Translations under genes and position numbers: made by a program | Source of the DNA: Candidatus Rifleibacteriota bacterium | GTDB taxonomy: Bacteria > Muiribacteriota > Ozemobacteria > Ozemobacterales > Ozemobacteraceae | Length of the DNA stretch: 60,451 nucleotides | Direction of reading: 5' to 3' | NCBI GenBank assembly: GCA_017417215.1 | Contig: JAFPZP010000096.1 | Span: forward strand, 1 to 60,451 | In this document: one piece after another, positions 1 through 60,451 of the stretch | How the letters are laid out: each line of letters opens with the position of its first letter | How positions within the stretch are numbered: position 1 is the first letter of the stretch | Notes under the pieces: generated by a model | Database searches by the model: none | Seen by the model: the letters and a program-made list of their open reading frames with translations, nothing else | Told to the model about the DNA's origin: nothing

Positions 1-146
1 ACAATATATTAAAAGCTTATAATGATTATGTCGGAGAAGACGCAGAAGCAGGCGATGACTTAACTTTTGTTATTCTGATTTATAATGAAAAAAAAGAACT
101 GAATGAAGAAGAAACAGAGAATAAACCAGTTGTAGATATTTCTTAG
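1..146 (+). CDS. SpoIIE-type PP2C phosphatase, C-terminal end only (subtype B)
   Basis: This is the 3' end of a gene that begins before the window; the reading frame runs from base 3 to the TAG at 144-146. The residues match the ends of the two complete subtype-B phosphatases at 3089 and 27188, including the DDLTFVIL segment that holds the last metal-binding aspartate of the PP2C fold. The DNA is also close to 6020-6090, so this is a recent paralogue. It lies 28 bases before the subtype-A gene at 175, so the order here is B-A-B. Its sensor part cannot be seen. Assignment rests on paralogy within the window. Confidence 0.85.
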   Translation, partial: NILKAYNDYVGEDAEAGDDLTFVILIYNEKKELNEEETENKPVVDIS

Positions 147-174
147 TTATTAAGTTTTATGATTATAGTTAAAA

Positions 175-3087
175 ATGAATAAATTTTCATTAATTAAGAA
201 TCTTGTAAAGAGCAGTGTTAATAAACTTCTTAGCTGCTTTATAATCCTATTCTGTTTTTTTATTTTCCCTTCTTTTTTAATATATTTCTCATTGGATTTT
301 ATTTTTGAGAGAAGAATAAATAATCATAAACAGAGTATATTGTCTGAAATGAATAGCAGATTAGATTGTTTAAATAAATACTCAAGCAATAAAAGATATT
401 TTCATTTTCTTTTATCTAAAATATCTCATTATGCTCAAAAAGTAGAAAACCCTATAAATTATCTGGAATTAAATATAAATAATCTCAAGAAAAACTATCC
501 TAATAAAATTCAGTTTATAGTTTGGGATTCAGATGGGAAAATAATAAATCAACTCAGTGACAGGATTAATGTGAGTTATGTTTTAAAAAAGTTATATCAG
601 AGCCTAAAAGAAGTAACTAGCAAAGTTTCATTAGATTATTCTTTTAGAATTTCAAATCTTGATTCAATAAAAAATAATTATAATATTTTTCGTACTTTTT
701 TCGGACAGGTATATATTTCAGAGAATCTTAAACTGCCCTTAAGCAGAGGATTTGATGCTGGTCCTTTTTTGACAGGGTTAGGTCATGGACTAACCTATGC
801 CTGGTATTCTATTAACGATAAAATAAGTATGATGTGTTTCCTTTCAGATGAGCTTCTTTCTGAATTTTCAGGGTTGGAAAAAATTTCAGAAAAGCTAAAT
901 AATACTGATAATACTTATATAACAGGTTATTCTATTCATCGAAACTATACAGAACCATTAACTCCTTTCCCCAAAAATTATTATTCAGATATTCAAATGG
1001 CTTTATCTTCATTTTTAAATTCTGGAAATAATATTTATGAGAATGATAGGGCTTTAGTAAAAATGTCTATGCCCGAGTCCTCAATTATAATTTTTAGTTT
1101 TTTGCCAAAAACCGATTCAAAATGGAACTATGTTTTTAATAGAAATTTATGTTTTTATATTCTTTTATCATTGCTTTTGTTTGTATATGCTTTGTGGGGA
1201 GTTTATTATTTTTATAAACGAAACTTTTTTTCAATTAGGTGGAAGCTTTCTGCTTTGTTTTTATTCGCTAATTTAGCTCCTATATCTATAATTGGTTTTA
1301 TTGCTAACGATTACTTAGATAGCCAAAGATTATCAATTAAAAACGAAATTATTCGTGATTTGGAAAAATCGGTTAGAGAACTGGAAACTCGTTACAGATC
1401 ATTGATTGATGATTATGGTTTACGTTTGAATTCTACTTTTGCAGAGGTTTCTAAAAAAGTTGGAAACAATGTGATAGAACAGCCTGAAATAGAGAGATTA
1501 AAGAAACTTTACGACGAATTTAATGCTTCCGAACTTTATATAGTTGCTAGCAATAGTCAAATGATTGGTTATAAAAGAGATGAAAACAAAGCTAAACAGC
1601 GCATTAGTTATATAACCAAATTAGGCAAATCTATTCTGGATTATGCAAATGATAAATCCAAGAATACAAGTAATAATGATACTAATGCTACAAAACAGAT
1701 AGATACAGAATATTTAAAGGTGTTTTTAGACAATGTTGGATTAGTTTCTGATTTTAACATTGGAGACATGGCTAGAATATATTATAGTTTTATTTTTGGT
1801 GACAGAGTTAATTATAATAAAAATTACGTTTTTATAATGTTTTGGGATAGAGAGTATTTGCAGAATTTATTCTTAAGAGAAACCTATAATACTTTATATA
1901 AAAACTTTCCAGATGCGCATTTTTATATTAAATCTAATTTAATTAATAATTCTTATGGAAACAAAGAATTGGATAAAGTAATTAATTCTGTGCTTCAAAG
2001 CAATTCTAGAATTGATAAAAAAGTAAGCGGTATTACTTATTTGAGTAATAAAAAATATATATATGTATGTGTTAATGGAACCGTTTTAAATGACTGGGTT
2101 CTTGTTGCTGCTTATCCTGAAGAACGTATTAACTCAACTATTCGTTTTATTGTTTTTCAAATAATTGGAGGGGTTTTTCTTAGTATTCTTTTAACATTTA
2201 TTATCATTCACATTCTTTCTTTGCATTTTTTAAATCCTATTCGTAGTCTGGGCGATGCTACTCTTGCTATTGAGCAGAGAAATTTTGCTTATAGAATTCC
2301 TGTTGCTGATTTAGATGAATTTGGTCATTTGGAAGAAGTGTTCAACCGTGTTCTTGAAGGCTTGGACGATTTTGAAATTGCAAAAATAGTTCAAGAAAGT
2401 TTGTTCCCTTCGGATAAACTTTTATTGCCTTCTTTTAATGTTTTTGGCAAAAGCTATGTTACGACTACACTCGGAGGGGATTATTATGATTATTTTAAAA
2501 TCAATGAAAAGAATTTAGGAATTGTAATTGGAAATGTTTCTGTTAAAGGTATTCCAGCTGGTTTGATTATGTCTATGGCTAAGTCTGTAATTTTGTCCTC
2601 TTCTGAGGAAATAAAACTTAACCCTGCCAAATTGACTAAGAAACTAAATAAAATGTTTTTAAGCATAGAAGGAAAAAGTTTAAATCATGTTATGACTTTT
2701 CAGTATTTTGTAATGGATATAAATACTGGTCGTTTGGTTTTCGCTAATGCTGGTCATTGTCTGCCTGTTGTTGTTGATACTAATACTAATATTACTAAAT
2801 GTGTAAAATATTTGTCTCCTGCATTAGGTGAATCTATTGATTCTGAATATGATAATTATGAATTTAATCTTTTAGAAAAGCAATCTTTAATTTTATATAA
2901 TGATACTTTACAAAAAGCTTTGAACTCATCTTCTGGGAAACTTGATAATGAAGGTTTTTATGAATCGTTAAAAGACTCTTATGATAACGATTCTGAAAAA
3001 TATTATAATAATATCTTTGATTTAATTAATAATTCGTCTTCCCCAGATTTATCAGATATTACTCTTATAATAGTGAATAGGGAATAA
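175..3087 (+). CDS. Membrane SpoIIE/PP2C-like phosphatase, subtype A, probably degenerate
   Basis: A 970-residue membrane protein. Membrane segments lie near residues 19-42, 326-347, 357-378 and 657-682, giving two extracytoplasmic regions (about 45-320 and 380-650). A HAMP domain follows (about 686-732), then a PP2C domain of the SpoIIE/RsbU class (about 745-970). Family members dephosphorylate serine or threonine on partner proteins. The first metal-site motif GGDYYD (D769) is kept. The second, GDVAGHG in the paralogue at 24268, reads GNVSVKG here (N787), and YTDGIVE has become YNDTLQK. The enzyme is therefore probably inactive or altered. It is separated by one base from the subtype-B gene, so the two are likely co-transcribed. 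No RsbV, RsbW or sigma-factor partner is in the window. Confidence 0.85.
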   Translation: MNKFSLIKNLVKSSVNKLLSCFIILFCFFIFPSFLIYFSLDFIFERRINNHKQSILSEMNSRLDCLNKYSSNKRYFHFLLSKISHYAQKVENPINYLELNINNLKKNYPNKIQFIVWDSDGKIINQLSDRINVSYVLKKLYQSLKEVTSKVSLDYSFRISNLDSIKNNYNIFRTFFGQVYISENLKLPLSRGFDAGPFLTGLGHGLTYAWYSINDKISMMCFLSDELLSEFSGLEKISEKLNNTDNTYITGYSIHRNYTEPLTPFPKNYYSDIQMALSSFLNSGNNIYENDRALVKMSMPESSIIIFSFLPKTDSKWNYVFNRNLCFYILLSLLLFVYALWGVYYFYKRNFFSIRWKLSALFLFANLAPISIIGFIANDYLDSQRLSIKNEIIRDLEKSVRELETRYRSLIDDYGLRLNSTFAEVSKKVGNNVIEQPEIERLKKLYDEFNASELYIVASNSQMIGYKRDENKAKQRISYITKLGKSILDYANDKSKNTSNNDTNATKQIDTEYLKVFLDNVGLVSDFNIGDMARIYYSFIFGDRVNYNKNYVFIMFWDREYLQNLFLRETYNTLYKNFPDAHFYIKSNLINNSYGNKELDKVINSVLQSNSRIDKKVSGITYLSNKKYIYVCVNGTVLNDWVLVAAYPEERINSTIRFIVFQIIGGVFLSILLTFIIIHILSLHFLNPIRSLGDATLAIEQRNFAYRIPVADLDEFGHLEEVFNRVLEGLDDFEIAKIVQESLFPSDKLLLPSFNVFGKSYVTTTLGGDYYDYFKINEKNLGIVIGNVSVKGIPAGLIMSMAKSVILSSSEEIKLNPAKLTKKLNKMFLSIEGKSLNHVMTFQYFVMDINTGRLVFANAGHCLPVVVDTNTNITKCVKYLSPALGESIDSEYDNYEFNLLEKQSLILYNDTLQKALNSSSGKLDNEGFYESLKDSYDNDSEKYYNNIFDLINNSSSPDLSDITLIIVNRE

Positions 3088-3088
3088 T

Positions 3089-6000
3089 ATGAATAATAAT
3101 GACTTTAAATTAAAATATTTTAACAATAAATATATTGTGTATATTTTAATTATTTTCGTTTTTGTCTTACTCCCAGCATTAATTATGACCTATTCTGTTT
3201 ATCGATATTTTCAGATTAAAGAGCAGGAAAATCTCTTATATTTAAAAAGTGATGTTAATCGTATTGTAAGTGAATTAAGAAATAATCTGGTTTGTGAAAA
3301 GTATTTTTGTCGTTTCCTTCATGATTACTATATTTCTGAATCAAACAATAATGATTCTAATATTAAAAAATGTGCTGAATTCTGTAAGGATCTTAGAAGT
3401 TTTTATAATGACGGTATAGATTATGTTTTGATTGATAATGATGGGAATGTTGAATATAATTCTAATCCAAATTCTTATAGCTATTCCCAGAAAGAATGGT
3501 GTGATACTTTAATTTTTGCTAAAGCCAGTATTAAACTTTTCTTTAATTATTATAATCTAGAAGCTCGTAAATATAATAGTGGTGCTTTTGACAATAAAGG
3601 TTTAGCTTCTACAAAAAAAATATTGGGTTCTCGGATTGAATTCGGTTCTTTCTTTACTCTGTTTCAAGAAAATGATTATCATTTAATCAGAGCTGATGGT
3701 TCCGGTTTAACTCCTCCCTGTGCTGTTTACAATTTCAAATGGGGCGGTTTATTTTTGTTCTTCTCTAAAAATTTGCTGAGCGATTCCATACATCTTAGAA
3801 ATATTGTTAAAGAGAATTTATCTGAAAACAAGTATATAGCTGGTTTTTATAATAGTGATAATATTGACGTTGATTTTTGGATTAATAATGAATTGCAGGA
3901 TTGTGATAAAGTAAAAAAGCTTGTCAAAGAATATGATTCTTTGGGAAGTAATTTTATTGAGTCTAATTCTTTATATTATAACAGCCAATTTTTAACTAAT
4001 AATAAGCGCTTTTTTATAATAGCTTATAGGAATAATTCTCTTTTTGATATTTGTTGGAAATCTTTTGTCTTTTTTATTATTTATTTATTATTATCTATTC
4101 CTATTATTAGATATTTTTGGAAAACCATTATATTAGGATTACCTGGCAAAGCAAGTATTAGATTGAAATTGGCTTTTTTATTCCTCTTTGCTTCTGGTAT
4201 TCCTCTTCTTTCTTTGGCAGTAATATCCTACGAATACCAGTTGCGTAAAAGACTTGCAATGATTGAGGAAGCAAAAACTTGGATTACTGATAATCTTTTT
4301 GAAGTTGACCAAAGATATTTATCTTATCTTACTAATGTTAGACTTGAATTAGATAAATATTTAGATGGTTGGGCTCTATCTTTAAAGAAAGATGGTTTAA
4401 CCGTTGATTCTATGAAAGAAATTGATAAGAAACTGACAGAGTGTAATAGCTGGGATTATTTTTGTGTGGCAAGTGAAGCCCAGGTAATAGCTTCTTTTGA
4501 TGGTTTAGTAAAGTATACTGGTTCTTTAGATCAGATTGTTTTTGACGAGAAAAATTCTTACTTTAGTAAAAAATCTAATCAATTCAGATCTTATTTACTT
4601 AGACTCATTAATTTAATATTGAAAAAAATCTGCAGCGATTTGAATAATAAGCCAATTCCCGCGATGATTCTTAGTAAAATTGAAATATTTGTTGAATCAA
4701 TTATGCAGAAAACATTTCCTGAAATACTTTATTCTGTTGTACGAACTAAGGACAACATTAGTGAATTTGGTTTTAAAAATTATTACAATGTTTCTTATTT
4801 CAAGTTTATTTCGATTTTTGATAAAAAATATACAGATTATATATGTTTAATTACATGGTTGCCTAAGGATATTCAAAGAGATTTCTTAAAGGATAAATTA
4901 GAGAAAATAAATAGAAATCCTATTAATTATAAATTGGTTTCATATGAGCGAGGTAGCAGAGATTTTCTTCCTAAAAAATATTCAAATAATAAAGTTTTGG
5001 AAAAATTTGTCAGAAGAGCTTCTGAAAAACCTACTGATGAACTGGAAATAATCAATATTGATGGTGAAGATCATATAGCGGTTAGTATTCTTGGTCATAA
5101 TATTTCCGAATATAGTTTTGTAGGTTTATATCCAATTAAGAATGTTGACTCTATTATTGATTACAAAAGCTGCATATTGTGGGTTTTAGGCGTATTTTGT
5201 CTGCTTTTATCTATTTCTTTAGCTCAATTGTTAACAAGAAGTTTTATTGATCCTATGAATAATCTGCAACAAGGAGCTTATGCTATAGAAAATCGTAATT
5301 TTAGTCATAGAATCTCTAATCTTGGTAATGATGAATTTGGTGAAGTTGGTAATATTTTTAATAATATGATGGTTGGGCTTAAAGAACTTGAAGTAGCTAG
5401 AATCGTTCAGGAAAGCATGTTCCCAAAACCAGAGTTTAAACAGGGAAATTTCAGAATTTATGGTAAGTCTATAACTATGATAGATGTCGGTGGCGACTAT
5501 TTAGACTTTTTTAAGGTTGATGACAATAGTTTTTCTGTTCTTCTAGGTGACGTTGCTGGTCATGGAGTTGGTGCTGCCTTAATTATGGCTATGGCTAAAG
5601 CTTCTATTCTAAGTAGTGGGGATTCTTTAAAGTCTCCTTCGGCAATGCTAAACCAGCTTCATAAATTGATTTTGGCAACTAAAACTAAAAAGCAGAGAAA
5701 AATAATGACTTTCCAGTATATGCATATTAATTCTGAAACAGGTGAAAACTTATATGGGAATGCTGGAGCTTGTTCTCCTTTACTAGTAAGACCTTCTCAA
5801 AATATTGTTGAGGAAGTTAAGATGTCAGGAGCTGCTTTGGGGGCATTTAAAAAAGCTTCATATCGCGAAATGGCTTTGGATTTCCAACCAGGAGACGCAT
5901 TAGTATTCTATACAGATGGTATTGTAGAATGCAAAAATAAAAAAGGTGAAATGCTCGGATACGAAAATTTAAAGAAGACTGTTTTAAAATGTTGGAACTA

Positions 6001-6157
6001 TAATCCGGAAACTTTTTATAATAATATTTTAAAAGCTTATTATGACTATGTCGGTGAAGATGCTGAAGCTGGCGATGATCTTACTTTTGTTATATTGATT
6101 TATAATAAATCAGAAGAGAAAAATAATGAAATAATTGGGGATAACAATATTAGCTAA
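3089..6157 (+). CDS. Membrane SpoIIE/PP2C serine phosphatase with HAMP, subtype B
   Basis: A 1022-residue receptor phosphatase. There is an N-terminal membrane helix (about 16-38), a first extracytoplasmic region, two close helices near 320-385, a second extracytoplasmic region, a helix near 695-715, a HAMP domain and a C-terminal PP2C domain. The metal-binding motifs are all intact: GGDYLDFF, GDVAGHGVGAA, YTDGIVE and DDLTFVIL. It should be an active Mg/Mn-dependent protein serine phosphatase controlled by an external signal through HAMP. The catalytic domain is very close to that of the gene at 27188, while the sensor regions differ much more. The gene starts one base after the subtype-A stop and ends tail to tail with a minus-strand gene (6157/6158). 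Ligand and target are unknown. Confidence 0.9.
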   Translation: MNNNDFKLKYFNNKYIVYILIIFVFVLLPALIMTYSVYRYFQIKEQENLLYLKSDVNRIVSELRNNLVCEKYFCRFLHDYYISESNNNDSNIKKCAEFCKDLRSFYNDGIDYVLIDNDGNVEYNSNPNSYSYSQKEWCDTLIFAKASIKLFFNYYNLEARKYNSGAFDNKGLASTKKILGSRIEFGSFFTLFQENDYHLIRADGSGLTPPCAVYNFKWGGLFLFFSKNLLSDSIHLRNIVKENLSENKYIAGFYNSDNIDVDFWINNELQDCDKVKKLVKEYDSLGSNFIESNSLYYNSQFLTNNKRFFIIAYRNNSLFDICWKSFVFFIIYLLLSIPIIRYFWKTIILGLPGKASIRLKLAFLFLFASGIPLLSLAVISYEYQLRKRLAMIEEAKTWITDNLFEVDQRYLSYLTNVRLELDKYLDGWALSLKKDGLTVDSMKEIDKKLTECNSWDYFCVASEAQVIASFDGLVKYTGSLDQIVFDEKNSYFSKKSNQFRSYLLRLINLILKKICSDLNNKPIPAMILSKIEIFVESIMQKTFPEILYSVVRTKDNISEFGFKNYYNVSYFKFISIFDKKYTDYICLITWLPKDIQRDFLKDKLEKINRNPINYKLVSYERGSRDFLPKKYSNNKVLEKFVRRASEKPTDELEIINIDGEDHIAVSILGHNISEYSFVGLYPIKNVDSIIDYKSCILWVLGVFCLLLSISLAQLLTRSFIDPMNNLQQGAYAIENRNFSHRISNLGNDEFGEVGNIFNNMMVGLKELEVARIVQESMFPKPEFKQGNFRIYGKSITMIDVGGDYLDFFKVDDNSFSVLLGDVAGHGVGAALIMAMAKASILSSGDSLKSPSAMLNQLHKLILATKTKKQRKIMTFQYMHINSETGENLYGNAGACSPLLVRPSQNIVEEVKMSGAALGAFKKASYREMALDFQPGDALVFYTDGIVECKNKKGEMLGYENLKKTVLKCWNYNPETFYNNILKAYYDYVGEDAEAGDDLTFVILIYNKSEEKNNEIIGDNNIS

Positions 6158-6400
6158 TTATTTATCTAAGTCAGCTAATTTTTCTTTTAATAATCTTAAT
6201 TTATTAAATTTTTCTTTTATACTTTTTAAGTAATTGGAATTATTTTTTTCTGGGTGATTTAAAGCATCATAAAGAGCATCTTCAAAGCATAAAATTTCAT
6301 CTTCTAGTTGTTCTATATTCAGTTTCAATATTGCTTTATTAATAGAAATAACTTGGAATAAAATATCTGATCTATTTTTGTTTATGTTGCATGTTGTCAT
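6158..6400 (-). CDS. Small coiled-coil-like protein downstream of lexA
   Basis: An 80-residue protein of unknown function. The sequence is rich in Lys, Glu and Leu with heptad-like spacing (IEQLEDEILCFEDALYDAL, then LRLLKEKLADLDK), suggesting two helices or a short coiled coil. A good AAGGAG ribosome site precedes the ATG. It follows lexA on the same strand with a 17-base gap, so the two probably share the lexA promoter and SOS control. It ends against the converging phosphatase gene with no spare base. I recognise no family. It could be a small SOS-induced effector, but that is inference from position alone. Confidence 0.7.
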   Translation of the reverse strand: MTTCNINKNRSDILFQVISINKAILKLNIEQLEDEILCFEDALYDALNHPEKNNSNYLKSIKEKFNKLRLLKEKLADLDK

Positions 6401-6417
6401 TTTAATTAACTCCTTTC

Positions 6418-7041
6418 TTAAAAATGTTTATATTTTCTTAGGATACCAATAACTATTCCTTTTATTGTTACATCGTGATTCTCTATTATGATGGGTTGCA
6501 TAGTCGGATTGGATGGTTGCAATCTGACTTTGTTGCCTTCTTTATAGATACGTTTAAGGGTTACTTCGTTGTTGTCTATACAAGCTATAACCATATCGCC
6601 ATTTCTAGCTGAATCGCGTTTTTCAACTATGACATAATCACCATCTTTTATGGCTTCGTCTATCATTGATTCGCCTTTAACTTCTAATACAAAGGTTTCA
6701 CCTCTGCCTAACATGGTTTCTGGTAAAGAAATAGTATCGGGAATTTCGTTCATTTCTATTGGTAGACCGGCTGTAACTCTTCCTAAAAGGGGAACTTCTA
6801 TGCAAGGAGTTTGTTGAACAGGCTCTGATTTCATAGATAAGCCTCTGGAACGACCTGGCATAAAATCTATATAACCTTTTTCTACTAAGGTTTTTAAATG
6901 TTTGTGGACAGTAGAAGTAGAAGATAGACCAAGACCATGACAAATTTCGGTTATTGTAGGAGCATAACCATATTTAGCTAAAAAATGTTGTATAAAGGTA
7001 AGAACATTTTGTTGTTTAGGCGTTAATGGATTCGGTGACAT
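6418..7041 (-). CDS. lexA: LexA repressor (SOS regulator, S24 autoprotease)
   Basis: A 207-residue LexA. The winged-helix DNA-binding domain covers about residues 1-70, with LTPKQQNVLTFI at its start. The Ala91-Gly92 cleavage bond lies in GRVTAG. The catalytic dyad is Ser125 (KGESMID) and Lys163 (VTLKR). It represses DNA-damage genes and cleaves itself when RecA filaments form. I chose the ATG at 7041 because an AAAGGAAG ribosome site sits five bases upstream; a GTG at 7062 in the same frame would add seven residues but has no good ribosome site and lies at the expected transcription start. The promoter carries three direct repeats likely to be its own operator. The downstream 80-residue gene is probably co-transcribed. 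Confidence 0.96.
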   Translation of the reverse strand: MSPNPLTPKQQNVLTFIQHFLAKYGYAPTITEICHGLGLSSTSTVHKHLKTLVEKGYIDFMPGRSRGLSMKSEPVQQTPCIEVPLLGRVTAGLPIEMNEIPDTISLPETMLGRGETFVLEVKGESMIDEAIKDGDYVIVEKRDSARNGDMVIACIDNNEVTLKRIYKEGNKVRLQPSNPTMQPIIIENHDVTIKGIVIGILRKYKHF

Positions 7042-7068
7042 ATTATCTTCCTTTCTGTCCACATTAAT

Positions 7069-7105
7069 ATTATAAGCGAAAATATGGCGAAAATCAAGCG
7101 AAAAT
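7069..7105 (-). promoter_or_regulatory. lexA promoter with triple direct-repeat candidate LexA operator
   Basis: On the minus strand a -35 box TTGATT (7097-7092) and a -10 box TATAAT (7074-7069) are 17 bases apart. Three copies of ATTTTCGC (plus-strand GCGAAAAT at 7076-7083, 7087-7094 and 7098-7105) repeat every 11 bases, overlapping the spacer and the -35 box. One helical turn between repeats and the overlap with the promoter fit an autoregulatory LexA site built of direct repeats, as in the GTTC-N7-GTTC boxes of alphaproteobacteria. The sequence differs from known boxes. Binding is inferred. Confidence 0.7.
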
Positions 7106-7173
7106 TTGATTTTTTTTGTTGATTTTCCATTAAAATATAGTAAATTTATGTTAGATTAAATTTGGGGTAAAGA

Positions 7174-7758
7174 ATGACGAAGGTTGTTTGCGAAAACTGT
7201 AGAATAGAAATAGACGTTCCAGAAGGATATTCTGCTCCTTTCTTGCAGTGTCCGGAATGTGGTTCTATGCAGAAATATCAACGCAACAACGCTGGAGAAC
7301 CAAGATTTAAAGTTTTAACCAATAAAAACCGAGTTAACGTTACTAACAAGATTCCAGATGAACGGCCTAATAAAACTGCTACCCCAACTCCAGCAACATC
7401 TTATTTCTATAATAGTGCTGTAGCAGATAAATTTAATGAAAATGCTCCTTATAGACCTATTGATCAGAAGAAAATGATTATAGATTCTGTTGGAGAAGAA
7501 GGTCTTCAGATTGCTTACAAATTAGTTGGCAATTACTTATGGTCTACATCTCTTAACTATAGAAAAAATGGCAGAGCTAAAGCTATAAGAAGTTTAATGA
7601 AGAAGAAGTATCCTTTGGAAATGGCTTCAAAAGCAATTGAATTTGCTGAAAAGTCTCCAGAAGGGCAAGCTTATGCCAAAAAAAAGCTTATATCTTTTAT
7701 TGTTATTTTTGTATTAGTAGTAGCTGGCGTTCTTTCTATTTTATTAGCATTTTTGTAA
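7174..7758 (+). CDS. Zinc-ribbon protein with C-terminal membrane anchor
   Basis: A 194-residue protein of unknown role. It begins with a zinc ribbon: CENC at residues 6-9 and CPEC at about 27-30. A polar, proline-rich linker follows (about 35-90), then a helical region with many basic residues (about 95-165), and a single C-terminal membrane helix (about 173-194) that would leave the ribbon in the cytoplasm. The gene is divergent from lexA, and part of its upstream region may overlap lexA operator DNA. It converges on the SlyX-like gene 18 bases away. No specific family recognised beyond the ribbon. Confidence 0.75.
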   Translation: MTKVVCENCRIEIDVPEGYSAPFLQCPECGSMQKYQRNNAGEPRFKVLTNKNRVNVTNKIPDERPNKTATPTPATSYFYNSAVADKFNENAPYRPIDQKKMIIDSVGEEGLQIAYKLVGNYLWSTSLNYRKNGRAKAIRSLMKKKYPLEMASKAIEFAEKSPEGQAYAKKKLISFIVIFVLVVAGVLSILLAFL

Positions 7759-7775
7759 AAGTTTTAAATAGCTTA

Positions 7776-7976
7776 TTAATAGTGAGGCGGTTTTTCGTCG
7801 TGCGGACGGTTTTCCAATAAAGGAGATTGTGAATCTTTATTCTTCAATTCAATTATTTCAGCTTTTAATGCTTCAATAGTTCTTTCATGATTAATAATTA
7901 CTTCGTTTAATTCTTCTACAAAGCGTTCTAGATAGGTTATCCTTTTTTCTATTTCGTAAATTCTTCTTTCATCCAT
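7776..7976 (-). CDS. slyX: SlyX-like small coiled-coil protein
   Basis: A 66-residue protein resembling the SlyX family. It has an N-terminal coiled coil (RRIYEIEKRITYLERFVEEL) and the family's typical C-terminal PPHY ending, which is unusual enough to support the call. The biochemical role of SlyX is not established. I start it at the ATG at 7976 because AGGTGG sits five bases upstream; an ATG eight codons earlier has no ribosome site. It is transcribed away from the thiolase gene and towards the zinc-ribbon gene. The symbol is by similarity only. Confidence 0.75.
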   Translation of the reverse strand: MDERRIYEIEKRITYLERFVEELNEVIINHERTIEALKAEIIELKNKDSQSPLLENRPHDEKPPHY

Positions 7977-8038
7977 TATAACCACCTGCTTTCTTTTCAT
8001 ATTTTATCACATTTTGCTACGATACTTTAATAAAATAT

Positions 8039-8067
8039 TTGTCCACTTATAAGAGAAACTATATAAT
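8039..8067 (+). promoter_or_regulatory. Promoter of the thiolase gene
   Basis: A -35 box TTGTCC (8039-8044) and a perfect -10 box TATAAT (8062-8067) are separated by 17 bases. The thiolase ATG lies 28 bases downstream of the -10 box, preceded by an AAGGAG ribosome site. The call is by sigma-70 consensus only. Confidence 0.65.
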
Positions 8068-8094
8068 AATATAAAACAGATTAAGGAGAAAGAA

Positions 8095-9273
8095 ATGACT
8101 GAAGTTTATATATTGAGTGCTGCAAGAACAGCAATCGGTACTGTTATGGGCTCTCTCAAAAATACACCAGCTCATAAGCTTGGTTCTATTGTAATAAAAG
8201 AAGCTGTAAAAAGAGCTTCTATAGCACCAGAAATGGTAGATGAAGTCATAATGGGTAACGTTCTTACTGCTGGTCAAGGTCAGGGACCTGGAAGACAGGC
8301 TGCAATCAATGCAGGTATTCCAAATACTGTTCCCGCATGGACTGTGAATCAGATTTGCGGTTCTGGCTTGAAGACTATTTCTATGGCAGCAGACATGATT
8401 AAGGCTGGCAGCGCTGATTGTATTATAGCTGGTGGTATGGAAAGCATGAGCATGGCTCCTCACGTTGCTACTATTCGTGGTGGAATTAAGCTTGGACCTA
8501 TGACTTTCGCAGATTCTGCTGTATTAGATGGTTTAACTGATGCTTTTTCCGGTGAACATATGGGTCTTACCGCAGAACGAGTAGCAGAAATATATAAACT
8601 GACTCGTGAAGATATAGATAAGTTTTCTTATGAAAGCCATAAAAAAGCCGCTAAAGCTTGGGAAGATGGCAAATTCAACGATGAAGTTGTTCCTGTTGAA
8701 ATACCTCAGAGAAAAGGCGACCCGGTTATATTTAAAAAAGATGAGCACTATAGAGCAGACACAAGTCTTGAAGCATTAGCTAAGTTAAAACCCGCTTTTA
8801 AGAAAGACGGAATAGTTACTGCTGGTAATGCTTCAGGAGTTAATGATGGTGCAGCAGCAGTAGTGTTGGCATCTGCTGATTTTGTAAAAAAGAATAACCT
8901 TAAGCCTTTGGCAAAGATTGTTTCTTATGCTACTACTGGTCTGGATCCTGCTGTTATGGGGTTAGGACCAATAACCTCTAGTAAAAAAGCTCTTGAAAAA
9001 GCTGGCTGGCAGGTTAAAGACTTAGAAAGAGTCGAAGCCAACGAAGCTTTCGCAACTCAATCATTAGCTGTAATCAAAGATTTAGGCTTAGATCCGGCTA
9101 TTGTTAATGTTAACGGTGGTGCAGTAGCATTAGGACATCCAATAGGCTGCTCTGGAGCTAGAATTCTTGTCACTTTGCTTTATGAATTGAAACATTCTGG
9201 TTTGCATAAAGGTTTGGCTACACTCTGCGTTGGCGGTGGAATGGGCGTAGCAATGTGCGTAGAATTAGTTTGA
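8095..9273 (+). CDS. atoB: Acetyl-CoA C-acetyltransferase (thiolase)
   Basis: A 392-residue type II thiolase that joins two acetyl-CoA into acetoacetyl-CoA or runs the reverse reaction in the cytoplasm. The catalytic residues fall at the usual places: Cys88 in NQICGSGLK, His348 in [10 protein letters not shown] and Cys378 in CVGGGMG. Glycine-rich signatures GGMESMS and [12 protein letters not shown] are present and the length is standard. AAGGAG precedes the ATG. No other beta-oxidation, butyrate or ketone-body gene is nearby, so the pathway is not set by context. The symbol atoB stands for the biosynthetic thiolase group (thlA and phaA are equivalents). Confidence 0.95.
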
Positions 9274-9516
9274 AGAATGAGAAATAAAAGTTGTTATTGT
9301 AGTTAGTTTTGAAGCTATCGCTTCTTGGTTTTTATAGTAAATAATAGACTAAAAATTGAGATACAAGACCATAGTTGGAGCCATAAAAATACTTATAACT
9401 TGAATCTTGAGTCTTGAGTCTTATATCTTCAATTACAATAACTACAACAAAAACTAATTACAATAAAAACTTTAACACTTCTATCTTATATCTTATATCT
9501 TTCAAAGGTATTATCA
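9274..9516 (+). repeat. Intergenic repeat block: inverted repeat plus 7-bp arrays
   Basis: There is no gene here. A 24-base arm at 9287-9310 matches the reverse complement of 9450-9473 with two mismatches. A short hairpin GAAGC-TATC-GCTTC at 9311-9324, followed by TTGGTTTTT, could act as a weak thiolase terminator. Two in-phase heptamer arrays lie at 9404-9431 (ATCTTGA, GTCTTGA, GTCTTAT, ATCTTCA) and 9483-9503 (ATCTTAT, ATCTTAT, ATCTTTC). The 21 bases at 9435-9455 recur at 60125-60145 with one mismatch. Confidence 0.8.
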
Positions 9517-10032
9517 ATGAAACTGCTAATAGTATCCGATATTCATGGTTCTGAAACTGCTGCACTTAAAGCTGTTGAGCTTTTTAAAAAGGAAAAATGC
9601 GAATATATGCTTTTGTTGGGCGACGTTTTGTATCATGGCCCTCGAAATCCACTTCCTGAAGGTCATAATCCAAAAGGAGTTGCAGAAATTCTTAACGGAA
9701 TAAAAGAAAGAATTGTTGCGGTAAGAGGTAACTGTGATGCTGAAATAGATCAGATGCTTCTTGATTTCCCCTGTATGGCAGACTATGTGATGTTAGTAGA
9801 CGGGGATAAAAAGCTTTTCCTTACTCACGGTCATAACTATAGCCCTGAAAATTTACCGAAACTTTATGGAATTAGTTATTTCTTTTCTGGTCATACTCAC
9901 GTTTCTGGTATTACCAAAAATGGAAGTTTAACTATTTGCAATCCAGGTTCCTGCGCTTTGCCCAAAGATGGCAAGGCTCCTTCTGTGGCTATTTATGATA
10001 ATGGGGTTATTGAAATAATTCCGATTAATTAG
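9517..10032 (+). CDS. yfcE: Phosphodiesterase, YfcE-type metallophosphoesterase
   Basis: A 171-residue calcineurin-fold phosphoesterase. The metal-binding motifs appear in order: SDIHG (residues 7-11), GDVLYHGPRN, RGNCD, THGH and GHTH. The segment GDVLYHGPRNPLPEG and the later HGHNYSPENLP closely match E. coli YfcE, a manganese-dependent phosphodiesterase whose natural substrate is not settled. It probably acts in the cytoplasm as no signal peptide is present. A strong hairpin directly after the stop suggests a single-gene unit or the end of a transcript. The upstream region is filled with heptamer repeats. Confidence 0.9.
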   Translation: MKLLIVSDIHGSETAALKAVELFKKEKCEYMLLLGDVLYHGPRNPLPEGHNPKGVAEILNGIKERIVAVRGNCDAEIDQMLLDFPCMADYVMLVDGDKKLFLTHGHNYSPENLPKLYGISYFFSGHTHVSGITKNGSLTICNPGSCALPKDGKAPSVAIYDNGVIEIIPIN

Positions 10033-10038
10033 TAGAAG

Positions 10039-10070
10039 TCTGCTGTGGGTTTAGAATAACCTACAGCAGA
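10039..10070 (+). terminator. Hairpin terminator after yfcE
   Basis: A 13-bp stem (10039-10051 with 10058-10070, one G-T pair) closes a six-base loop TAGAAT seven bases after the yfcE stop. The T-rich tail is broken (TTATTAAATA), so termination may be partial. Confidence 0.65.
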
Positions 10071-10104
10071 TTATTAAATACCGATAACTTTTTTTATAAA
10101 AAAG

Positions 10105-10133
10105 TTGAAATTAGAAGTTTTAAAATTTACACT
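10105..10133 (+). promoter_or_regulatory. Candidate promoter of the acid phosphatase gene
   Basis: TTGAAA (10105-10110) and TACACT (10128-10133) are 17 bases apart, and the gene's ribosome site AGGGAG and ATG follow at a normal distance. Consensus match only. Confidence 0.45.
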
Positions 10134-10164
10134 GTTTTTAGTAATATTTGTTAGGGAGACCAAA

Positions 10165-10839
10165 ATGAACTTTAAACGTTTTGCTATGTTGTTTGTTTTG
10201 TTGTTTGCTTGCGTATCTTGTACGCTTTCAGCTGCTGAAATTAAAAAGTTTGACGCTTATTATACTATTTCAGTTGAAGATATTGAAAAGTCTCTTCCAG
10301 CAGAACCAATTGCTATTGGTCTTGATGTTGATGATACTGCATTGTTTTCATCACCAGGCTTTTACTATGCTTTCAATAACACAGATGGACCCAATGGTGA
10401 AAATATTTATGGTCCAAAACCATTAAGCAATATGCAGTTCTGGAATGACCAATGCACTAAATTCGATAAATTGAGTATTCCTAAAGCTTCTGCAAAAAGA
10501 CTTATTGATATGCACAAAAAACGCGGAGATAAGATTTTCTTTATTACTGCCAGACCAGAAGCTCCAGCCAATGAAGTTCTTTCTGATTTGCTTCATAAAG
10601 CTTTCGGATTAGGGCCAGAACAGCCAAAGGCTATATTCACTGGTTATAAGAGCAAAGCAATTTTCATTAAGAAGAATAACGTTAAAATATATTACGGTGA
10701 TTCTGACAGTGACATTACTGAAGCATGGGATGCAGGTATTAGAGCTATCAGATTCTTGCGTTCTCCTCTCTCCACCAACAAAGGGAAATATAATCCTGGT
10801 AAATATGGTGAAGCTGTTCTTGAAAATTCAGTAGACTAA
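10165..10839 (+). CDS. aphA: Class B acid phosphatase, secreted (AphA-like)
   Basis: A 224-residue HAD-superfamily non-specific acid phosphatase that removes phosphate from nucleotides and other esters outside the inner membrane. Residues 1-23 form a signal peptide ending near LSAAE. The catalytic motif is DVDDT (nucleophile D54, acid D56) followed by ALFSSPGF, and GDSDSDI gives the final acidic motif; these and SIPK...RLIDMH match E. coli AphA closely. The ATG at 10165 has AGGGAG upstream and gives a proper signal peptide; a TTG 60 bases earlier does not. AphA is best known from enterobacteria, so lateral transfer is possible. Confidence 0.93.
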   Translation: MNFKRFAMLFVLLFACVSCTLSAAEIKKFDAYYTISVEDIEKSLPAEPIAIGLDVDDTALFSSPGFYYAFNNTDGPNGENIYGPKPLSNMQFWNDQCTKFDKLSIPKASAKRLIDMHKKRGDKIFFITARPEAPANEVLSDLLHKAFGLGPEQPKAIFTGYKSKAIFIKKNNVKIYYGDSDSDITEAWDAGIRAIRFLRSPLSTNKGKYNPGKYGEAVLENSVD

Positions 10840-10851
10840 TTATTAAAATAG

Positions 10852-10880
10852 TTGACATTCTAGTTCTAAGAGTGTACAAT
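10852..10880 (+). promoter_or_regulatory. hinT promoter close to the start codon
   Basis: A perfect -35 box TTGACA (10852-10857) and TACAAT (10875-10880) are 17 bases apart. The hinT ATG begins only ten bases after the -10 box, so transcription should start within a few bases of the ATG and the mRNA would be nearly leaderless. Confidence 0.75.
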
Positions 10881-10890
10881 TCACCCCATT

Positions 10891-11232
10891 ATGGAAAACT
10901 GCTTATTTTGTAAAATAATTAATGGTGAAATTCCTTCTTCAATCGTTTATCAAAACGATGATGTAATCGCATTCAAGGATATTAATCCTCAGGCACCAGT
11001 TCACATATTGGTTGTTCCTAAGAAGCATATCCAGTGCGCATTAGATTCAGAAGCTGCTGATGGAAAAATGCTTTCAGCTGTTTTTTCTGCCATTACAAAA
11101 ATTGCAAAAGAAAATAAGTTAGATAACGGTTTCCGCATTATAAACAACTGCGGTGCCGATGGTGGGCAGACAGTGCCTCACCTTCATTTCCATTTACTTG
11201 GCGGCCGTGCCCTTGGCGATAAGGTCGTTTAA
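10891..11232 (+). CDS. hinT: HIT-family purine nucleoside phosphoramidase (HinT)
   Basis: A 113-residue histidine-triad protein. The active site is the HLHFH motif at residues 97-101 followed by LLGG; the N-terminal CLFCKIINGEIPS and the middle PKKHI are typical of the HinT/PKCI branch. The enzyme hydrolyses P-N bonds in AMP-lysine and similar aminoacyl-adenylates in the cytoplasm. No ribosome site is visible before the ATG, which fits a leaderless or nearly leaderless mRNA from the promoter just upstream. rpsU follows on the same strand 62 bases later. Confidence 0.93.
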   Translation: MENCLFCKIINGEIPSSIVYQNDDVIAFKDINPQAPVHILVVPKKHIQCALDSEAADGKMLSAVFSAITKIAKENKLDNGFRIINNCGADGGQTVPHLHFHLLGGRALGDKVV

Positions 11233-11261
11233 GTTTGTAATGAAATTATGAGAGTAACCTC

Positions 11262-11279
11262 TCTGATTTGAAAATCAGA
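11262..11279 (+). promoter_or_regulatory. Hairpin just before the rpsU ribosome site
   Basis: TCTGATT (11262-11268) pairs with AATCAGA (11273-11279) around a four-base loop. The very strong ribosome site GGGGGG starts two bases later. The position suggests an influence on rpsU translation or mRNA stability, but there is no independent support for regulation. Confidence 0.4.
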
Positions 11280-11294
11280 AGGGGGGTGAATTGT

Positions 11295-11477
11295 ATGGCA
11301 GAAGTAAGAGTATTAAAAGACGAACCATTAGAAAAGGCTTTAAAACGTTTCCAGAAGAAATGCCAGGAAGCTGGTATCGTTAAGGAAATCAAACGCCGCA
11401 GAGCATATGAAAAACCTAGCGAAAAACAAAAAAGAAAAGCTGCTGAAGCTCGTCGTAAACAGAGACGCAGAAGATAA
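11295..11477 (+). CDS. rpsU: 30S ribosomal protein S21
   Basis: A 60-residue basic protein with the S21 signature (EVRVLKDEPLEKALKRFQKK) and a long Arg/Lys-rich tail ending RKQRRRR. S21 binds the 30S platform near the 3' end of 16S rRNA and helps mRNA selection. I use the ATG at 11295 because of the GGGGGGTG ribosome site. The last 71 bases overlap, in another frame, the N-terminal part of the NfeD protease gene, and a terminator-like hairpin lies 25 bases after the rpsU stop. The gene is otherwise normal. Confidence 0.95.
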   Translation: MAEVRVLKDEPLEKALKRFQKKCQEAGIVKEIKRRRAYEKPSEKQKRKAAEARRKQRRRR

Positions 11478-12843
11478 TTCAGCAATTCAAAAATTTAACA
11501 ATAAAACCACACAATACTTTTTGTTTTGTGTGGTTTTTCTATCCTTATTTTTAACCATTATTTTTTCTCCTGTTCCTGCATTCGCAGATAGCAACCAGAA
11601 GGTTTTAGTAATTCCTGTTTCAGGAGAAATAGATAATGGGTTGTCTTTTTTCTTGCAAAGACAATTAAGAAGAGCTGAAAAAGAAGGCTTTTCAGCAGTT
11701 GTTCTTGAAGTTAATTCTAATGGCGGTTTGGTTAATTCTGCCCAAGAAATGAAGGATGCTCTTCTTAAATCAAAAGTTAAAACTATAGCTTTTGTTAATG
11801 GTAGAGCTCTTTCTGCAGCAGCTTTAGTTTCTATTGCCTGTCAAAATATATATATGGCACCTGGTTCTGAAATGGGAGCTGCAACTCCTATTATGCTTAT
11901 TGGAAGCGGGGTTAAAGCAGCAGAACCTAAATTCGTATCGGCTTTTGAAGCCGAATTTGGTGCAACAGCAGAAGCAAGAAATAGAGAACCTGCCTTAGCC
12001 AAAGCTATGGTAAATCCTAATCATGATACCATTGAAGATCTTTGTCCTAAAGGCGAAATTCTTACTCTTACCGCAGAAAAAGCTTTTAAACATGGCTATT
12101 GCGATCAGATTACCGCTTCCATTACAGCTGTTTTAAGAGTAGCTTCCTTAGAAAATGCTGAAGTTGAAAACGTTGTTCCAACTTCGTCTGAAATAATAGC
12201 TAGATATTTAACAAATCCTACAGTAAGCACCTTGCTGTTTACAATTGCTTTCTGGTGCATGGTAATTGAATTTTATATTCCAGGATTTGGTATTTTTGGA
12301 ATTGTTTCAATAGTTTGTTTTGCATTATTCTTTGGCGGTCATTTGTTTGCATATATGGCTGGTTTTGAAGTCATGATTGTCTTCGTAATCGGTCTTGTTC
12401 TTTTGTTATTAGAAATATTTGTAATCCCAGGCTTTGGAATAACCGGTATTTCTGGTATTCTTTGCTTGTGTTACAGCATTATACAGCTTTATGGTGGTTT
12501 CTTTGAAGCAGTTCATGCTATCGGCTATCTGCTTTTATATACAACTATTGCTGTGACGCTTATTTATAAATTTGCTCCTAAAATCGGTCTGTTCGATAAG
12601 TTAGTTCTTAAAAAAGAAATGACTGCTGAAAGCGGCTATGTTGCTGTTCCTCAAGACACTTACAGCGATTTAATAGGCTTACAGGGAGTAACCCTTTCTA
12701 TTTGTCGTCCGTCAGGAAAGGCCAAAATTGGCACAGAAAGATACGATGTTGTTTCTGAAGGTGATTTTATAGAAAAAGGTGAGCAGATAATGGTAAAAAA
12801 AGTTGATGGTAATAAGATTGTTATTAAGAAATTGGAAGTATAA
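11407..12843 (+). CDS. Membrane-bound ClpP-class serine protease, NfeD family
   Basis: A protein of up to 478 residues. A hydrophobic signal region (about 37-60, ending PVPAFADS) leads to a ClpP/SppA-like serine protease domain (about 65-250) with the substrate-strand segment VNSNGG and GRALSAAALVS, whose serine is the likely nucleophile. Four to five membrane helices follow (about 265-390) with repeated IPGFGI turns, then a C-terminal OB-fold NfeD domain (about 405-478). Relatives degrade membrane proteins such as stomatins. The start is uncertain: the ATG at 11407 overlaps rpsU by 71 bases and gives a long charged N-terminus; TTG 11521 and GTG 11530 would give a bare hydrophobic start. It is followed by a second NfeD gene and floA, as in B. 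subtilis yqeZ-yqfA. Confidence 0.85.
   Translation: MKNLAKNKKEKLLKLVVNRDAEDNSAIQKFNNKTTQYFLFCVVFLSLFLTIIFSPVPAFADSNQKVLVIPVSGEIDNGLSFFLQRQLRRAEKEGFSAVVLEVNSNGGLVNSAQEMKDALLKSKVKTIAFVNGRALSAAALVSIACQNIYMAPGSEMGAATPIMLIGSGVKAAEPKFVSAFEAEFGATAEARNREPALAKAMVNPNHDTIEDLCPKGEILTLTAEKAFKHGYCDQITASITAVLRVASLENAEVENVVPTSSEIIARYLTNPTVSTLLFTIAFWCMVIEFYIPGFGIFGIVSIVCFALFFGGHLFAYMAGFEVMIVFVIGLVLLLLEIFVIPGFGITGISGILCLCYSIIQLYGGFFEAVHAIGYLLLYTTIAVTLIYKFAPKIGLFDKLVLKKEMTAESGYVAVPQDTYSDLIGLQGVTLSICRPSGKAKIGTERYDVVSEGDFIEKGEQIMVKKVDGNKIVIKKLEV
11503..11537 (+). terminator. Terminator-like hairpin inside the nfeD reading frame
   Basis: A perfect 12-bp stem, 11503-11514 with 11526-11537 (CCACACAA / TTGTGTGG core), is flanked by A and T runs in the manner of an intrinsic terminator for rpsU. 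It lies within the annotated 5' part of the next gene. If that gene is translated from 11407, ribosomes would cross and melt this hairpin. Confidence 0.65.
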
Positions 12844-12846
12844 TAA

Positions 12847-13518
12847 ATGAGATTCTTAAATCTGTTCTTAGCAATAATACTATTCTTAGGGGCTGTTTTC
12901 TCCCCGGCGGTTATGGCTCAATCTACATTGTTGCCAGAAAAATCTATTAATAGCTCTGATAATACTAATACCTCTGCTCCATCTTCTAGCAATTCTACCA
13001 GTGCTCATGAGGAAAAAGGCGAAAAGACATTGGCTTGGGCTTTGTCTATTGTTGGTATAATGCTTTTTGCATTATTCATGCTCTTCTTAGAAATAGCTAT
13101 TATTCCAGGTTTTGGAATCGCTGGTGTTTCTGGAATAATACTTCTTATTCTTGCTTTGGGGCTGGCTTTTTGGAAGCTAACTAAGGCTTGGGCTATAGGT
13201 GTTACTGTTTTTGCTGTTATAGGTGTTGGTTTATTAATTTATTTTATGGTTGAAATTCTACCTAACACTAAACTTGGAAAGAAATTTATCTTGTCAGAAA
13301 CAGCACCTGCTTCAGAAGAAGTTTCTGCTGTAGAGAACACTAATCGATATTTGGGGGCAGAAGGAGTTGCTATTTCTAATTTGCGTCCCTCTGGCATAGC
13401 AAAAATAGCTGATGAACGTGTTGATGTTATTACTGATGGCGACTTTATTGAAAAAGGAACAAAAATAAAAGTTATAAAAACTACAGCAGGTCGTGTAATT
13501 GTTTCTGTTGCTGATTAA
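12847..13518 (+). CDS. NfeD-family membrane protein without protease domain
   Basis: A 223-residue protein. A signal peptide (1-24, ending VMAQ) is followed by a Ser/Asn/Thr-rich linker (about 28-55), three membrane helices (about 62-145, containing IIPGFGIAGVSG) and a C-terminal OB-fold domain (about 165-223; GVAISNLRPSGIAKI). It resembles the short NfeD form that partners with stomatin/flotillin proteins. It begins three bases after the previous stop and is followed by floA, so the NfeD-NfeD-FloA set is very probably one functional unit for membrane microdomain organisation. Confidence 0.88.
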   Translation: MRFLNLFLAIILFLGAVFSPAVMAQSTLLPEKSINSSDNTNTSAPSSSNSTSAHEEKGEKTLAWALSIVGIMLFALFMLFLEIAIIPGFGIAGVSGIILLILALGLAFWKLTKAWAIGVTVFAVIGVGLLIYFMVEILPNTKLGKKFILSETAPASEEVSAVENTNRYLGAEGVAISNLRPSGIAKIADERVDVITDGDFIEKGTKIKVIKTTAGRVIVSVAD

Positions 13519-13531
13519 TATAAATTTATAC

Positions 13532-13574
13532 TTGACTTTATACCATAAAATATTGAATTATATTATGGTATAAA
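13532..13574 (+). promoter_or_regulatory. Perfect inverted repeat and -35 box upstream of floA
   Basis: TTTATACCATAA (13537-13548) and TTATGGTATAAA (13563-13574) form a perfect 12-bp inverted repeat with a 14-base centre. A -35-like TTGACT (13532-13537) overlaps the left arm; the -10 box is unclear (AT-rich centre). It could be an operator for a dimeric regulator or a stem that limits read-through from nfeD into floA. No long T run follows, which argues against a classic terminator. Confidence 0.55.
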
Positions 13575-13591
13575 ATTGTGGAGGTCTATTC

Positions 13592-14575
13592 ATGTCTGAA
13601 GGTTTTATTGTTCTTTTAATATTGGCTTTAATTGTTGTATTTGGAGTTGTTTCATATTATTTCCCATTTGGACTTTGGATAAGCGCATGGGCTTCAGGTC
13701 TTACTGTAAGTCCATTTAAGCTGATTGCTATGCGTTTTAGAAAGATTAATCCTTACGATATTATTACACCAGCTATTATGTTGGATAAAGCAGGAATTAA
13801 AGTTGAATTAGATAATCTTGAATCTCACTATCTTGCTGGTGGTAGAGTTGGAAATGTTGCCGCTGCTTTGATCGCTGCTCAAAAAGCAGGTATTAATCTT
13901 GGCTTTAAGCAAGCTACAGCTATCGACCTTGCTGGTCGTGACGTTCGTGATGCCGTTTCTCTTTGTGTTAAGCCAAAAGTTATCAATACCCCATTAGTAG
14001 CTGCTATGGCTAAGAATGGTATTCAGGTTAAAGCTATTGCACGTGTTACAGTAAAAGCTGATATTAACAAACTCGTTGGTGGTGCAACTGAAGAAACAAT
14101 TCTTGCTCGTGTAGGTGAAGGTATTGTTACTACAATCGGTTCTGCTGAAAGTCACGAAGAAATCCTCGAAAATCCTGATAGAATCTCTAAAGTTATTCAA
14201 GATAAAGGTCTTGATGCAAATACTGCATTTGAAATTCTTTCTATAGACATCGCTGACGTTGATATTGGTGAAAATATCGGTGCTAAATTGCAGATCGACC
14301 AATCTGAAGCAGATATGAAGATTGCTCGTGCAAAAGCTGCTGAACGTCGTGCTATGGCAGAAGCTAAAGAACAGGAAATGAAGGCTTACGAACAGGAAAT
14401 GAGAGCTAAGTTGGTTGAAGCTGAAGCTTCTGTTCCACAGGCTATCGCAGATGCTTTGAAAGATGGCAATATGGGTATTTTGGATTATTACACTCTTAAA
14501 AATATAAGCTCTGATACTGAAATGAGAAAATCATTCTCAGCAATGGCTGAACCCGCTAAAAAAACTGTAAGGTAA
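13592..14575 (+). CDS. floA: Flotillin-like protein FloA
   Basis: A 327-residue FloA/YqfA protein. It has an N-terminal membrane hairpin (about 5-42), an SPFH-like region with [21 protein letters not shown], and a long Ala/Glu/Lys-rich C-terminal helix (about 235-290) used for oligomerisation. Flotillins scaffold ordered membrane domains and work with NfeD proteins. The gene follows two nfeD genes after a 73-base spacer with an inverted repeat, and has GGAGG before its ATG. Length and sequence are typical of the family. Confidence 0.95.
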
Positions 14576-14590
14576 GTTAGAATATAAACT

Positions 14591-15139
14591 ATGGAATGCT
14601 GTATATTTATAGTTTTCATAATTATAATGATTGCTTCCGGGGCATTAACTGGAAAGAAGTCTAGTAGTTCCTCGGGTGGTGGCAATGAAACAGTTAATCT
14701 TGACGATATTTTCAACGAAGTAATGAAGGTTTCTAATCAAAAGTCTTCATCTTCTTCAAATATCGGAATGAATAACTCAATGGGGGCTTTACCCCTTGTT
14801 CAACCTCAGCCTCAGCCTCAGCCTTCTAGAAGAAGAAACAATAGACAGGCTTCTAATCTGCCTACTCCTAATGTTTCAAGACAAGCATTAGTAACTCCAA
14901 CTTCACATGGTAACCATAATTGTGATGAAGTTAATTATGATCATCTTGGTTCTCTAGAAGGTGGGACTGGCAGTTTTAATCTTGGTGAGCCAGAGCATGT
15001 TGTTTCCTATACTCAGCAGCCCCAAATTAAAATTGGCCGTGAAGATTTATTAAAGTCATTTATTATGTCGGAGGTTTTGCAAAGATACGATATTAACCGT
15101 ATATACAGTAGAATACCTCCAATAAAGAATGATGACTGA
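14591..15139 (+). CDS. Hypothetical protein with N-terminal membrane helix and low-complexity linker
   Basis: A 182-residue protein of unknown function. One membrane helix (about 3-21; CCIFIVFIIIMIASG) is followed by a Ser/Gly-rich stretch, a (QP)n segment near 75-80, basic Arg residues and an unstructured middle. A short folded-looking C-terminus (about 150-182) includes KIGREDLLKSFIMSEVLQRY. It starts 15 bases after floA without a clear ribosome site and overlaps the next gene by 11 bases, suggesting translational coupling in the floA operon. It may be a small partner of FloA/NfeD, but this is positional inference. Confidence 0.65.
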   Translation: MECCIFIVFIIIMIASGALTGKKSSSSSGGGNETVNLDDIFNEVMKVSNQKSSSSSNIGMNNSMGALPLVQPQPQPQPSRRRNNRQASNLPTPNVSRQALVTPTSHGNHNCDEVNYDHLGSLEGGTGSFNLGEPEHVVSYTQQPQIKIGREDLLKSFIMSEVLQRYDINRIYSRIPPIKNDD

Positions 15140-15791
15140 ACAGACCTCAAAAATTCTTACAGACATTAATCAGCCAGGTCGTTTGGCCTGGTTGGTTTTT
15201 CGTTCTTTAGCGCGTTTTTGGGCGGCTATTTTTCTGCCTTATTTCAGATTTTGGGGTGAAAACGAGTTTAAGCCAGGAACAGTTATTATAACTAGAAATT
15301 TTGGGCTTCAAACTTGGATATATGCTTTAAGATTTTTTAGAAAACCTGTTAGAATTGTTCTTTCAGACGATGAAGATAATCTTAAATGGTTTAATATCGC
15401 AAATAATGGCGGAATAGAACCTATATGTCTCAGAGGTAACTATAAGCAAAAAATAGCCACTATTAAGGAACTATCTGATGATGGCGAAATTGTGTTTCTT
15501 ATAATTCCAAGAACCAATGGTGGCTATACTCCAACTTTTATGAAAGAATTAGAAGCTGAGATAGGCGAAAGAATAAGATTGTTTGCTGTTGAAGGGGCAA
15601 TGGAAGCTTTACCGCCAGATGCTTTTGTTCCAAAGTTTGCTTCTATATGTGTTTTTTGTGGAAGACCATATTTTAATAGGCTTCCAAGTGAAGGAATTCT
15701 TGACGAATTATCTTTTTTAGAATCAACTCTTTATGATTTAGAAATAGACGAAGAACCTTCATTTTTTAGAAATAACAGGCGCAATCAGTGA
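15129..15791 (+). CDS. Possible divergent lysophospholipid-acyltransferase-like protein
   Basis: A 220-residue protein. The layout (amphipathic N-terminus, GTVIITRNF, FRKPVRIVLSDDED, VFLIIPRTNGG, ICVFCGRPY) loosely follows PlsC-type acyltransferases, where a strand carries NHxxxxD, later an EGTR block, then a G-x-P turn. The catalytic His and Asp of that motif are missing (RNFGLQTW at the equivalent place). It would therefore be an inactive or unrelated relative. It overlaps the genes on both sides (11 bases upstream, 4 bases downstream), so it is translationally coupled in the floA cluster. The family link is weak. Confidence 0.55.
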   Translation: MMTEQTSKILTDINQPGRLAWLVFRSLARFWAAIFLPYFRFWGENEFKPGTVIITRNFGLQTWIYALRFFRKPVRIVLSDDEDNLKWFNIANNGGIEPICLRGNYKQKIATIKELSDDGEIVFLIIPRTNGGYTPTFMKELEAEIGERIRLFAVEGAMEALPPDAFVPKFASICVFCGRPYFNRLPSEGILDELSFLESTLYDLEIDEEPSFFRNNRRNQ

Positions 15792-16246
15792 GTGATAAAC
15801 TAGATTTACACGGTTTTACAAAACTCGAAGCCATTGAAGAGTTTATTAAATTTTATAATACCAGAGTAAGAAAAGGTAATTTAACTCCCTTTGAAGTAAT
15901 ACATGGGTATGGTTCTTCAGGAGTTGGTGGAGTTCTTTTAACTAGAATACGCGGTTTTTTATCTAATTTCCCCGATGAACTTGATTTCGATTCTGGCAAA
16001 GATCCTTTTGCTGCTAATCCTGGTTCTACTAGAGTTATTCCTAAAAAGCCTTTACCAGAAGCCGTTGATCTGTTAAGTGAAGGAATTCTTGATTTTTGTG
16101 AATCTCCTAAGACTCTATCTAAAATTATTGGCAAATTCCATAGATATGAAGAGTCAAAAATACAAACAGCTATAAAACAGTTAGAAAAGCAAAATAGAAT
16201 AAAATTTTTTTATAAGGGTAGTTTTAAGGTTTATCAAGCTTGTTAA
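15788..16246 (+). CDS. Smr-domain protein
   Basis: A 152-residue protein with an N-terminal Smr domain (about 3-85): LDLHG at residues 5-9, HGYGSSGVGGVL near 39-50 and a C-terminal R-x-F/L segment. Smr domains, first seen at the end of MutS2, act as nucleases or RNA-binding modules. The C-terminal half (about 95-152) looks like a winged helix (LSKIIGKFHRYEESKIQTAI). The start is a GTG overlapping the previous TGA (GTGA), typical of translational coupling. The target is unknown. Confidence 0.8.
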   Translation: MSDKLDLHGFTKLEAIEEFIKFYNTRVRKGNLTPFEVIHGYGSSGVGGVLLTRIRGFLSNFPDELDFDSGKDPFAANPGSTRVIPKKPLPEAVDLLSEGILDFCESPKTLSKIIGKFHRYEESKIQTAIKQLEKQNRIKFFYKGSFKVYQAC

Positions 16247-16356
16247 TTGTTTTTTTTGCATCTTATTAATTGATGACAAAACTACTTGTGTTTTTCACCC
16301 TGTACCTTATAATTATAATAAGTTCTTATGTTTTTTTGGTTGGAGGTTTGTTGTAC

Positions 16357-17079
16357 ATGAAGAAGTTTTACTATTATTCACTGCCTATTTTTATAGTCAT
16401 AGTATTATTTATTTATGGTTGCTGTTCTAGTTCTGGTGGTGGCGGAGTCTCAGCAGGTTTTCAGGGCGATTCCTCAGAAATTCAATCTAGAACTGTACGT
16501 ATAGACTCCGAAGGTAGACTTCCGACTATTTCTTTCCCTTCAGGTGCAACAATAGAAGCCTCCGAAAAGAATACTCTTCAGCCTGGTATCTATGTTACCG
16601 TTACAGAACAGAAAATTTCTTCTAGTAATGAATCATTTTTTAAAGATATTACAGGCTCAAATAATGATTATTACACTTATAAGATTGTTGCTGTTCTTGA
16701 TTCCTCCAATAAAAAGACCGATGTTACAACCGTTGAAAAACCCTTTGTTGTTACACTTCCGAATACTCAAAGCGAAACAGGTTTGTGTTATATAGGTATT
16801 AGAAACAGCGAAACAGATCCTTGGAACTCTTGGGATGGTGATTTCTATGTATTCCGTGGTGGGGCTTTCAATTCTGATCCACTAGATTGTCGTTCTGCCA
16901 CAAGAATAGATCATACTTTGAATACTGGTGGCGGCGGTGGAGCTTCTTTGATTTCTGCAAGAGCTGTTGGAACTGGATATATACCTGAATCTACATCACA
17001 TGATGTAAGTATAGGTTTTAGAGTCTGTTTAATGTATTATAATCCTGGTCCAAGAAATACTGGAGCAGGTGGAAAATAA
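16357..17079 (+). CDS. Predicted lipoprotein of unknown function
   Basis: A 240-residue secreted protein. The N-terminus (MKKFYYY, then a hydrophobic stretch) ends with a lipobox-like IYGC, so a lipid-anchored Cys near residue 22 is likely, followed by SSSGGGG as a flexible linker. The rest is rich in Ser, Thr and Gly and looks beta-rich (TISFPSGATIEASEKNTLQPG). The ATG at 16357 has GGAGG ten bases upstream; an upstream TTG at 16270 would bury the signal peptide. A very strong terminator follows. I recognise no domain. Confidence 0.75.
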   Translation: MKKFYYYSLPIFIVIVLFIYGCCSSSGGGGVSAGFQGDSSEIQSRTVRIDSEGRLPTISFPSGATIEASEKNTLQPGIYVTVTEQKISSSNESFFKDITGSNNDYYTYKIVAVLDSSNKKTDVTTVEKPFVVTLPNTQSETGLCYIGIRNSETDPWNSWDGDFYVFRGGAFNSDPLDCRSATRIDHTLNTGGGGGASLISARAVGTGYIPESTSHDVSIGFRVCLMYYNPGPRNTGAGGK

Positions 17080-17084
17080 AAATG

Positions 17085-17129
17085 ACCTAAACCAAAAAAG
17101 AGGCTTTTAGCCTCTTTTTTGGTTTAGGT
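17085..17129 (+). terminator. Very strong intrinsic terminator (20-bp stem)
   Basis: 17085-17104 pairs perfectly with 17110-17129 around the loop TTTTA. The core is AAAAAAGAGGC / GCCTCTTTTTT. The A and T runs on both sides make it usable in both directions. The same AGAGGC core recurs at 19311 and 53992. Confidence 0.93.
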
Positions 17130-17229
17130 TAAACACTGATTAATAACGAAAATTTTTTCTTTACTCTGATAACTCTAAGTTAGTTATGGTATAATAAATA
17201 TATAAGTATTGTTTCAAAGGAGAATGTTT

Positions 17230-19281
17230 ATGAAATCGAGACTTCTGATTGCTGTATTCGGCACTTTTATTTTGTCCTCTGCCGCATTTGCTGAATCTCC
17301 TATGGATAAGTACTTGTCTACAATAAAAATACTTGAAAATGAAGATGGCAGATATCTCGAAACATTTGAAGATGTAAATGTAAATTTTAATCCTTTCCAG
17401 GCAAGAAATAAAAAATATCCTATAGTTAATAAAACAACAATTCCTGAAGGAAAAGTCTTTTATAATGTTGCGAAAAAGTATTTTAAGGATTTTTCTTCTC
17501 ATGCTGTTCTGACCGAAGAAGAAATAAGTTTTAAAGATTTTTTAAATGAACATTTTTATTTGTCTAATAAAGAAGATGGAATTGAAATTTATCGGTTAGC
17601 AAATTTCCCATTAGATAAGGATATAAATAACCCTGGCACTAATACTTTTTATCTGTGCATGGACAGCAATTATGAATATGTAAAAAAATTTAAAGAATTT
17701 AACCCTGATCATTTAAATGCTAGAACCCCTGTTTATTCTAATTTCAAGGAAAAACTTTTAAATAATTCAACTATAGTTGAAGCAGAAGAAATAAATAATG
17801 ATAAAAATTTCATTGCTGTTTATTGTAAAGATAGAACACCACCAAGTATAGAATTCAAAGATACAGCAAATAATTCTGGAATTGATGGTAATACACCTAA
17901 TGCAAAACGTAGCATATGTACTACAAGCGATTGGTATGAAATGCCTGGAGTGCCTATAAAAGATAATTATGCTAAGAAATTATATGCAAGGTATTCTTTT
18001 GGAAAGATTAATGAATGTCTTATTGATGGAGAAGTATGGGAAGATAAAGAAAAATGGGATTATCCTGAAAATGTTCAGGAAGTAATTAATGGTATATTTA
18101 CTGATGTTGTCGCTTTTTATCCTATTGACGGCTATATCAGATACTCTATTTTTGCTAAGGAAGGAGATTCTGGTGATAAAGGAAATCTGAATCCTTCTAT
18201 CGGAAACATAGTAGAAGATAGACCAGATATTTGCTATGGATACGGAGATATTGATTTAGGTAGCACTCCTTCTACGGCTAAAGATTGGATTGATAAACGA
18301 TCAATTTCAGAAGTTGCTGAAAAAGGGAAAGATACAAGATATTTAAGAATATTAGATAATGATGCTCCTAATATAATTATAAGAGTTACTAACGTTGAAA
18401 CAGGCGAACAGATGTTTTTCCCGCCTTGTTTGGCATCTAATTCTTTAAGAATTAATGATTCTACTTTATATAAAGCCTTAAGAGGCGTATCAAACCAAGA
18501 TGAATACAATACTTTTGTAGAAAATCTTGGTGTTGCTTATGATTATACGTCTATACAGAAAGCACCCTTTTTAAAGCCTTACTATACTGTTTATTCTATT
18601 GATGATAAAACGATAAAAACTGAAAAAGAAGATAATTATATTCATAAATTATTGTTAAATAATGATGTTGAATTTATAAATCAGAATGTCAGAGTCGAAG
18701 ACCATTTCTATTCTGATACTAATTCAGATGGTACAAGAACAAATACAATACAAACAGTTGGTGAATTAGGTCGTCGTAACGGGACATTTGTTAATATGAT
18801 AGCTTTGTTTGAAAATAATGGTGATTTTGTTTTCAAAACAGATGAAGAGTATAAATTAGATGTTTGGATAGATGACAATGTTAAATGGACAAATGTAGAA
18901 AAAGACAAAAAAGGGGGTAATTCAGCATTAAGTTCAGTATCTTCTACTGCTAAAGTCTTTTATACCGGTATTACAAAAGGAACAGTCAGAATTGATATTC
19001 CAAAACAGAAGGATGAAGAAGAACTTGAAAACTTATCTGAAGAAAAAAATATAGATATAACAAAAGCAATTAATGGTGATATTTATTTTAAATTAAGAAG
19101 AGCAACACCTTATAAGTATGATTTTAAAGTTCCGGAAGATATAGAAAAAGAAAGATTCCCTTCTATTTCTGTTTATGTGGAAGATACTTCCGAACTAATA
19201 AGAAAAATTAAACTCTATTTCAGAGTAAATGACAGAAATCTAGAAATTAGAGTATTGGAAAACAATAAAAAACAAAAATAA
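17230..19281 (+). CDS. Large secreted protein of unknown function
   Basis: A 683-residue protein. A clear Sec signal peptide (about 1-21, MKSRLLIAVFGTF...AAFAES) is followed by an acidic, Asn/Asp/Lys-rich body without membrane helices, so it is probably periplasmic or exported. Segments such as DRTPPSIEFKDTA, DNDAPNIIIRVTNVETGE and SVYVEDTSELIRKIKLYFRV suggest Ig-like beta-sandwich modules. I recognise no catalytic motif. The ATG at 17230 follows AGGAG and yields the correct signal peptide. A TATAAT box lies at 17190-17195. Terminators on both sides make it a single-gene unit. Confidence 0.75.
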   Translation: MKSRLLIAVFGTFILSSAAFAESPMDKYLSTIKILENEDGRYLETFEDVNVNFNPFQARNKKYPIVNKTTIPEGKVFYNVAKKYFKDFSSHAVLTEEEISFKDFLNEHFYLSNKEDGIEIYRLANFPLDKDINNPGTNTFYLCMDSNYEYVKKFKEFNPDHLNARTPVYSNFKEKLLNNSTIVEAEEINNDKNFIAVYCKDRTPPSIEFKDTANNSGIDGNTPNAKRSICTTSDWYEMPGVPIKDNYAKKLYARYSFGKINECLIDGEVWEDKEKWDYPENVQEVINGIFTDVVAFYPIDGYIRYSIFAKEGDSGDKGNLNPSIGNIVEDRPDICYGYGDIDLGSTPSTAKDWIDKRSISEVAEKGKDTRYLRILDNDAPNIIIRVTNVETGEQMFFPPCLASNSLRINDSTLYKALRGVSNQDEYNTFVENLGVAYDYTSIQKAPFLKPYYTVYSIDDKTIKTEKEDNYIHKLLLNNDVEFINQNVRVEDHFYSDTNSDGTRTNTIQTVGELGRRNGTFVNMIALFENNGDFVFKTDEEYKLDVWIDDNVKWTNVEKDKKGGNSALSSVSSTAKVFYTGITKGTVRIDIPKQKDEEELENLSEEKNIDITKAINGDIYFKLRRATPYKYDFKVPEDIEKERFPSISVYVEDTSELIRKIKLYFRVNDRNLEIRVLENNKKQK

Positions 19282-19310
19282 ATTGATAAAAATAAGTTTA
19301 TTGGTTTGAA

Positions 19311-19342
19311 AACAAAAAAGAGGCATTAGCCTCTTTTTTGTT
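19311..19342 (+). terminator. Intrinsic terminator upstream of thrA
   Basis: AACAAAAAAGAGGC (19311-19324) pairs with 19329-19342 around ATTA; the right arm supplies the T run. It shares the AGAGGC core with 17085 and 53992. Confidence 0.92.
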
Positions 19343-19364
19343 ACTAAATAAAATATGCTATAAT
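19338..19364 (+). promoter_or_regulatory. thrABC promoter with extended -10 box
   Basis: TGCTATAAT (-10 TATAAT at 19359-19364 with the TGn extension) lies 34 bases before the thrA ATG. The best -35 match, TTGTTA (19338-19343), overlaps the preceding terminator's T run at a short 15-base spacing. No leader peptide or attenuator fits in the 33-base leader, unlike the E. coli thr operon. Confidence 0.6.
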
Positions 19365-19397
19365 ACAAAAATATTTTAACTAATCTCGGAGTAGTAG

Positions 19398-21863
19398 ATG
19401 AAAGTTTTAAAATTTGGTGGAACATCATTAGCCAATTATCAGCGTTTTGAACAGGCTTCAGAAATAATTATAAAAGCAGCTGAAAAAGAAAAGGTAGCAG
19501 TAGTCCTTTCTGCCCCTGCAACAGTAACAAATACTCTTATCGAAATGATGGATACCGCATCAAAAGGTGGAGAGTATAAAAAAGTAATAGAAAGACTAAC
19601 ATGCCTTTTCAAAGGTATTTTTGATGATTCTGCTGAATTGATAGGTAAAGAAAGAATTACAAAACTTGAAAAAGTTTTGAAAGAAAAAGTTGAATACTGG
19701 TGCACCACTTCAAAGTGCATAGAATATATGAAGGGTTACGAAGATTCTTTCTGTGCAGATGTCAGCGTCTGTGGTGAACGTCTTTCCTGTGCTTTGATGG
19801 AACAAATCTTACAGGCAAAAGGGAAGAAAGCCGAAATCTTTGATTCTATAAAAGCCTTTGATGCTAAGGGTCCTGCTTTAAATGCCGTTGTAAACATTGA
19901 AAGCAGCAAGAAGAACTTTGAAAAATGCGATTTCTCAAAAATAGATATAGCTGTAATGCCTGGTTTTGGTGCAACTTCTCACGATAATAAAGCTGTAACT
20001 TTGGGAAGAAACGGTTCTGACTATTCTGCGGCTTGCGTAGCAGCCTGTTTGAATGCTGATTCATGCGAAATCTGGACAGATGTTGATGGTGCTTTCAATG
20101 CCGACCCTCGCATTGTTTCTGATGCAAGATTCTTAAGCCAGCTAACTTATCGTGAAGCAATGGAAATGTCTTACTTTGGAGCAAAGGTGCTTCACCCCAA
20201 GACTATCGCCCCATTAGCCACTTACCATATTCCATGCTACGTTAAAAATACTTTCAAACCTGATTTTTCAGGCACTCTTATTTCTGATGAACCAGATAAA
20301 AGTGGTTTGATTGTTAAGTCTATTTCCTTATTAGAAAAGCAGACTATGGTCAACGTTTCTGGTCCTGGTATGAAAGGCTTGGTTGGTATGGCAAGCCGAG
20401 TTTTTGCAGCAATTTCAAAGGCTGAAGTTTCTGTTTCTCTGATTACTCAAAGCTCTTCTGAATACTCAATCTGTTTCTGTATTTCTTCTAATGATTCGGA
20501 AAAAGTTAAAGATGCTTTAAATGAAGAATTTGAGCTTGAATTGCAAAGTGGTTTCTTGGAACCTGTAGAATTTAAAGATCAATTAAGTATTATTTCTATT
20601 GTCGGCGACAATATGAAGACTAAAAAAGGCTTGTCTGCTAAATTCTTTAAAGCTTTAGCACAGGCTGGAGTTAATGTTGTTGCTATAGCTCAGGGTTCTT
20701 CTGAACGTTCTATTTCTGTCGTAATTGACAAGAAGTCAGGTAATAGGGCTGTAATTAATACTCATCAGGCATTCTTCGACGTTCAACAATATATTGAAGT
20801 TATGCTGGTCGGAAGCGGGAATATTGGTTCTGCTCTTCTTAATCAGATTAAGAGCCAGAAAGAATATTTACAGGAACGCAATATAACTTTAAAAGTTTGT
20901 GGTATAGCTAATTCTAAGAAAATGCTTTTAGACGAAAAAGGTATAGACTTAGAAAATTGGAGAGACGCTCTCAGCAAAGATTCTGTTGATGTAGACATGA
21001 CAAAGATGTTTGCCTGGGTTAATGAACATCAGCTTATAAACCCAGTTTTAGTAGATTGTACCAGCAATCAGGATGTCGCAAACTGCTATGTTGAAGCTAT
21101 GAATGAAGGTTTGCACGTAGTAACACCGAATAAAAAAGCAAATACCAGAGATTTAGCTTATTATTCAGACCTTCGAACTACTGCTTTAAAACAGCGTCGC
21201 CAGTTCCTTTATGAAACAAATGTAGGAGCAGGACTACCAGTTATTGATAACTTGAAAAAGCTTATATTTGCTGGAGATAAGCTTATTAAGTTTAAAGGTA
21301 TTCTTTCTGGCTCCTTAAGCTTTATCTTTGGAAAGCTTGATGAAGGCATGAGCCTTTCTGAAGCTACAAAGATTGCTAGAGAAAAGGGTTTTACAGAACC
21401 AGACCCAAGAGATGACTTAAGCGGTATGGATGTTGCCCGAAAAGTGCTTATTCTTGCCAGAGAAGTAGGTTTTAAATATGAACTTAGCGATATAAGCGTT
21501 GAAAGTGTGTTACCGAAAGAATTAGATTTTACCGGAACCAAGGAAGAATTCATGCAGAAGCTTCCAACTGCAGATAAGATACTTGCAGATATGATTGATA
21601 AAGCAAAAGCTAAAGGCAAACGTTTAAGATACGTTGGCGAAATAGATGGCGATAAATGTAGCGTTAAGATCGCTGAAGTTGATGCAGATGATCCTCTGTA
21701 TGCTGTTAAGAACGGCGAAAATGCCTTAGCTTTCTATAGCAGGTATTATACTCCGATTCCATTCGTTTTAAGAGGCTATGGAGCAGGTAACGAAGTCACT
21801 GCTGCCGGAGTCTTCGCTGATATCCTCCGCACCTTGAATTGGACTAGAGAAGAAATTGTCTAG
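19398..21863 (+). CDS. thrA: Bifunctional aspartate kinase / homoserine dehydrogenase I
   Basis: An 821-residue fusion that makes aspartyl phosphate from aspartate and later reduces aspartate semialdehyde to homoserine. The kinase domain (about 1-290) starts with KFGGTS and has GRNGSDYSAA and WTDVDG. Two ACT regions (about 310-460; VSGPGMKGLVGMA and AIAQGSSERSISVV) bind threonine. The dehydrogenase domain (about 465-821) has VTPNKKAN and ETNVGAGLPV. The length and many segments match E. coli ThrA (820 residues) closely, which is notable for a bacterium with otherwise non-enterobacterial features. It is first in a thrA-thrB-thrC set. Confidence 0.97.
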   Translation: MKVLKFGGTSLANYQRFEQASEIIIKAAEKEKVAVVLSAPATVTNTLIEMMDTASKGGEYKKVIERLTCLFKGIFDDSAELIGKERITKLEKVLKEKVEYWCTTSKCIEYMKGYEDSFCADVSVCGERLSCALMEQILQAKGKKAEIFDSIKAFDAKGPALNAVVNIESSKKNFEKCDFSKIDIAVMPGFGATSHDNKAVTLGRNGSDYSAACVAACLNADSCEIWTDVDGAFNADPRIVSDARFLSQLTYREAMEMSYFGAKVLHPKTIAPLATYHIPCYVKNTFKPDFSGTLISDEPDKSGLIVKSISLLEKQTMVNVSGPGMKGLVGMASRVFAAISKAEVSVSLITQSSSEYSICFCISSNDSEKVKDALNEEFELELQSGFLEPVEFKDQLSIISIVGDNMKTKKGLSAKFFKALAQAGVNVVAIAQGSSERSISVVIDKKSGNRAVINTHQAFFDVQQYIEVMLVGSGNIGSALLNQIKSQKEYLQERNITLKVCGIANSKKMLLDEKGIDLENWRDALSKDSVDVDMTKMFAWVNEHQLINPVLVDCTSNQDVANCYVEAMNEGLHVVTPNKKANTRDLAYYSDLRTTALKQRRQFLYETNVGAGLPVIDNLKKLIFAGDKLIKFKGILSGSLSFIFGKLDEGMSLSEATKIAREKGFTEPDPRDDLSGMDVARKVLILAREVGFKYELSDISVESVLPKELDFTGTKEEFMQKLPTADKILADMIDKAKAKGKRLRYVGEIDGDKCSVKIAEVDADDPLYAVKNGENALAFYSRYYTPIPFVLRGYGAGNEVTAAGVFADILRTLNWTREEIV

Positions 21864-21962
21864 GGATTAAGGGAATAGGGAATAGGGAGAAGACAATGAG
21901 TTACAGAGAATTAATAATTTGGCAAAAATCACCTAACACCAATCACGCCAAGCGAAGCTTGG
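21862..21962 (+). repeat. Heptamer-hairpin element at the start of thrB
   Basis: Purine-rich heptamers (AGGGAAT, AGGGAAT, AGGGAGA at 21870-21890) precede the ATG at 21896. About eleven codons resembling a four-helix-bundle gene follow. Then come three other heptamers (AATCACC, TAACACC, AATCACG at 21927-21947), which abut the hairpin CCAAGC-GAA-GCTTGG (21948-21962). The second half matches the module at 45334-45390. Confidence 0.75.
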
Positions 21963-22885
21963 CAAATGTTATGGCTTTTGCTCCAGCTTCAATAGGTAAT
22001 ATTAGCGTAGGCTTTGATATACTCGGTGCTGCGGTTTATCCTATAGATGGAACTAAACTTGGAGATACTGTCACTGTCAGTAGTGCAGATGAGTTTAGCT
22101 TTGAAATGACTGGTCCGTGGTGCAATAAACTTGCTGATTTAAAAGATTCAGGCAAAAAGAACCTTGTTCAGGCTTGTGCAGAATATTTCTTAGAACAGCT
22201 TCCAGAAGAAAAAAGAAAACCATTTAAAATTGAATTATATAAAAATATGCCTGTAGGCAGTGGTTTGGGAAGTAGTGCCAGTTCCGTTGTTGCGGCATTA
22301 TCTGCATTGAATCAGTTTTTTGCCAATCCTTTTTCCAATGATGAGCTCTTGGTAATGATGGGAAAAATGGAAGGCAGTGTCAGCGGTTCAATTCATTACG
22401 ATAATGTTGCACCAGCTTTTCTAGGCGGTATTCAGCTTATGACTCTAACTCAGAGTCAGATATCGGTTTCGGTTCCTTATTTTGAGAATTGGTACTGGGT
22501 ATTGGCTTACCCGGGAATCTCTCTTGCAACTTCAGAAATGCGTGCGCTTCTTCCTCAAAAATATGAAAGAAGCACAACAATTGAATTTGGTAGAAATATT
22601 GCTGCTTTTATCCAGGCTTCTTATACCAAAAATGAAAAACTTGCAATTGAGGTTTTAAGAGATGTGCTGGCTGAACCCTATAGAAAGTCTAGAATACCTG
22701 GTTTTGAAGAAGCTGTTCAGCAGATGAAAGAAATAGGAATGTTGGCTTCAGGTATATCCGGTAGCGGTCCTACTATGTTTTCTATTACTGACAGCTTAGA
22801 TAAAGCCAAAGAAGCTAAAAAATTACTTAAACGCAATTATGTTCAAAATTCTGAGGGGTTTGTGCATATTTGTCAGATTAAATAA
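21896..22885 (+). CDS. thrB: Homoserine kinase, with an N-terminal extension derived from a repeat element
   Basis: A GHMP kinase that phosphorylates homoserine. The ATP site is PVGSGLGSSASSVV and the C-terminal GISGSGPTMF motif is present. The homologous region begins at MAFAPASIGNISVGFDILGA, where E. coli ThrB starts, at codon 26 (ATG 21971). The ATG at 21896 is the only one with a ribosome site (GGGAG, part of a 7-bp repeat array), so the translated form may carry 25 extra residues. Those begin MSYRELIIWQK, like the start of four-helix-bundle S23/IVS-type proteins, and then run through heptamers and a hairpin at 21948-21962. The true protein is 304 or 329 residues; the kinase assignment is secure, the start is not. 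Confidence 0.93.
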   Translation: MSYRELIIWQKSPNTNHAKRSLANVMAFAPASIGNISVGFDILGAAVYPIDGTKLGDTVTVSSADEFSFEMTGPWCNKLADLKDSGKKNLVQACAEYFLEQLPEEKRKPFKIELYKNMPVGSGLGSSASSVVAALSALNQFFANPFSNDELLVMMGKMEGSVSGSIHYDNVAPAFLGGIQLMTLTQSQISVSVPYFENWYWVLAYPGISLATSEMRALLPQKYERSTTIEFGRNIAAFIQASYTKNEKLAIEVLRDVLAEPYRKSRIPGFEEAVQQMKEIGMLASGISGSGPTMFSITDSLDKAKEAKKLLKRNYVQNSEGFVHICQIK

Positions 22886-22907
22886 AAACTTTTTTAAGAA
22901 AAAAATA

Positions 22908-22916
22908 TGTTATAAT
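22908..22916 (+). promoter_or_regulatory. Internal thrC promoter (extended -10)
   Basis: TGTTATAAT with the hexamer at 22911-22916 is a perfect extended -10 box. The thrC ATG begins nine bases later, so this transcript would be nearly leaderless. The -35 region has no good match, which is usual for extended -10 promoters. Confidence 0.6.
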
Positions 22917-22925
22917 AACAAAATC

Positions 22926-24230
22926 ATGAAATTATATAACTCAAAAACAAAAGAACAGGTAAGTTTTGTTCAGGCTGTCAAAGATGGTTTGGGAAAAGAA
23001 CGCGGGCTTTATTGTCCGTCATATATTCCTATTTTAACAAATATAGATGAATTGCTTGAAATGCCTTTTGTAATGCGCAGTCAGAAAATTATGCGCTCAT
23101 GGCTTGAAGAAGAATTGGGCGGTGCCAAGGTTGATGAATTGGTGCGCAAAGCTTTTTCTTTTATGCCTCAGCTTGTCAGAGCAACACCTAGAATGTTTGC
23201 TTTAGAGTTATATCATGGTCCATCTCTTGCTTTTAAAGATTTTGGTGCTCGTTTTATGGCTCAGTGTCTGGCTCTTTTTGCCGGAAAAGACAAGATAACC
23301 ATTCTTACTGCCACATCTGGTGATACTGGTGCTGCAGTTGCTGACGCCTTTTACGGCTTGAACAACATTAGAGTAGTTATTCTTTACCCAAAGAATAAAA
23401 TAAGTCCTTTACAGGAAAAGCTCTTCTGCACATTAGGAAAAAACATTCACACTTTAGCTGTAGATGGCGATTTTGATGCATGCCAGAATCTTGTTAAAAC
23501 AGCTTTTCAAGACGAAGAACTAAAGAAAAAGCTGAAATTAAACTCTGCTAATTCTATTAATATTAGCAGACTTATGGCTCAGGTTTGTTATTATTTCGAA
23601 GGTGTGGCACGTTTCCGCGAATTCTACGGAAAAAAAGTTCAGCCGGTAGTTTCCGTTCCCTGTGGTAATTTTGGAAATTTGACAGCAGGCTTTTATGCTA
23701 AAGCAATGAGTCTGCCGATAAAGCGCTTTGTTGCTGCTACTAATGCTAATGATACTGTTCCCAGATATTTAAAAACCAATATGTGGGAACCACATAAAAC
23801 TGTTGCTACTATGACAAATGCTATGGATGTTTCCGAACCTAGCAACTGGGAACGTATTATGGAACATTTCAAAAAAATGCAGGTTCATGCAATCGGGAAC
23901 AATTGGCAGATGAACGAAGCTAATATTCAAGGTATTTCTATTACAGAAGAACAAACTGTTGCAGCAATGAAAGCTTTGCACAAACAAGGTTATGTTGCAG
24001 AACCTCATACTGCTCTGGCTAGCTGTGGTTTAAGCAAATGTCTTAAAGCAGATGAAGCAGGTATTTTCCTTTCAACTGCACATCCTGCAAAATTTAAGGA
24101 AAAAATAGAAGAAGTCTTAGGTATTCAGATTTTCTTGCCTGAAAAACTTCTCAAAGCTTCTGAAAAGAAATTACTTTCAGAAGATATGCCTGCTGATTTT
24201 GATGCTTTAAGAAAATACCTTCTTTCTTAA
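22926..24230 (+). CDS. thrC: Threonine synthase
   Basis: A 434-residue PLP enzyme converting O-phosphohomoserine to threonine. It begins MKLYNSK and contains GPSLAFKDFG, whose Lys binds PLP, then TATSGDTGAA and NSANSINISRLMAQ, and ends ADFDALRKYLLS, all as in the E. coli enzyme. The ATG at 22926 matches the E. coli N-terminus; an upstream in-frame start at 22839 would overlap thrB and add unrelated residues. No ribosome site is visible before it, in line with the near-leaderless promoter 9 bases upstream. It completes the threonine operon. Confidence 0.96.
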   Translation: MKLYNSKTKEQVSFVQAVKDGLGKERGLYCPSYIPILTNIDELLEMPFVMRSQKIMRSWLEEELGGAKVDELVRKAFSFMPQLVRATPRMFALELYHGPSLAFKDFGARFMAQCLALFAGKDKITILTATSGDTGAAVADAFYGLNNIRVVILYPKNKISPLQEKLFCTLGKNIHTLAVDGDFDACQNLVKTAFQDEELKKKLKLNSANSINISRLMAQVCYYFEGVARFREFYGKKVQPVVSVPCGNFGNLTAGFYAKAMSLPIKRFVAATNANDTVPRYLKTNMWEPHKTVATMTNAMDVSEPSNWERIMEHFKKMQVHAIGNNWQMNEANIQGISITEEQTVAAMKALHKQGYVAEPHTALASCGLSKCLKADEAGIFLSTAHPAKFKEKIEEVLGIQIFLPEKLLKASEKKLLSEDMPADFDALRKYLLS

Positions 24231-24267
24231 GATTTGCAAATATTGAATAAATATTGGATAGTTATAA

Positions 24268-27186
24268 TTGATAACAAAGATTAAGAATAATTTTAGTTTA
24301 TATTTTCAGAAATTCTTAACGTCTTTTGTTATTATTTTCTGTTTTTTAATCTTTCCTGTTTTTTTAGCTCATACTATATTAGATGCATATTTCATTTCCA
24401 AGCTGGATAATCTTAAAATAGCTAAATTGAGCGAAATGGATAGTAGTATTGATTATCTTAATAAATACTCAAACAATTATAAATATTTCCATTATCTTCT
24501 TTCTACAATATCTGATTATGCTCAAAAAGCTGACAATCCAGAAGAATATTTAAAAATTAATATCAATAACCTTAAAAAGAAGTATCCTAATTCTTTTCAA
24601 TTCTTTGTTTGGGATAAAAATGGAAAACTTGTAAAAGAAATCAGTGATAAAACCCCTTATAGTTATGTATTAAATAAAATATATGAAAGTCTTTATGAAG
24701 TAACAAATGCTGTAATTATTAATCCTAATATTAAGGTATCAAGCCTTAAAACTGTTAAAAAGAATATAAATATTTTACAAAGATTTTTTGGAAGAATTTT
24801 TATTGCTGAAAATCTTAAAAAACCAATTTCTAACGGAAATGATTCTGGACCTTTAATGTCAGATTTGGGTTATGATTTTTCTTTTGTCTGGTTCTCTATA
24901 AAAGAAAAAGCCAGCTTTTTATGTTTCATTTCATCTAAATTGTTGAATGATTTTAATGGGTTAAGAAAAATCTCTGCTAATTTAAGCAAGAATACAGATA
25001 TTATTTATGGATTTTCTACAAGTCCTGATTATGAAAAACCTCTTTCTGTTTTCCCTGCAAAATACGAATCAGAATTGGCTTTGGCTTTAGCTTCATTTGA
25101 AAACGGCGGAGACAGCGTTTTTGAAAATGAAAAATCTATAGTCAAAATGTTTATGCCTCAACCAAATGTAAGAACTTTTTGTTTTATGCCTAAGGCAGAT
25201 GAAATTTGGAATTACAAAGAGTTTAGAAATATTTATGTGGGAATATTCTGTTTTATTTTATTGTTGATTTACTCTTTACTGGGGTTTTGGTTTCTTTATA
25301 AAAAGCATTTCATTTCAATCAGTTGGAAATTAACAGCTTTGTTTCTTATTGCGAATCTAATTCCAATCTCAATTCTGGTTTTTATTACAATAAAATATAT
25401 AGATAATAAAAGAATCTCTTTAAAAAATGAAATAACAGATGACTTAGAAAGAACAATGAGGGATTTTGACCTGCAATACAACTATTCTTTTGAAAGATTT
25501 ACTTCTAAAATTTGTTCCATTGCTGAAAATATTTCTCAAAAAGTTGGTAATGATTCTATAAAAGAAAGAGAAATAAAAAAAATTAATTCTATATATGATG
25601 AGCTGAGTCCATCTGCACTTTTTCTTATTGCAAGCAGCGGTGAAATATTAGTTTCCCAAAAAGGAGATACCACTACTTTTTCTTCTAGTTTTGTATCTAC
25701 TCTTGGTAAAACTTCTTTGGATTATTTAAATAATAGGCCGACACCAAAAGTTGAGCTAGACGAAAAAGATGTTTTTGCTTCTGTTTTTGAAGTAGAAACT
25801 TCTGAATTTTATAAATCTTTCCTAAAAAATATTGGTAAAGTTAGCGTATTCTTTCTAGGTCATCTTAAACAATTGTTTTTCTTTTATACCTTTGGCAGAA
25901 AAGATATTGATAATAATAATTATCTTTTGATGATTATTTGGAACAATGAAGTATTTCAAAAAATATTCTTGAACGAAAACTATAATAATCTTTGTAAACT
26001 TTATTCAGGTGCTAGTTTTTATATAAAAACCAACTTAGATAACACATATTATGGTTCTTTAAATTCAGGAAATAAAGTAAAAGCAATTTTAGAAAAAAAC
26101 TTTGGAAATTCCGATAAACTTACGGGGAATATAGAAATTAATGGTAAAAACAATGTTTTTATTTGTATTAAAGGTAAAAATCTTGAAAATGTAACAATGA
26201 TGGGAGTTTACCCAGAGTATTTAATTAATAAAAGTATTTATACTTATATTTTTCAAGTTGTTTTGGGTGCTCTTATCAGTCTGATGCTTACTATTATAAT
26301 CGGTCAGCTTCTGACTTTGCAGTTTTTAAAACCTATTGACAATATAGGCAAAGCTGCTAATGCAATAAATGTACATAATTTTTCCTATAGGGTTCCTATT
26401 GGTGATAAAGATGAATTTGGTCGATTAAGTCAGGTGTTTAATCGCGTCATAGAAGGCTTAGAAGATTTTGAAGTTGCAAAAATCGTTCAAGAAAGCTTAC
26501 TTCCAGGAAATAATTTTAATGCCGGAGAATTTGATATTTTTGCTAGAACTGTTGTTATGACAACATTAGGTGGCGATTACTACGATTGTTTTAAAATTAA
26601 TGACGATTATCTTGGAATTATAATCGGAGATGTTGCTGGACATGGTATTCCCGCTGGTTTAATGATGGCTATGGCAAAATCTGCTGTTCTTTCAGCTCCT
26701 GAGGAAATAAAAATCGATCCGACAGCTTTAACTGCCAGACTTCATAAAATGTTTTTCTCAATAAAAAATGAACGTTTAAAACGAATGATGACTTTTCAAT
26801 ATTTTGTATTAAATGTTAAAGAAAATCACTTTATTTATACTAATGCCGGACATTGTTTCCCAATAATTTTTGATAATAATATGAAAAAAGCTTCCTTTAG
26901 AGATTATATTGCTACTCCTTTGGGGATTGGTCCTAAATGCCGTTGCAAAAATCAAGACTTTATTTTAGAAAAAGGACAGTCTTTAATTCTTTATACCGAT
27001 GGTATTGTTGAAGCAAATAATGCTGAAAAAGAGCAGTTCGGCTACGATAGATTTCTAGAATGTTTACCCAAAAACTATGATATTAATCCCAAAAACTTTT
27101 ATTATAATTTATATGATAAAGTCTATAAAAATTGGGTTGATTCTATTGATGATGATTTGACTTTAATTATTATAAATAGGGTTTAA
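24268..27186 (+). CDS. Membrane SpoIIE/PP2C serine phosphatase with HAMP, subtype A (intact)
   Basis: A 972-residue paralogue of the gene at 175 with the same layout: an N-terminal membrane helix (about 15-40), an extracytoplasmic region, two helices near 325-380, a second extracytoplasmic region, a helix near 660-690, HAMP, and a PP2C domain. Here the metal sites are intact: GGDYYD (D770), IIGDVAGHGIPAG (D788), YTDGIVE and DDDLTLIII. It is therefore probably active, unlike the 175 copy. The start is a TTG at 24268 with no clear ribosome site; its position matches the paralogue's start. It is separated from the following subtype-B gene by one base, repeating the A-B arrangement at 175-6157. 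It follows thrC closely. Confidence 0.9.
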   Translation: MITKIKNNFSLYFQKFLTSFVIIFCFLIFPVFLAHTILDAYFISKLDNLKIAKLSEMDSSIDYLNKYSNNYKYFHYLLSTISDYAQKADNPEEYLKININNLKKKYPNSFQFFVWDKNGKLVKEISDKTPYSYVLNKIYESLYEVTNAVIINPNIKVSSLKTVKKNINILQRFFGRIFIAENLKKPISNGNDSGPLMSDLGYDFSFVWFSIKEKASFLCFISSKLLNDFNGLRKISANLSKNTDIIYGFSTSPDYEKPLSVFPAKYESELALALASFENGGDSVFENEKSIVKMFMPQPNVRTFCFMPKADEIWNYKEFRNIYVGIFCFILLLIYSLLGFWFLYKKHFISISWKLTALFLIANLIPISILVFITIKYIDNKRISLKNEITDDLERTMRDFDLQYNYSFERFTSKICSIAENISQKVGNDSIKEREIKKINSIYDELSPSALFLIASSGEILVSQKGDTTTFSSSFVSTLGKTSLDYLNNRPTPKVELDEKDVFASVFEVETSEFYKSFLKNIGKVSVFFLGHLKQLFFFYTFGRKDIDNNNYLLMIIWNNEVFQKIFLNENYNNLCKLYSGASFYIKTNLDNTYYGSLNSGNKVKAILEKNFGNSDKLTGNIEINGKNNVFICIKGKNLENVTMMGVYPEYLINKSIYTYIFQVVLGALISLMLTIIIGQLLTLQFLKPIDNIGKAANAINVHNFSYRVPIGDKDEFGRLSQVFNRVIEGLEDFEVAKIVQESLLPGNNFNAGEFDIFARTVVMTTLGGDYYDCFKINDDYLGIIIGDVAGHGIPAGLMMAMAKSAVLSAPEEIKIDPTALTARLHKMFFSIKNERLKRMMTFQYFVLNVKENHFIYTNAGHCFPIIFDNNMKKASFRDYIATPLGIGPKCRCKNQDFILEKGQSLILYTDGIVEANNAEKEQFGYDRFLECLPKNYDINPKNFYYNLYDKVYKNWVDSIDDDLTLIIINRV

Positions 27187-27187
27187 G

Positions 27188-30100
27188 ATGGAAACAGAAG
27201 AAAAAACAATTTATTCTTTAAATAAATATTTCAAATTTTTCCTTGTTGTTTTTTGTTTTGTCTGTGTTCCTGCTTTTATTTTATGTTACTCTGTTTATAG
27301 ATATTTACAGACAAACGAAGAGCAAATAGTAAGCAATTTGAAGACCAATGCTCAGTATATAACTAACGAGTTAAGACGTAATGCCGATACGGAAAAATAT
27401 TTTTGCAGAACTTTTCATGAATATCATGTAAGAGAAATTAATAATCCACTTTTTAATGTTGAAAGCTGTATTGATTATTGCAAGAAAAATAAAGAAGAAT
27501 TCGGAGATAAAATAGATTTTGTTGTTTTAACAAATGATGGCGAAATAAAATATAATTCTAATTCGAAAAGCTTAAATCATGATAAAAAAGTCTGGTATGA
27601 TGCTTTTCACTTTATAAAATATAATTATTCTATAATTCCTGAATTGTTCTGTACTGGTGAAAGAGGTAATGCTGACGCTTTAAAAGAGATATTTGGTCCT
27701 CAAACTATTTATAGAAATTTTAAATCTCTTAATGACGAAAATCTGTATACACTTATTTGGGGTGATTACAAAGGTAATATCCGTCCAGGTGGTGGTTATG
27801 CCTTTAAATGGGGTGGTTTTTTTATTTTTATTTCTAAAGAATTATTAAATGATATTGCTCATTTTAAGCATTATATGTCGAATTCTTTTACTAATACTGA
27901 TATTATCTTAGGTTTATACGATTACAAAAATATAAAAGAAACATTTTGGGTAAATAAACCTCTAACTAATGAGTTTGAAGTTAAGAATATTTTAACAAAA
28001 ATCAGTACGAATAATGCAAAATTAGCTGAAACAGATAATTTATATATTTATCAGCAGATTTTAAATAATAATTATAATTTTTTGATTATTTCTCCAAAAG
28101 GAAATACCAAGCAGAATCTCATACCAAAAATTATGCTTGTCTTTTTTATATATTTTGCTTTTTCTTGGCATATTATTAAATATTTTAGAAATACAATAAT
28201 TTTGAATATACCAGGTGATGCTTCTATTCGATTGAAGATAGCTTTTTTATTTTCTTTTGCATCAATTATTCCATTGATTTTGTTCGCTCTAGTTTCCCAT
28301 GAATATGAATTATATAAAAGACAGGCTTTAATAAAAGAAGCCAGGGTGTGGTCAACAGAAAATCTTTTAAGTGTTGAACAGCGATATCAATCTTATCTTA
28401 AATCTGTAGCTAATATTTTAGATAAATCAGTTACAAATTATAAAAAATACTTGAAAAATAAAATTCCTTCTATTGAGTTAGTTAAGTCAATAACAAGAGA
28501 TTTCTATAATTATGAAATACATGACTTTTTTCTGGTGGCTAGTGAAACTCCTTATATTGCTGCTACAGAAGGTGTATTTAAATACTCTGGTCCTTTAGAT
28601 GCTATTCAATTTGACTTATCTCAAAGTGTTTTAAATGTAGAACAAAAGAAAGTTGAACAAGATAAGCTAATAGAATTTTTGGAAAAATGGAAATATAACG
28701 ATTACAGGTTTTTAATAATTGTTATTAAAAAAATAATCAGCTACATAATAGGAAAAGAAATCCCCGGTTCTGCAATGGATAAATTAGAAATAATTGCTGA
28801 AGGTTTTATGCAAAAACCTATTTCAGAAATAATTTTTAATTTAATAGAAATGGAAAACGAGGGAATAATAAAGAAATGGGGTTATGGAAATAGGATTTTT
28901 ATGGCTTATTTAAATTTTATTTCTATTTATGATAAATCTTTCCCTGATTACATAATGGTAACTTCATGGTGGCCTGAAGATCTTCAAAGAAAGTTTGTTC
29001 TAGATATATTCGCTAAATTAAATAGAAATACTTCCGGATTTAAATTTATTTCTTTCGAAAGATATCAAGGGTTATTCATTCCAGATATTTATAATGGTAA
29101 TGCTGAATTGGAAGCTTTTGCTAAAAGAGCTTCGGAAAAACCTAGTGATGAATTAGAAACCATTTACTATAATGGAGAAAAGTATATTATAGTAACTTTT
29201 TTGGGAAAAGGTCTCGACAAATACAGCTTTATCGGGCTTTATCCCATGCGAAATATTGATAACGAGATAAATCAGCAGAAGTCTTTGCTTTGGCTGCTGG
29301 GAACTTTTAGCCTTATTTTATCTTTTGGTCTGGCTCAATTAATATCTAAAAGCTTTATTAAACCTTTGCTGATATTGCAGGATGGAGCCTTAGCCATAGA
29401 AAACCGTAATTTTAAACATCGCCTTTCCGGCTTGGCAACAGATGAATTCGGTGAAGTTGGCAAAATATTTAACCACGCAATGGTAGGTTTGCAGGAACTC
29501 GAAATAGCAAAGATAGTACAGGAAAGCATGTTCCCTAAACCAGAATTTAAACAGGGAAAATTTGAAATCTTTGGTAAGTCTGTAACCATGATAGATGTTG
29601 GTGGGGACTATTTAGACTTTTTCAAAGTAGACGACAACAGTTTTTCTGTTTTGGTTGGCGATGTTGCGGGGCATGGAGTTGGGGCTGCTGTAATTATGGC
29701 TATGGCAAAAGCAGCCGTTTTGAATGCTGGTGAAAGTCTTCGTTCTCCTTCCGCTGTTTTAAATCAGCTTCATAAAATTATTCTTGCGGCTAAGAGTGCT
29801 AAACAAAAAAAGATTATGACTTTCCAATATCTGCATGTCAATTCAGAAACCGGTGCAAGTCTATATGGAAATGCTGGAGGCTGTTCTCCTTTATTGGTAA
29901 GAAATTCAGAGGCAAGCGTTCAAGAAATAAAAATGGCTGCGCCTGTTTTGGGAGCTTTTAAAAAAGCTGTCTATAAAGAAATTCCTTTGGATATAAAACC
30001 TGGCGATGCGATCATATTCTACACAGACGGTATTGTAGAATGTAAAGATAAAAATGGTGAAATGCTTGGTTACGATAGATTGAAAAAATTGGTTTTGAAT

Positions 30101-30220
30101 TGTTTGGACAAAAACCCTGAAGCTTATTATAATAATATCTATAAGGCTTATATTGATTATGTTGGTAAAGATGCCGATGCTGGCGACGATCTTACCTTTG
30201 TCATTCTGATGTGTTCATAG
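27188..30220 (+). CDS. Membrane SpoIIE/PP2C serine phosphatase with HAMP, subtype B
   Basis: A 1010-residue paralogue of the gene at 3089. It has an N-terminal helix (about 15-38), an extracytoplasmic region with Cys residues, paired helices near 312-380, a second extracytoplasmic region, a helix near 700-720, HAMP (about 725-770) and a PP2C domain. The catalytic motifs GGDYLDFF, GDVAGHGVGAA, YTDGIVE and DDLTFVIL are intact. The PP2C domain matches the 3089 copy far better than the sensor regions do, indicating shared output but different inputs. It is followed by a secreted SecD-P1-like protein 53 bases downstream. The target protein is unknown. Confidence 0.9.
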   Translation: METEEKTIYSLNKYFKFFLVVFCFVCVPAFILCYSVYRYLQTNEEQIVSNLKTNAQYITNELRRNADTEKYFCRTFHEYHVREINNPLFNVESCIDYCKKNKEEFGDKIDFVVLTNDGEIKYNSNSKSLNHDKKVWYDAFHFIKYNYSIIPELFCTGERGNADALKEIFGPQTIYRNFKSLNDENLYTLIWGDYKGNIRPGGGYAFKWGGFFIFISKELLNDIAHFKHYMSNSFTNTDIILGLYDYKNIKETFWVNKPLTNEFEVKNILTKISTNNAKLAETDNLYIYQQILNNNYNFLIISPKGNTKQNLIPKIMLVFFIYFAFSWHIIKYFRNTIILNIPGDASIRLKIAFLFSFASIIPLILFALVSHEYELYKRQALIKEARVWSTENLLSVEQRYQSYLKSVANILDKSVTNYKKYLKNKIPSIELVKSITRDFYNYEIHDFFLVASETPYIAATEGVFKYSGPLDAIQFDLSQSVLNVEQKKVEQDKLIEFLEKWKYNDYRFLIIVIKKIISYIIGKEIPGSAMDKLEIIAEGFMQKPISEIIFNLIEMENEGIIKKWGYGNRIFMAYLNFISIYDKSFPDYIMVTSWWPEDLQRKFVLDIFAKLNRNTSGFKFISFERYQGLFIPDIYNGNAELEAFAKRASEKPSDELETIYYNGEKYIIVTFLGKGLDKYSFIGLYPMRNIDNEINQQKSLLWLLGTFSLILSFGLAQLISKSFIKPLLILQDGALAIENRNFKHRLSGLATDEFGEVGKIFNHAMVGLQELEIAKIVQESMFPKPEFKQGKFEIFGKSVTMIDVGGDYLDFFKVDDNSFSVLVGDVAGHGVGAAVIMAMAKAAVLNAGESLRSPSAVLNQLHKIILAAKSAKQKKIMTFQYLHVNSETGASLYGNAGGCSPLLVRNSEASVQEIKMAAPVLGAFKKAVYKEIPLDIKPGDAIIFYTDGIVECKDKNGEMLGYDRLKKLVLNCLDKNPEAYYNNIYKAYIDYVGKDADAGDDLTFVILMCS

Positions 30221-30273
30221 ATTCTTATCCCTGATTTTGGAGGGAAATGTAGTTGTTTTTTGGGGAGGAGTAA

Positions 30274-31221
30274 ATGAAAAGCTATAATTATATAAGTATC
30301 ATTGTTGCACTGATTTTGTTTATTTTTCTGTCCGAATATAATCTTATGGCAGAAAATTCTGAAGAACCAAATTTTGAAGACTCATTAACCGAAGATTATT
30401 TAGTCGAACCTTTAAAAGGTATCTTTCAAACTCCGTCAAAAATACAGTTTCATCTTGTTAAAAATCATTCCAATGATTCTAAAGAGTTAAGTTATGCATC
30501 AGATGATGAAAAGGTTATTAAAAAGTATGCTAGACCTAATGACCCTGATTTTTATTATTTAGTTAAAAAGAAACCTGATTTAGATGGTAAAGATATAATA
30601 GAAGTTAAGAGTTCTTTTGAAGAATATGGTAGGCCTGTAATCAAGCTATATTTTAATGATGATGGTAAGCGTGCTCTCTTTGAACTTACTAAGAATAATA
30701 TAGGAAGCCAATTGGCGATAGTAATAGATGATATTGCTTTCTCTGCACCATCTATTTATGCTCCTGTAAATGATGGTATTATAATTATTAATTATAATAT
30801 TGGTAGTTTTACTTTTCCTAGAACAATGACTATCAACTATTTAATTAGCAATAAGCAAAAAATGAGTTTTCATATTGTAGAAAAAGAGGCTGATTCTGTT
30901 GAAGGTATAGGAGAGATATCTAACAATGAGATGATTCTTAGAAATCCTATAGACAGTAAAAAAGCTGTCTTTTACAAGTTAAAAAAAGCAAATGCTGTTA
31001 GTGGCGGCGATATTTTAGATTCTAACTGCCTTTTTGGTTCTAAAGATTATCTGGTTATTATGATTGAGTTTAATGATAAGGGTAAATCGGAACTATTAAA
31101 ATTGTTAAAAGAAAATATCGGCAAAAAGCTTGCTTTGGTAGCTGATAATATAGTTTATAGCTCTCCTAAAATAACTTCTGATAAAATACAGGGTTTTGTT
31201 CACTTTAGAATAGAAAAGTAG
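30274..31221 (+). CDS. Secreted protein made of two SecD P1-head-like repeats
   Basis: A 315-residue protein. A signal peptide or anchor (about 1-25) is followed by two tandem modules (about 46-185 and 190-315). Each has the pattern of the SecD periplasmic P1 head: an opening strand (IQFHLV; MSFHIV), YYLVKK/FYKLKK, a segment ending IKLYFNDDGK/IMIEFNDKGK, then LAIVIDDIAFSAPSI/LALVADNIVYSSPKI. No SecD membrane helices are present, so it is not a translocase subunit. A GGAGGAG ribosome site precedes the ATG. It sits behind the A-B phosphatase pair and might be a periplasmic partner, which is only positional inference. Confidence 0.72.
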   Translation: MKSYNYISIIVALILFIFLSEYNLMAENSEEPNFEDSLTEDYLVEPLKGIFQTPSKIQFHLVKNHSNDSKELSYASDDEKVIKKYARPNDPDFYYLVKKKPDLDGKDIIEVKSSFEEYGRPVIKLYFNDDGKRALFELTKNNIGSQLAIVIDDIAFSAPSIYAPVNDGIIIINYNIGSFTFPRTMTINYLISNKQKMSFHIVEKEADSVEGIGEISNNEMILRNPIDSKKAVFYKLKKANAVSGGDILDSNCLFGSKDYLVIMIEFNDKGKSELLKLLKENIGKKLALVADNIVYSSPKITSDKIQGFVHFRIEK

Positions 31222-31281
31222 TTTGCGAGAGGCTGAGCAAGCAACTGTCCGCTTTTTTAAAAATCTAGAGAAAAGAAAAGC

Positions 31282-31363
31282 CTACCCATTGTCATAAACG
31301 TATAGCTTTCAGGGCTAAAGCCCATACGCTATACTTATTATGACAAATGTGTAGACTTCTCTT
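31282..31363 (+). repeat. 82-bp palindromic repeat, copy 1
   Basis: It differs from 59867-59948 at only two of 82 positions. The outer arms TTGTCATAA / TTATGACAA, then GTATAGC / GCTATAC, then the core GGGC-TAAA-GCCC fold into one long hairpin. It resembles a MITE or other small mobile palindrome. Confidence 0.85.
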
Positions 31364-31376
31364 GTTCCTAAAAATT

Positions 31377-31463
31377 CCCCTTTCTTAAAGGGGAAAGATT
31401 GCGTAAGCAATCTAGGGGATTTTTGAGAAGTTTATTAAGCATTACAAAGTTAAGTCTGAAGAC
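31377..31463 (+). repeat. Dispersed repeat with variable hairpin, copy 1
   Basis: CCCCTTT-CTT-AAAGGGG is followed by the hairpin GATTGC-GTAA-GCAATC (31397-31412), TAGGGGATTTT and a conserved tail (GAGAAGTTTA...CAAAGTTAAGTC). It matches 59666-59752 and, in part, 54191-54250. Confidence 0.8.
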
Positions 31464-31529
31464 TGTTGCGAACCTTAAAACATTCCTCTTATCTCTAATC
31501 CCTTCTCCCTAACCCCTTTCCTAAAAAAC

Positions 31530-31558
31530 TTGACTTGTTTTTGTCTTTGCCTTAAACT
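31530..31558 (+). promoter_or_regulatory. nifJ promoter
   Basis: TTGACT (31530-31535) and TAAACT (31553-31558) are 17 bases apart, about 70 bases before the GTG start. An imperfect stem GGTTCAG / CTGAAACC lies in the leader. Confidence 0.6.
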
Positions 31559-31630
31559 TTTTTCAGTAAAAAAATGGTTCAGATTTTTTATCGCTGAAAC
31601 CAAAAAAATTTAAGGTCAGGAGTGCATAAC

Positions 31631-34600
31631 GTGACTACCAAGACTTATGCCATGATGGATGGCAACGAAGCCACCGCTCGTATTGCTCACAAAGTTAACG
31701 AAGTAATAGCTATTTATCCTATTACTCCATCAAGCACCATGGGTGAACATGCTGATGCTTTTTCAGCAGCTGGTATGACTAACATTTGGGGAACTGTTCC
31801 AAGTGTTTATGAAATGCAGTCAGAAGGCGGCGCTGTAGGCGCTGTTCACGGTTCTTTAGCAACTGGTGCTCTTACTACTACTTTTACCGCTTCTCAGGGC
31901 TTGTTGTTGATGATTCCTAACATGTATAAAATTGCTGGTGAATTGACTCCAACAGTTTTCCATGTTACTGCTCGTTCAATAGCTTGTCAGGGTCTCTCAA
32001 TATTTGGTGACCACGGCGATGTTATGGCTTGCCGTCAGACTGGTTTTGCAATGTTGTCTTCTAACTCAGTTCAGGAAGCTCACGACTTTGCTCTTATCGC
32101 TCAGGCAGCTACTCTTGAAGCCCGCGTTCCATTTATGCACTTCTTCGATGGTTTCAGAACCTCTCACGAAGTAAACAAAATCGAAACTATTGATGACGAA
32201 ACCATCAGAGCTATGATTGATGACGATTTGGTTATGGCTCACAGAGCTCGCGGTTTGAACCCAGAAAAACCAACAATTCGTGGTACTGCTCAGAACCCAG
32301 ACGTTTACTTCCAGGGTCGTGAAACAGTTAACCCATATTATCTTAAGACTCCAGAAATCGTTCAGAAAGCTATGGATAAACTTGGCGGAATGACTGGACG
32401 TAACTATAAGATTTATGAATATGTTGGTGCTCCAGATGCAGACAGAATCATTGTTATCATGGGTTCTGGCGCTGAAACAGTTCATGAAGTTGCTGAATAC
32501 CTCAATGCAAAAGGCGAAAAGGTCGGTCTAGTTAAAGTTAGATTGTTCAGACCTTTCAGCGCAAAAGACTTCATCAAAGCTTTCCCAAAGACAACTAAGA
32601 AAGTTGCCGTTATGGATAGAACCAAAGAACCAGGTGCTGCTGGTGAACCTCTCTACATCGATGTAAGAAACAGCATCGGTGAAGCAATGGAAGATGGACT
32701 TGCTCCATTTGAAAAATGGCCAAAAGTTGTTGGCGGCCGCTATGGTTTAGGTTCAAAAGACTTCACTCCTGATCAGGTTATTGCTATATATGATAACCTC
32801 AAAGCTGACAAGCCAAAGAATCATTTCACTGTTGGTATTATTGATGACGTTTGCAACACCAGCCTTCCAATGGGAGAAGTAATCGAAACTGGTGATCCAA
32901 CTACATTCTCTGCAATGTTCTATGGTATGGGTTCTGATGGTACTGTTGGTGCTAACAAAGACTCTATCAAAGTTATCGGTACTAACGCAAAAGACTATGC
33001 TCAGGGTTATTTCGTTTATGACTCAAAGAAATCTGGCAGCATGACCATTTCTCACTTGAGATTTGGTGACAAGCCTCTCCACTGCCCATATTTGATTTCT
33101 CACGCTGACTTCGTAGCTTGCCATAACTTCTCATTCATCGAAAAGTACAATATGGTTAAGCCTCTCAAGAAGGGTGGCAACTTCCTTCTCGAAACTGAAT
33201 ACAGCGCTGACGAAGTTTGGGAACACCTCCCAGTTGAAACTCAAGAAGAACTTATTAAGAAACAGGCTAAACTCTATGTAATCGATGCTAACAAGCTCGC
33301 TAGAGAAATTGGTCTTGGCGGCCGCATTAACATCATTATGCAGACTTGTTTCTTCAAGATTTCTGAAGACAAGATTATGCCAGAAGAAAAGTTCAAAGAA
33401 CTTCAGAAAAAGGCTGTTAAGAAGACTTACGGCAAGAAGGGTGATGAAGTCGTTAAGATGAACTGCGACGCAATCGACAAAGCTCTTGAAAACTTGCACG
33501 AAGTTAAGATTCCAGCAAAAGCAACTTCTACTGAACACATTAAGAAATCAATGCACGTTGAAGATGCTCCAGCCGAAATCAAAGAACTTGTTAGCGGCGT
33601 TCTTGAACCAATCCTTGCTGGTAACGGCGATGCAATCAAAGTTAGCCAGATGCCAGATGATGGTACTTATCCAACAGGCACTAGCCAGTTAGAAAAACGT
33701 AACGTTGGTCTTGATATTCCTGTTTGGAATCCAGAAGCTTGTGCTCAGTGCGGTCAGTGTTCTGCTGTATGTCCACACGCTGCAATCAGAATGAAGATTT
33801 ACGAACCAAAATATGCAGAAAAAGCTCCTGCTACATTCAAGTCTGTTGCTGCTAAGGGCATCAAAGACGATATGAAGTTCACACTTCAGGTTGCTGCAGA
33901 AGATTGTACTGGTTGTGGTCTCTGCGTTGGTATTTGTCCTCTCAAAGCTAAGGGCGTTATCACTATGGCTCACAAGACTCAGGAAATGCGCGAAGCTGAA
34001 GCTGCTAACTGGAAGCACTTCACTGAAGTTATTCCTGAAACCGACCGCAAGTATATCAATATGAACCTCATTAAGGGTTCTCAGCTTGTTAAACCTTTGA
34101 TTGAATTCTCTGGTGCTTGTGCTGGTTGTGGTGAAACTGCTTACATCAAGTTGCTCACTCAAATCTGCGGTGACAGACTTATGATAGCTAACGCTACTGG
34201 TTGTTCTTCAATCTATGGTGCTAACCTCCCAACAACTCCATATTGTAAGAATGAAAAGGGTCACGGTCCTGCTTGGGCTAACAGCTTGTTCGAAGACAAC
34301 GCTGAATTCGGTCTTGGTATGAGACTTGCCGCTGACAAGATGATGCAGGAAGCAAAAGAACTCTTGAAGAAAGTTCTTGATAATCCAGAAGGAAAAGCAG
34401 AAGTTAAGGCTCTTGCCGAAAAACTTATGAACAATCCTCAGAAGACTGCTGAAGATATCGAAGCTCAGCGCGGTTATGTTGCTGAATTGAAGAAACTCAT
34501 CGGCGGTTGCGATTGCAAGTGCGAAACCGGCAAACGTCTTGCTAAGGTTGCTGACTACTTGATTAAACGTTCTGTATGGGTAATCGGTGGTGACGGTTGG

Positions 34601-35227
34601 GCTTACGATATCGGTTACGGCGGACTTGATCACGTTCTCGCTTCTGGCAAGAACATTAAAGTTCTCGTTCTCGATACTGAAGTTTACTCTAACACAGGTG
34701 GACAGATGTCTAAGGCTACTCCAATAGGTGCTGTTGCCAAGTTTGCTGATTCTGGTAAGACTATGGCTAAGAAAGACCTTGGTATGATAGCTATGACTTA
34801 TGAAAACATCTATGTTGGTAAGATTAGCTTGGGCGGCGATATGAACCACGCTCTCAAGACCATGAATGAAGCTGAAGCTTATGATGGTCCAGCTCTTATC
34901 ATTGCTTATGCACACTGCATTAACCATGGTATCAACATGACCAAGGGTCTTGACGAACAGAAACTTGCTGTTCAGACTGGTCACTGGCCATTATATAGAT
35001 TCAATCCTGAACTCAGAGCTCAGGGTAAGAACCCATTAACTGTTGACTACAAAGAACCAACAGATAATGAAACTATCAACTTCAGAACTTTCGCTGGCAA
35101 TGAAAACAGATTCAAACAGTTGCTCAGAAAGAATCCAGAAGGTGCTAAGGTTCTCTTCGATAAAGCTCAGCAGAATGTTAAACTTAAATATGCTCTCTAC
35201 AAACAGATTGCAGACATTAAGCTTTGA
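31631..35227 (+). CDS. nifJ: Pyruvate:ferredoxin (flavodoxin) oxidoreductase, single-chain
   Basis: A 1198-residue homodimeric-type PFOR that oxidises pyruvate with CoA to acetyl-CoA and CO2, passing electrons to ferredoxin in anaerobes. The N-terminal pyrimidine-binding domain contains PITPSSTMGEHAD. Two [4Fe-4S] ferredoxin motifs follow (CAQCGQCSAVCP, CTGCGLCVGICP), then the proximal-cluster cysteines (GACAGCGET) and the TPP site (GGDGWAYDIGYGGLDH). I choose the GTG at 31631, which has AGGAG eight bases upstream; another GTG three codons earlier overlaps that site. The gene uses more AAG, CTC and GGC-type codons than its neighbours, as expected for high expression. A strong terminator follows. 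Confidence 0.97.
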   Translation: MTTKTYAMMDGNEATARIAHKVNEVIAIYPITPSSTMGEHADAFSAAGMTNIWGTVPSVYEMQSEGGAVGAVHGSLATGALTTTFTASQGLLLMIPNMYKIAGELTPTVFHVTARSIACQGLSIFGDHGDVMACRQTGFAMLSSNSVQEAHDFALIAQAATLEARVPFMHFFDGFRTSHEVNKIETIDDETIRAMIDDDLVMAHRARGLNPEKPTIRGTAQNPDVYFQGRETVNPYYLKTPEIVQKAMDKLGGMTGRNYKIYEYVGAPDADRIIVIMGSGAETVHEVAEYLNAKGEKVGLVKVRLFRPFSAKDFIKAFPKTTKKVAVMDRTKEPGAAGEPLYIDVRNSIGEAMEDGLAPFEKWPKVVGGRYGLGSKDFTPDQVIAIYDNLKADKPKNHFTVGIIDDVCNTSLPMGEVIETGDPTTFSAMFYGMGSDGTVGANKDSIKVIGTNAKDYAQGYFVYDSKKSGSMTISHLRFGDKPLHCPYLISHADFVACHNFSFIEKYNMVKPLKKGGNFLLETEYSADEVWEHLPVETQEELIKKQAKLYVIDANKLAREIGLGGRINIIMQTCFFKISEDKIMPEEKFKELQKKAVKKTYGKKGDEVVKMNCDAIDKALENLHEVKIPAKATSTEHIKKSMHVEDAPAEIKELVSGVLEPILAGNGDAIKVSQMPDDGTYPTGTSQLEKRNVGLDIPVWNPEACAQCGQCSAVCPHAAIRMKIYEPKYAEKAPATFKSVAAKGIKDDMKFTLQVAAEDCTGCGLCVGICPLKAKGVITMAHKTQEMREAEAANWKHFTEVIPETDRKYINMNLIKGSQLVKPLIEFSGACAGCGETAYIKLLTQICGDRLMIANATGCSSIYGANLPTTPYCKNEKGHGPAWANSLFEDNAEFGLGMRLAADKMMQEAKELLKKVLDNPEGKAEVKALAEKLMNNPQKTAEDIEAQRGYVAELKKLIGGCDCKCETGKRLAKVADYLIKRSVWVIGGDGWAYDIGYGGLDHVLASGKNIKVLVLDTEVYSNTGGQMSKATPIGAVAKFADSGKTMAKKDLGMIAMTYENIYVGKISLGGDMNHALKTMNEAEAYDGPALIIAYAHCINHGINMTKGLDEQKLAVQTGHWPLYRFNPELRAQGKNPLTVDYKEPTDNETINFRTFAGNENRFKQLLRKNPEGAKVLFDKAQQNVKLKYALYKQIADIKL

Positions 35228-35241
35228 TATTTAACTAAGTA

Positions 35242-35279
35242 AAAAAAATACCCTCAGTGAAAACTGAGGGTATTTTTTT
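35242..35279 (+). terminator. Intrinsic terminator after nifJ
   Basis: A perfect 17-bp stem (35242-35258 with 35263-35279, core TACCCTCAGT / ACTGAGGGTA) has a GAAA tetraloop and ends in seven Ts. Confidence 0.95.
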
Positions 35280-35421
35280 GCTCTATTAGTAATCAATCCT
35301 CTATCTCTATGTATCTTTACGTTTCTCCTCTAGACTAATAAAAATCTTTCTAATATAATTAGGAGTGTACTGATTTTATTTTGATGTTGTTGAGAAGAGC
35401 TATTTGTTGAAGGTAAGGGAA

Positions 35422-38400
35422 ATGATTAGTAGTATTCTTGGTTCTTTTTTTCAGAAACTTTTTGCTAATTCTAAAAAACATGGTTTTACTCTAGCTGAAG
35501 CTCTGATTATTACTGTTATGACAGGGGCTTGTCTGTTGCCTATTTTAGGCACAATGCAGAATGCTCAAGTCAGAACCGAAAACTATGACCATTATTCAAA
35601 AATGCAAATGTATGCCCGTTCACGCCTTAATGCAGAAATTGCTAATGCTGCTTTCGACCATAAGTCTATAAATACAGAAAATGAATATCACTATATTGTT
35701 TATTTTGCTTCTAGTACATCTAATGAACCTGCTGAGGTAGATGATGCCAAATTAATTGAACTTCCTAAAACATATGTAACCTTAAATGAATTAGCTTCTT
35801 TAACAGTAGAAGCCGAACGTGAAAATTGGGCTACAGCAGCTATTAATCTATTAGGAATAAGCAGAGACAAAGGAACACCTTACCTCGATGTTGTTCATGC
35901 ATATAAGACTTCTGTAGAAAGCAAAAATAGCCCGAGTTTAGCCGAATTTGGAAATGATTCCAATATAATCGATTCCCCAAAGGCGCTTTTGGGCATTGTT
36001 GTAAAAACTTGTTTGCTTAAAAGTAACGGTCAAGATTATTGGGAAGATGATGGTTCCTTAAAAATAGAAACAGATGATGGAAATGGAAATAAAACTTACG
36101 CTAAAGATCCTGAAGTTCAGGTTTTACCGGTAACTTTATTCAGTTTTGTTAATCTTCCAACAGTCAGCGATGAAATGATTTGGCTTGCTGATGCTTTAAA
36201 TTGTGTAATTTACGGTATAGACCCACTATCTAGAGGGGTAACAACAATAACTCTTCTTCGTTCAAGTGATAAGTCTGATGCGCCTGAACATAACAAGAAC
36301 GACCCTTATCGTCCATGGCATATTGCGATTCACCCCTCTTTAAAAATAATGGCAGTAATGATGCAAGAAAAGGTTGTGCTGATTAATATTGACAAAAAAA
36401 GCCCATATTTTAGTGATATAAAAGATACAACAATAATCAAAACAGATTTGAATAATAAAAATATCTGTAATATAGACAAAGAGTTTAATCGCGCTTACGA
36501 AGATGGTGGATTATGTTTTAGACCGGATGGCAAAGTATTATTTTTAACGCAAACAGTAGACAAAGGTAGTAGTAAAATATATGCTTTTGAATTTAAATAT
36601 AATATTAACCCTGAGACCATGGTCTTAAATTGGGAAAATGGAACGAATAATACCCCCTATTTTACTAATTTTTCATTCACAAGTCCTGTATCTTGCAGTT
36701 TATTAGATGATAAAATTGTAGGTTTAAAACCTTCAAACGATGGTTATTTATATTTAGCCTACAAAGAAATAGATCCAAAAGAAAATAATTTCGGAAAAAT
36801 ATTCAGATACCCTATGTATCAATCAGATTGGTCAAAATGGGAAGGTGAAGAATTCGTATCTTGTGGTAGTAAAAAAATATCATCTATTGATGTCAGCCCT
36901 GATGGAAAAAGACTTGCTGTAATAACAGAACAAGAAGGTTTATTAATTGAATATGATACAAAAACAAAAGCTGAACTTTATGACCCTTTAACTATAAAAA
37001 ATGCTGATAATAAAATTCCAAATCCTTTTAAAAATGCGTATGTATCAGTAGCTGATAATCAAACAAATTTGTATGAATCAAAGAGCCTTAATGTTGCCGT
37101 TTCTAGTAGAACTGAAATAAATAAAGCACTTGTTGGTAATTTTGAGTCTAATACCTCAGATCCTTTCAGAAAAGCAAAGGTGGAAGGTGGTACAGAAGGT
37201 GGCTTTGTAGTTGTTAGTCCTGATAGCAAATATATTATTGCCAATGATAAAAAAAAGCCAAGACTTTATTTTTGGAATTCAGAAACGATTTCTTCTACAG
37301 ACTTATTAACTATAGCAAATAATGGAATTAATGAATTTATACTAGAGAATAATTCTTCTGGTCCTAAGTCAGAAAAAGGTTTTTCAGATCTTGCCACCAA
37401 TAAAAGAGATACACTGGCAGCCACTTTTGAGGATAACAAGATAAAACTCTTTGATTTAAATACTTTTAAGGAATTGGAAGACGAAAGTTTTTCTGTAACA
37501 AATTCCGTATCTGGTTTAGCGATGAATAGTCTGGGTAATATTTTGTTAAGTAGTCATGGGGATAATACAACCGGAAGTTATATGTTCAATAACACAGATC
37601 TTTCATCAAAATATGCTGATAATAATTTTCAAAAAAATACGAAAAAAAACGTTTTTGATGATAGTTTCCCCAATATGGCTTTTGCTTTGCAATATAATAT
37701 ATCTGGAGCAGCTAACAGTGTTGGAATTTATAATTTTTATAACGAAGATTATAATAAATGGGAAACTTCTTCAACAGATTCTTATGACCGCAGAAATTAT
37801 TTAATTAATTCTGATTGGCAAGGTCTAGATATAATAGGTATGCCCAACGGTGGGGCCATGGTGCTTTATGGCAAAACTGACGGTTCGTCAATGATTGAAT
37901 GGGTAGGTCGTAGAAATTGGGGAACTACTAATGTTGGCAAATATAAGCTTTTCGCCAGATGGACAAATATTTATAAACCTTCTGTTGCAGACTCATATTT
38001 GCCTAATAATAGTTCTTTATCGGTTTATACTCGAACTGAAGGTGACAATGGTCACATTAGCAGACTAGAATCTCCATTAGAACCAAATACAGTAGTTAAT
38101 TCTTTTGATTTCAAAGCTGCTGATGGATTAAATTTTAATGATACCTCAACTAGATTTATTACTCCAATTGTATTAAAGAAAGTAACTAGTGGAAAATTCA
38201 AAGTAGTTAATTATGCAACAAATGAAATTTCTTCAACAAAAGGCCAAGATCATCCAAATGTACCAATAACTTGGAAATACCCATTTAACATTAATCAGCC
38301 AAACACTTATTATCTTGGTTGGTGGAATGGTCATTTAACTGGAAATAACCAAGGTGTTGTTGGGTATGAAATCGAAGATGATTCAAATGGTAATTTTTTA

Positions 38401-41400
38401 TCTGATGTAGGGGGATGGTTTTCTCCAAATAATACAATATTGGATTTGATTTCTTTAGAAATAGATGATAATTCTACCCATAAAAGAAACTATAGTATCA
38501 AATTTAAAATATCTCCTGTTCAACCAAATGAGACTAATTTTCCACCATTAGGTTCTAAAAAACTTGCCATAAATCCAGAATGCTCAATTTTATCAATATT
38601 GGCAACAGATACCTCTGATGCTCCTGTAGTTAATCTTTATGATTTTAATAATCAAATATATGGTCCAGAGACACAGATAGAAGGCATGTTAGTTGATTAT
38701 AGAACTCGCTTAGATAGTGGAGAAGGACCTTCTTCTCAAAACCCTGATTCCAAAACACCATGGCCAGAAGAAACTTCAAGTAAATCAATTTTTACAAAAG
38801 TTGCGACTAAATGTCATTTCGGAGATAGTATAAATACTTTTGGTGGTGCAACTACTAAGAATGATTCTTGGACATCTTTTAATGAACATCCTGCAAATTA
38901 TTATTTCAGTAATGGTGATGGTCCTAGCAATAGCGGTGATATAAACACGTATAAATCTATTGCTAATAAAAGATTTTTGGGGTATTTCAGACCTGAATAT
39001 AAAACAGTAAATTTTCAATCGGCTGCAACTGAAGATGTAAGATATTTTTACAATGATAGTTATATTTATGGTAGAAATCCGAAAAATGTAAGTGGTCTTA
39101 CTTTTATTCCTAATTCTATAGTTCCTTCAATAAACTGTTATGCGTATGATTCTGGAAAATTACAAATAGATCAAGGCTCTGATGCAGGAGGAATGTTCTT
39201 AGGCAGTTTTATTAGTGATGAAACTGCAACAGTAATCTTATCTGATGTAACCAATCATATTTCAAAAAAAGGTTCTTCTGCTATAACAAATTATTATGAA
39301 CCGACTTTAGATGGCTGGAATTTTTTAAAGAGTGAACAAACTTATATTCTAAAAAACCATCCAATTTTTATGAGCTCTTATAAGATACAATCATCTACTG
39401 CTGGTTCAGAACTTGCTTTAGATCAAGGTAATATGCTTTTCTCTAGGGATAAAGCAAAACCAGTTTTGTATATCAAAGATACAAACCGTTTATGGGCATT
39501 ATATAATAATAAAGTTATCAGAGTAGATGTCGGAGCTGACCTATTATTTGATTTTGCCCTATCAACCGATGGTCAAAAGCTTATATATACTAATACAGCA
39601 TCTAGTAAAAATTATATTTCTGCTTTTAATGTTTCTTCTCCCAATGATACTTTATTTACTGGTTCTGCCGATGAATTATCTCTAAGTTCAGATACCAATA
39701 CATATTTAGGTAGAATAGCAAGTATTTCGTTAGATTTGAATTCGAAATATTTGGCGACCAAACCTTTTGTGTCATATAAATCAACAAAAGTTGGTGGAAA
39801 GTATAGACTTCTAAATGATTTAAGTACTTTTACTGTTGCTGCCAATGGTGCTGTTGCTGCTGGTGGTGGAATATATCTCTTAAGGGCTGACCAGGACAAG
39901 ATTGCATTGTTTAAGCCATTAGATAATAGTTTTTCTGTTTATGGAAAATCTATAAAAAAGATGTATTCATCTGTAGTTACCGCTTATGATGATACTCTTT
40001 ATATTTTTGGTAGTGCAGGAAATGGATCAGACGATTCTGTTGGTGGAAGAGTTCAAAGTTACAATGTTAATACAAAGAAAGCATTAACTTCATTGAATGA
40101 AGCTGAAGCTGACACTGGTACATATTCGAATGCATATCAGGTTAATATGGGAATTAAAGGAGACTGTTCTAATTTTAATGGTTCTATTAGTGATTATATT
40201 AGTGGAAATTGTGTTAATGATGCACAGAATATCTTTGTTTATGACCCGGCAAAATATGTTAAAACCAATAATGAAGGTCCATATATAGATATTAAATTTA
40301 ATTCTCCGCTTACTGTTAATAAGATATTAATATCTAACTATAACCCTTCTTCAAATGGTAACGATAAGAATATTAGGAGATATAAGCTAGAAGGGAAAAA
40401 TACCGATCCTTATAGTTCCATTTTAACAATAAATGATATGGTTAATCATGAGATTAACATAGAAACATCTAGATATACTCAGAATATTGGTGAACAGTGT
40501 TTTAAAACATATAGGTTATATCTAACTCATGTAAAGGGGCAATACAAATCAATTTTAGGTGCTATTGCTGGCGCTATAACTGGAGAAGATGCTTGGCATG
40601 AATGTAGTAAATATTATAATGGTACCCCTAGTGATTATAAGTATGATGGTATTGTTAATACTGTTATGTTTTTTAGAGAAGGTGTTAAACGTCTTACACC
40701 TGAAGTTGGGGATTCGAACATGTCAACATATTTTTCAAGTTTTAATACAAAAACAGATGATTTTAATTGGAAAACAACAAATATAAAAAATAGTGACAGT
40801 CGAGACCAATGTGATTTAAAAGATGTTTATATACCAGGTAAGTCTGAAAGTAATAAAATAGAATATAATGTTTTTACGGAAAAATCACAAGGTTGGGATA
40901 CTGTCAAACCAAATCCTTGTATAGTTGTAACTTTAACTAATCGAGAAGCTGTTTGTGCTGTTAGGTATGCAAATTCAAATAAATCAAATTCTAATGAAGA
41001 TAGAAAAACCTTAAAAATGTTCAAATTATTTGGTACAAATGTTGATGGTTCATATTATCCAAGCAATTTTGATGGTGATGATAGTGATCCTGATTCTAAT
41101 ATTTGGAAACCAATAATATTTACTAATAATTCTGATTTTTTCATCGGTCCTGATGTTAATGATACCTTTATTACTGCTGAAGTTAAAGCTCCTCAAAAAT
41201 ATAAGTATTATTTGTTCAAAGTTTACGATAAATACGGTTCATCTGGTGATATGCGAATGATTGGTTTTGAAATGTTTTCAAGCCGTGAAAAAGATGAATT
41301 ACCTACTCAAGATTACCTAACTCCAATGAAAAATGATGATTTAGGTCAAATAAAAGTTAGTAGTGGAGCTGTTTGTGCAACACCTTATGGATTAGTTTAT

Positions 41401-41982
41401 ACAGGTGGATTTAATAAATTAAATATTGCTACGCAAACTTCTTTGCTATATTGGCCTCATGCAATAAATAAATATGATGGATATTATAATCAATTTGGTA
41501 TTTCACGTTCATTGCCAGAGATGAAGTGTCCTAGAGCAAACCATGCGTTAGTATGGCATAAAGGCAAAATATATGCTCTAGGAGGACGTTCTGGTTTGAA
41601 CGATGATGATGTCTATAATAATGCAAGTTTTACTGAAGTTTTAGATTATAACAACAAAATGGAATGGGAACTCTATTCTAAAAATTATATATATGTTGAT
41701 GGGGCTGATGATTCTTATATTGCTAAACGATACAATCACGGTGCTTGCAGTTTTGGTGATGAAATATTTATGTTTGGTGGTTTAGAGGAGTCAGACTATA
41801 TACGCAGTTCTGCAATAGCTTTTAATCCTGAAACAGGTGTTGTAAGAAGGTTGTCTGGTTTGGGTGATGTCTTGGCTTCTAATGAAAAATTAGATCCCTG
41901 TGTTGCTGTGCCATTTGGTTCAAAAATATATATATTCGGTATGGGTAACGGCAATTTGAAAATACTTGAATACACCCCATAA
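35422..41982 (+). CDS. Giant prepilin-like protein with propeller, discoidin-like and kelch-like regions
   Basis: A 2186-residue protein. Residues 20-44 form a type IV prepilin N-terminus: the cleavage site G21|F22, Glu at mature position 5 (FTLAE), then a hydrophobic helix. The body is beta-rich. WD40/YVTN-like blades occur early (SPDGKRLAVI, SPDSKYIIAND, LAATFEDNKIKLFDL). Two stretches near 1610-1870 resemble discoidin (F5/8 C) modules. Kelch-like repeats close the protein (HALVWHKGKIYALGG, HGACSFGDEIFMFGG, VPFGSKIYIFG). Ordinary pilins have 100-200 residues. The ATG at 35422 follows AAGG; a TTG six codons earlier is possible. It may be a surface or pseudopilus-tip protein processed by PilD, but no pilus gene is nearby. 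Confidence 0.82.
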   Translation: MISSILGSFFQKLFANSKKHGFTLAEALIITVMTGACLLPILGTMQNAQVRTENYDHYSKMQMYARSRLNAEIANAAFDHKSINTENEYHYIVYFASSTSNEPAEVDDAKLIELPKTYVTLNELASLTVEAERENWATAAINLLGISRDKGTPYLDVVHAYKTSVESKNSPSLAEFGNDSNIIDSPKALLGIVVKTCLLKSNGQDYWEDDGSLKIETDDGNGNKTYAKDPEVQVLPVTLFSFVNLPTVSDEMIWLADALNCVIYGIDPLSRGVTTITLLRSSDKSDAPEHNKNDPYRPWHIAIHPSLKIMAVMMQEKVVLINIDKKSPYFSDIKDTTIIKTDLNNKNICNIDKEFNRAYEDGGLCFRPDGKVLFLTQTVDKGSSKIYAFEFKYNINPETMVLNWENGTNNTPYFTNFSFTSPVSCSLLDDKIVGLKPSNDGYLYLAYKEIDPKENNFGKIFRYPMYQSDWSKWEGEEFVSCGSKKISSIDVSPDGKRLAVITEQEGLLIEYDTKTKAELYDPLTIKNADNKIPNPFKNAYVSVADNQTNLYESKSLNVAVSSRTEINKALVGNFESNTSDPFRKAKVEGGTEGGFVVVSPDSKYIIANDKKKPRLYFWNSETISSTDLLTIANNGINEFILENNSSGPKSEKGFSDLATNKRDTLAATFEDNKIKLFDLNTFKELEDESFSVTNSVSGLAMNSLGNILLSSHGDNTTGSYMFNNTDLSSKYADNNFQKNTKKNVFDDSFPNMAFALQYNISGAANSVGIYNFYNEDYNKWETSSTDSYDRRNYLINSDWQGLDIIGMPNGGAMVLYGKTDGSSMIEWVGRRNWGTTNVGKYKLFARWTNIYKPSVADSYLPNNSSLSVYTRTEGDNGHISRLESPLEPNTVVNSFDFKAADGLNFNDTSTRFITPIVLKKVTSGKFKVVNYATNEISSTKGQDHPNVPITWKYPFNINQPNTYYLGWWNGHLTGNNQGVVGYEIEDDSNGNFLSDVGGWFSPNNTILDLISLEIDDNSTHKRNYSIKFKISPVQPNETNFPPLGSKKLAINPECSILSILATDTSDAPVVNLYDFNNQIYGPETQIEGMLVDYRTRLDSGEGPSSQNPDSKTPWPEETSSKSIFTKVATKCHFGDSINTFGGATTKNDSWTSFNEHPANYYFSNGDGPSNSGDINTYKSIANKRFLGYFRPEYKTVNFQSAATEDVRYFYNDSYIYGRNPKNVSGLTFIPNSIVPSINCYAYDSGKLQIDQGSDAGGMFLGSFISDETATVILSDVTNHISKKGSSAITNYYEPTLDGWNFLKSEQTYILKNHPIFMSSYKIQSSTAGSELALDQGNMLFSRDKAKPVLYIKDTNRLWALYNNKVIRVDVGADLLFDFALSTDGQKLIYTNTASSKNYISAFNVSSPNDTLFTGSADELSLSSDTNTYLGRIASISLDLNSKYLATKPFVSYKSTKVGGKYRLLNDLSTFTVAANGAVAAGGGIYLLRADQDKIALFKPLDNSFSVYGKSIKKMYSSVVTAYDDTLYIFGSAGNGSDDSVGGRVQSYNVNTKKALTSLNEAEADTGTYSNAYQVNMGIKGDCSNFNGSISDYISGNCVNDAQNIFVYDPAKYVKTNNEGPYIDIKFNSPLTVNKILISNYNPSSNGNDKNIRRYKLEGKNTDPYSSILTINDMVNHEINIETSRYTQNIGEQCFKTYRLYLTHVKGQYKSILGAIAGAITGEDAWHECSKYYNGTPSDYKYDGIVNTVMFFREGVKRLTPEVGDSNMSTYFSSFNTKTDDFNWKTTNIKNSDSRDQCDLKDVYIPGKSESNKIEYNVFTEKSQGWDTVKPNPCIVVTLTNREAVCAVRYANSNKSNSNEDRKTLKMFKLFGTNVDGSYYPSNFDGDDSDPDSNIWKPIIFTNNSDFFIGPDVNDTFITAEVKAPQKYKYYLFKVYDKYGSSGDMRMIGFEMFSSREKDELPTQDYLTPMKNDDLGQIKVSSGAVCATPYGLVYTGGFNKLNIATQTSLLYWPHAINKYDGYYNQFGISRSLPEMKCPRANHALVWHKGKIYALGGRSGLNDDDVYNNASFTEVLDYNNKMEWELYSKNYIYVDGADDSYIAKRYNHGACSFGDEIFMFGGLEESDYIRSSAIAFNPETGVVRRLSGLGDVLASNEKLDPCVAVPFGSKIYIFGMGNGNLKILEYTP

Positions 41983-41990
41983 CTTATAAA

Positions 41991-42032
41991 TTAGGAATTA
42001 AGAGTTAGGAGTTAGGAATTAGTAATTAGGGA
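41991..42032 (+). repeat. Six in-phase heptamers after the giant gene
   Basis: TTAGGAA, TTAAGAG, TTAGGAG, TTAGGAA, TTAGTAA and TTAGGGA follow one another with no gap. They lie between the giant gene and the promoter at 42070. Confidence 0.9.
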
Positions 42033-42069
42033 ATGTTTCAAAAATAAAGTTTTTACATAAAGTAAAATA

Positions 42070-42078
42070 TGCTATACT
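42070..42078 (+). promoter_or_regulatory. Extended -10 promoter of the isomerase-like gene
   Basis: TGCTATACT has the -10 hexamer at 42073-42078. A weak TTTACA lies 15 bases upstream. The gene's GGGAG ribosome site and ATG follow within 35 bases. Confidence 0.55.
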
Positions 42079-42112
42079 TTTGTACACAGAAATCAGTTAC
42101 GGGAGAACAGCT

Positions 42113-43330
42113 ATGACTACCGGTATATTGTTTTTGCATTCGTTATCGCAAGATAAAGACAGACTTGTTCAACTAAAAAAGAATTTTATTACTGCCTGTC
42201 TCGCTTCTTTTGGATGTCGTGAAATAACCGAAAAACAATTTGATTCATGCGATTTTATTGTTGTAATGATTCTTACCGGTGGAACAGAAAACATCTTTTT
42301 GCAACTCTGGTCCTCTATTAAAGCTTCTGGTAAACCTTTTGTAATAGCTTCCAGCGAAACCGACAACTCTCTTCCGGCTGCCGTAGAAATTCTTAGCTGG
42401 TTACGTCAGAATGAACCAGAATGTAGAACCTCTATTGTTCATGGAAGTTTTGAAGCCCAGGCTCAGAAAATACAAAAGCTTGTTTCCGTAGATATGGGAA
42501 TGACCTTGGAAGGTCAGGTAATAGGCGTAGTTGGTGGTCCTTCAAAGTGGCTAATTGCTTCAGCACCAGATTTTGCTAAAATTGAAGAAAGTACTGGGGC
42601 TAAAGTTCTGACTATTTCTATGGAAGAATTTTATCGTTACGTTGATCAGGTTGAAGATGATGAGAAAAAGGAATTTGCTGCTCGTTTTGCTGAACGAAAA
42701 GCGAATATTTCTGAAGAAGAACTCTATCATTCCGCAACAATTTATGCCGGTTTAAAAAGATTAATAGCTGCTAAAGAGCTTACAGCAGTAACTATTAAAT
42801 GTTTCGATTTACTGACTTCTCGCAAAACTACAGGCTGTATGGCCTTGGCACTGCTGAATGACGAAGGTATTCCTGCAGGCTGTGAAGGCGATGTTCCTGC
42901 TCTTATATCAATGATGATTGCAAAAGATGCATTAAGAAAACCTTCTTTCATGGCTAATGTTTCTAGTATTAGAGGTTCTGTAGTTACTTTCGCACATTGT
43001 ACCTGCCCCACTAGCATTCTTAATTACTATCATCTTGAAACTCATTTTGAATCTGGTTTAGGTGTATCTGTTGCTGGCGAATTTCAGGAACGTTTCTTTA
43101 CGATGCTTCGCGTAGACCCGATAGATAAGCGATATGTCATGATGAAGGGTGAATCTATGGAACATAAATATTCACCAAATCTTTGCCGCACTCAGCTAAA
43201 ACTTGATATGCCCGGTGTTGACAGCTATTTCTTCAATAAGCCCTTAGGCAATCATCATATCCTTATTCCTGGCGACAATTTAAACAAACTTCAGGAATGG
43301 TTCTATTCTGAAGGTTATACTCGCGTATAA
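42113..43330 (+). CDS. L-fucose/L-arabinose isomerase-fold protein, function unknown
   Basis: A 405-residue protein similar in outline to FucI/AraA-family sugar isomerases and their uncharacterised relatives. The N-terminal Rossmann-like half includes CDFIVVMILTGGTE and GVVGGPSKWLIAS. The C-terminal half has GCEGDVPALISMM, a segment typical of this superfamily where a Glu/Asp pair lies near the metal, followed by FAHCTCPTS and the terminal GNHHILIPGD. The substrate cannot be named, and no sugar genes are nearby. The ATG at 42113 has GGGAG seven bases upstream; an earlier TTG at 42080 overlaps the promoter. Confidence 0.75.
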   Translation: MTTGILFLHSLSQDKDRLVQLKKNFITACLASFGCREITEKQFDSCDFIVVMILTGGTENIFLQLWSSIKASGKPFVIASSETDNSLPAAVEILSWLRQNEPECRTSIVHGSFEAQAQKIQKLVSVDMGMTLEGQVIGVVGGPSKWLIASAPDFAKIEESTGAKVLTISMEEFYRYVDQVEDDEKKEFAARFAERKANISEEELYHSATIYAGLKRLIAAKELTAVTIKCFDLLTSRKTTGCMALALLNDEGIPAGCEGDVPALISMMIAKDALRKPSFMANVSSIRGSVVTFAHCTCPTSILNYYHLETHFESGLGVSVAGEFQERFFTMLRVDPIDKRYVMMKGESMEHKYSPNLCRTQLKLDMPGVDSYFFNKPLGNHHILIPGDNLNKLQEWFYSEGYTRV

Positions 43331-43420
43331 AACGCAGAGTTTTGTTTTTTCAATCCCTTTATTTTCTTATCTCTTCACTCTGGGTGATAAAAAGCATCTA
43401 AAATAATAGGCAATCATTAT

Positions 43421-43804
43421 ATGGATAATAGTGAAAACAAAGAAAAAAATGGTAATGATAATGAAAAAACTGATTTCCAGAAGGAATATGATGCTTATAT
43501 ACAAAACCATGATCCAATTCCTTATAAAGATTCAGAAAGAGTTATAAGATATGATTACGAAGAATATGCAATAAAGAAAAAAGATAAAAATATTGAAAAA
43601 ATTCAAGAATCGAATGAGGATAGACATGGTTTTGATTTAAAGATGCCTGTCTTTGAGCGAATTGTATGTAAAGATCCAGAAACAAAAGAGCAAAGTCAAC
43701 TAATTAATTTCTTGGTATTTATATTTTTCATTATTATTCTTTGTCTTCCTGCTTTATCTTCTATTGGAAGAATTATTTATAAGCTTAGGATGTTTTTTAG
43801 ATAA
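43421..43804 (+). CDS. Small membrane protein, unknown
   Basis: A 127-residue protein. It has a very charged cytoplasmic-type N-terminal part (about 1-90, rich in Lys, Glu, Asn and Asp) and one strong membrane helix near 95-115 (LINFLVFIFFIIILCLPAL), ending in a short basic tail. I recognise no family. It lies 90 bases after the isomerase-like gene and 31 bases before the proposed start of the esterase, so it may share a transcript with the esterase-trmO pair. The frame has no internal disruption. Confidence 0.6.
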   Translation: MDNSENKEKNGNDNEKTDFQKEYDAYIQNHDPIPYKDSERVIRYDYEEYAIKKKDKNIEKIQESNEDRHGFDLKMPVFERIVCKDPETKEQSQLINFLVFIFFIIILCLPALSSIGRIIYKLRMFFR

Positions 43805-43835
43805 TAAAAAAAAGAATGTAGGGGTAATTACGCTT

Positions 43836-44561
43836 ATGACACAAGTTAGAACTACTTTTAATTTAAATGGAGCTGAAGTTCCTGCTTTGATTACAAGCAG
43901 AGGAATAGGCGGTTCTGTTGTTATAAACCTGCATGGATTAGATGTTTCAAAAGAAGTCAACATTACAGATATGGGCAGATTAGAATCTGCTGGTCTTTGG
44001 TCTGTTACTATAGATGCACCTCATCATGGAGAACGCAGTGATGGATATCTCGATATAATGCGTAATGCCAATCGCCGCGAAGCCTATTTAATGCTGCTTT
44101 CAATAATCAATCAGGAAGCTGCCGAAGTTGCAGATTTGGTTAATTTCTATAAATCACAGGGTAAAAAGGTTGCTGTAAGCGGAATTTCTATGGGGGCCTA
44201 TGCTACTTATGCATTAATGATGATTAACCGCCAGCCTGACTTGTTCGTTACTTTTATGGGCAACCCTGATTTCAGATATAAAGGCAGCAGTGTTTTTTCT
44301 TATTTGGAAAAGTCTGGTCCAATTGATGATATTGAAAACATTTTCCCTGCTAATCTTTTTATAGTAAATGCTGGAAGTGACGATATCGTAGACCCTGACG
44401 GAGCTAGAAGATTTTATAATGCTATAAAGCCTTATTATAAAGATTCCCCTGAAAAGCTGGAATATCGTGAATATCCTGAATCTGGTCATCTTATGAGACC
44501 AGAAGACTGGTTCGATGCCTGGGATGCTTTAATCGCCAGATTGAAGCGTGAAGGTTTTTAA
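43836..44561 (+). CDS. Alpha/beta hydrolase, YjfP-like esterase
   Basis: A 241-residue serine hydrolase. The oxyanion region is VVINLHGLD, the nucleophile elbow is GISMGAY, the acid lies in VNAGSDDIVDPDGA, and the histidine is in YPESGHLM near the C-terminus. The segment DAPHHGER resembles the DAPDHG of E. coli YjfP carboxylesterase. No signal peptide is present. I start at the ATG at 43836 (AGGGGT upstream); an earlier TTG at 43764 would overlap the small membrane protein gene. The trmO gene begins inside its stop codon (TAATG). Confidence 0.85.
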   Translation: MTQVRTTFNLNGAEVPALITSRGIGGSVVINLHGLDVSKEVNITDMGRLESAGLWSVTIDAPHHGERSDGYLDIMRNANRREAYLMLLSIINQEAAEVADLVNFYKSQGKKVAVSGISMGAYATYALMMINRQPDLFVTFMGNPDFRYKGSSVFSYLEKSGPIDDIENIFPANLFIVNAGSDDIVDPDGARRFYNAIKPYYKDSPEKLEYREYPESGHLMRPEDWFDAWDALIARLKREGF

Positions 44562-45325
44562 TGACTCTCTTTACCCCTATTGGCTATTTGAAATGCGAGC
44601 GCTGTTATCACGAAGAACAGCCTAGACAGGGAAATCTGTCTGATTCAAAGGGGTATATTGAGCTTCTTAAAGGCCATAATTATGAACAGGGTTTGAAAGA
44701 CCTGGAAGGATTCAGCAGAATCTGGGTTATTTATGAATTCCATCAGAATAAAACCTGGCGGCCGTTGGCTAATCCGCCTAGAACTGATGGAAAAGGGCGA
44801 AAGGGAGTTTTTGCAACCCGTTCGCCTTATAGACCCAATCAGATTGGTATTAGTTGCGTTAAGCTTGTTTCCATAAAGAAAAACAGAGTATATATTGCTG
44901 ATTCTGATTTGCTAAATAATACACCTGTTTTTGACATTAAACCCTATATTCCCGAATACGATTCATTTCCTGATGCTGAAACAGGCTGGATGAAGAATAT
45001 TATAGAAGATACCTACGAAATAGAATATTCTGAGATTGCTAGAGAGAAAAAAGATTTTATAAATAGCCATAATATTGAAATCGAGGCTGTTATAGATGCC
45101 CAGCTTGGGCACGATGTTTTTGATAAAACTAGAAACAAGTTTATTAAAGATGAAAAAGGCTATGTTCTGCGTTTTAAAAGCTGGAGAATACTCTTTGAAG
45201 TAAAAGAGAAGAGGGTTTTTATTAAAGATATTCTTTCGGGGTATAGCGATTTTTCTGACAAACTAGGCAATGACACCCAAGAAGACTTAGCTATCCACCG
45301 CTGCTTTTGCGATATGTTTTCATAA
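44561..45325 (+). CDS. trmO: tRNA (t6A37) N6-methyltransferase TrmO
   Basis: A 254-residue YaeB/TsaA/TrmO protein that uses S-adenosylmethionine to methylate N6-threonylcarbamoyladenosine at tRNA position 37. The N-terminal beta-barrel domain holds the family signature GVFATRSPYRPNQIGIS and the segment LEGFSRIWVIYEFH. The C-terminal part (about 165-254) has PEY and SWRILFEVKEK. It is translationally coupled to the esterase through a TAATG junction. A heptamer-hairpin module follows the stop. Confidence 0.92.
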   Translation: MTLFTPIGYLKCERCYHEEQPRQGNLSDSKGYIELLKGHNYEQGLKDLEGFSRIWVIYEFHQNKTWRPLANPPRTDGKGRKGVFATRSPYRPNQIGISCVKLVSIKKNRVYIADSDLLNNTPVFDIKPYIPEYDSFPDAETGWMKNIIEDTYEIEYSEIAREKKDFINSHNIEIEAVIDAQLGHDVFDKTRNKFIKDEKGYVLRFKSWRILFEVKEKRVFIKDILSGYSDFSDKLGNDTQEDLAIHRCFCDMFS

Positions 45326-45333
45326 TTATCACT

Positions 45334-45390
45334 CACCACCAACCACCTATCACCAATCACCAATCACCAATCACTCCAAGCTTCGCTTGG
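45334..45390 (+). repeat. Heptamer array abutting a hairpin (module 2)
   Basis: Six heptamers (CACCACC, AACCACC, TATCACC, AATCACC, AATCACC, AATCACT) run directly into the hairpin CCAAGC-TTC-GCTTGG (45376-45390). The same order occurs at 21927-21962, where the hairpin is the exact reverse complement. Confidence 0.85.
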
Positions 45391-45397
45391 CTCTCTC

Positions 45398-45426
45398 TTG
45401 CATATTGTTTTTACATTGGGTATAAT
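45398..45426 (+). promoter_or_regulatory. hflX promoter
   Basis: TTGCAT (45398-45403) and TATAAT (45421-45426) are 17 bases apart, starting eight bases after the hairpin module. Confidence 0.65.
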
Positions 45427-45455
45427 CACTCTAATAAAGCGAGGCAAAAGCAAAA

Positions 45456-46745
45456 ATGCGTGAAATGAAAGAAAACAAGCAAGAAAAAGCCAAAGTTATG
45501 GCTGTCGCAGTTCAAAAGCCAGAACAAAGCGACTCTGCAATGGAAAATTCCCTTATTGAGTTGTCTGAACTATTAAAAACTCTTGGCGCAGTAATGGTCG
45601 GTCAGATTGTTCAAAAGCGCGAAGCAGCTTCCAGAGTAGAATACCTAGGTACAGGCAAGTTGGAAGAAGCTAAGATTATGGCTGAAAAACTTGAAGCCGA
45701 ATACATTGTTGCAGACGATGAACTCAGTGCAATGCAGATGAGAAACATCGAAAAAGCCATTGGTCTCAGAGTTAAAGACAGAACTTCTGTAATATTGGAT
45801 ATTTTTGCTGCTCATGCCTCTACTCGTGAAGGGAAACTTCAGGTCGAGCTTGCCATGCTTCACTATCAGTATCCTAGACTGCTTAAAATGTGGACACATC
45901 TTGAACGCCAAAGAGGCGGTATTGGTTTGAAGGGTCCCGGTGAAACACAGCTAGAAACAGATAGACGTATCATTAGCACAAAGATTAAAAAGCTTGAAGA
46001 AGAATTAGACAAAGTTGCAAAATCTCGTGAACAACAGGGAAAAAAGCGTGTAGACAGGTTCGCACCTTTATTCTCCTTAGTTGGCTATACCAATGCTGGA
46101 AAGTCAACTTTGCTAAATGCTATTTCTGGAAGCAATGTACAGATGTGTAACGGGCTTTTTACTACCTTAGACCCGACAGCTAGAAGAATTGATTTAAAAG
46201 ATGGCTATTGGTGCATCGTTTCAGATACAGTAGGCTTTATCAGAAAGCTTCCCCATCTTTTGGTAAATGCTTTCAAAGCAACCTTAGAAAGCGTTGTACA
46301 ATCTGAAGTTTTGCTTATAGTCTGTGATATTTCCGACCCCCAGTTTCGGGAACAACTTGAAGCTGTTGAAAAGGTTCTTCAGGAAATCGGCGCTGCTAAT
46401 CATGAAAAAATCTATGTATTTAATAAAATAGATAAAGGTCAGGTTGTTGCTGACGAGCTTTTAGAAGCAGCTTACCCAAATCATATAAAGATTTCTGCCG
46501 CAAATAAAACTAACTTGGATATTTTGCTTACTAAGATTTCAGAAATAATGAAACGCAACCGTAAGTTAGTCAAGGTTGTTCTGCCGGTTGGTAGCCAGTT
46601 TATGGGTGATCTTATGAGTATAGGCAAAGTTTACTCTCAGGAATGGGGACAGGGCATAGTCACAATCAAGGCTGAATTGCCCAATACATATCTGAATATG
46701 CTTAAAACTATGCCCAAAGTTAGCATAGAAGAACTTAAAGAGTAG
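45456..46745 (+). CDS. hflX: Ribosome-associated GTPase HflX
   Basis: A 429-residue HflX. The N-terminal HflX domain includes VEYLGTGKLEEA. The linker motif QLETDRR follows GGIGLKGPGE. The GTPase domain has G1 GYTNAGKST, G3 DTVGF, G4 FNKID and a short C-terminal domain. HflX splits stalled or hibernating 70S ribosomes under stress. GAGG lies about 11 bases before the ATG. It has its own TATAAT promoter. A heptamer array follows the stop. Confidence 0.96.
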   Translation: MREMKENKQEKAKVMAVAVQKPEQSDSAMENSLIELSELLKTLGAVMVGQIVQKREAASRVEYLGTGKLEEAKIMAEKLEAEYIVADDELSAMQMRNIEKAIGLRVKDRTSVILDIFAAHASTREGKLQVELAMLHYQYPRLLKMWTHLERQRGGIGLKGPGETQLETDRRIISTKIKKLEEELDKVAKSREQQGKKRVDRFAPLFSLVGYTNAGKSTLLNAISGSNVQMCNGLFTTLDPTARRIDLKDGYWCIVSDTVGFIRKLPHLLVNAFKATLESVVQSEVLLIVCDISDPQFREQLEAVEKVLQEIGAANHEKIYVFNKIDKGQVVADELLEAAYPNHIKISAANKTNLDILLTKISEIMKRNRKLVKVVLPVGSQFMGDLMSIGKVYSQEWGQGIVTIKAELPNTYLNMLKTMPKVSIEELKE

Positions 46746-46752
46746 GGCTTTA

Positions 46753-46792
46753 CCCACCACCTACCACCTACCACTCATCACTAATCACCATT
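46753..46792 (+). repeat. CACC-type heptamer array after hflX
   Basis: CACCTAC, CACCTAC, CACTCAT, CACTAAT and CACCATT lie in phase at 46758-46792, preceded by a partial CCCAC unit. The array starts within ten bases of the hflX stop. Confidence 0.85.
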
Positions 46793-46861
46793 AACCAAAT
46801 TACTCTTGCCCCACTAAGCTTATTTGTTATATCATAACCAAAACAAATAGGATTACTTTGA

Positions 46862-47983
46862 ATGCTTCCTTTTGATGCAAAAATATATTGTGGGCATAAA
46901 ATGCTTGAAATTAAGGATGTCCGAGAGGACACCCGTATTGTTGCTTCTTCTGGATGGGGTGAAACTAACGATACCAATGTTAAAGACGTTTTTGTAAACA
47001 ACGTAACTGATACCCCTTTATTGCAACTGACAACAAGTAAGGGAGCAGTTTTAAGATGCACTCCCGACCAGCTCTGCTTTGGAAGATTTAATCCTTCTTT
47101 AAGAATGTATTCTCTTTATTTGCACGAACGTTCCTCTTTAGGTTTCAGAATAGGTCTTACATCAGATATCATTCATGAAGCTATAGGCATGATGACTGCA
47201 AACTCTAAATCAGATGGAAAGCGTTCTGTTACAGATAGAATCTGGGTTATAGAAAACAATCCTAACTTAACAGCTTCAACTTTCATGCACAAACTGGTAA
47301 TGGCAAAATATGGTTTGCCAGATATTCCCTTTAGTTCTAAACATAAAGAATCTATGCTCAATGATGAGCTCATTAAAAAGCTTTTTGACAGTATTGATAC
47401 CCCTGTTGGCGGAAAAGAGCTTCTTAGAGATTCCAATATGTTTATTGAGCACCCTCATTTGACTTTAAAACTATCTGACAGCGATAATCCCAACAGCAAT
47501 TCTGTTCAATTCGTCATTTTCGGTGGCAAAGAAAAGGGTGCAAGTGGTCATTATCCACATTTAATACAGATTCAGGGAATAACCGATCCTAATAGTGCTG
47601 AGCAATTCAAAATGGCAAGACGTCAAAAGTCTAATCATGGCTTGTGGTATCTAGAAGTTACAAGAGAAGACTTAGAAGAAGCTGAACTCTTTGTAAAAAC
47701 TGTTTCCAATCTTGATGATCTGGAAATTATCAAGAAAATTCAGTTGACTAAAAAAGCTGCTTTTTATGTTTTGCCCGCTTCTCACTTAAAGCGCGGAATG
47801 CTCGTTCCTATATTAAATTCACGTGGAATAATCGAAGAGGATGTTGTTAATAAAATTGAAATATATGATTACAACGGTCCTTTGTATGATCTTCAGGTAA
47901 ACGAACTTTATAATTTTATTACAGGCCAATGGGTTGTGATGTGCTATACTCCATCAACACATCCTAAGCCATCTTTTATTTAG
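46862..47983 (+). CDS. Stand-alone intein/Hint-like protein next to pcrA
   Basis: A 373-residue protein. The start MLPFDAKIYCG resembles intein block A with Met in place of the catalytic Cys. TPLLQLTTSKGAVLRCTPDQLCF (about 50-72) resembles block B, with Thr-Pro-Asp where Thr-x-x-His is usual. Near the C-terminus, VNKIEIYDYNGPLYDL then VNELYNFITGQWVV resembles block F, but the final His-Asn is absent (VVMCYTPS). The middle (about 100-300) would be a linker or nuclease-like insertion. It is a complete gene ending 11 bases before pcrA, with no helicase residues attached. It is probably an intein-derived protein that cannot splice. I recall similar sequences as inteins inside UvrD/PcrA helicases, not checked here. 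Confidence 0.6.
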   Translation: MLPFDAKIYCGHKMLEIKDVREDTRIVASSGWGETNDTNVKDVFVNNVTDTPLLQLTTSKGAVLRCTPDQLCFGRFNPSLRMYSLYLHERSSLGFRIGLTSDIIHEAIGMMTANSKSDGKRSVTDRIWVIENNPNLTASTFMHKLVMAKYGLPDIPFSSKHKESMLNDELIKKLFDSIDTPVGGKELLRDSNMFIEHPHLTLKLSDSDNPNSNSVQFVIFGGKEKGASGHYPHLIQIQGITDPNSAEQFKMARRQKSNHGLWYLEVTREDLEEAELFVKTVSNLDDLEIIKKIQLTKKAAFYVLPASHLKRGMLVPILNSRGIIEEDVVNKIEIYDYNGPLYDLQVNELYNFITGQWVVMCYTPSTHPKPSFI

Positions 47984-47994
47984 AAGGTATTATT

Positions 47995-50286
47995 TTGTAT
48001 AACTCAATAGATGCTACATTAGAAAGATTGAATGATAGACAAAGAGAGGCTGTTCAGATAACTGAAGGTCCTTTATTGGTTGTTGCTGGCGCCGGTTCTG
48101 GTAAGACAAGAATGCTTACCGTAAGAATTGCTTATTTAATTGAATGCTGCCATGTAGACCCCTCTGAAATATTGGCTGTAACCTTTACAAATAAAGCAGC
48201 TAAGGAAATGAAGGAACGCGTGGCTGGGCTTGTTCCCGATGCTTCAGGAGTGACTCTGACTACTTTCCACTCTTTTTGTTGTATGCTTTTGAGACGTTGG
48301 AGCAAATATGCTGGTTTTGAAAAGGGTTTTACTATTTATGACGAATCAGACAGCGAAAAGCTGATGAAAAACTGTCTTAAAGAACTAAAATTTGATACCA
48401 AGACTTTCCCCCCTAAATTTTGTTTAGAAGCTATTTCTAAGGCTAAAAATGAACTGATTGGACCGGAAAGTTATCTTGAAAATTGTAATCATGGGGTAGG
48501 TCCAACAGATATAGCAATTCAAAAAGCCTACGAATCTTATCAGGCTGCTTTGTTTAAGAATCAGGCTGTAGATTTTGATGACTTGATTTTTAAAGCTTTT
48601 TATATGCTTAACAATAATGCGGAACTTCTGAACCGTTTGCAGAATGAATATAAGTATTTCCTTGTAGACGAATATCAAGACACTAATCAGGCTCAATACA
48701 GACTGATTAGAATGCTTTCTTCAAAAACAAGAAATCTTTGCGTTGTTGGTGATGAAGACCAGTCTATTTACAGTTGGCGTGGTGCAACAATTCGTAATAT
48801 TCAGGAATTTGCCAAAGATTTTGAAGGCGCAAAAGTAGTAAAGCTAGAGCAGAACTATCGTTCTACACAAATTATTCTTGATGCTGCTAGCGATGTTATA
48901 TCCCACAACAATTCTGTTCACCCCAAACGCCTTTGGACAGATAAAGAGGGGGGCGAGCTGATTAAATACTATCGAGCTATAGATGATAGAGAAGAATCAA
49001 ACTGGATAGTAAGCCAGATTAAGAAGCTCATGGATAGCGGTAGAAGTCCTGGTGATATTGCCCTCCTTTTCCGCATGAACTCTTTGACAAGAACTACTGA
49101 ACAGGCTTTGCAAAGAGAAAGAATTCCTTATGAAGTAACAGGCGGAACTAAATTTTTCGATAGACGCGAAGTAAAAGATATTCTTGCTTATCTGCGAGTA
49201 ATTGATAATCCTTCAGATTCTATTTCCCTGGAACGTATTATCAATACACCTAAGAGAGGAATAGGAGCTGCAGCTATAGATAAACTCTACGAAAAAGGCT
49301 CTAAGAATCTTTGGGATGGTGTTGCCTTAGAAGGCAATGAAAAAAGCAATTCAAAGGTCGGCAGTTTCTTCAAACAAATGATTAGTTTTATGGAAGCTGC
49401 TTCAGAATTAAAAGTCCACGAGCTTTGCAAGCATATTATTGATGAAATAGAATATTTTGAATATTTGAAAAAAGATGACCCAGAAACCTATGAAGACAGA
49501 AAAACTAACGTTGAATCTCTTGTTTCAGATATCAGATATCAAGAATTGGATAATCCTGATTTAAAGCTTCACGATTATCTGGCTTCTGTTGCTCTTCATG
49601 CTGATGCAGATGATGTTGATGAAAAGTCTCATAAAGTTCATTTAATGACTTTTCATAACGCTAAAGGATTAGAGTTTCCAGTGGTTTTTATGGTGGCAAT
49701 GGAAGAAAAGATTTTCCCTCATAGTCGCTCTGAAAATAGTCCCGAAGAATTAGAAGAAGAAAGACGTCTCGCTTATGTTGGAATAACAAGAGCGAAAGAA
49801 CTGCTTTATATGACTGCTGCTTCCAAACGTATGATGTTTGGGCAGTTTAACTCTAATTTGACATCTCGCTTTATTAGCGAAGTTCCAAAAGAATTAAGAG
49901 ATGATATAAAGACAGGATACGCCTCTGGAGGAATGACTTCCAGATACGGAAGTGAAAGTTCTGGAAAAATTTATTCTTTTTCTAATAAAACTTCACCTTT
50001 TGGAACAAGACCAAAAAGCTCAAGTGGCAGTCCGTTTACTTTTAGTGCTCAGACAAAGTGGGCTAGTTCCCCTAAACCAAAAGAAACGATAAAAGATGAC
50101 ACAGAACCAGGTACTATGGTAAATTTAAAAGAAGGTGTAACTGTAATACATAATGTTTTTGGTCACGGAAAGGTAATGTCTGTCTCCGGGGCTTCACTAG
50201 ATGATTTCAAAGTTACTATTAACTTTGAAAGGGTTGGTACAAAAACATTACTCTTGCAGTATGCTTCTGTTAGGGTTATAAAATAA
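47995..50286 (+). CDS. pcrA: ATP-dependent DNA helicase PcrA/UvrD
   Basis: A 763-residue SF1A 3'-5' helicase for excision repair, replication restart and RecA removal. Motifs appear in order: LNDRQREAV (Q motif), AGAGSGKT (Walker A), TFTNKAAKEM, VDEYQDTNQAQ (Walker B), GDEDQSIYSWRGA (motif III), LEQNYRS (IV), FHNAKGLEFPVVF (V) and EERRLAYVGITRA (VI). The C-terminal Tudor-like tail (HNVFGHGKVMSVSG) binds RNA polymerase in other PcrA proteins. The start is a TTG with GAAGG upstream; no ATG lies nearby. The motif III site, a place where inteins are found in relatives, is uninterrupted, though an intein-like gene sits just upstream. Confidence 0.95.
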   Translation: MYNSIDATLERLNDRQREAVQITEGPLLVVAGAGSGKTRMLTVRIAYLIECCHVDPSEILAVTFTNKAAKEMKERVAGLVPDASGVTLTTFHSFCCMLLRRWSKYAGFEKGFTIYDESDSEKLMKNCLKELKFDTKTFPPKFCLEAISKAKNELIGPESYLENCNHGVGPTDIAIQKAYESYQAALFKNQAVDFDDLIFKAFYMLNNNAELLNRLQNEYKYFLVDEYQDTNQAQYRLIRMLSSKTRNLCVVGDEDQSIYSWRGATIRNIQEFAKDFEGAKVVKLEQNYRSTQIILDAASDVISHNNSVHPKRLWTDKEGGELIKYYRAIDDREESNWIVSQIKKLMDSGRSPGDIALLFRMNSLTRTTEQALQRERIPYEVTGGTKFFDRREVKDILAYLRVIDNPSDSISLERIINTPKRGIGAAAIDKLYEKGSKNLWDGVALEGNEKSNSKVGSFFKQMISFMEAASELKVHELCKHIIDEIEYFEYLKKDDPETYEDRKTNVESLVSDIRYQELDNPDLKLHDYLASVALHADADDVDEKSHKVHLMTFHNAKGLEFPVVFMVAMEEKIFPHSRSENSPEELEEERRLAYVGITRAKELLYMTAASKRMMFGQFNSNLTSRFISEVPKELRDDIKTGYASGGMTSRYGSESSGKIYSFSNKTSPFGTRPKSSSGSPFTFSAQTKWASSPKPKETIKDDTEPGTMVNLKEGVTVIHNVFGHGKVMSVSGASLDDFKVTINFERVGTKTLLLQYASVRVIK

Positions 50287-50314
50287 CTGAAAAGTATTTT
50301 TCGGAGGTAAAATA

Positions 50315-50833
50315 ATGAAGTTTTTGAGATTTGTTTGGAAGTTGTTTGTAATGGCAGCTGTTTTTGGCGTTGGTTATATTGTAGGCCGCGAACACAGCTT
50401 CGAAGAAGAAGAACAGTGGGAAGCTGAAAATAGAAAGAACAACGAAAACAATGATAAGCCAGAATGCAGCACTTGCACAGATAAGAACTGCGATTCCTGC
50501 AAAGAAGCTCCAAAAGCAGAAGAAAAGCCAGAATGCGCTGCTTGCACTGATAAAAACTGTGCTGAATGCAAAGGCGAAAACGGCGTAACTTTTGAATACG
50601 AAAACGATAAGGCTACTAAAGTTGCTTTAGTTGGCAATTTTAATAAATGGAACAAAGATGCTGACCTTATGACAAAAGAAGGCAACACTTGGAAATGCAC
50701 TAAGACTTTTGAACCAGGCACTTATGAATATCAATTTGTAGTTGATGATACTGATTGGGTTGTTGATCCAAAAGCTGAAAATACTGTAAAAAATAAATAC
50801 GAAGGTTATAACTCTGTAGTCGTAGTAAAGTAA
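50315..50833 (+). CDS. Membrane-anchored protein with Cys repeats and a CBM48-like domain
   Basis: A 172-residue protein. An N-terminal membrane helix (about 8-24) is followed by acidic linkers and two nearly identical 12-residue motifs, CSTCTDKNCDSC (51-62) and CAACTDKNCAEC (74-85). Each has the spacing Cx2Cx4Cx2C, suited to binding zinc or an iron-sulphur centre. The C-terminus (about 90-172) is a CBM48/AMPK-beta glycogen-binding domain: VALVGNFNKWNKDADL, GTYEYQFVVDDTDWVVDP and a closing VVVV strand. GGAGG precedes the ATG. The partner enzyme is unknown and no glycogen gene is nearby. Confidence 0.8.
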   Translation: MKFLRFVWKLFVMAAVFGVGYIVGREHSFEEEEQWEAENRKNNENNDKPECSTCTDKNCDSCKEAPKAEEKPECAACTDKNCAECKGENGVTFEYENDKATKVALVGNFNKWNKDADLMTKEGNTWKCTKTFEPGTYEYQFVVDDTDWVVDPKAENTVKNKYEGYNSVVVVK

Positions 50834-50853
50834 ATAATCAAGGTTTTGTAACA

Positions 50854-50894
50854 AGCTATAAGTCTTAATCTTAAAGCTTACTTGCTATAGCAAG
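50854..50894 (+). repeat. Heptamers abutting a hairpin (module 3)
   Basis: AGCTATA, AGTCTTA, ATCTTAA and AGCTTAC lie in phase at 50854-50881. They join the palindrome CTTGC-TATA-GCAAG (50881-50894), the same order as at 45334-45390. It sits in the 82-base gap before the HD-GYP gene. Confidence 0.55.
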
Positions 50895-50915
50895 CCAAAA
50901 CAGGAAGTCATTCTT

Positions 50916-53900
50916 ATGGTCAAAAAAATATTTTTGGAAGAAGTTTGTGATAGAGAACGTTTAAAAGGCTTTATCAGCCGAATGTTCAAACTTAGCAGAC
51001 TTCATATCACTCCATTTAATGAACGTGGTGACGTGGTTATTGGTGATATCGAAAAGATTCTACCAGGTCTTACAGATGCAACAGAAATTGTTGATTATCC
51101 GACCTCTGAATTGTTAGAAAGACCAGATGGCTCTTTCTTGAGAGTCATGAAACTAAGTCATAAAGGAACTTCTTTTGGGGCAGTGTTAATAGGACCTTTC
51201 TTCAAAATAGGTTCTGAACATGAAGTTAATGCTGAAATACCAGAAATTACTGATGAACAGCTTCAGGGAACTGAGGAATCCGTTCAGTCTTTCTTTGACC
51301 AGATGGCTGACTTAGCAGCTGAAAAGACTACTCTTGCACGAAAAGAAAAAATACTCTCTGTTCTTGAACATGCTTCTAATGTAATGAATTCAAGTCTTGA
51401 ATTTCAAAACCTTCTTGAATTTGTTATCGATATAGCTATTGAAATCACTGGTGGTTCCAGTGGTTCTTTGCTATTGAGAAAAGATGAGAGTGACTATCTT
51501 GAAGTTGTTGCAGCTAGAGGTAAATATCCTCATGAAGTTAAAAAACTCAGATTTGAGTTCGGTCAGGGGATTTCAGGCTGGGTTGCTGAACACAAAGAGC
51601 CTTTGAATGTACCTAATGTTCTTTTAGACAGCAGATATATCGAATCTCCTGAAACCGTCTATTCTGAAATGGCTATGCCATTGCTGATTGGCGATAATTT
51701 AGTAGGGGTTATCGTAGTTGATTCAGGTGAAGTAAGTGCTTTTTCTAGTAGCGATGAGCTTTCTTTAAATACCTTGGCTTCTATGGTATCAAGAGTTCTT
51801 GAAAATTCAAGACTACTAGCAGATTCTAATCAAAAGCTTCGAGAACTTACAAAGGTATTCAGTATTTCTGAAAAACTTTCTGTTCGCAGCTTAGATAGAG
51901 ATGGTTATAACCAAATGCTTAGAGAAGCTTGTGAAGCTACTGATAGTAATGCTGCTTCTCTTCTGTTGTTTAACAGTGACTTAGAAGAATTGTCTATGTG
52001 CGCTTCTTATGGATTGCCAGAAGAGTTAGACAACCTTACTATAGGCATGGGAAAAGGCTATCATGGTTGGGTTGCTGCCAACAAGAAGACCTTGCTAATT
52101 GCTGATGCTCTCCATGATGGCACTATAGTTCATGTAAATTTCCTCGATCAGTTTGCAAAATCTATGCTGATTGTTCCGTTGATTACTGCTGATGATCGCT
52201 TTGTTGGAACTCTTGCCATATATCATTGCGATTCTCCGAAAGTAATTACTGAATCAGACCAGGATTTGCTCAATACTATTGGTCGAATTATTACTTCTCA
52301 CTTCGAAAACGAAAGATTGTTCAATGATTCCAGAAGAAAACTAGATTATTTGTCTACTTTATACAAAGTCGGTTCTTCTGTATCTAGAACTTTGAACATA
52401 TCTAAGCTTTTTGATACCATTCTTCAGCAGGTTCAGGAAGTAATGGACGTTGAAAACTGCTCCTTGATGGCTTATAACCCCACAAAGAAAGTTTTGACTC
52501 TTGATGCGGCCATAGGTTTGCCAAGCAATATGGTCGGAAGAATTGAAGTTAAGTCTGGCGAAGGCATTGCTGGTTGGGTTGCTCAGAACAAAAAGCCTGT
52601 TCTTTTAAAAGATATCTCTAAAGATGATCGTTTCTCCAACCATCAAGGGCGCTTGGATTATAAGACTCGTTCTGTTCTTTCCGTTCCTATTCTTCTTCAT
52701 GATAATAAACTATTAGGCGTTTTGAATGTTAATAACAAGCGAAACGGTGACGCTTTTCTGGAAGATGACCTCAATCTTTTGCTGGGTATCTCTGGTCAGA
52801 TATCTCAAGCAATTGCCAATGCTAGTCTTCACGAAAAAACAGATATGCAGGTTGCAGAACTCAGCCTTATTCAAGAACTTGGAAAGGCAATAAATTCTTC
52901 ATTAGACCTCGATTCTGTTTTGAATTATTTCATTGATATGACAACAAGAATCACAGAAGCAGACTGTGCAAGTCTAATGCTTTACGATGATTCTACCAAT
53001 GAACTTTATGTAGAAGTTCATCGTGGGTTTGATAACGATTCTATCAATGATTTCAGACTGAAACTTGGCGAAGGTATTGCCGGTAAAGCTGCCGCAACTC
53101 ATAAACCAATAAGACTTGATGATACTGGAACAAGCAAGGAGTATCAGGATTTCGGTCAGCTTTCTGCTAGAAATCTTACTCTAATGTCTGCTCCGCTAGT
53201 TAACAAAGATAATCTTATTGGGGTTATTAACTGCGAAAGAAAGAAAGATAAAAAAGGTCCATTTACTGCTGATAATCTTGACCTTCTTGAAACTCTTGCA
53301 TCTCAGGCTTCTATTGCTATAGAAAATGCCAGACTTTATCATAACCTTCTAAACGTATATCTCGAAACAATCCGTTCATTAGCTGCTGCTATAGATGCTA
53401 AAGACAGCTATACTCACGGTCATTCTAGACGTGTTACAGACCTTAGTGTTGGTATTGCCTTAGAAATGAATCTGCCTAAGTCTGAAGTCGACACTATCAG
53501 ACATGCTTCATTACTTCACGATGTCGGTAAAATCGGTATTTCCGAAAAAATACTTCTTAAACCTGGCCGCTTGACTGATGATGAATTTGAAACAATCAAA
53601 TCACATCCATACATTGGCGCTGGAATTTTGAATTCTATTGAATTCTTGCATTCTGTCTGTGAAATAATTAAGCACCATCATGAACGCTACGATGGCAAAG
53701 GATATCCAGACAAACTGGCTGGCGAAGAAATCCCGTTGGGTGCAAGAATTATCTGTGTTGCAGACTCATTCGATGCAATCACTTCCTGCCGACCTTACAG
53801 AAAGCCTTTAACTTTCGATGAAGCTACAGAAGAAGTTAAACGCTGTTCAGGAACTCAGTTTGACCCTGAAGTTGCGGCTGCTTTCGTAAGACTCAGAACT

Positions 53901-53978
53901 TCAAAACATTGTCCGCCATGGTTCAGAGGAGATTTGCTAGACCAGAGCCTGGCAGACCAGTATCCACTTCAACTCTAA
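50916..53978 (+). CDS. Four-GAF HD-GYP phosphodiesterase
   Basis: A 1020-residue cytoplasmic signalling protein. A unique N-terminal region (about 1-140) precedes four GAF domains (about 145-300, 308-470, 478-640 and 648-800), three of which show G(Q/E/K)G(I/Y)xGWVA-type turns. The C-terminal HD-GYP domain (about 815-1000) has HGHSRRV, LLHDVGKIGI, HHERYDGKGYPD and ADSFDAITS, the full set of metal and GYP residues. HD-GYP enzymes hydrolyse cyclic di-GMP (or cGAMP). GAF domains may bind cyclic nucleotides or sense redox state. No membrane helix is visible. A strong terminator follows 13 bases after the stop. Confidence 0.93.
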   Translation: MVKKIFLEEVCDRERLKGFISRMFKLSRLHITPFNERGDVVIGDIEKILPGLTDATEIVDYPTSELLERPDGSFLRVMKLSHKGTSFGAVLIGPFFKIGSEHEVNAEIPEITDEQLQGTEESVQSFFDQMADLAAEKTTLARKEKILSVLEHASNVMNSSLEFQNLLEFVIDIAIEITGGSSGSLLLRKDESDYLEVVAARGKYPHEVKKLRFEFGQGISGWVAEHKEPLNVPNVLLDSRYIESPETVYSEMAMPLLIGDNLVGVIVVDSGEVSAFSSSDELSLNTLASMVSRVLENSRLLADSNQKLRELTKVFSISEKLSVRSLDRDGYNQMLREACEATDSNAASLLLFNSDLEELSMCASYGLPEELDNLTIGMGKGYHGWVAANKKTLLIADALHDGTIVHVNFLDQFAKSMLIVPLITADDRFVGTLAIYHCDSPKVITESDQDLLNTIGRIITSHFENERLFNDSRRKLDYLSTLYKVGSSVSRTLNISKLFDTILQQVQEVMDVENCSLMAYNPTKKVLTLDAAIGLPSNMVGRIEVKSGEGIAGWVAQNKKPVLLKDISKDDRFSNHQGRLDYKTRSVLSVPILLHDNKLLGVLNVNNKRNGDAFLEDDLNLLLGISGQISQAIANASLHEKTDMQVAELSLIQELGKAINSSLDLDSVLNYFIDMTTRITEADCASLMLYDDSTNELYVEVHRGFDNDSINDFRLKLGEGIAGKAAATHKPIRLDDTGTSKEYQDFGQLSARNLTLMSAPLVNKDNLIGVINCERKKDKKGPFTADNLDLLETLASQASIAIENARLYHNLLNVYLETIRSLAAAIDAKDSYTHGHSRRVTDLSVGIALEMNLPKSEVDTIRHASLLHDVGKIGISEKILLKPGRLTDDEFETIKSHPYIGAGILNSIEFLHSVCEIIKHHHERYDGKGYPDKLAGEEIPLGARIICVADSFDAITSCRPYRKPLTFDEATEEVKRCSGTQFDPEVAAAFVRLRTSKHCPPWFRGDLLDQSLADQYPLQL

Positions 53979-53991
53979 CAAGTAACAACAA

Positions 53992-54020
53992 AAAAAAAGA
54001 GGCTTCGAGCCTCTTTTTTT
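53992..54020 (+). terminator. Intrinsic terminator after the HD-GYP gene
   Basis: A perfect 13-bp stem (53992-54004 with 54008-54020), core AGAGGCT-TCG-AGCCTCT, ends in seven Ts. Confidence 0.94.
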
Positions 54021-54357
54021 ATGGATTCTTTATAATTATCCCCTTTGTAAAGGCTGTCTAAAAAATAAGAATTAGTTAAAATTCAGTGTTTAGAGAATGT
54101 CCTCACCCCCTTTTGTAAAGGGGGATTAAGGGGGATTTTAAAATAATTAGTAAAATCTAATTATGGAGTCAAAAACTAGTTTTTAGTCAGACTCTTTTAA
54201 AGGGGAATGACTACGAACTAGTCTAGGAGATTTTCGAGAAAACTTTTGTATAATCTCCCAACTTCATTAAAAACGCCAACCCCTTTACTTTTCTTAAGCT
54301 TTTAGGGTATTGATATTTGTGCACAAAAATAAGATATTAATTCTCAAGAGGTAACAA
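54021..54357 (+). repeat. Gene-free region with copies of the CCCCTTT..AAAGGGG family
   Basis: About 340 bases with no gene. At 54106-54139, CCCCC-TTTTGTAAA-GGGGG is followed by ATTAAGGGGGATTTT. At 54191-54250 lies a diverged copy with hairpin GACTA-CGAAC-TAGTC (54209-54223), then GGAGATTTTCGAGAA. Fragments (CCCCTTTGTAAAGG) also lie near 54040. The tolC-like ribosome site GAGG is at the end. Confidence 0.75.
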
Positions 54358-55761
54358 ATGAGAAAAGCAATAATTATTTCAGCCATTTTAGTTTTAATGG
54401 CTCCAACATTTACAGCTGTATTTGCACAAGAAAATGAGACTCCAGATACAAAAATCTGGTCTTTAGAAGACTGTCTGCAATACGGTCTTAAAAATCACCC
54501 AAAAGTAATAATGGCTGATCAGGATGTCAAAATCCAAGAAGCAGCCTTATTAAGCACTAAAGCCAGCTTTGATCCAAAAGTTAGTGCCAGCATGAATTTG
54601 AGTAACAGCAAAGACCAGAGAAGGGGCAATGTCACTTCTTTCCATTCTACCAGTGGGCAGAGTGAATCTGTAAGTATTTCCAAAAAGCTTTATGATTCAG
54701 GCAAATTTTCTTTGCAGAAGAAACAGTCTAAAGAAGCTTTGGAAGCAGCTAAAAAAGACAGAGAAACAACTCTTATTTCTATGGCTGCAAATATAAAGAC
54801 TATGTTCTTTAAAGCTCAGCAAGCACAGAGAATGCTTCAGGTCAAGCTTGAAACTTTAGATGGATACGAAAAACATCTTAAAAAGGTTGAAACTTTTGTT
54901 GAAGTTGGAACACATGCTCCTTACGATATTACTAAGGCTCAGGTTAATGTTGCCAATGCAAGAGTAGATTTGATTAGTGCAAGAAGCACTCTTAAAGAAG
55001 CGTTGGTAAATGTTGGCAATGCCATAGGGGTTGATCACCCAATTCATGTAGCCGCTTACGAATTAGAAGCACTTCCAGATATAGACGAAAGTGTAAAACA
55101 AGATTACGTTAAAATAGCTTTGGAAAGACCAGAAGTTAAGTCGTCAGAAGCTAAACTTAGAGCTGCTAAGCATAGAATTAGCGAAGCTAGAACTGCATTA
55201 AAGCCAAGTATTAGCACTTCTGCGGGCTATTCCTGGAGTCAAACTCACACACCTCAAGATAGAGGCTGGAATGTTGGATTGGGTCTTTCTTGGTCTTTGT
55301 ATGACGGCAGATCAACTAAAGCTTCTATTGATTCTGCTAAGAGCAGTTATGAAAGAACCAAAGCTTCCTTAGATAATCTTAAACTTAATATTGATGCGGA
55401 AGTTGAAAACTGTATTAATGATATTATTGATTCTGCTCAGAGAGTGAAAGCTAATGAAGTATTGGTTAAACAGACCAGTGAAAGCTTGGAATTGGCTGAA
55501 AGCCGTTATGATACTGGTTTGGGCTCACCACTTGAAATAACTGACGCTAGAGTTGATTATGAAAAAGCAAAGGGTAATTATATTACAGCCTATTTCGACT
55601 GTTTGATTGCTCAGACCAAATTAGACAATACTTTGGGCAGAATGCCTAAGGAATACTGCATGGACAAGGCAGTAGAAGAACTTGGAGACAACAAAGAACT
55701 TGACGAAGTCAAAGCAATTATAGAACCCGTTGAAGCGGATGAAGGAAGAGATGAGAGATAA
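54358..55761 (+). CDS. TolC-family outer membrane efflux protein
   Basis: A 467-residue protein. A signal peptide (about 1-24, ending AVFAQE) is followed by two repeated halves rich in long amphipathic helices (LSTKASFDPKVSASMNLS..., then KLRAAKHRISEARTALKPSISTSAGY), the TolC/OEP pattern that makes a trimeric channel-tunnel. WSLEDCLQYGLKNHP near residues 33-47 is the typical start of the domain. With the MacA-like and MacB-like genes downstream it should form a tripartite efflux pump. The final residues (EGRDER) and the stop codon are encoded by a 7-bp repeat array (AGAGATG, AGAGATA...), so the natural C-terminus has been rewritten by repeats. Confidence 0.92.
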   Translation: MRKAIIISAILVLMAPTFTAVFAQENETPDTKIWSLEDCLQYGLKNHPKVIMADQDVKIQEAALLSTKASFDPKVSASMNLSNSKDQRRGNVTSFHSTSGQSESVSISKKLYDSGKFSLQKKQSKEALEAAKKDRETTLISMAANIKTMFFKAQQAQRMLQVKLETLDGYEKHLKKVETFVEVGTHAPYDITKAQVNVANARVDLISARSTLKEALVNVGNAIGVDHPIHVAAYELEALPDIDESVKQDYVKIALERPEVKSSEAKLRAAKHRISEARTALKPSISTSAGYSWSQTHTPQDRGWNVGLGLSWSLYDGRSTKASIDSAKSSYERTKASLDNLKLNIDAEVENCINDIIDSAQRVKANEVLVKQTSESLELAESRYDTGLGSPLEITDARVDYEKAKGNYITAYFDCLIAQTKLDNTLGRMPKEYCMDKAVEELGDNKELDEVKAIIEPVEADEGRDER

Positions 55762-55995
55762 GAGATAAGAGATAAGAGTAAGAGATTTGTTTAGATTGTA
55801 CTTCTGCGTTAGTTTTTGATCGCAATGTCATTGCGAGGCTCAATGAGCCGTGGTGTTGCTGAAAGCAAAACGAAGTCCATCTAGAGTTAGTCGTAAAAAT
55901 AAGATTCAGAAGTAGATAGTTGAAATTATTAATATAATTATTAGCTAAAAACAATCCTCTCCTCTCTAACCTCTAATCTCTTCTCTCTAAAAACT
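55747..55995 (+). repeat. Opposed heptamer arrays flanking a REP-like palindrome
   Basis: AGAGATG and AGAGATA units (55747-55787) face ATCCTCT, CCTCTCT, AACCTCT and AATCTCT units (55954-55995), which are AGAGATT-like when read on the other strand. Between them lie the palindrome CGCAATG-T-CATTGCG (55821-55835) and the hairpin GGCTC-AAT-GAGCC (55837-55849), recalling widespread GTCATTGCGAGG repeats. No gene is present from 55762 to 56065. Confidence 0.75.
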
Positions 55996-56065
55996 AACGA
56001 AGTCTTCTGAAATAAAAAATAAATTGAAAAACTATAAAAGCAATAAAAAATCTGGAGATATATAG

Positions 56066-57439
56066 ATGAAAAAATTTTTTGCGATACTGATAATACTGGC
56101 ACTTCTAATCGGTGGTGGTGTCTGGTGGCACGTAAAAAGCTCAACAAAAAAAGAAACAACCTACACCACAGCCAAAATAACCAAAGGAGATATTATTAAT
56201 TCAATTTCTTCTTCTGGGTCACTGGCTGCTTTGAACACTGTTGAAGTAGGTTCTCAGGTCAGCGGCAAAATCGTTAAAATCTATGTTGATTTCAATGATG
56301 AAGTTAAAGAAAACCAGCTTATAGCTGAATTAGATGATTCTTCTTTTAAAGCTCAGGTTTTGCAGGCTAAGGCAAATCTCGAAAGTGCAAAAGCAGGAAT
56401 GCTTGGTAACTATGCACAGTTAAAGAATCTTCAAGCTTCTATGATTACTGCAAAAGCAGACATTCAAGCCAGTGAAGCAAACGTCAAGAAAGCCGAAATC
56501 AACGTTAAAGACGCTGAAAGAAATTACAAACGAATAAAAGAACTATTTGATAAAAAGCTAATTGCAAAATCTGAATTAGATAATGCAGAAACAAGCCGTG
56601 ATACAGCAAAAGCAAATCTTGATGTTTCTAAGGCAAATCTTCAAAGTTCAAAAGCTAGAATCGATGCTATAAATGCTCAAATCGAAGGTCAGAATGCAGA
56701 CTTGGAAAGTCAGAAAGCACGTATTGCACAGACAGAAGCTCAGCTAAGCCTAGCTCAGATTGATTTAGACCGCACAAAAATTTATTCCCCAATAAACGGT
56801 CGTATTATTTCAAGAGATGTTGATGAAGGTCAGACTGTTGCAGCTAGTTTTCAGGCTCCAAAGCTTTTTACCATCGCTCAAGATTTAAGAAAAATGCAGA
56901 TTGATACAGCAGTTGACGAAACCGACATCGGCGTTGTAAAAGAAGGTCAGCAGGTTACTTTCACTGTTGATGCTTATAAAGACAAGACTTTTAAAGGCGT
57001 TGTTCATCAAGTAAGACTTTCTCCTAATGAAAGTTCGAGTGTTATTACCTATTCTGTTATGGTAAATGTTGACAATGAAGAATTGTTGCTTAAACCGGGT
57101 ATGACAGCCAATGCAGAAATATTAGTCAGTGAAAAGAAGAATGTTCTTCGTATGCCTCAGAAAGCAATGTTTGTTAAAACTTCAGAAGCTATGAAAGCTG
57201 AAATAAGAGAAGTCCAGAAGACTATTACTGCTACTGATACAGTTCCTGTTTGGGTTAAATTGCCCCATAACCCCAAACCTGTTATAAAACTTGTTAAGAT
57301 GGGGTTTTCAAATCAGGATTATACAGAAATTGCTAATGATGTTTTAAAAGAAGGCGATGAAGTAGTTATAGGAGTTTCTGGAATACAAACTTCGTCAAAG
57401 AGTCAAAGTGGTCGTCAAGGGCCTCCTCCAAGAATATAA
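56066..57439 (+). CDS. macA: MacA-like periplasmic adaptor (membrane fusion protein)
   Basis: A 457-residue HlyD/MacA-type adaptor. An N-terminal anchor (about 4-23) is followed by a lipoyl half (ALNTVEVGSQVSGKIVKIYVDFNDEVKENQ), a long coiled-coil hairpin (about 95-225), the second lipoyl half (DRTKIYSPINGRIISRDVDEGQTVAA) and beta-barrel domains (about 265-440). It links the MacB-like transporter to the TolC channel. GGAG lies ten bases before the ATG. The ABC ATPase gene begins 16 bases after its stop, so it is one operon. Confidence 0.92.
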   Translation: MKKFFAILIILALLIGGGVWWHVKSSTKKETTYTTAKITKGDIINSISSSGSLAALNTVEVGSQVSGKIVKIYVDFNDEVKENQLIAELDDSSFKAQVLQAKANLESAKAGMLGNYAQLKNLQASMITAKADIQASEANVKKAEINVKDAERNYKRIKELFDKKLIAKSELDNAETSRDTAKANLDVSKANLQSSKARIDAINAQIEGQNADLESQKARIAQTEAQLSLAQIDLDRTKIYSPINGRIISRDVDEGQTVAASFQAPKLFTIAQDLRKMQIDTAVDETDIGVVKEGQQVTFTVDAYKDKTFKGVVHQVRLSPNESSSVITYSVMVNVDNEELLLKPGMTANAEILVSEKKNVLRMPQKAMFVKTSEAMKAEIREVQKTITATDTVPVWVKLPHNPKPVIKLVKMGFSNQDYTEIANDVLKEGDEVVIGVSGIQTSSKSQSGRQGPPPRI

Positions 57440-57455
57440 TTTAAGGAGGTCAGAA

Positions 57456-58289
57456 ATGGGTGGTCTTACTAAGAAAAAAGAAGTTATTCTTCCGAAAAAA
57501 GAAGAAACTCAAACTTTTAACGAAGCAGCACAATCTCACAAAGAGGTTTTATTGCAAGTTAAAGATTTGAAGAAAATTTATAAAATGGATGGTGTTTCTG
57601 TTCATGCTTTAAGAGGCGTTAATGTTGAATTTTATAAACATGAATTCACTTCAATAATGGGAACCTCTGGCTCTGGTAAATCAACGTTGATGAACATTTT
57701 AGGCTGCTTAGACAAGCCTACTTCAGGCAATTATTATATTGATGGAGAAGATGTTTCTCATTTTTCAAAAGATCAATTGGCATTGGTAAGAAATCGTAAG
57801 ATTGGCTTTGTTTTTCAGGGTTTCAATCTCCTTTCTAGAACCAGTGCATTAGAAAATGTTGAATTGCCAATGGTTTATGCAGGGGTTCCTGCTGCAGAGC
57901 GTCATAAAAGAGCTATGGCTGCGCTAGAATCTGTTGGCTTAAAGGGAAGAGAAAATCACCACCCAAATCAGCTTTCGGGTGGTCAGCAACAGCGTGTGGC
58001 TATTGCTAGAGCCATTTGCAATACGCCTTCTGTTATTCTGGCTGACGAACCAACAGGCAATCTAGACTCTTATTCCAGTATAGAAATTATGGGTATTTTC
58101 CAAAGACTTAATCAGCAGGGAATCTCAATTGTTTTGATTACTCACGAACCTGACATTGCGGAATACACTCAAAGAGTCATTAGAATTGTCGACGGACAGA
58201 TTGTCAGCGATAAAAGAAATGACAATGTTTTGCTCGCTTCTGAAGAAATCAAGAAGCATAAGAAACCTGGCACAGAAGTTGAAGATTAG
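57456..58289 (+). CDS. MacB/LolD-type ABC transporter ATPase
   Basis: A 277-residue ATPase. It has Walker A GTSGSGKST, the Q-loop in FVFQGFNLL, the signature LSGGQQQRVAIARA and Walker B VILADEPTGNLD, and the H-loop THEP. An unusual N-terminal extension of about 40 polar residues (KKKEVILPKKEETQ) precedes the domain. The ATG at 57456 has AAGGAGG upstream; an earlier frame start at 57408 overlaps macA. In E. coli this domain is fused to the permease; here it is a separate gene 12 bases before it. Confidence 0.93.
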   Translation: MGGLTKKKEVILPKKEETQTFNEAAQSHKEVLLQVKDLKKIYKMDGVSVHALRGVNVEFYKHEFTSIMGTSGSGKSTLMNILGCLDKPTSGNYYIDGEDVSHFSKDQLALVRNRKIGFVFQGFNLLSRTSALENVELPMVYAGVPAAERHKRAMAALESVGLKGRENHHPNQLSGGQQQRVAIARAICNTPSVILADEPTGNLDSYSSIEIMGIFQRLNQQGISIVLITHEPDIAEYTQRVIRIVDGQIVSDKRNDNVLLASEEIKKHKKPGTEVED

Positions 58290-58301
58290 GAGGCTATTTA
58301 A

Positions 58302-59519
58302 ATGGGATTTCTTGGTATTATAAAACTAGCTTTTATTAGTCTTAACCGTAATAAAATGCGTTCTTTTCTTACTGCTCTTGGAATTATTATAGGAGTTGCT
58401 TCTGTAGTTGGTATGGTTGCTCTTGGGCAGGGTGCTTACTATTCTGTTCAGGAAAATATTTCTAAAATGGGCACTAATCTTATTATGGTTATGCCAGGTA
58501 GTTCTAACAGACGTGGCTTTCATGGTGCTAGAGGTTCTATGACTACTCTAAAACCAGCTGATGCCGAAGCTATTCTTCGTGATTGCCCTTCTGTTGGCAT
58601 GATTTCTCCGATTTGTAGAGGGTCTGGACAAGCTGTTTATGGAAACAACAACTCTAATACAAGTTGTATGGGTGTTACTGAAGATTATCTTAAAATAGCT
58701 TCTAGGGAAGTGAGCGAAGGTAGGTTCTTCACTTTGAATGAAATTTCTGCTGGAGCAAAAGTCTGTGTAGTAGGCTCTACAGTAGTAGAAAATCTTTTTG
58801 GTAATCTAAATCCTATCGGAAAAACCATTAGATATAGTAAAATGCCCTTAGAAATTATCGGTGTGTTAAAATCTCGTGGTGAAAGCGGTATGGGTGGTGA
58901 TCAGGACGATTTAATACTTTTACCATTCTCTGTTGTTCAAAGAAGAATTCGTGGAATAAACCACTGTGATATGCTCAACATCTCCGCTGCAACTTCTGAT
59001 GCTGTCGACTCTGCTAAAACCGAAATAGAAGAAGTTTTACGCAGACGACATAAATTAGCAGAAGGAAAAGATAATGATTTCAATATAGTAACTCAAGATG
59101 ACATCGCAGAAATGGCTGGTAGTACTTTGACCATCATCGCTTTGCTTCTTGGAGCAATAGCCTCTGTTTCTTTGTTAGTAGGCGGTATAGGCGTTATGAA
59201 TATTATGCTTGTTTCTGTTACAGAAAGAACTAGAGAAATAGGTATTCGTATGGCTATTGGAGCAAAAACTTCTGATATTATGTGGCAGTTTTTGGTAGAA
59301 TCAGTAGTTTTAACCTGTGCAGGTGGTATTATAGGAATTCTTGGCGGTATTGGACTTGCAAAAGTTATTGCTATGTTTACTCAGTTTACACCAGTTGTTT
59401 CAAGCACTTCAATAGTTGTCTCTGTTGCTTTTTCTGCATGTGTAGGTACTTTCTTCGGCTTGTATCCAGCTTACAAAGCATCTCAACTCGACCCGATCGA
59501 AGCGTTCAGATACGAATAA
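58302..59519 (+). CDS. MacB-type ABC transporter permease
   Basis: A 405-residue permease of the MacB/FtsX class. The first helix (about 16-45) ends an N-terminal stretch with LNRNKMRSFLTALGIIIGVASV, a large periplasmic domain follows (about 50-270), and three helices close the protein (about 280-305, 330-360 and 370-395). MLVSVTERTREIGIRMAIGA is the typical MacB segment. It pairs with the ATPase encoded 12 bases upstream. Substrates could be antibiotics, lipopeptides or exported proteins; the sequence does not say which. A terminator overlaps the stop. Confidence 0.93.
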   Translation: MGFLGIIKLAFISLNRNKMRSFLTALGIIIGVASVVGMVALGQGAYYSVQENISKMGTNLIMVMPGSSNRRGFHGARGSMTTLKPADAEAILRDCPSVGMISPICRGSGQAVYGNNNSNTSCMGVTEDYLKIASREVSEGRFFTLNEISAGAKVCVVGSTVVENLFGNLNPIGKTIRYSKMPLEIIGVLKSRGESGMGGDQDDLILLPFSVVQRRIRGINHCDMLNISAATSDAVDSAKTEIEEVLRRRHKLAEGKDNDFNIVTQDDIAEMAGSTLTIIALLLGAIASVSLLVGGIGVMNIMLVSVTERTREIGIRMAIGAKTSDIMWQFLVESVVLTCAGGIIGILGGIGLAKVIAMFTQFTPVVSSTSIVVSVAFSACVGTFFGLYPAYKASQLDPIEAFRYE

Positions 59520-59547
59520 AAAAAGCTGGCTTTAAGCCAGCTTTTTT
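59519..59547 (+). terminator. Intrinsic terminator after the efflux operon
   Basis: A 13-bp stem, AAAAAAGCTGGCT (59519-59531) with 59535-59547, encloses a three-base loop and ends in Ts. It starts in the permease stop codon. Confidence 0.93.
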
Positions 59548-59665
59548 TGTTCGTAGAGATAAGAGCTTAGAGCTTAGAGATAAGGGAAATGCTTTAGCAA
59601 ACGCAAGTAACAGATATAACTATCAATTACGAACATTCGAAGTTTGAGTTGCTATTTATTAAAGA

Positions 59666-59752
59666 CCCCCTTTATCAAAGGGGGATGTCTACGAAGTAGA
59701 CTGGGGGATTTTCGAGAAGTTTACCAAGCTTTACAAAGTTAAGTCCGAAGAC
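59666..59752 (+). repeat. Dispersed repeat with variable hairpin, copy 2
   Basis: CCCCCTTT-ATC-AAAGGGGG is followed by the hairpin GTCTAC-GAA-GTAGAC (59687-59701), TGGGGGATTTT and the same tail as 31377-31463. The stem sequence differs from copy 1 but still pairs fully. Confidence 0.85.
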
Positions 59753-59866
59753 CTAAAACAATCCCCTAAACTCTATGCTCTAAGCTCTGAACTCTAATTT
59801 GAGGTCTCGCGTCTACTGTCCGCTCTCCGCTCTATTGCTCTTCTGCTCTGTGCTCTCTAAAGTAGT

Positions 59867-59948
59867 CTACCCATTGTCATAAACGTATAGCTTTCAGGGC
59901 TAAAGCCCATACGCTATACTTTTTATGACAAATGTGTGGACTTCTCTT
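59867..59948 (+). repeat. 82-bp palindromic repeat, copy 2
   Basis: It is identical to 31282-31363 except for two substitutions. It has the same nested arms and the GGGC-TAAA-GCCC core. Heptamer arrays lie on both sides. Confidence 0.85.
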
Positions 59949-60278
59949 ATCTCTCATCTCTAAATTCTCAATTCTCAATTCTTTTATCTTATGTCTCCAT
60001 TTTTGATCTTATATCGTTCGTCTAGAGTAGTTAGTTGTTGGTTTTTGTTGTTTTTATTGTTTAATCGAAAGCTAGTATGCTAACGAATGTTTGTAATAAT
60101 CGTTACGTTGAAAGATATCGAATAACAATAACTACAATAAAAACTTTTTTGAGATTTGAGATTTGAGATCTAAGATCTAATATCTAAGATATGATTATTT
60201 ACTGTTAATGCTCTTTTCTTTTTTCTATCTTTAATCTTACATCTTATATCTTATGTCTAAAAAAATAAAAAAAAGTTG

Positions 60279-60307
60279 TTGACTTTATTTCTTATATTTG
60301 CTAAGAT
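60279..60307 (+). promoter_or_regulatory. Strong promoter at the window end
   Basis: TTGACT (60279-60284) and TAAGAT (60302-60307) are 17 bases apart. Transcription would start near 60314 and leave the window. Confidence 0.7.
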
Positions 60308-60312
60308 ACGTA

Positions 60313-60451
60313 CCTCGCTAAGGCGAGAGGCACCGAAAAGGTGCAAGCTAATTGAAAATAATATCCGATGAAAAAACATCCAACAAAAGGTCTTTTTAAG
60401 TGATCTGACTCAGAAATGAGTTCAGGCACAGTTAAAAGAATCTATGATCGA
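60313..60451 (+). other. Structured 5' leader or RNA, cut by the window end
   Basis: Successive hairpins follow the promoter: CTCGC-TAAG-GCGAG (60314-60327), GCACC-GAAAA-GGTGC (60330-60344), GATG-A6-CATC (60367-60380) and CTGACTCA-GAAA-TGAG(T)TCAG (60405-60425). No start codon with a ribosome site or long reading frame is visible. It may be an rRNA or other structured-RNA leader, or an unknown cis-regulatory RNA. I cannot assign it to a known riboswitch class. Confidence 0.5.

Follow-up and report, generated by a model that had tools for sequence, protein, structure and literature searches.

A 2186-residue protein with a type IV prepilin leader as a probable modular minor pilin in Candidatus Riflebacteria

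The gene, its prepilin leader and its head

The window analyzed here, a 60,451-nucleotide stretch of Candidatus Rifleibacteriota DNA, contains an unbroken plus-strand open reading frame that runs from an ATG at 35422 to a stop codon at 41980-41982 and encodes a protein of 2186 residues (hereafter the giant). An in-frame TTG lies upstream of the ATG, at 35404. Further upstream on the same strand, we read a hairpin in the sequence (35250..35271; ACCCTCAGT-gaaa-ACTGAGGGT) followed by a T run, likely terminating the pyruvate:ferredoxin oxidoreductase gene that lies upstream; the giant gene thus probably forms its own transcription unit.

Translation places a prepilin leader peptide at residues 1-21 of the giant (MISSILGSFFQKLFANSKKHG; 35422..35484, plus strand), with predicted cleavage after G21 and a mature chain that begins with FTLAEALIITVMTGACLLPILGTMQ and carries Glu at +5. 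Because the Pfam N_methyl model scored the leader at 16.1 bits, below its cut-off of 21.2, we tested the leader by conservation. Across an alignment of 14 homologues, E26, L24, and P40 were invariant and F22 and T23 nearly invariant, and the same kind of leader begins every complete homologue in the family. Relative to six homologues from the same genus, substitutions in the 70 residues that follow the cleavage site fell mainly at third codon positions, with 6, 3, and 25 changes at codon positions 1, 2, and 3, respectively, in comparison with the closest of these homologues. The third-position excess together with the conservation argues that the leader is real, translated, and under purifying selection. 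These findings bear out the class III signal (GFTLAE cleaved after the glycine, plus a hydrophobic helix) proposed in a preliminary description of this DNA and led us to reject a true start downstream of the leader, which that description had named as grounds for abandoning the proposal.

The mature chain opens with a hydrophobic N-terminal helix (35485..35580, plus strand) that contains the Glu at +5 and an I-type signature ending in CLLPILGTMQ, as indicated by the alignment and the I-type profile and by a low-confidence AlphaFold2 model with a long helix at residues 24-53. This helix is part of a putative pilin module at residues 22-236 (35485..36129, plus strand), which was delimited by alignment and appeared in a poor model as a helix plus strands. 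The head that follows spans ~1,950 residues, or about 240 kDa, and with it the subunit is over ten times as large as an ordinary pilin, in line with the roughly tenfold excess given for the mature part in the preliminary description.

The sequence suggests a head in four parts, all encoded on the plus strand: a propeller region of WD40-like blades comes first, a kelch propeller closes the C-terminus, and between them lie an optional insert and then a second beta region. The first propeller region (residues 237-849; 36130..37968) was recognized by weak Pfam beta-propeller and WD40 matches and by repeated xSPDGK-type motifs. A table of insert lengths defined optional insert 1 (residues 850-1037; 37969..38532), which is carried by the window genus and by four other relatives (G022, G019, G008, and G013) and is missing in six. 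The second, family-conserved beta-rich region (residues 1040-1470; 38539..39831) was delimited by alignment. Pfam kelch models matched the giant strongly, down to 3e-12, and together with the alignment placed the first kelch blades at residues 1475-1551 (39844..40074) and the remaining blades at residues 1980-2186 (41359..41979), where the chain ends at a conserved C-terminal proline (EYTP).

Between these two sets of blades, in a loop of the kelch propeller, lies an exchangeable slot (residues 1552-1979; 40075..41358), which in the window protein holds two F5/8C (discoidin)-like domains. A Pfam search of the window protein did not call F5/8C domains, but profile comparison with a Pfam-recognized pair in relatives matched this pair with 98.4% probability, against 0.2% for the control. 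Slot content varied by genome: an F5/8C pair in the window genus, LamG in G009, NHL repeats in G017, and 27 residues in G006. The discoidin slot is likely the ligand-binding part of the giant, swapped between species. Taken together, the modules guessed at in the preliminary description held up, the kelch-like ones through Pfam directly, the discoidin-like ones through profile comparison, and the beta-propeller ones as well, though with weak Pfam matches for the WD40-like blades.

AlphaFold2 runs on the two halves of the giant, with four-row alignments, gave mean pLDDT values of 39 and 33.5; we left these models out of fold searches, and the propeller and pilin folds are predicted from sequence. 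A PDB sequence search with the window protein alone returned no significant match, and a search with the family profile returned kelch propellers throughout, among the matches listed. The giant combines a class III signal with cleavage between G and F, Glu at +5, a hydrophobic helix, and non-pilin domains grafted after the pilin module (kelch, and F5/8C by profile comparison), the features by which we recognize a modular type IV pilin.

Pilus machinery and H-, J-, and K-type partners

Type IV pili are built on a tip of four minor pilins (H, I, J, and K), which the separate adhesin PilY1 caps (PMC10191384, PMC7541494). The window genome (2.57 Mb, 69% complete) encodes several sets of PilB/GspE-, PilC/GspF-, and secretin-type proteins. 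We found two prepilin peptidases (Peptidase_A24), 20 T2SSE matches, five of them strong and PilB/GspE-like, 14 T2SSF (PilC-like) matches, and five secretins. We therefore rejected a genome devoid of pilus machinery, and the search for pilD, pilB, and pilC that the preliminary description had recommended, with their absence as a refutation, turned up what was sought. It had also recommended a search for other large proteins with the leader. The genome contains 67 prepilin-leader matches, 55 of them above cut-off, and for the 66 other than the giant the open frame does not exceed 464 residues, so that large leader-bearing proteins are not common in this genome. K-type subunits without Glu5 reach 883 residues in the window genome.

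Giants with the same leader occur across one family of Candidatus Riflebacteria. Named homologues place the window genome, a rumen-type one, with Candidatus Riflebacteria: they belong to Candidatus Rifleibacterium amylolyticum CH46, a Candidatus Riflebacteria bacterium, and the uncultured bacterium RUG334 (RUG records being rumen genomes). A contig search gave four loci along with the phylum. In 12 genomes of six genera, the giant adjoins at least one of the H-, J-, and K-type prepilin genes (G004, G005, G006, G009, G011, G014, G015, G017, G019, G020, G021, and G022; in G004 and G005 the giant is present only in part, at a contig end). In G011, G014, G019, G021, G022, and others, three small genes for H, J, and K pilins stand before or after the giant. 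We saw no small I gene in the H-J-K clusters beside the giant in these 12 relatives. The giant was unlinked to pilin genes in genus g6 (G008 and G016) and in G013.

The family-specific K subunit was present in 19 of the 22 family genomes, against none of 15 genomes from other families of the phylum. Eighteen of the 19 K-bearing family genomes contained a giant, counting the truncated G004 copy, the exception being the fragmented genome G010; conversely, no giant occurred without K among the 22. The K subunit of the trio lacks Glu5, as does Myxococcus PilX (PMC7541494). The giant keeps this residue and so is not the K subunit.

The identity of these partners also bears on where along a filament the giant might reside. 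Minor pilins are in some cases spread along the pilus (PMC10191384), and a flexible linker could permit the giant to decorate the filament body rather than its tip (PMC8179133). We consider this arrangement highly improbable, since the head would far exceed the filament spacing without a long linker and the giant has tip-type partners (H, J, and K), of which K lacks Glu5.

Subunit type and relocation of the giant gene

To assign the giant to a subunit type, we built H, I, J, and K profiles from the cassettes of the window genome and the trio; they were correct in 57 of 57 leave-one-out assignments, measured against training labels that we had set ourselves from gene order and sequence. The first 90 residues of all 17 giants scored highest with I, and the window protein scored 24.1 bits with I, 10.1 with K, 9.6 with J, and 1.5 with H. 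The giant is thus closest to the I-type pilins of its own organism. This signal comes from roughly the first 40 residues; no profile gave signal from residue 22 on, and we rejected a sequence signal for subunit type past the helix.

The NCBIfam models for GspI (TIGR01707) and PilV (TIGR02523) did not match the pilin module of the window protein. Small I-like paralogues tested in the window genome gave only sub-threshold matches to these models or none, which suggests that the models hardly reach this phylum. Because our own labels trained the profiles and the NCBIfam models miss the protein, the assignment leans on gene order as well as on the I score. With respect to gene order, the giant is encoded with H, J, and K genes in the 12 relatives, as an I-type subunit would be, and its own genome holds the trio on a contig without the giant. 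These observations suggest that the giant is probably the I member of an H-I-J-K minor-pilin set.

An H-I-J-K set could also belong to a type II-like secretion pseudopilus, with the giant as its tip pseudopilin and the head as a cargo receptor or plug instead of an adhesin. Tip complexes of H, I, J, and K are common to type IV pili and type II secretion systems (PMC10191384), several PilB/GspE, PilC/GspF, and secretin sets occur in the genome, and the H subunit of the trio best matches GspH (1.6e-10). However, neither H nor K of the trio reached the GspH or GspK equivalog cut-off, GspI is small in known type II secretion systems, and a head of ~240 kDa with exchangeable F5/8C, LamG, and NHL modules is more consistent with surface binding than with an internal piston. 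We therefore regard a role in secretion as unlikely.

In the window genome, contig C75 carries the H-J-K trio (5855-7720) and no giant; the giant lies on contig C63. Proteins of the operon beside the C75 trio are 53-81% identical to those of the operon that flanks the giant and H-J-K in G011, suggesting that C75 holds the ancestral site and that the giant was relocated to C63. In the genus mate G002, the corresponding site is likewise vacated, with the giants lying elsewhere and one copy directly after pyruvate:ferredoxin oxidoreductase, as in the window. The giants of the window genus formed one clade in our tree (support, 100/99), in which we disregarded the row G002e_C310 for its very long branch, probably a wrong-strand translation. 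Extra giant copies were present in G002 and G003. The simplest account of these data would be one move out of the operon in the window genus, followed by additional copies in G002 and G003. The preliminary description had stated that no pilus assembly gene lies nearby, which is correct inside the window for the genes it named; as a sign of missing pilus context it misleads, because the giant gene appears to have left its pilin cluster.

In the window genus, the giant is separated from pilin genes and multiplied in genus mates, which could mean that its role has changed there.

The orphan position of the gene behind a terminator and the extra copies in genus mates would also suit a leader that only places and anchors a large periplasmic or surface protein, with no role in a filament. 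Against this stand the linkage to H, J, or K genes in 12 genomes, the near-perfect co-occurrence with K, and the retention of Glu5, a residue used in filament assembly (PMC10191384), and we consider anchoring alone quite improbable. Both the secretion and the anchoring explanations account less well for the swapped modules and the H-J-K linkage than does a tip adhesin.

A candidate tip adhesin built into the minor-pilin complex

Gene order in relatives suggests that the giant is probably a pilus tip and a built-in adhesin in one chain. We place the probability at roughly 70% that it is a modular I-type minor pilin, occupying the place of GspI, PilV, or PilI in an H-I-J-K complex at the tip of a type IV filament. 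As the best reading of these data, the giant would replace a separate PilY1-type tip adhesin. The preliminary description had proposed that the protein caps or decorates a pilus or pseudopilus, or uses the prepilin path only for membrane anchoring; the first proposal gains support, now in the form of an I-type tip subunit, and the second has become less likely in view of the linkage and co-occurrence.

We infer cleavage, complex formation, tip location, adhesion, and the choice of ATPase and platform for the giant as follows. Its leader would insert the protein in the inner membrane, prepilin peptidase would remove 21 residues, and the N-terminal helix would join the C75-encoded H, J, and K subunits in a complex that initiates and caps a filament, drawing on one of the ATPase and platform sets of the genome. 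The head, with its two propeller-like beta regions, kelch propeller, and discoidin pair, would then be displayed at the filament tip. In one chain, the giant may thus do what PilV and the separate tip protein PilY1 do elsewhere, with a head that equals or exceeds PilY1 in size.

We looked for a hidden PilY1 in the window genome and rejected this candidate, as the PilY1 family (PF05567) was absent; with a genome only 69% complete this absence is weak evidence, and the family was matched in only 1 of 14 control genomes. A 1420-residue protein beside another pilin cassette, on contig C13, matched no Pfam or NCBIfam model. Pfam called no PF05567 domain in the giant, so the C-terminal propeller that marks PilY1 was not found in the giant.

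Several known systems resemble this arrangement in part. In modular pilins, a minor pilin carries a grafted binding domain (PMC8179133). Like the giant, PilB and PilC of Streptococcus sanguinis (PMC8179133, PMC9934059) have a class III signal, Glu5, a small pilin module, and a large C-terminal binding module, and the binding modules of modular pilins include lectin types; the giant differs in its length of 2186 residues, its several propeller-like regions, and its nested exchangeable slot. The 2021 survey of modular pilins gives as its most extreme multi-domain example a protein of 860 residues in which one motif occurs 12 times, and the available part of its text does not mention kelch modules (PMC8179133). 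The FimU/PilV/PilW/PilX and PilY1 proteins of Myxococcus and Pseudomonas (PMC7541494) likewise combine an H-I-J-K set, with a K (PilX) lacking Glu5, and a large propeller-bearing tip protein, whereas here the head resides inside the I subunit, without a PF05567 domain in the giant or a PF05567 protein found in the genome.

The GspH-GspI-GspJ-GspK pseudopilins of type II secretion systems share the four-subunit logic of the trio and giant, with H matching GspH below cut-off, but their extra domain is in GspK (PMC8179133), whereas the giant appears to be the I subunit. KilLMN of the Myxococcus Kil (Tad) pilus (PMC12075869) also features interchangeable tip complexes and a large pilin exposing variable domains; these are, however, Tad-class pilins in a set of three subunits with unrelated head domains. 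The Verru_Chthon cassettes (TIGR02596, TIGR02599) resemble the trio as cassettes of prepilin-like genes, and H and J match their D and C models, respectively, below cut-off. Five large K-type proteins tested in the window genome matched no NCBIfam model. For neither Riflebacteria pili of this type nor Verru_Chthon did our literature search return a paper.

The giant is a real and conserved protein that appears to extend modular pilins within the known H-I-J-K scheme, to a subunit exceeding an ordinary pilin more than tenfold. Tentatively, at somewhat short of even odds, this family of Riflebacteria may have fused a PilV-type subunit with a PilY1-type adhesin into chains of up to about 2,500 residues whose ligand specificity is changed by swapping modules in the slot, and one genus may have freed these chains from their operon and multiplied them as alternative tips for a single H-J-K set. 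The arrangement suggests an alternative to PilY1, with the tip adhesin covalently built into the complex of minor pilins. Because the head is otherwise conserved, its one exchangeable slot, which holds F5/8C, LamG, or NHL modules or is empty, would offer a direct route to what the tips bind. One genus has several giants to a single family-specific H-J-K set, which suggests that these tips may be interchangeable.

Genes with HAMP/SpoIIE, GAF/HD_5, Hint-like, and SecDF domain matches in the window

Two tandem pairs of membrane proteins, each protein of about 1,000 residues, are encoded in the window (175-6157 and 24268-30220). The proteins of the two pairs are alike in sequence, and the one member that we scanned (24268-27186) contained HAMP and SpoIIE phosphatase domains. 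A domain scan also detected four GAF domains and one HD_5 domain in a single protein (50916-53978), which is likely a cyclic-dinucleotide phosphodiesterase. We observed a free-standing gene for a 373-residue product with an intein-splicing (Hint-like) domain (46862-47983; domain match, 5e-6), and a homologue of this gene occurs in the genus mate G002 (L071:13178-14002). Furthermore, a 315-residue protein (30274-31221) matched the SecDF P1-head domain, with the remainder of SecD missing.

Giant prepilin copies and operons in relatives

In the genus mate RUG334, one extra copy of the giant, the 2186-residue prepilin-leader protein, is broken into two frames near residue 158 (L109:10001-16563); the break is due to a frameshift or to faulty assembly. 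In several relatives (L056, L057, L058, and L065), the operons containing the giant are surrounded by groups of small repeated genes with a YSYADYLxWDDDxRYEIIDGE motif, which look Uma2/DUF820-like.

Other large proteins at minor-pilin cassettes

Elsewhere in the genome containing the window, an I-K-J minor-pilin cassette on contig C13 is immediately adjoined by a gene for a protein of 1420 residues (L092:8561-12823), which appears to carry a Sec signal peptide. NCBIfam and Pfam scans of this protein returned no family match, and it is possibly a separate tip protein. This genome also contains at least seven more minor-pilin cassettes with a large K-type subunit (L097, L103, L102, L098, L094, L096, and L101), the K-type subunits being 699 to 883 amino acids long. 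None of those scanned matched a family in NCBIfam (five proteins) or Pfam (four proteins). These large K-type subunits represent a second population of predicted modular pilins.
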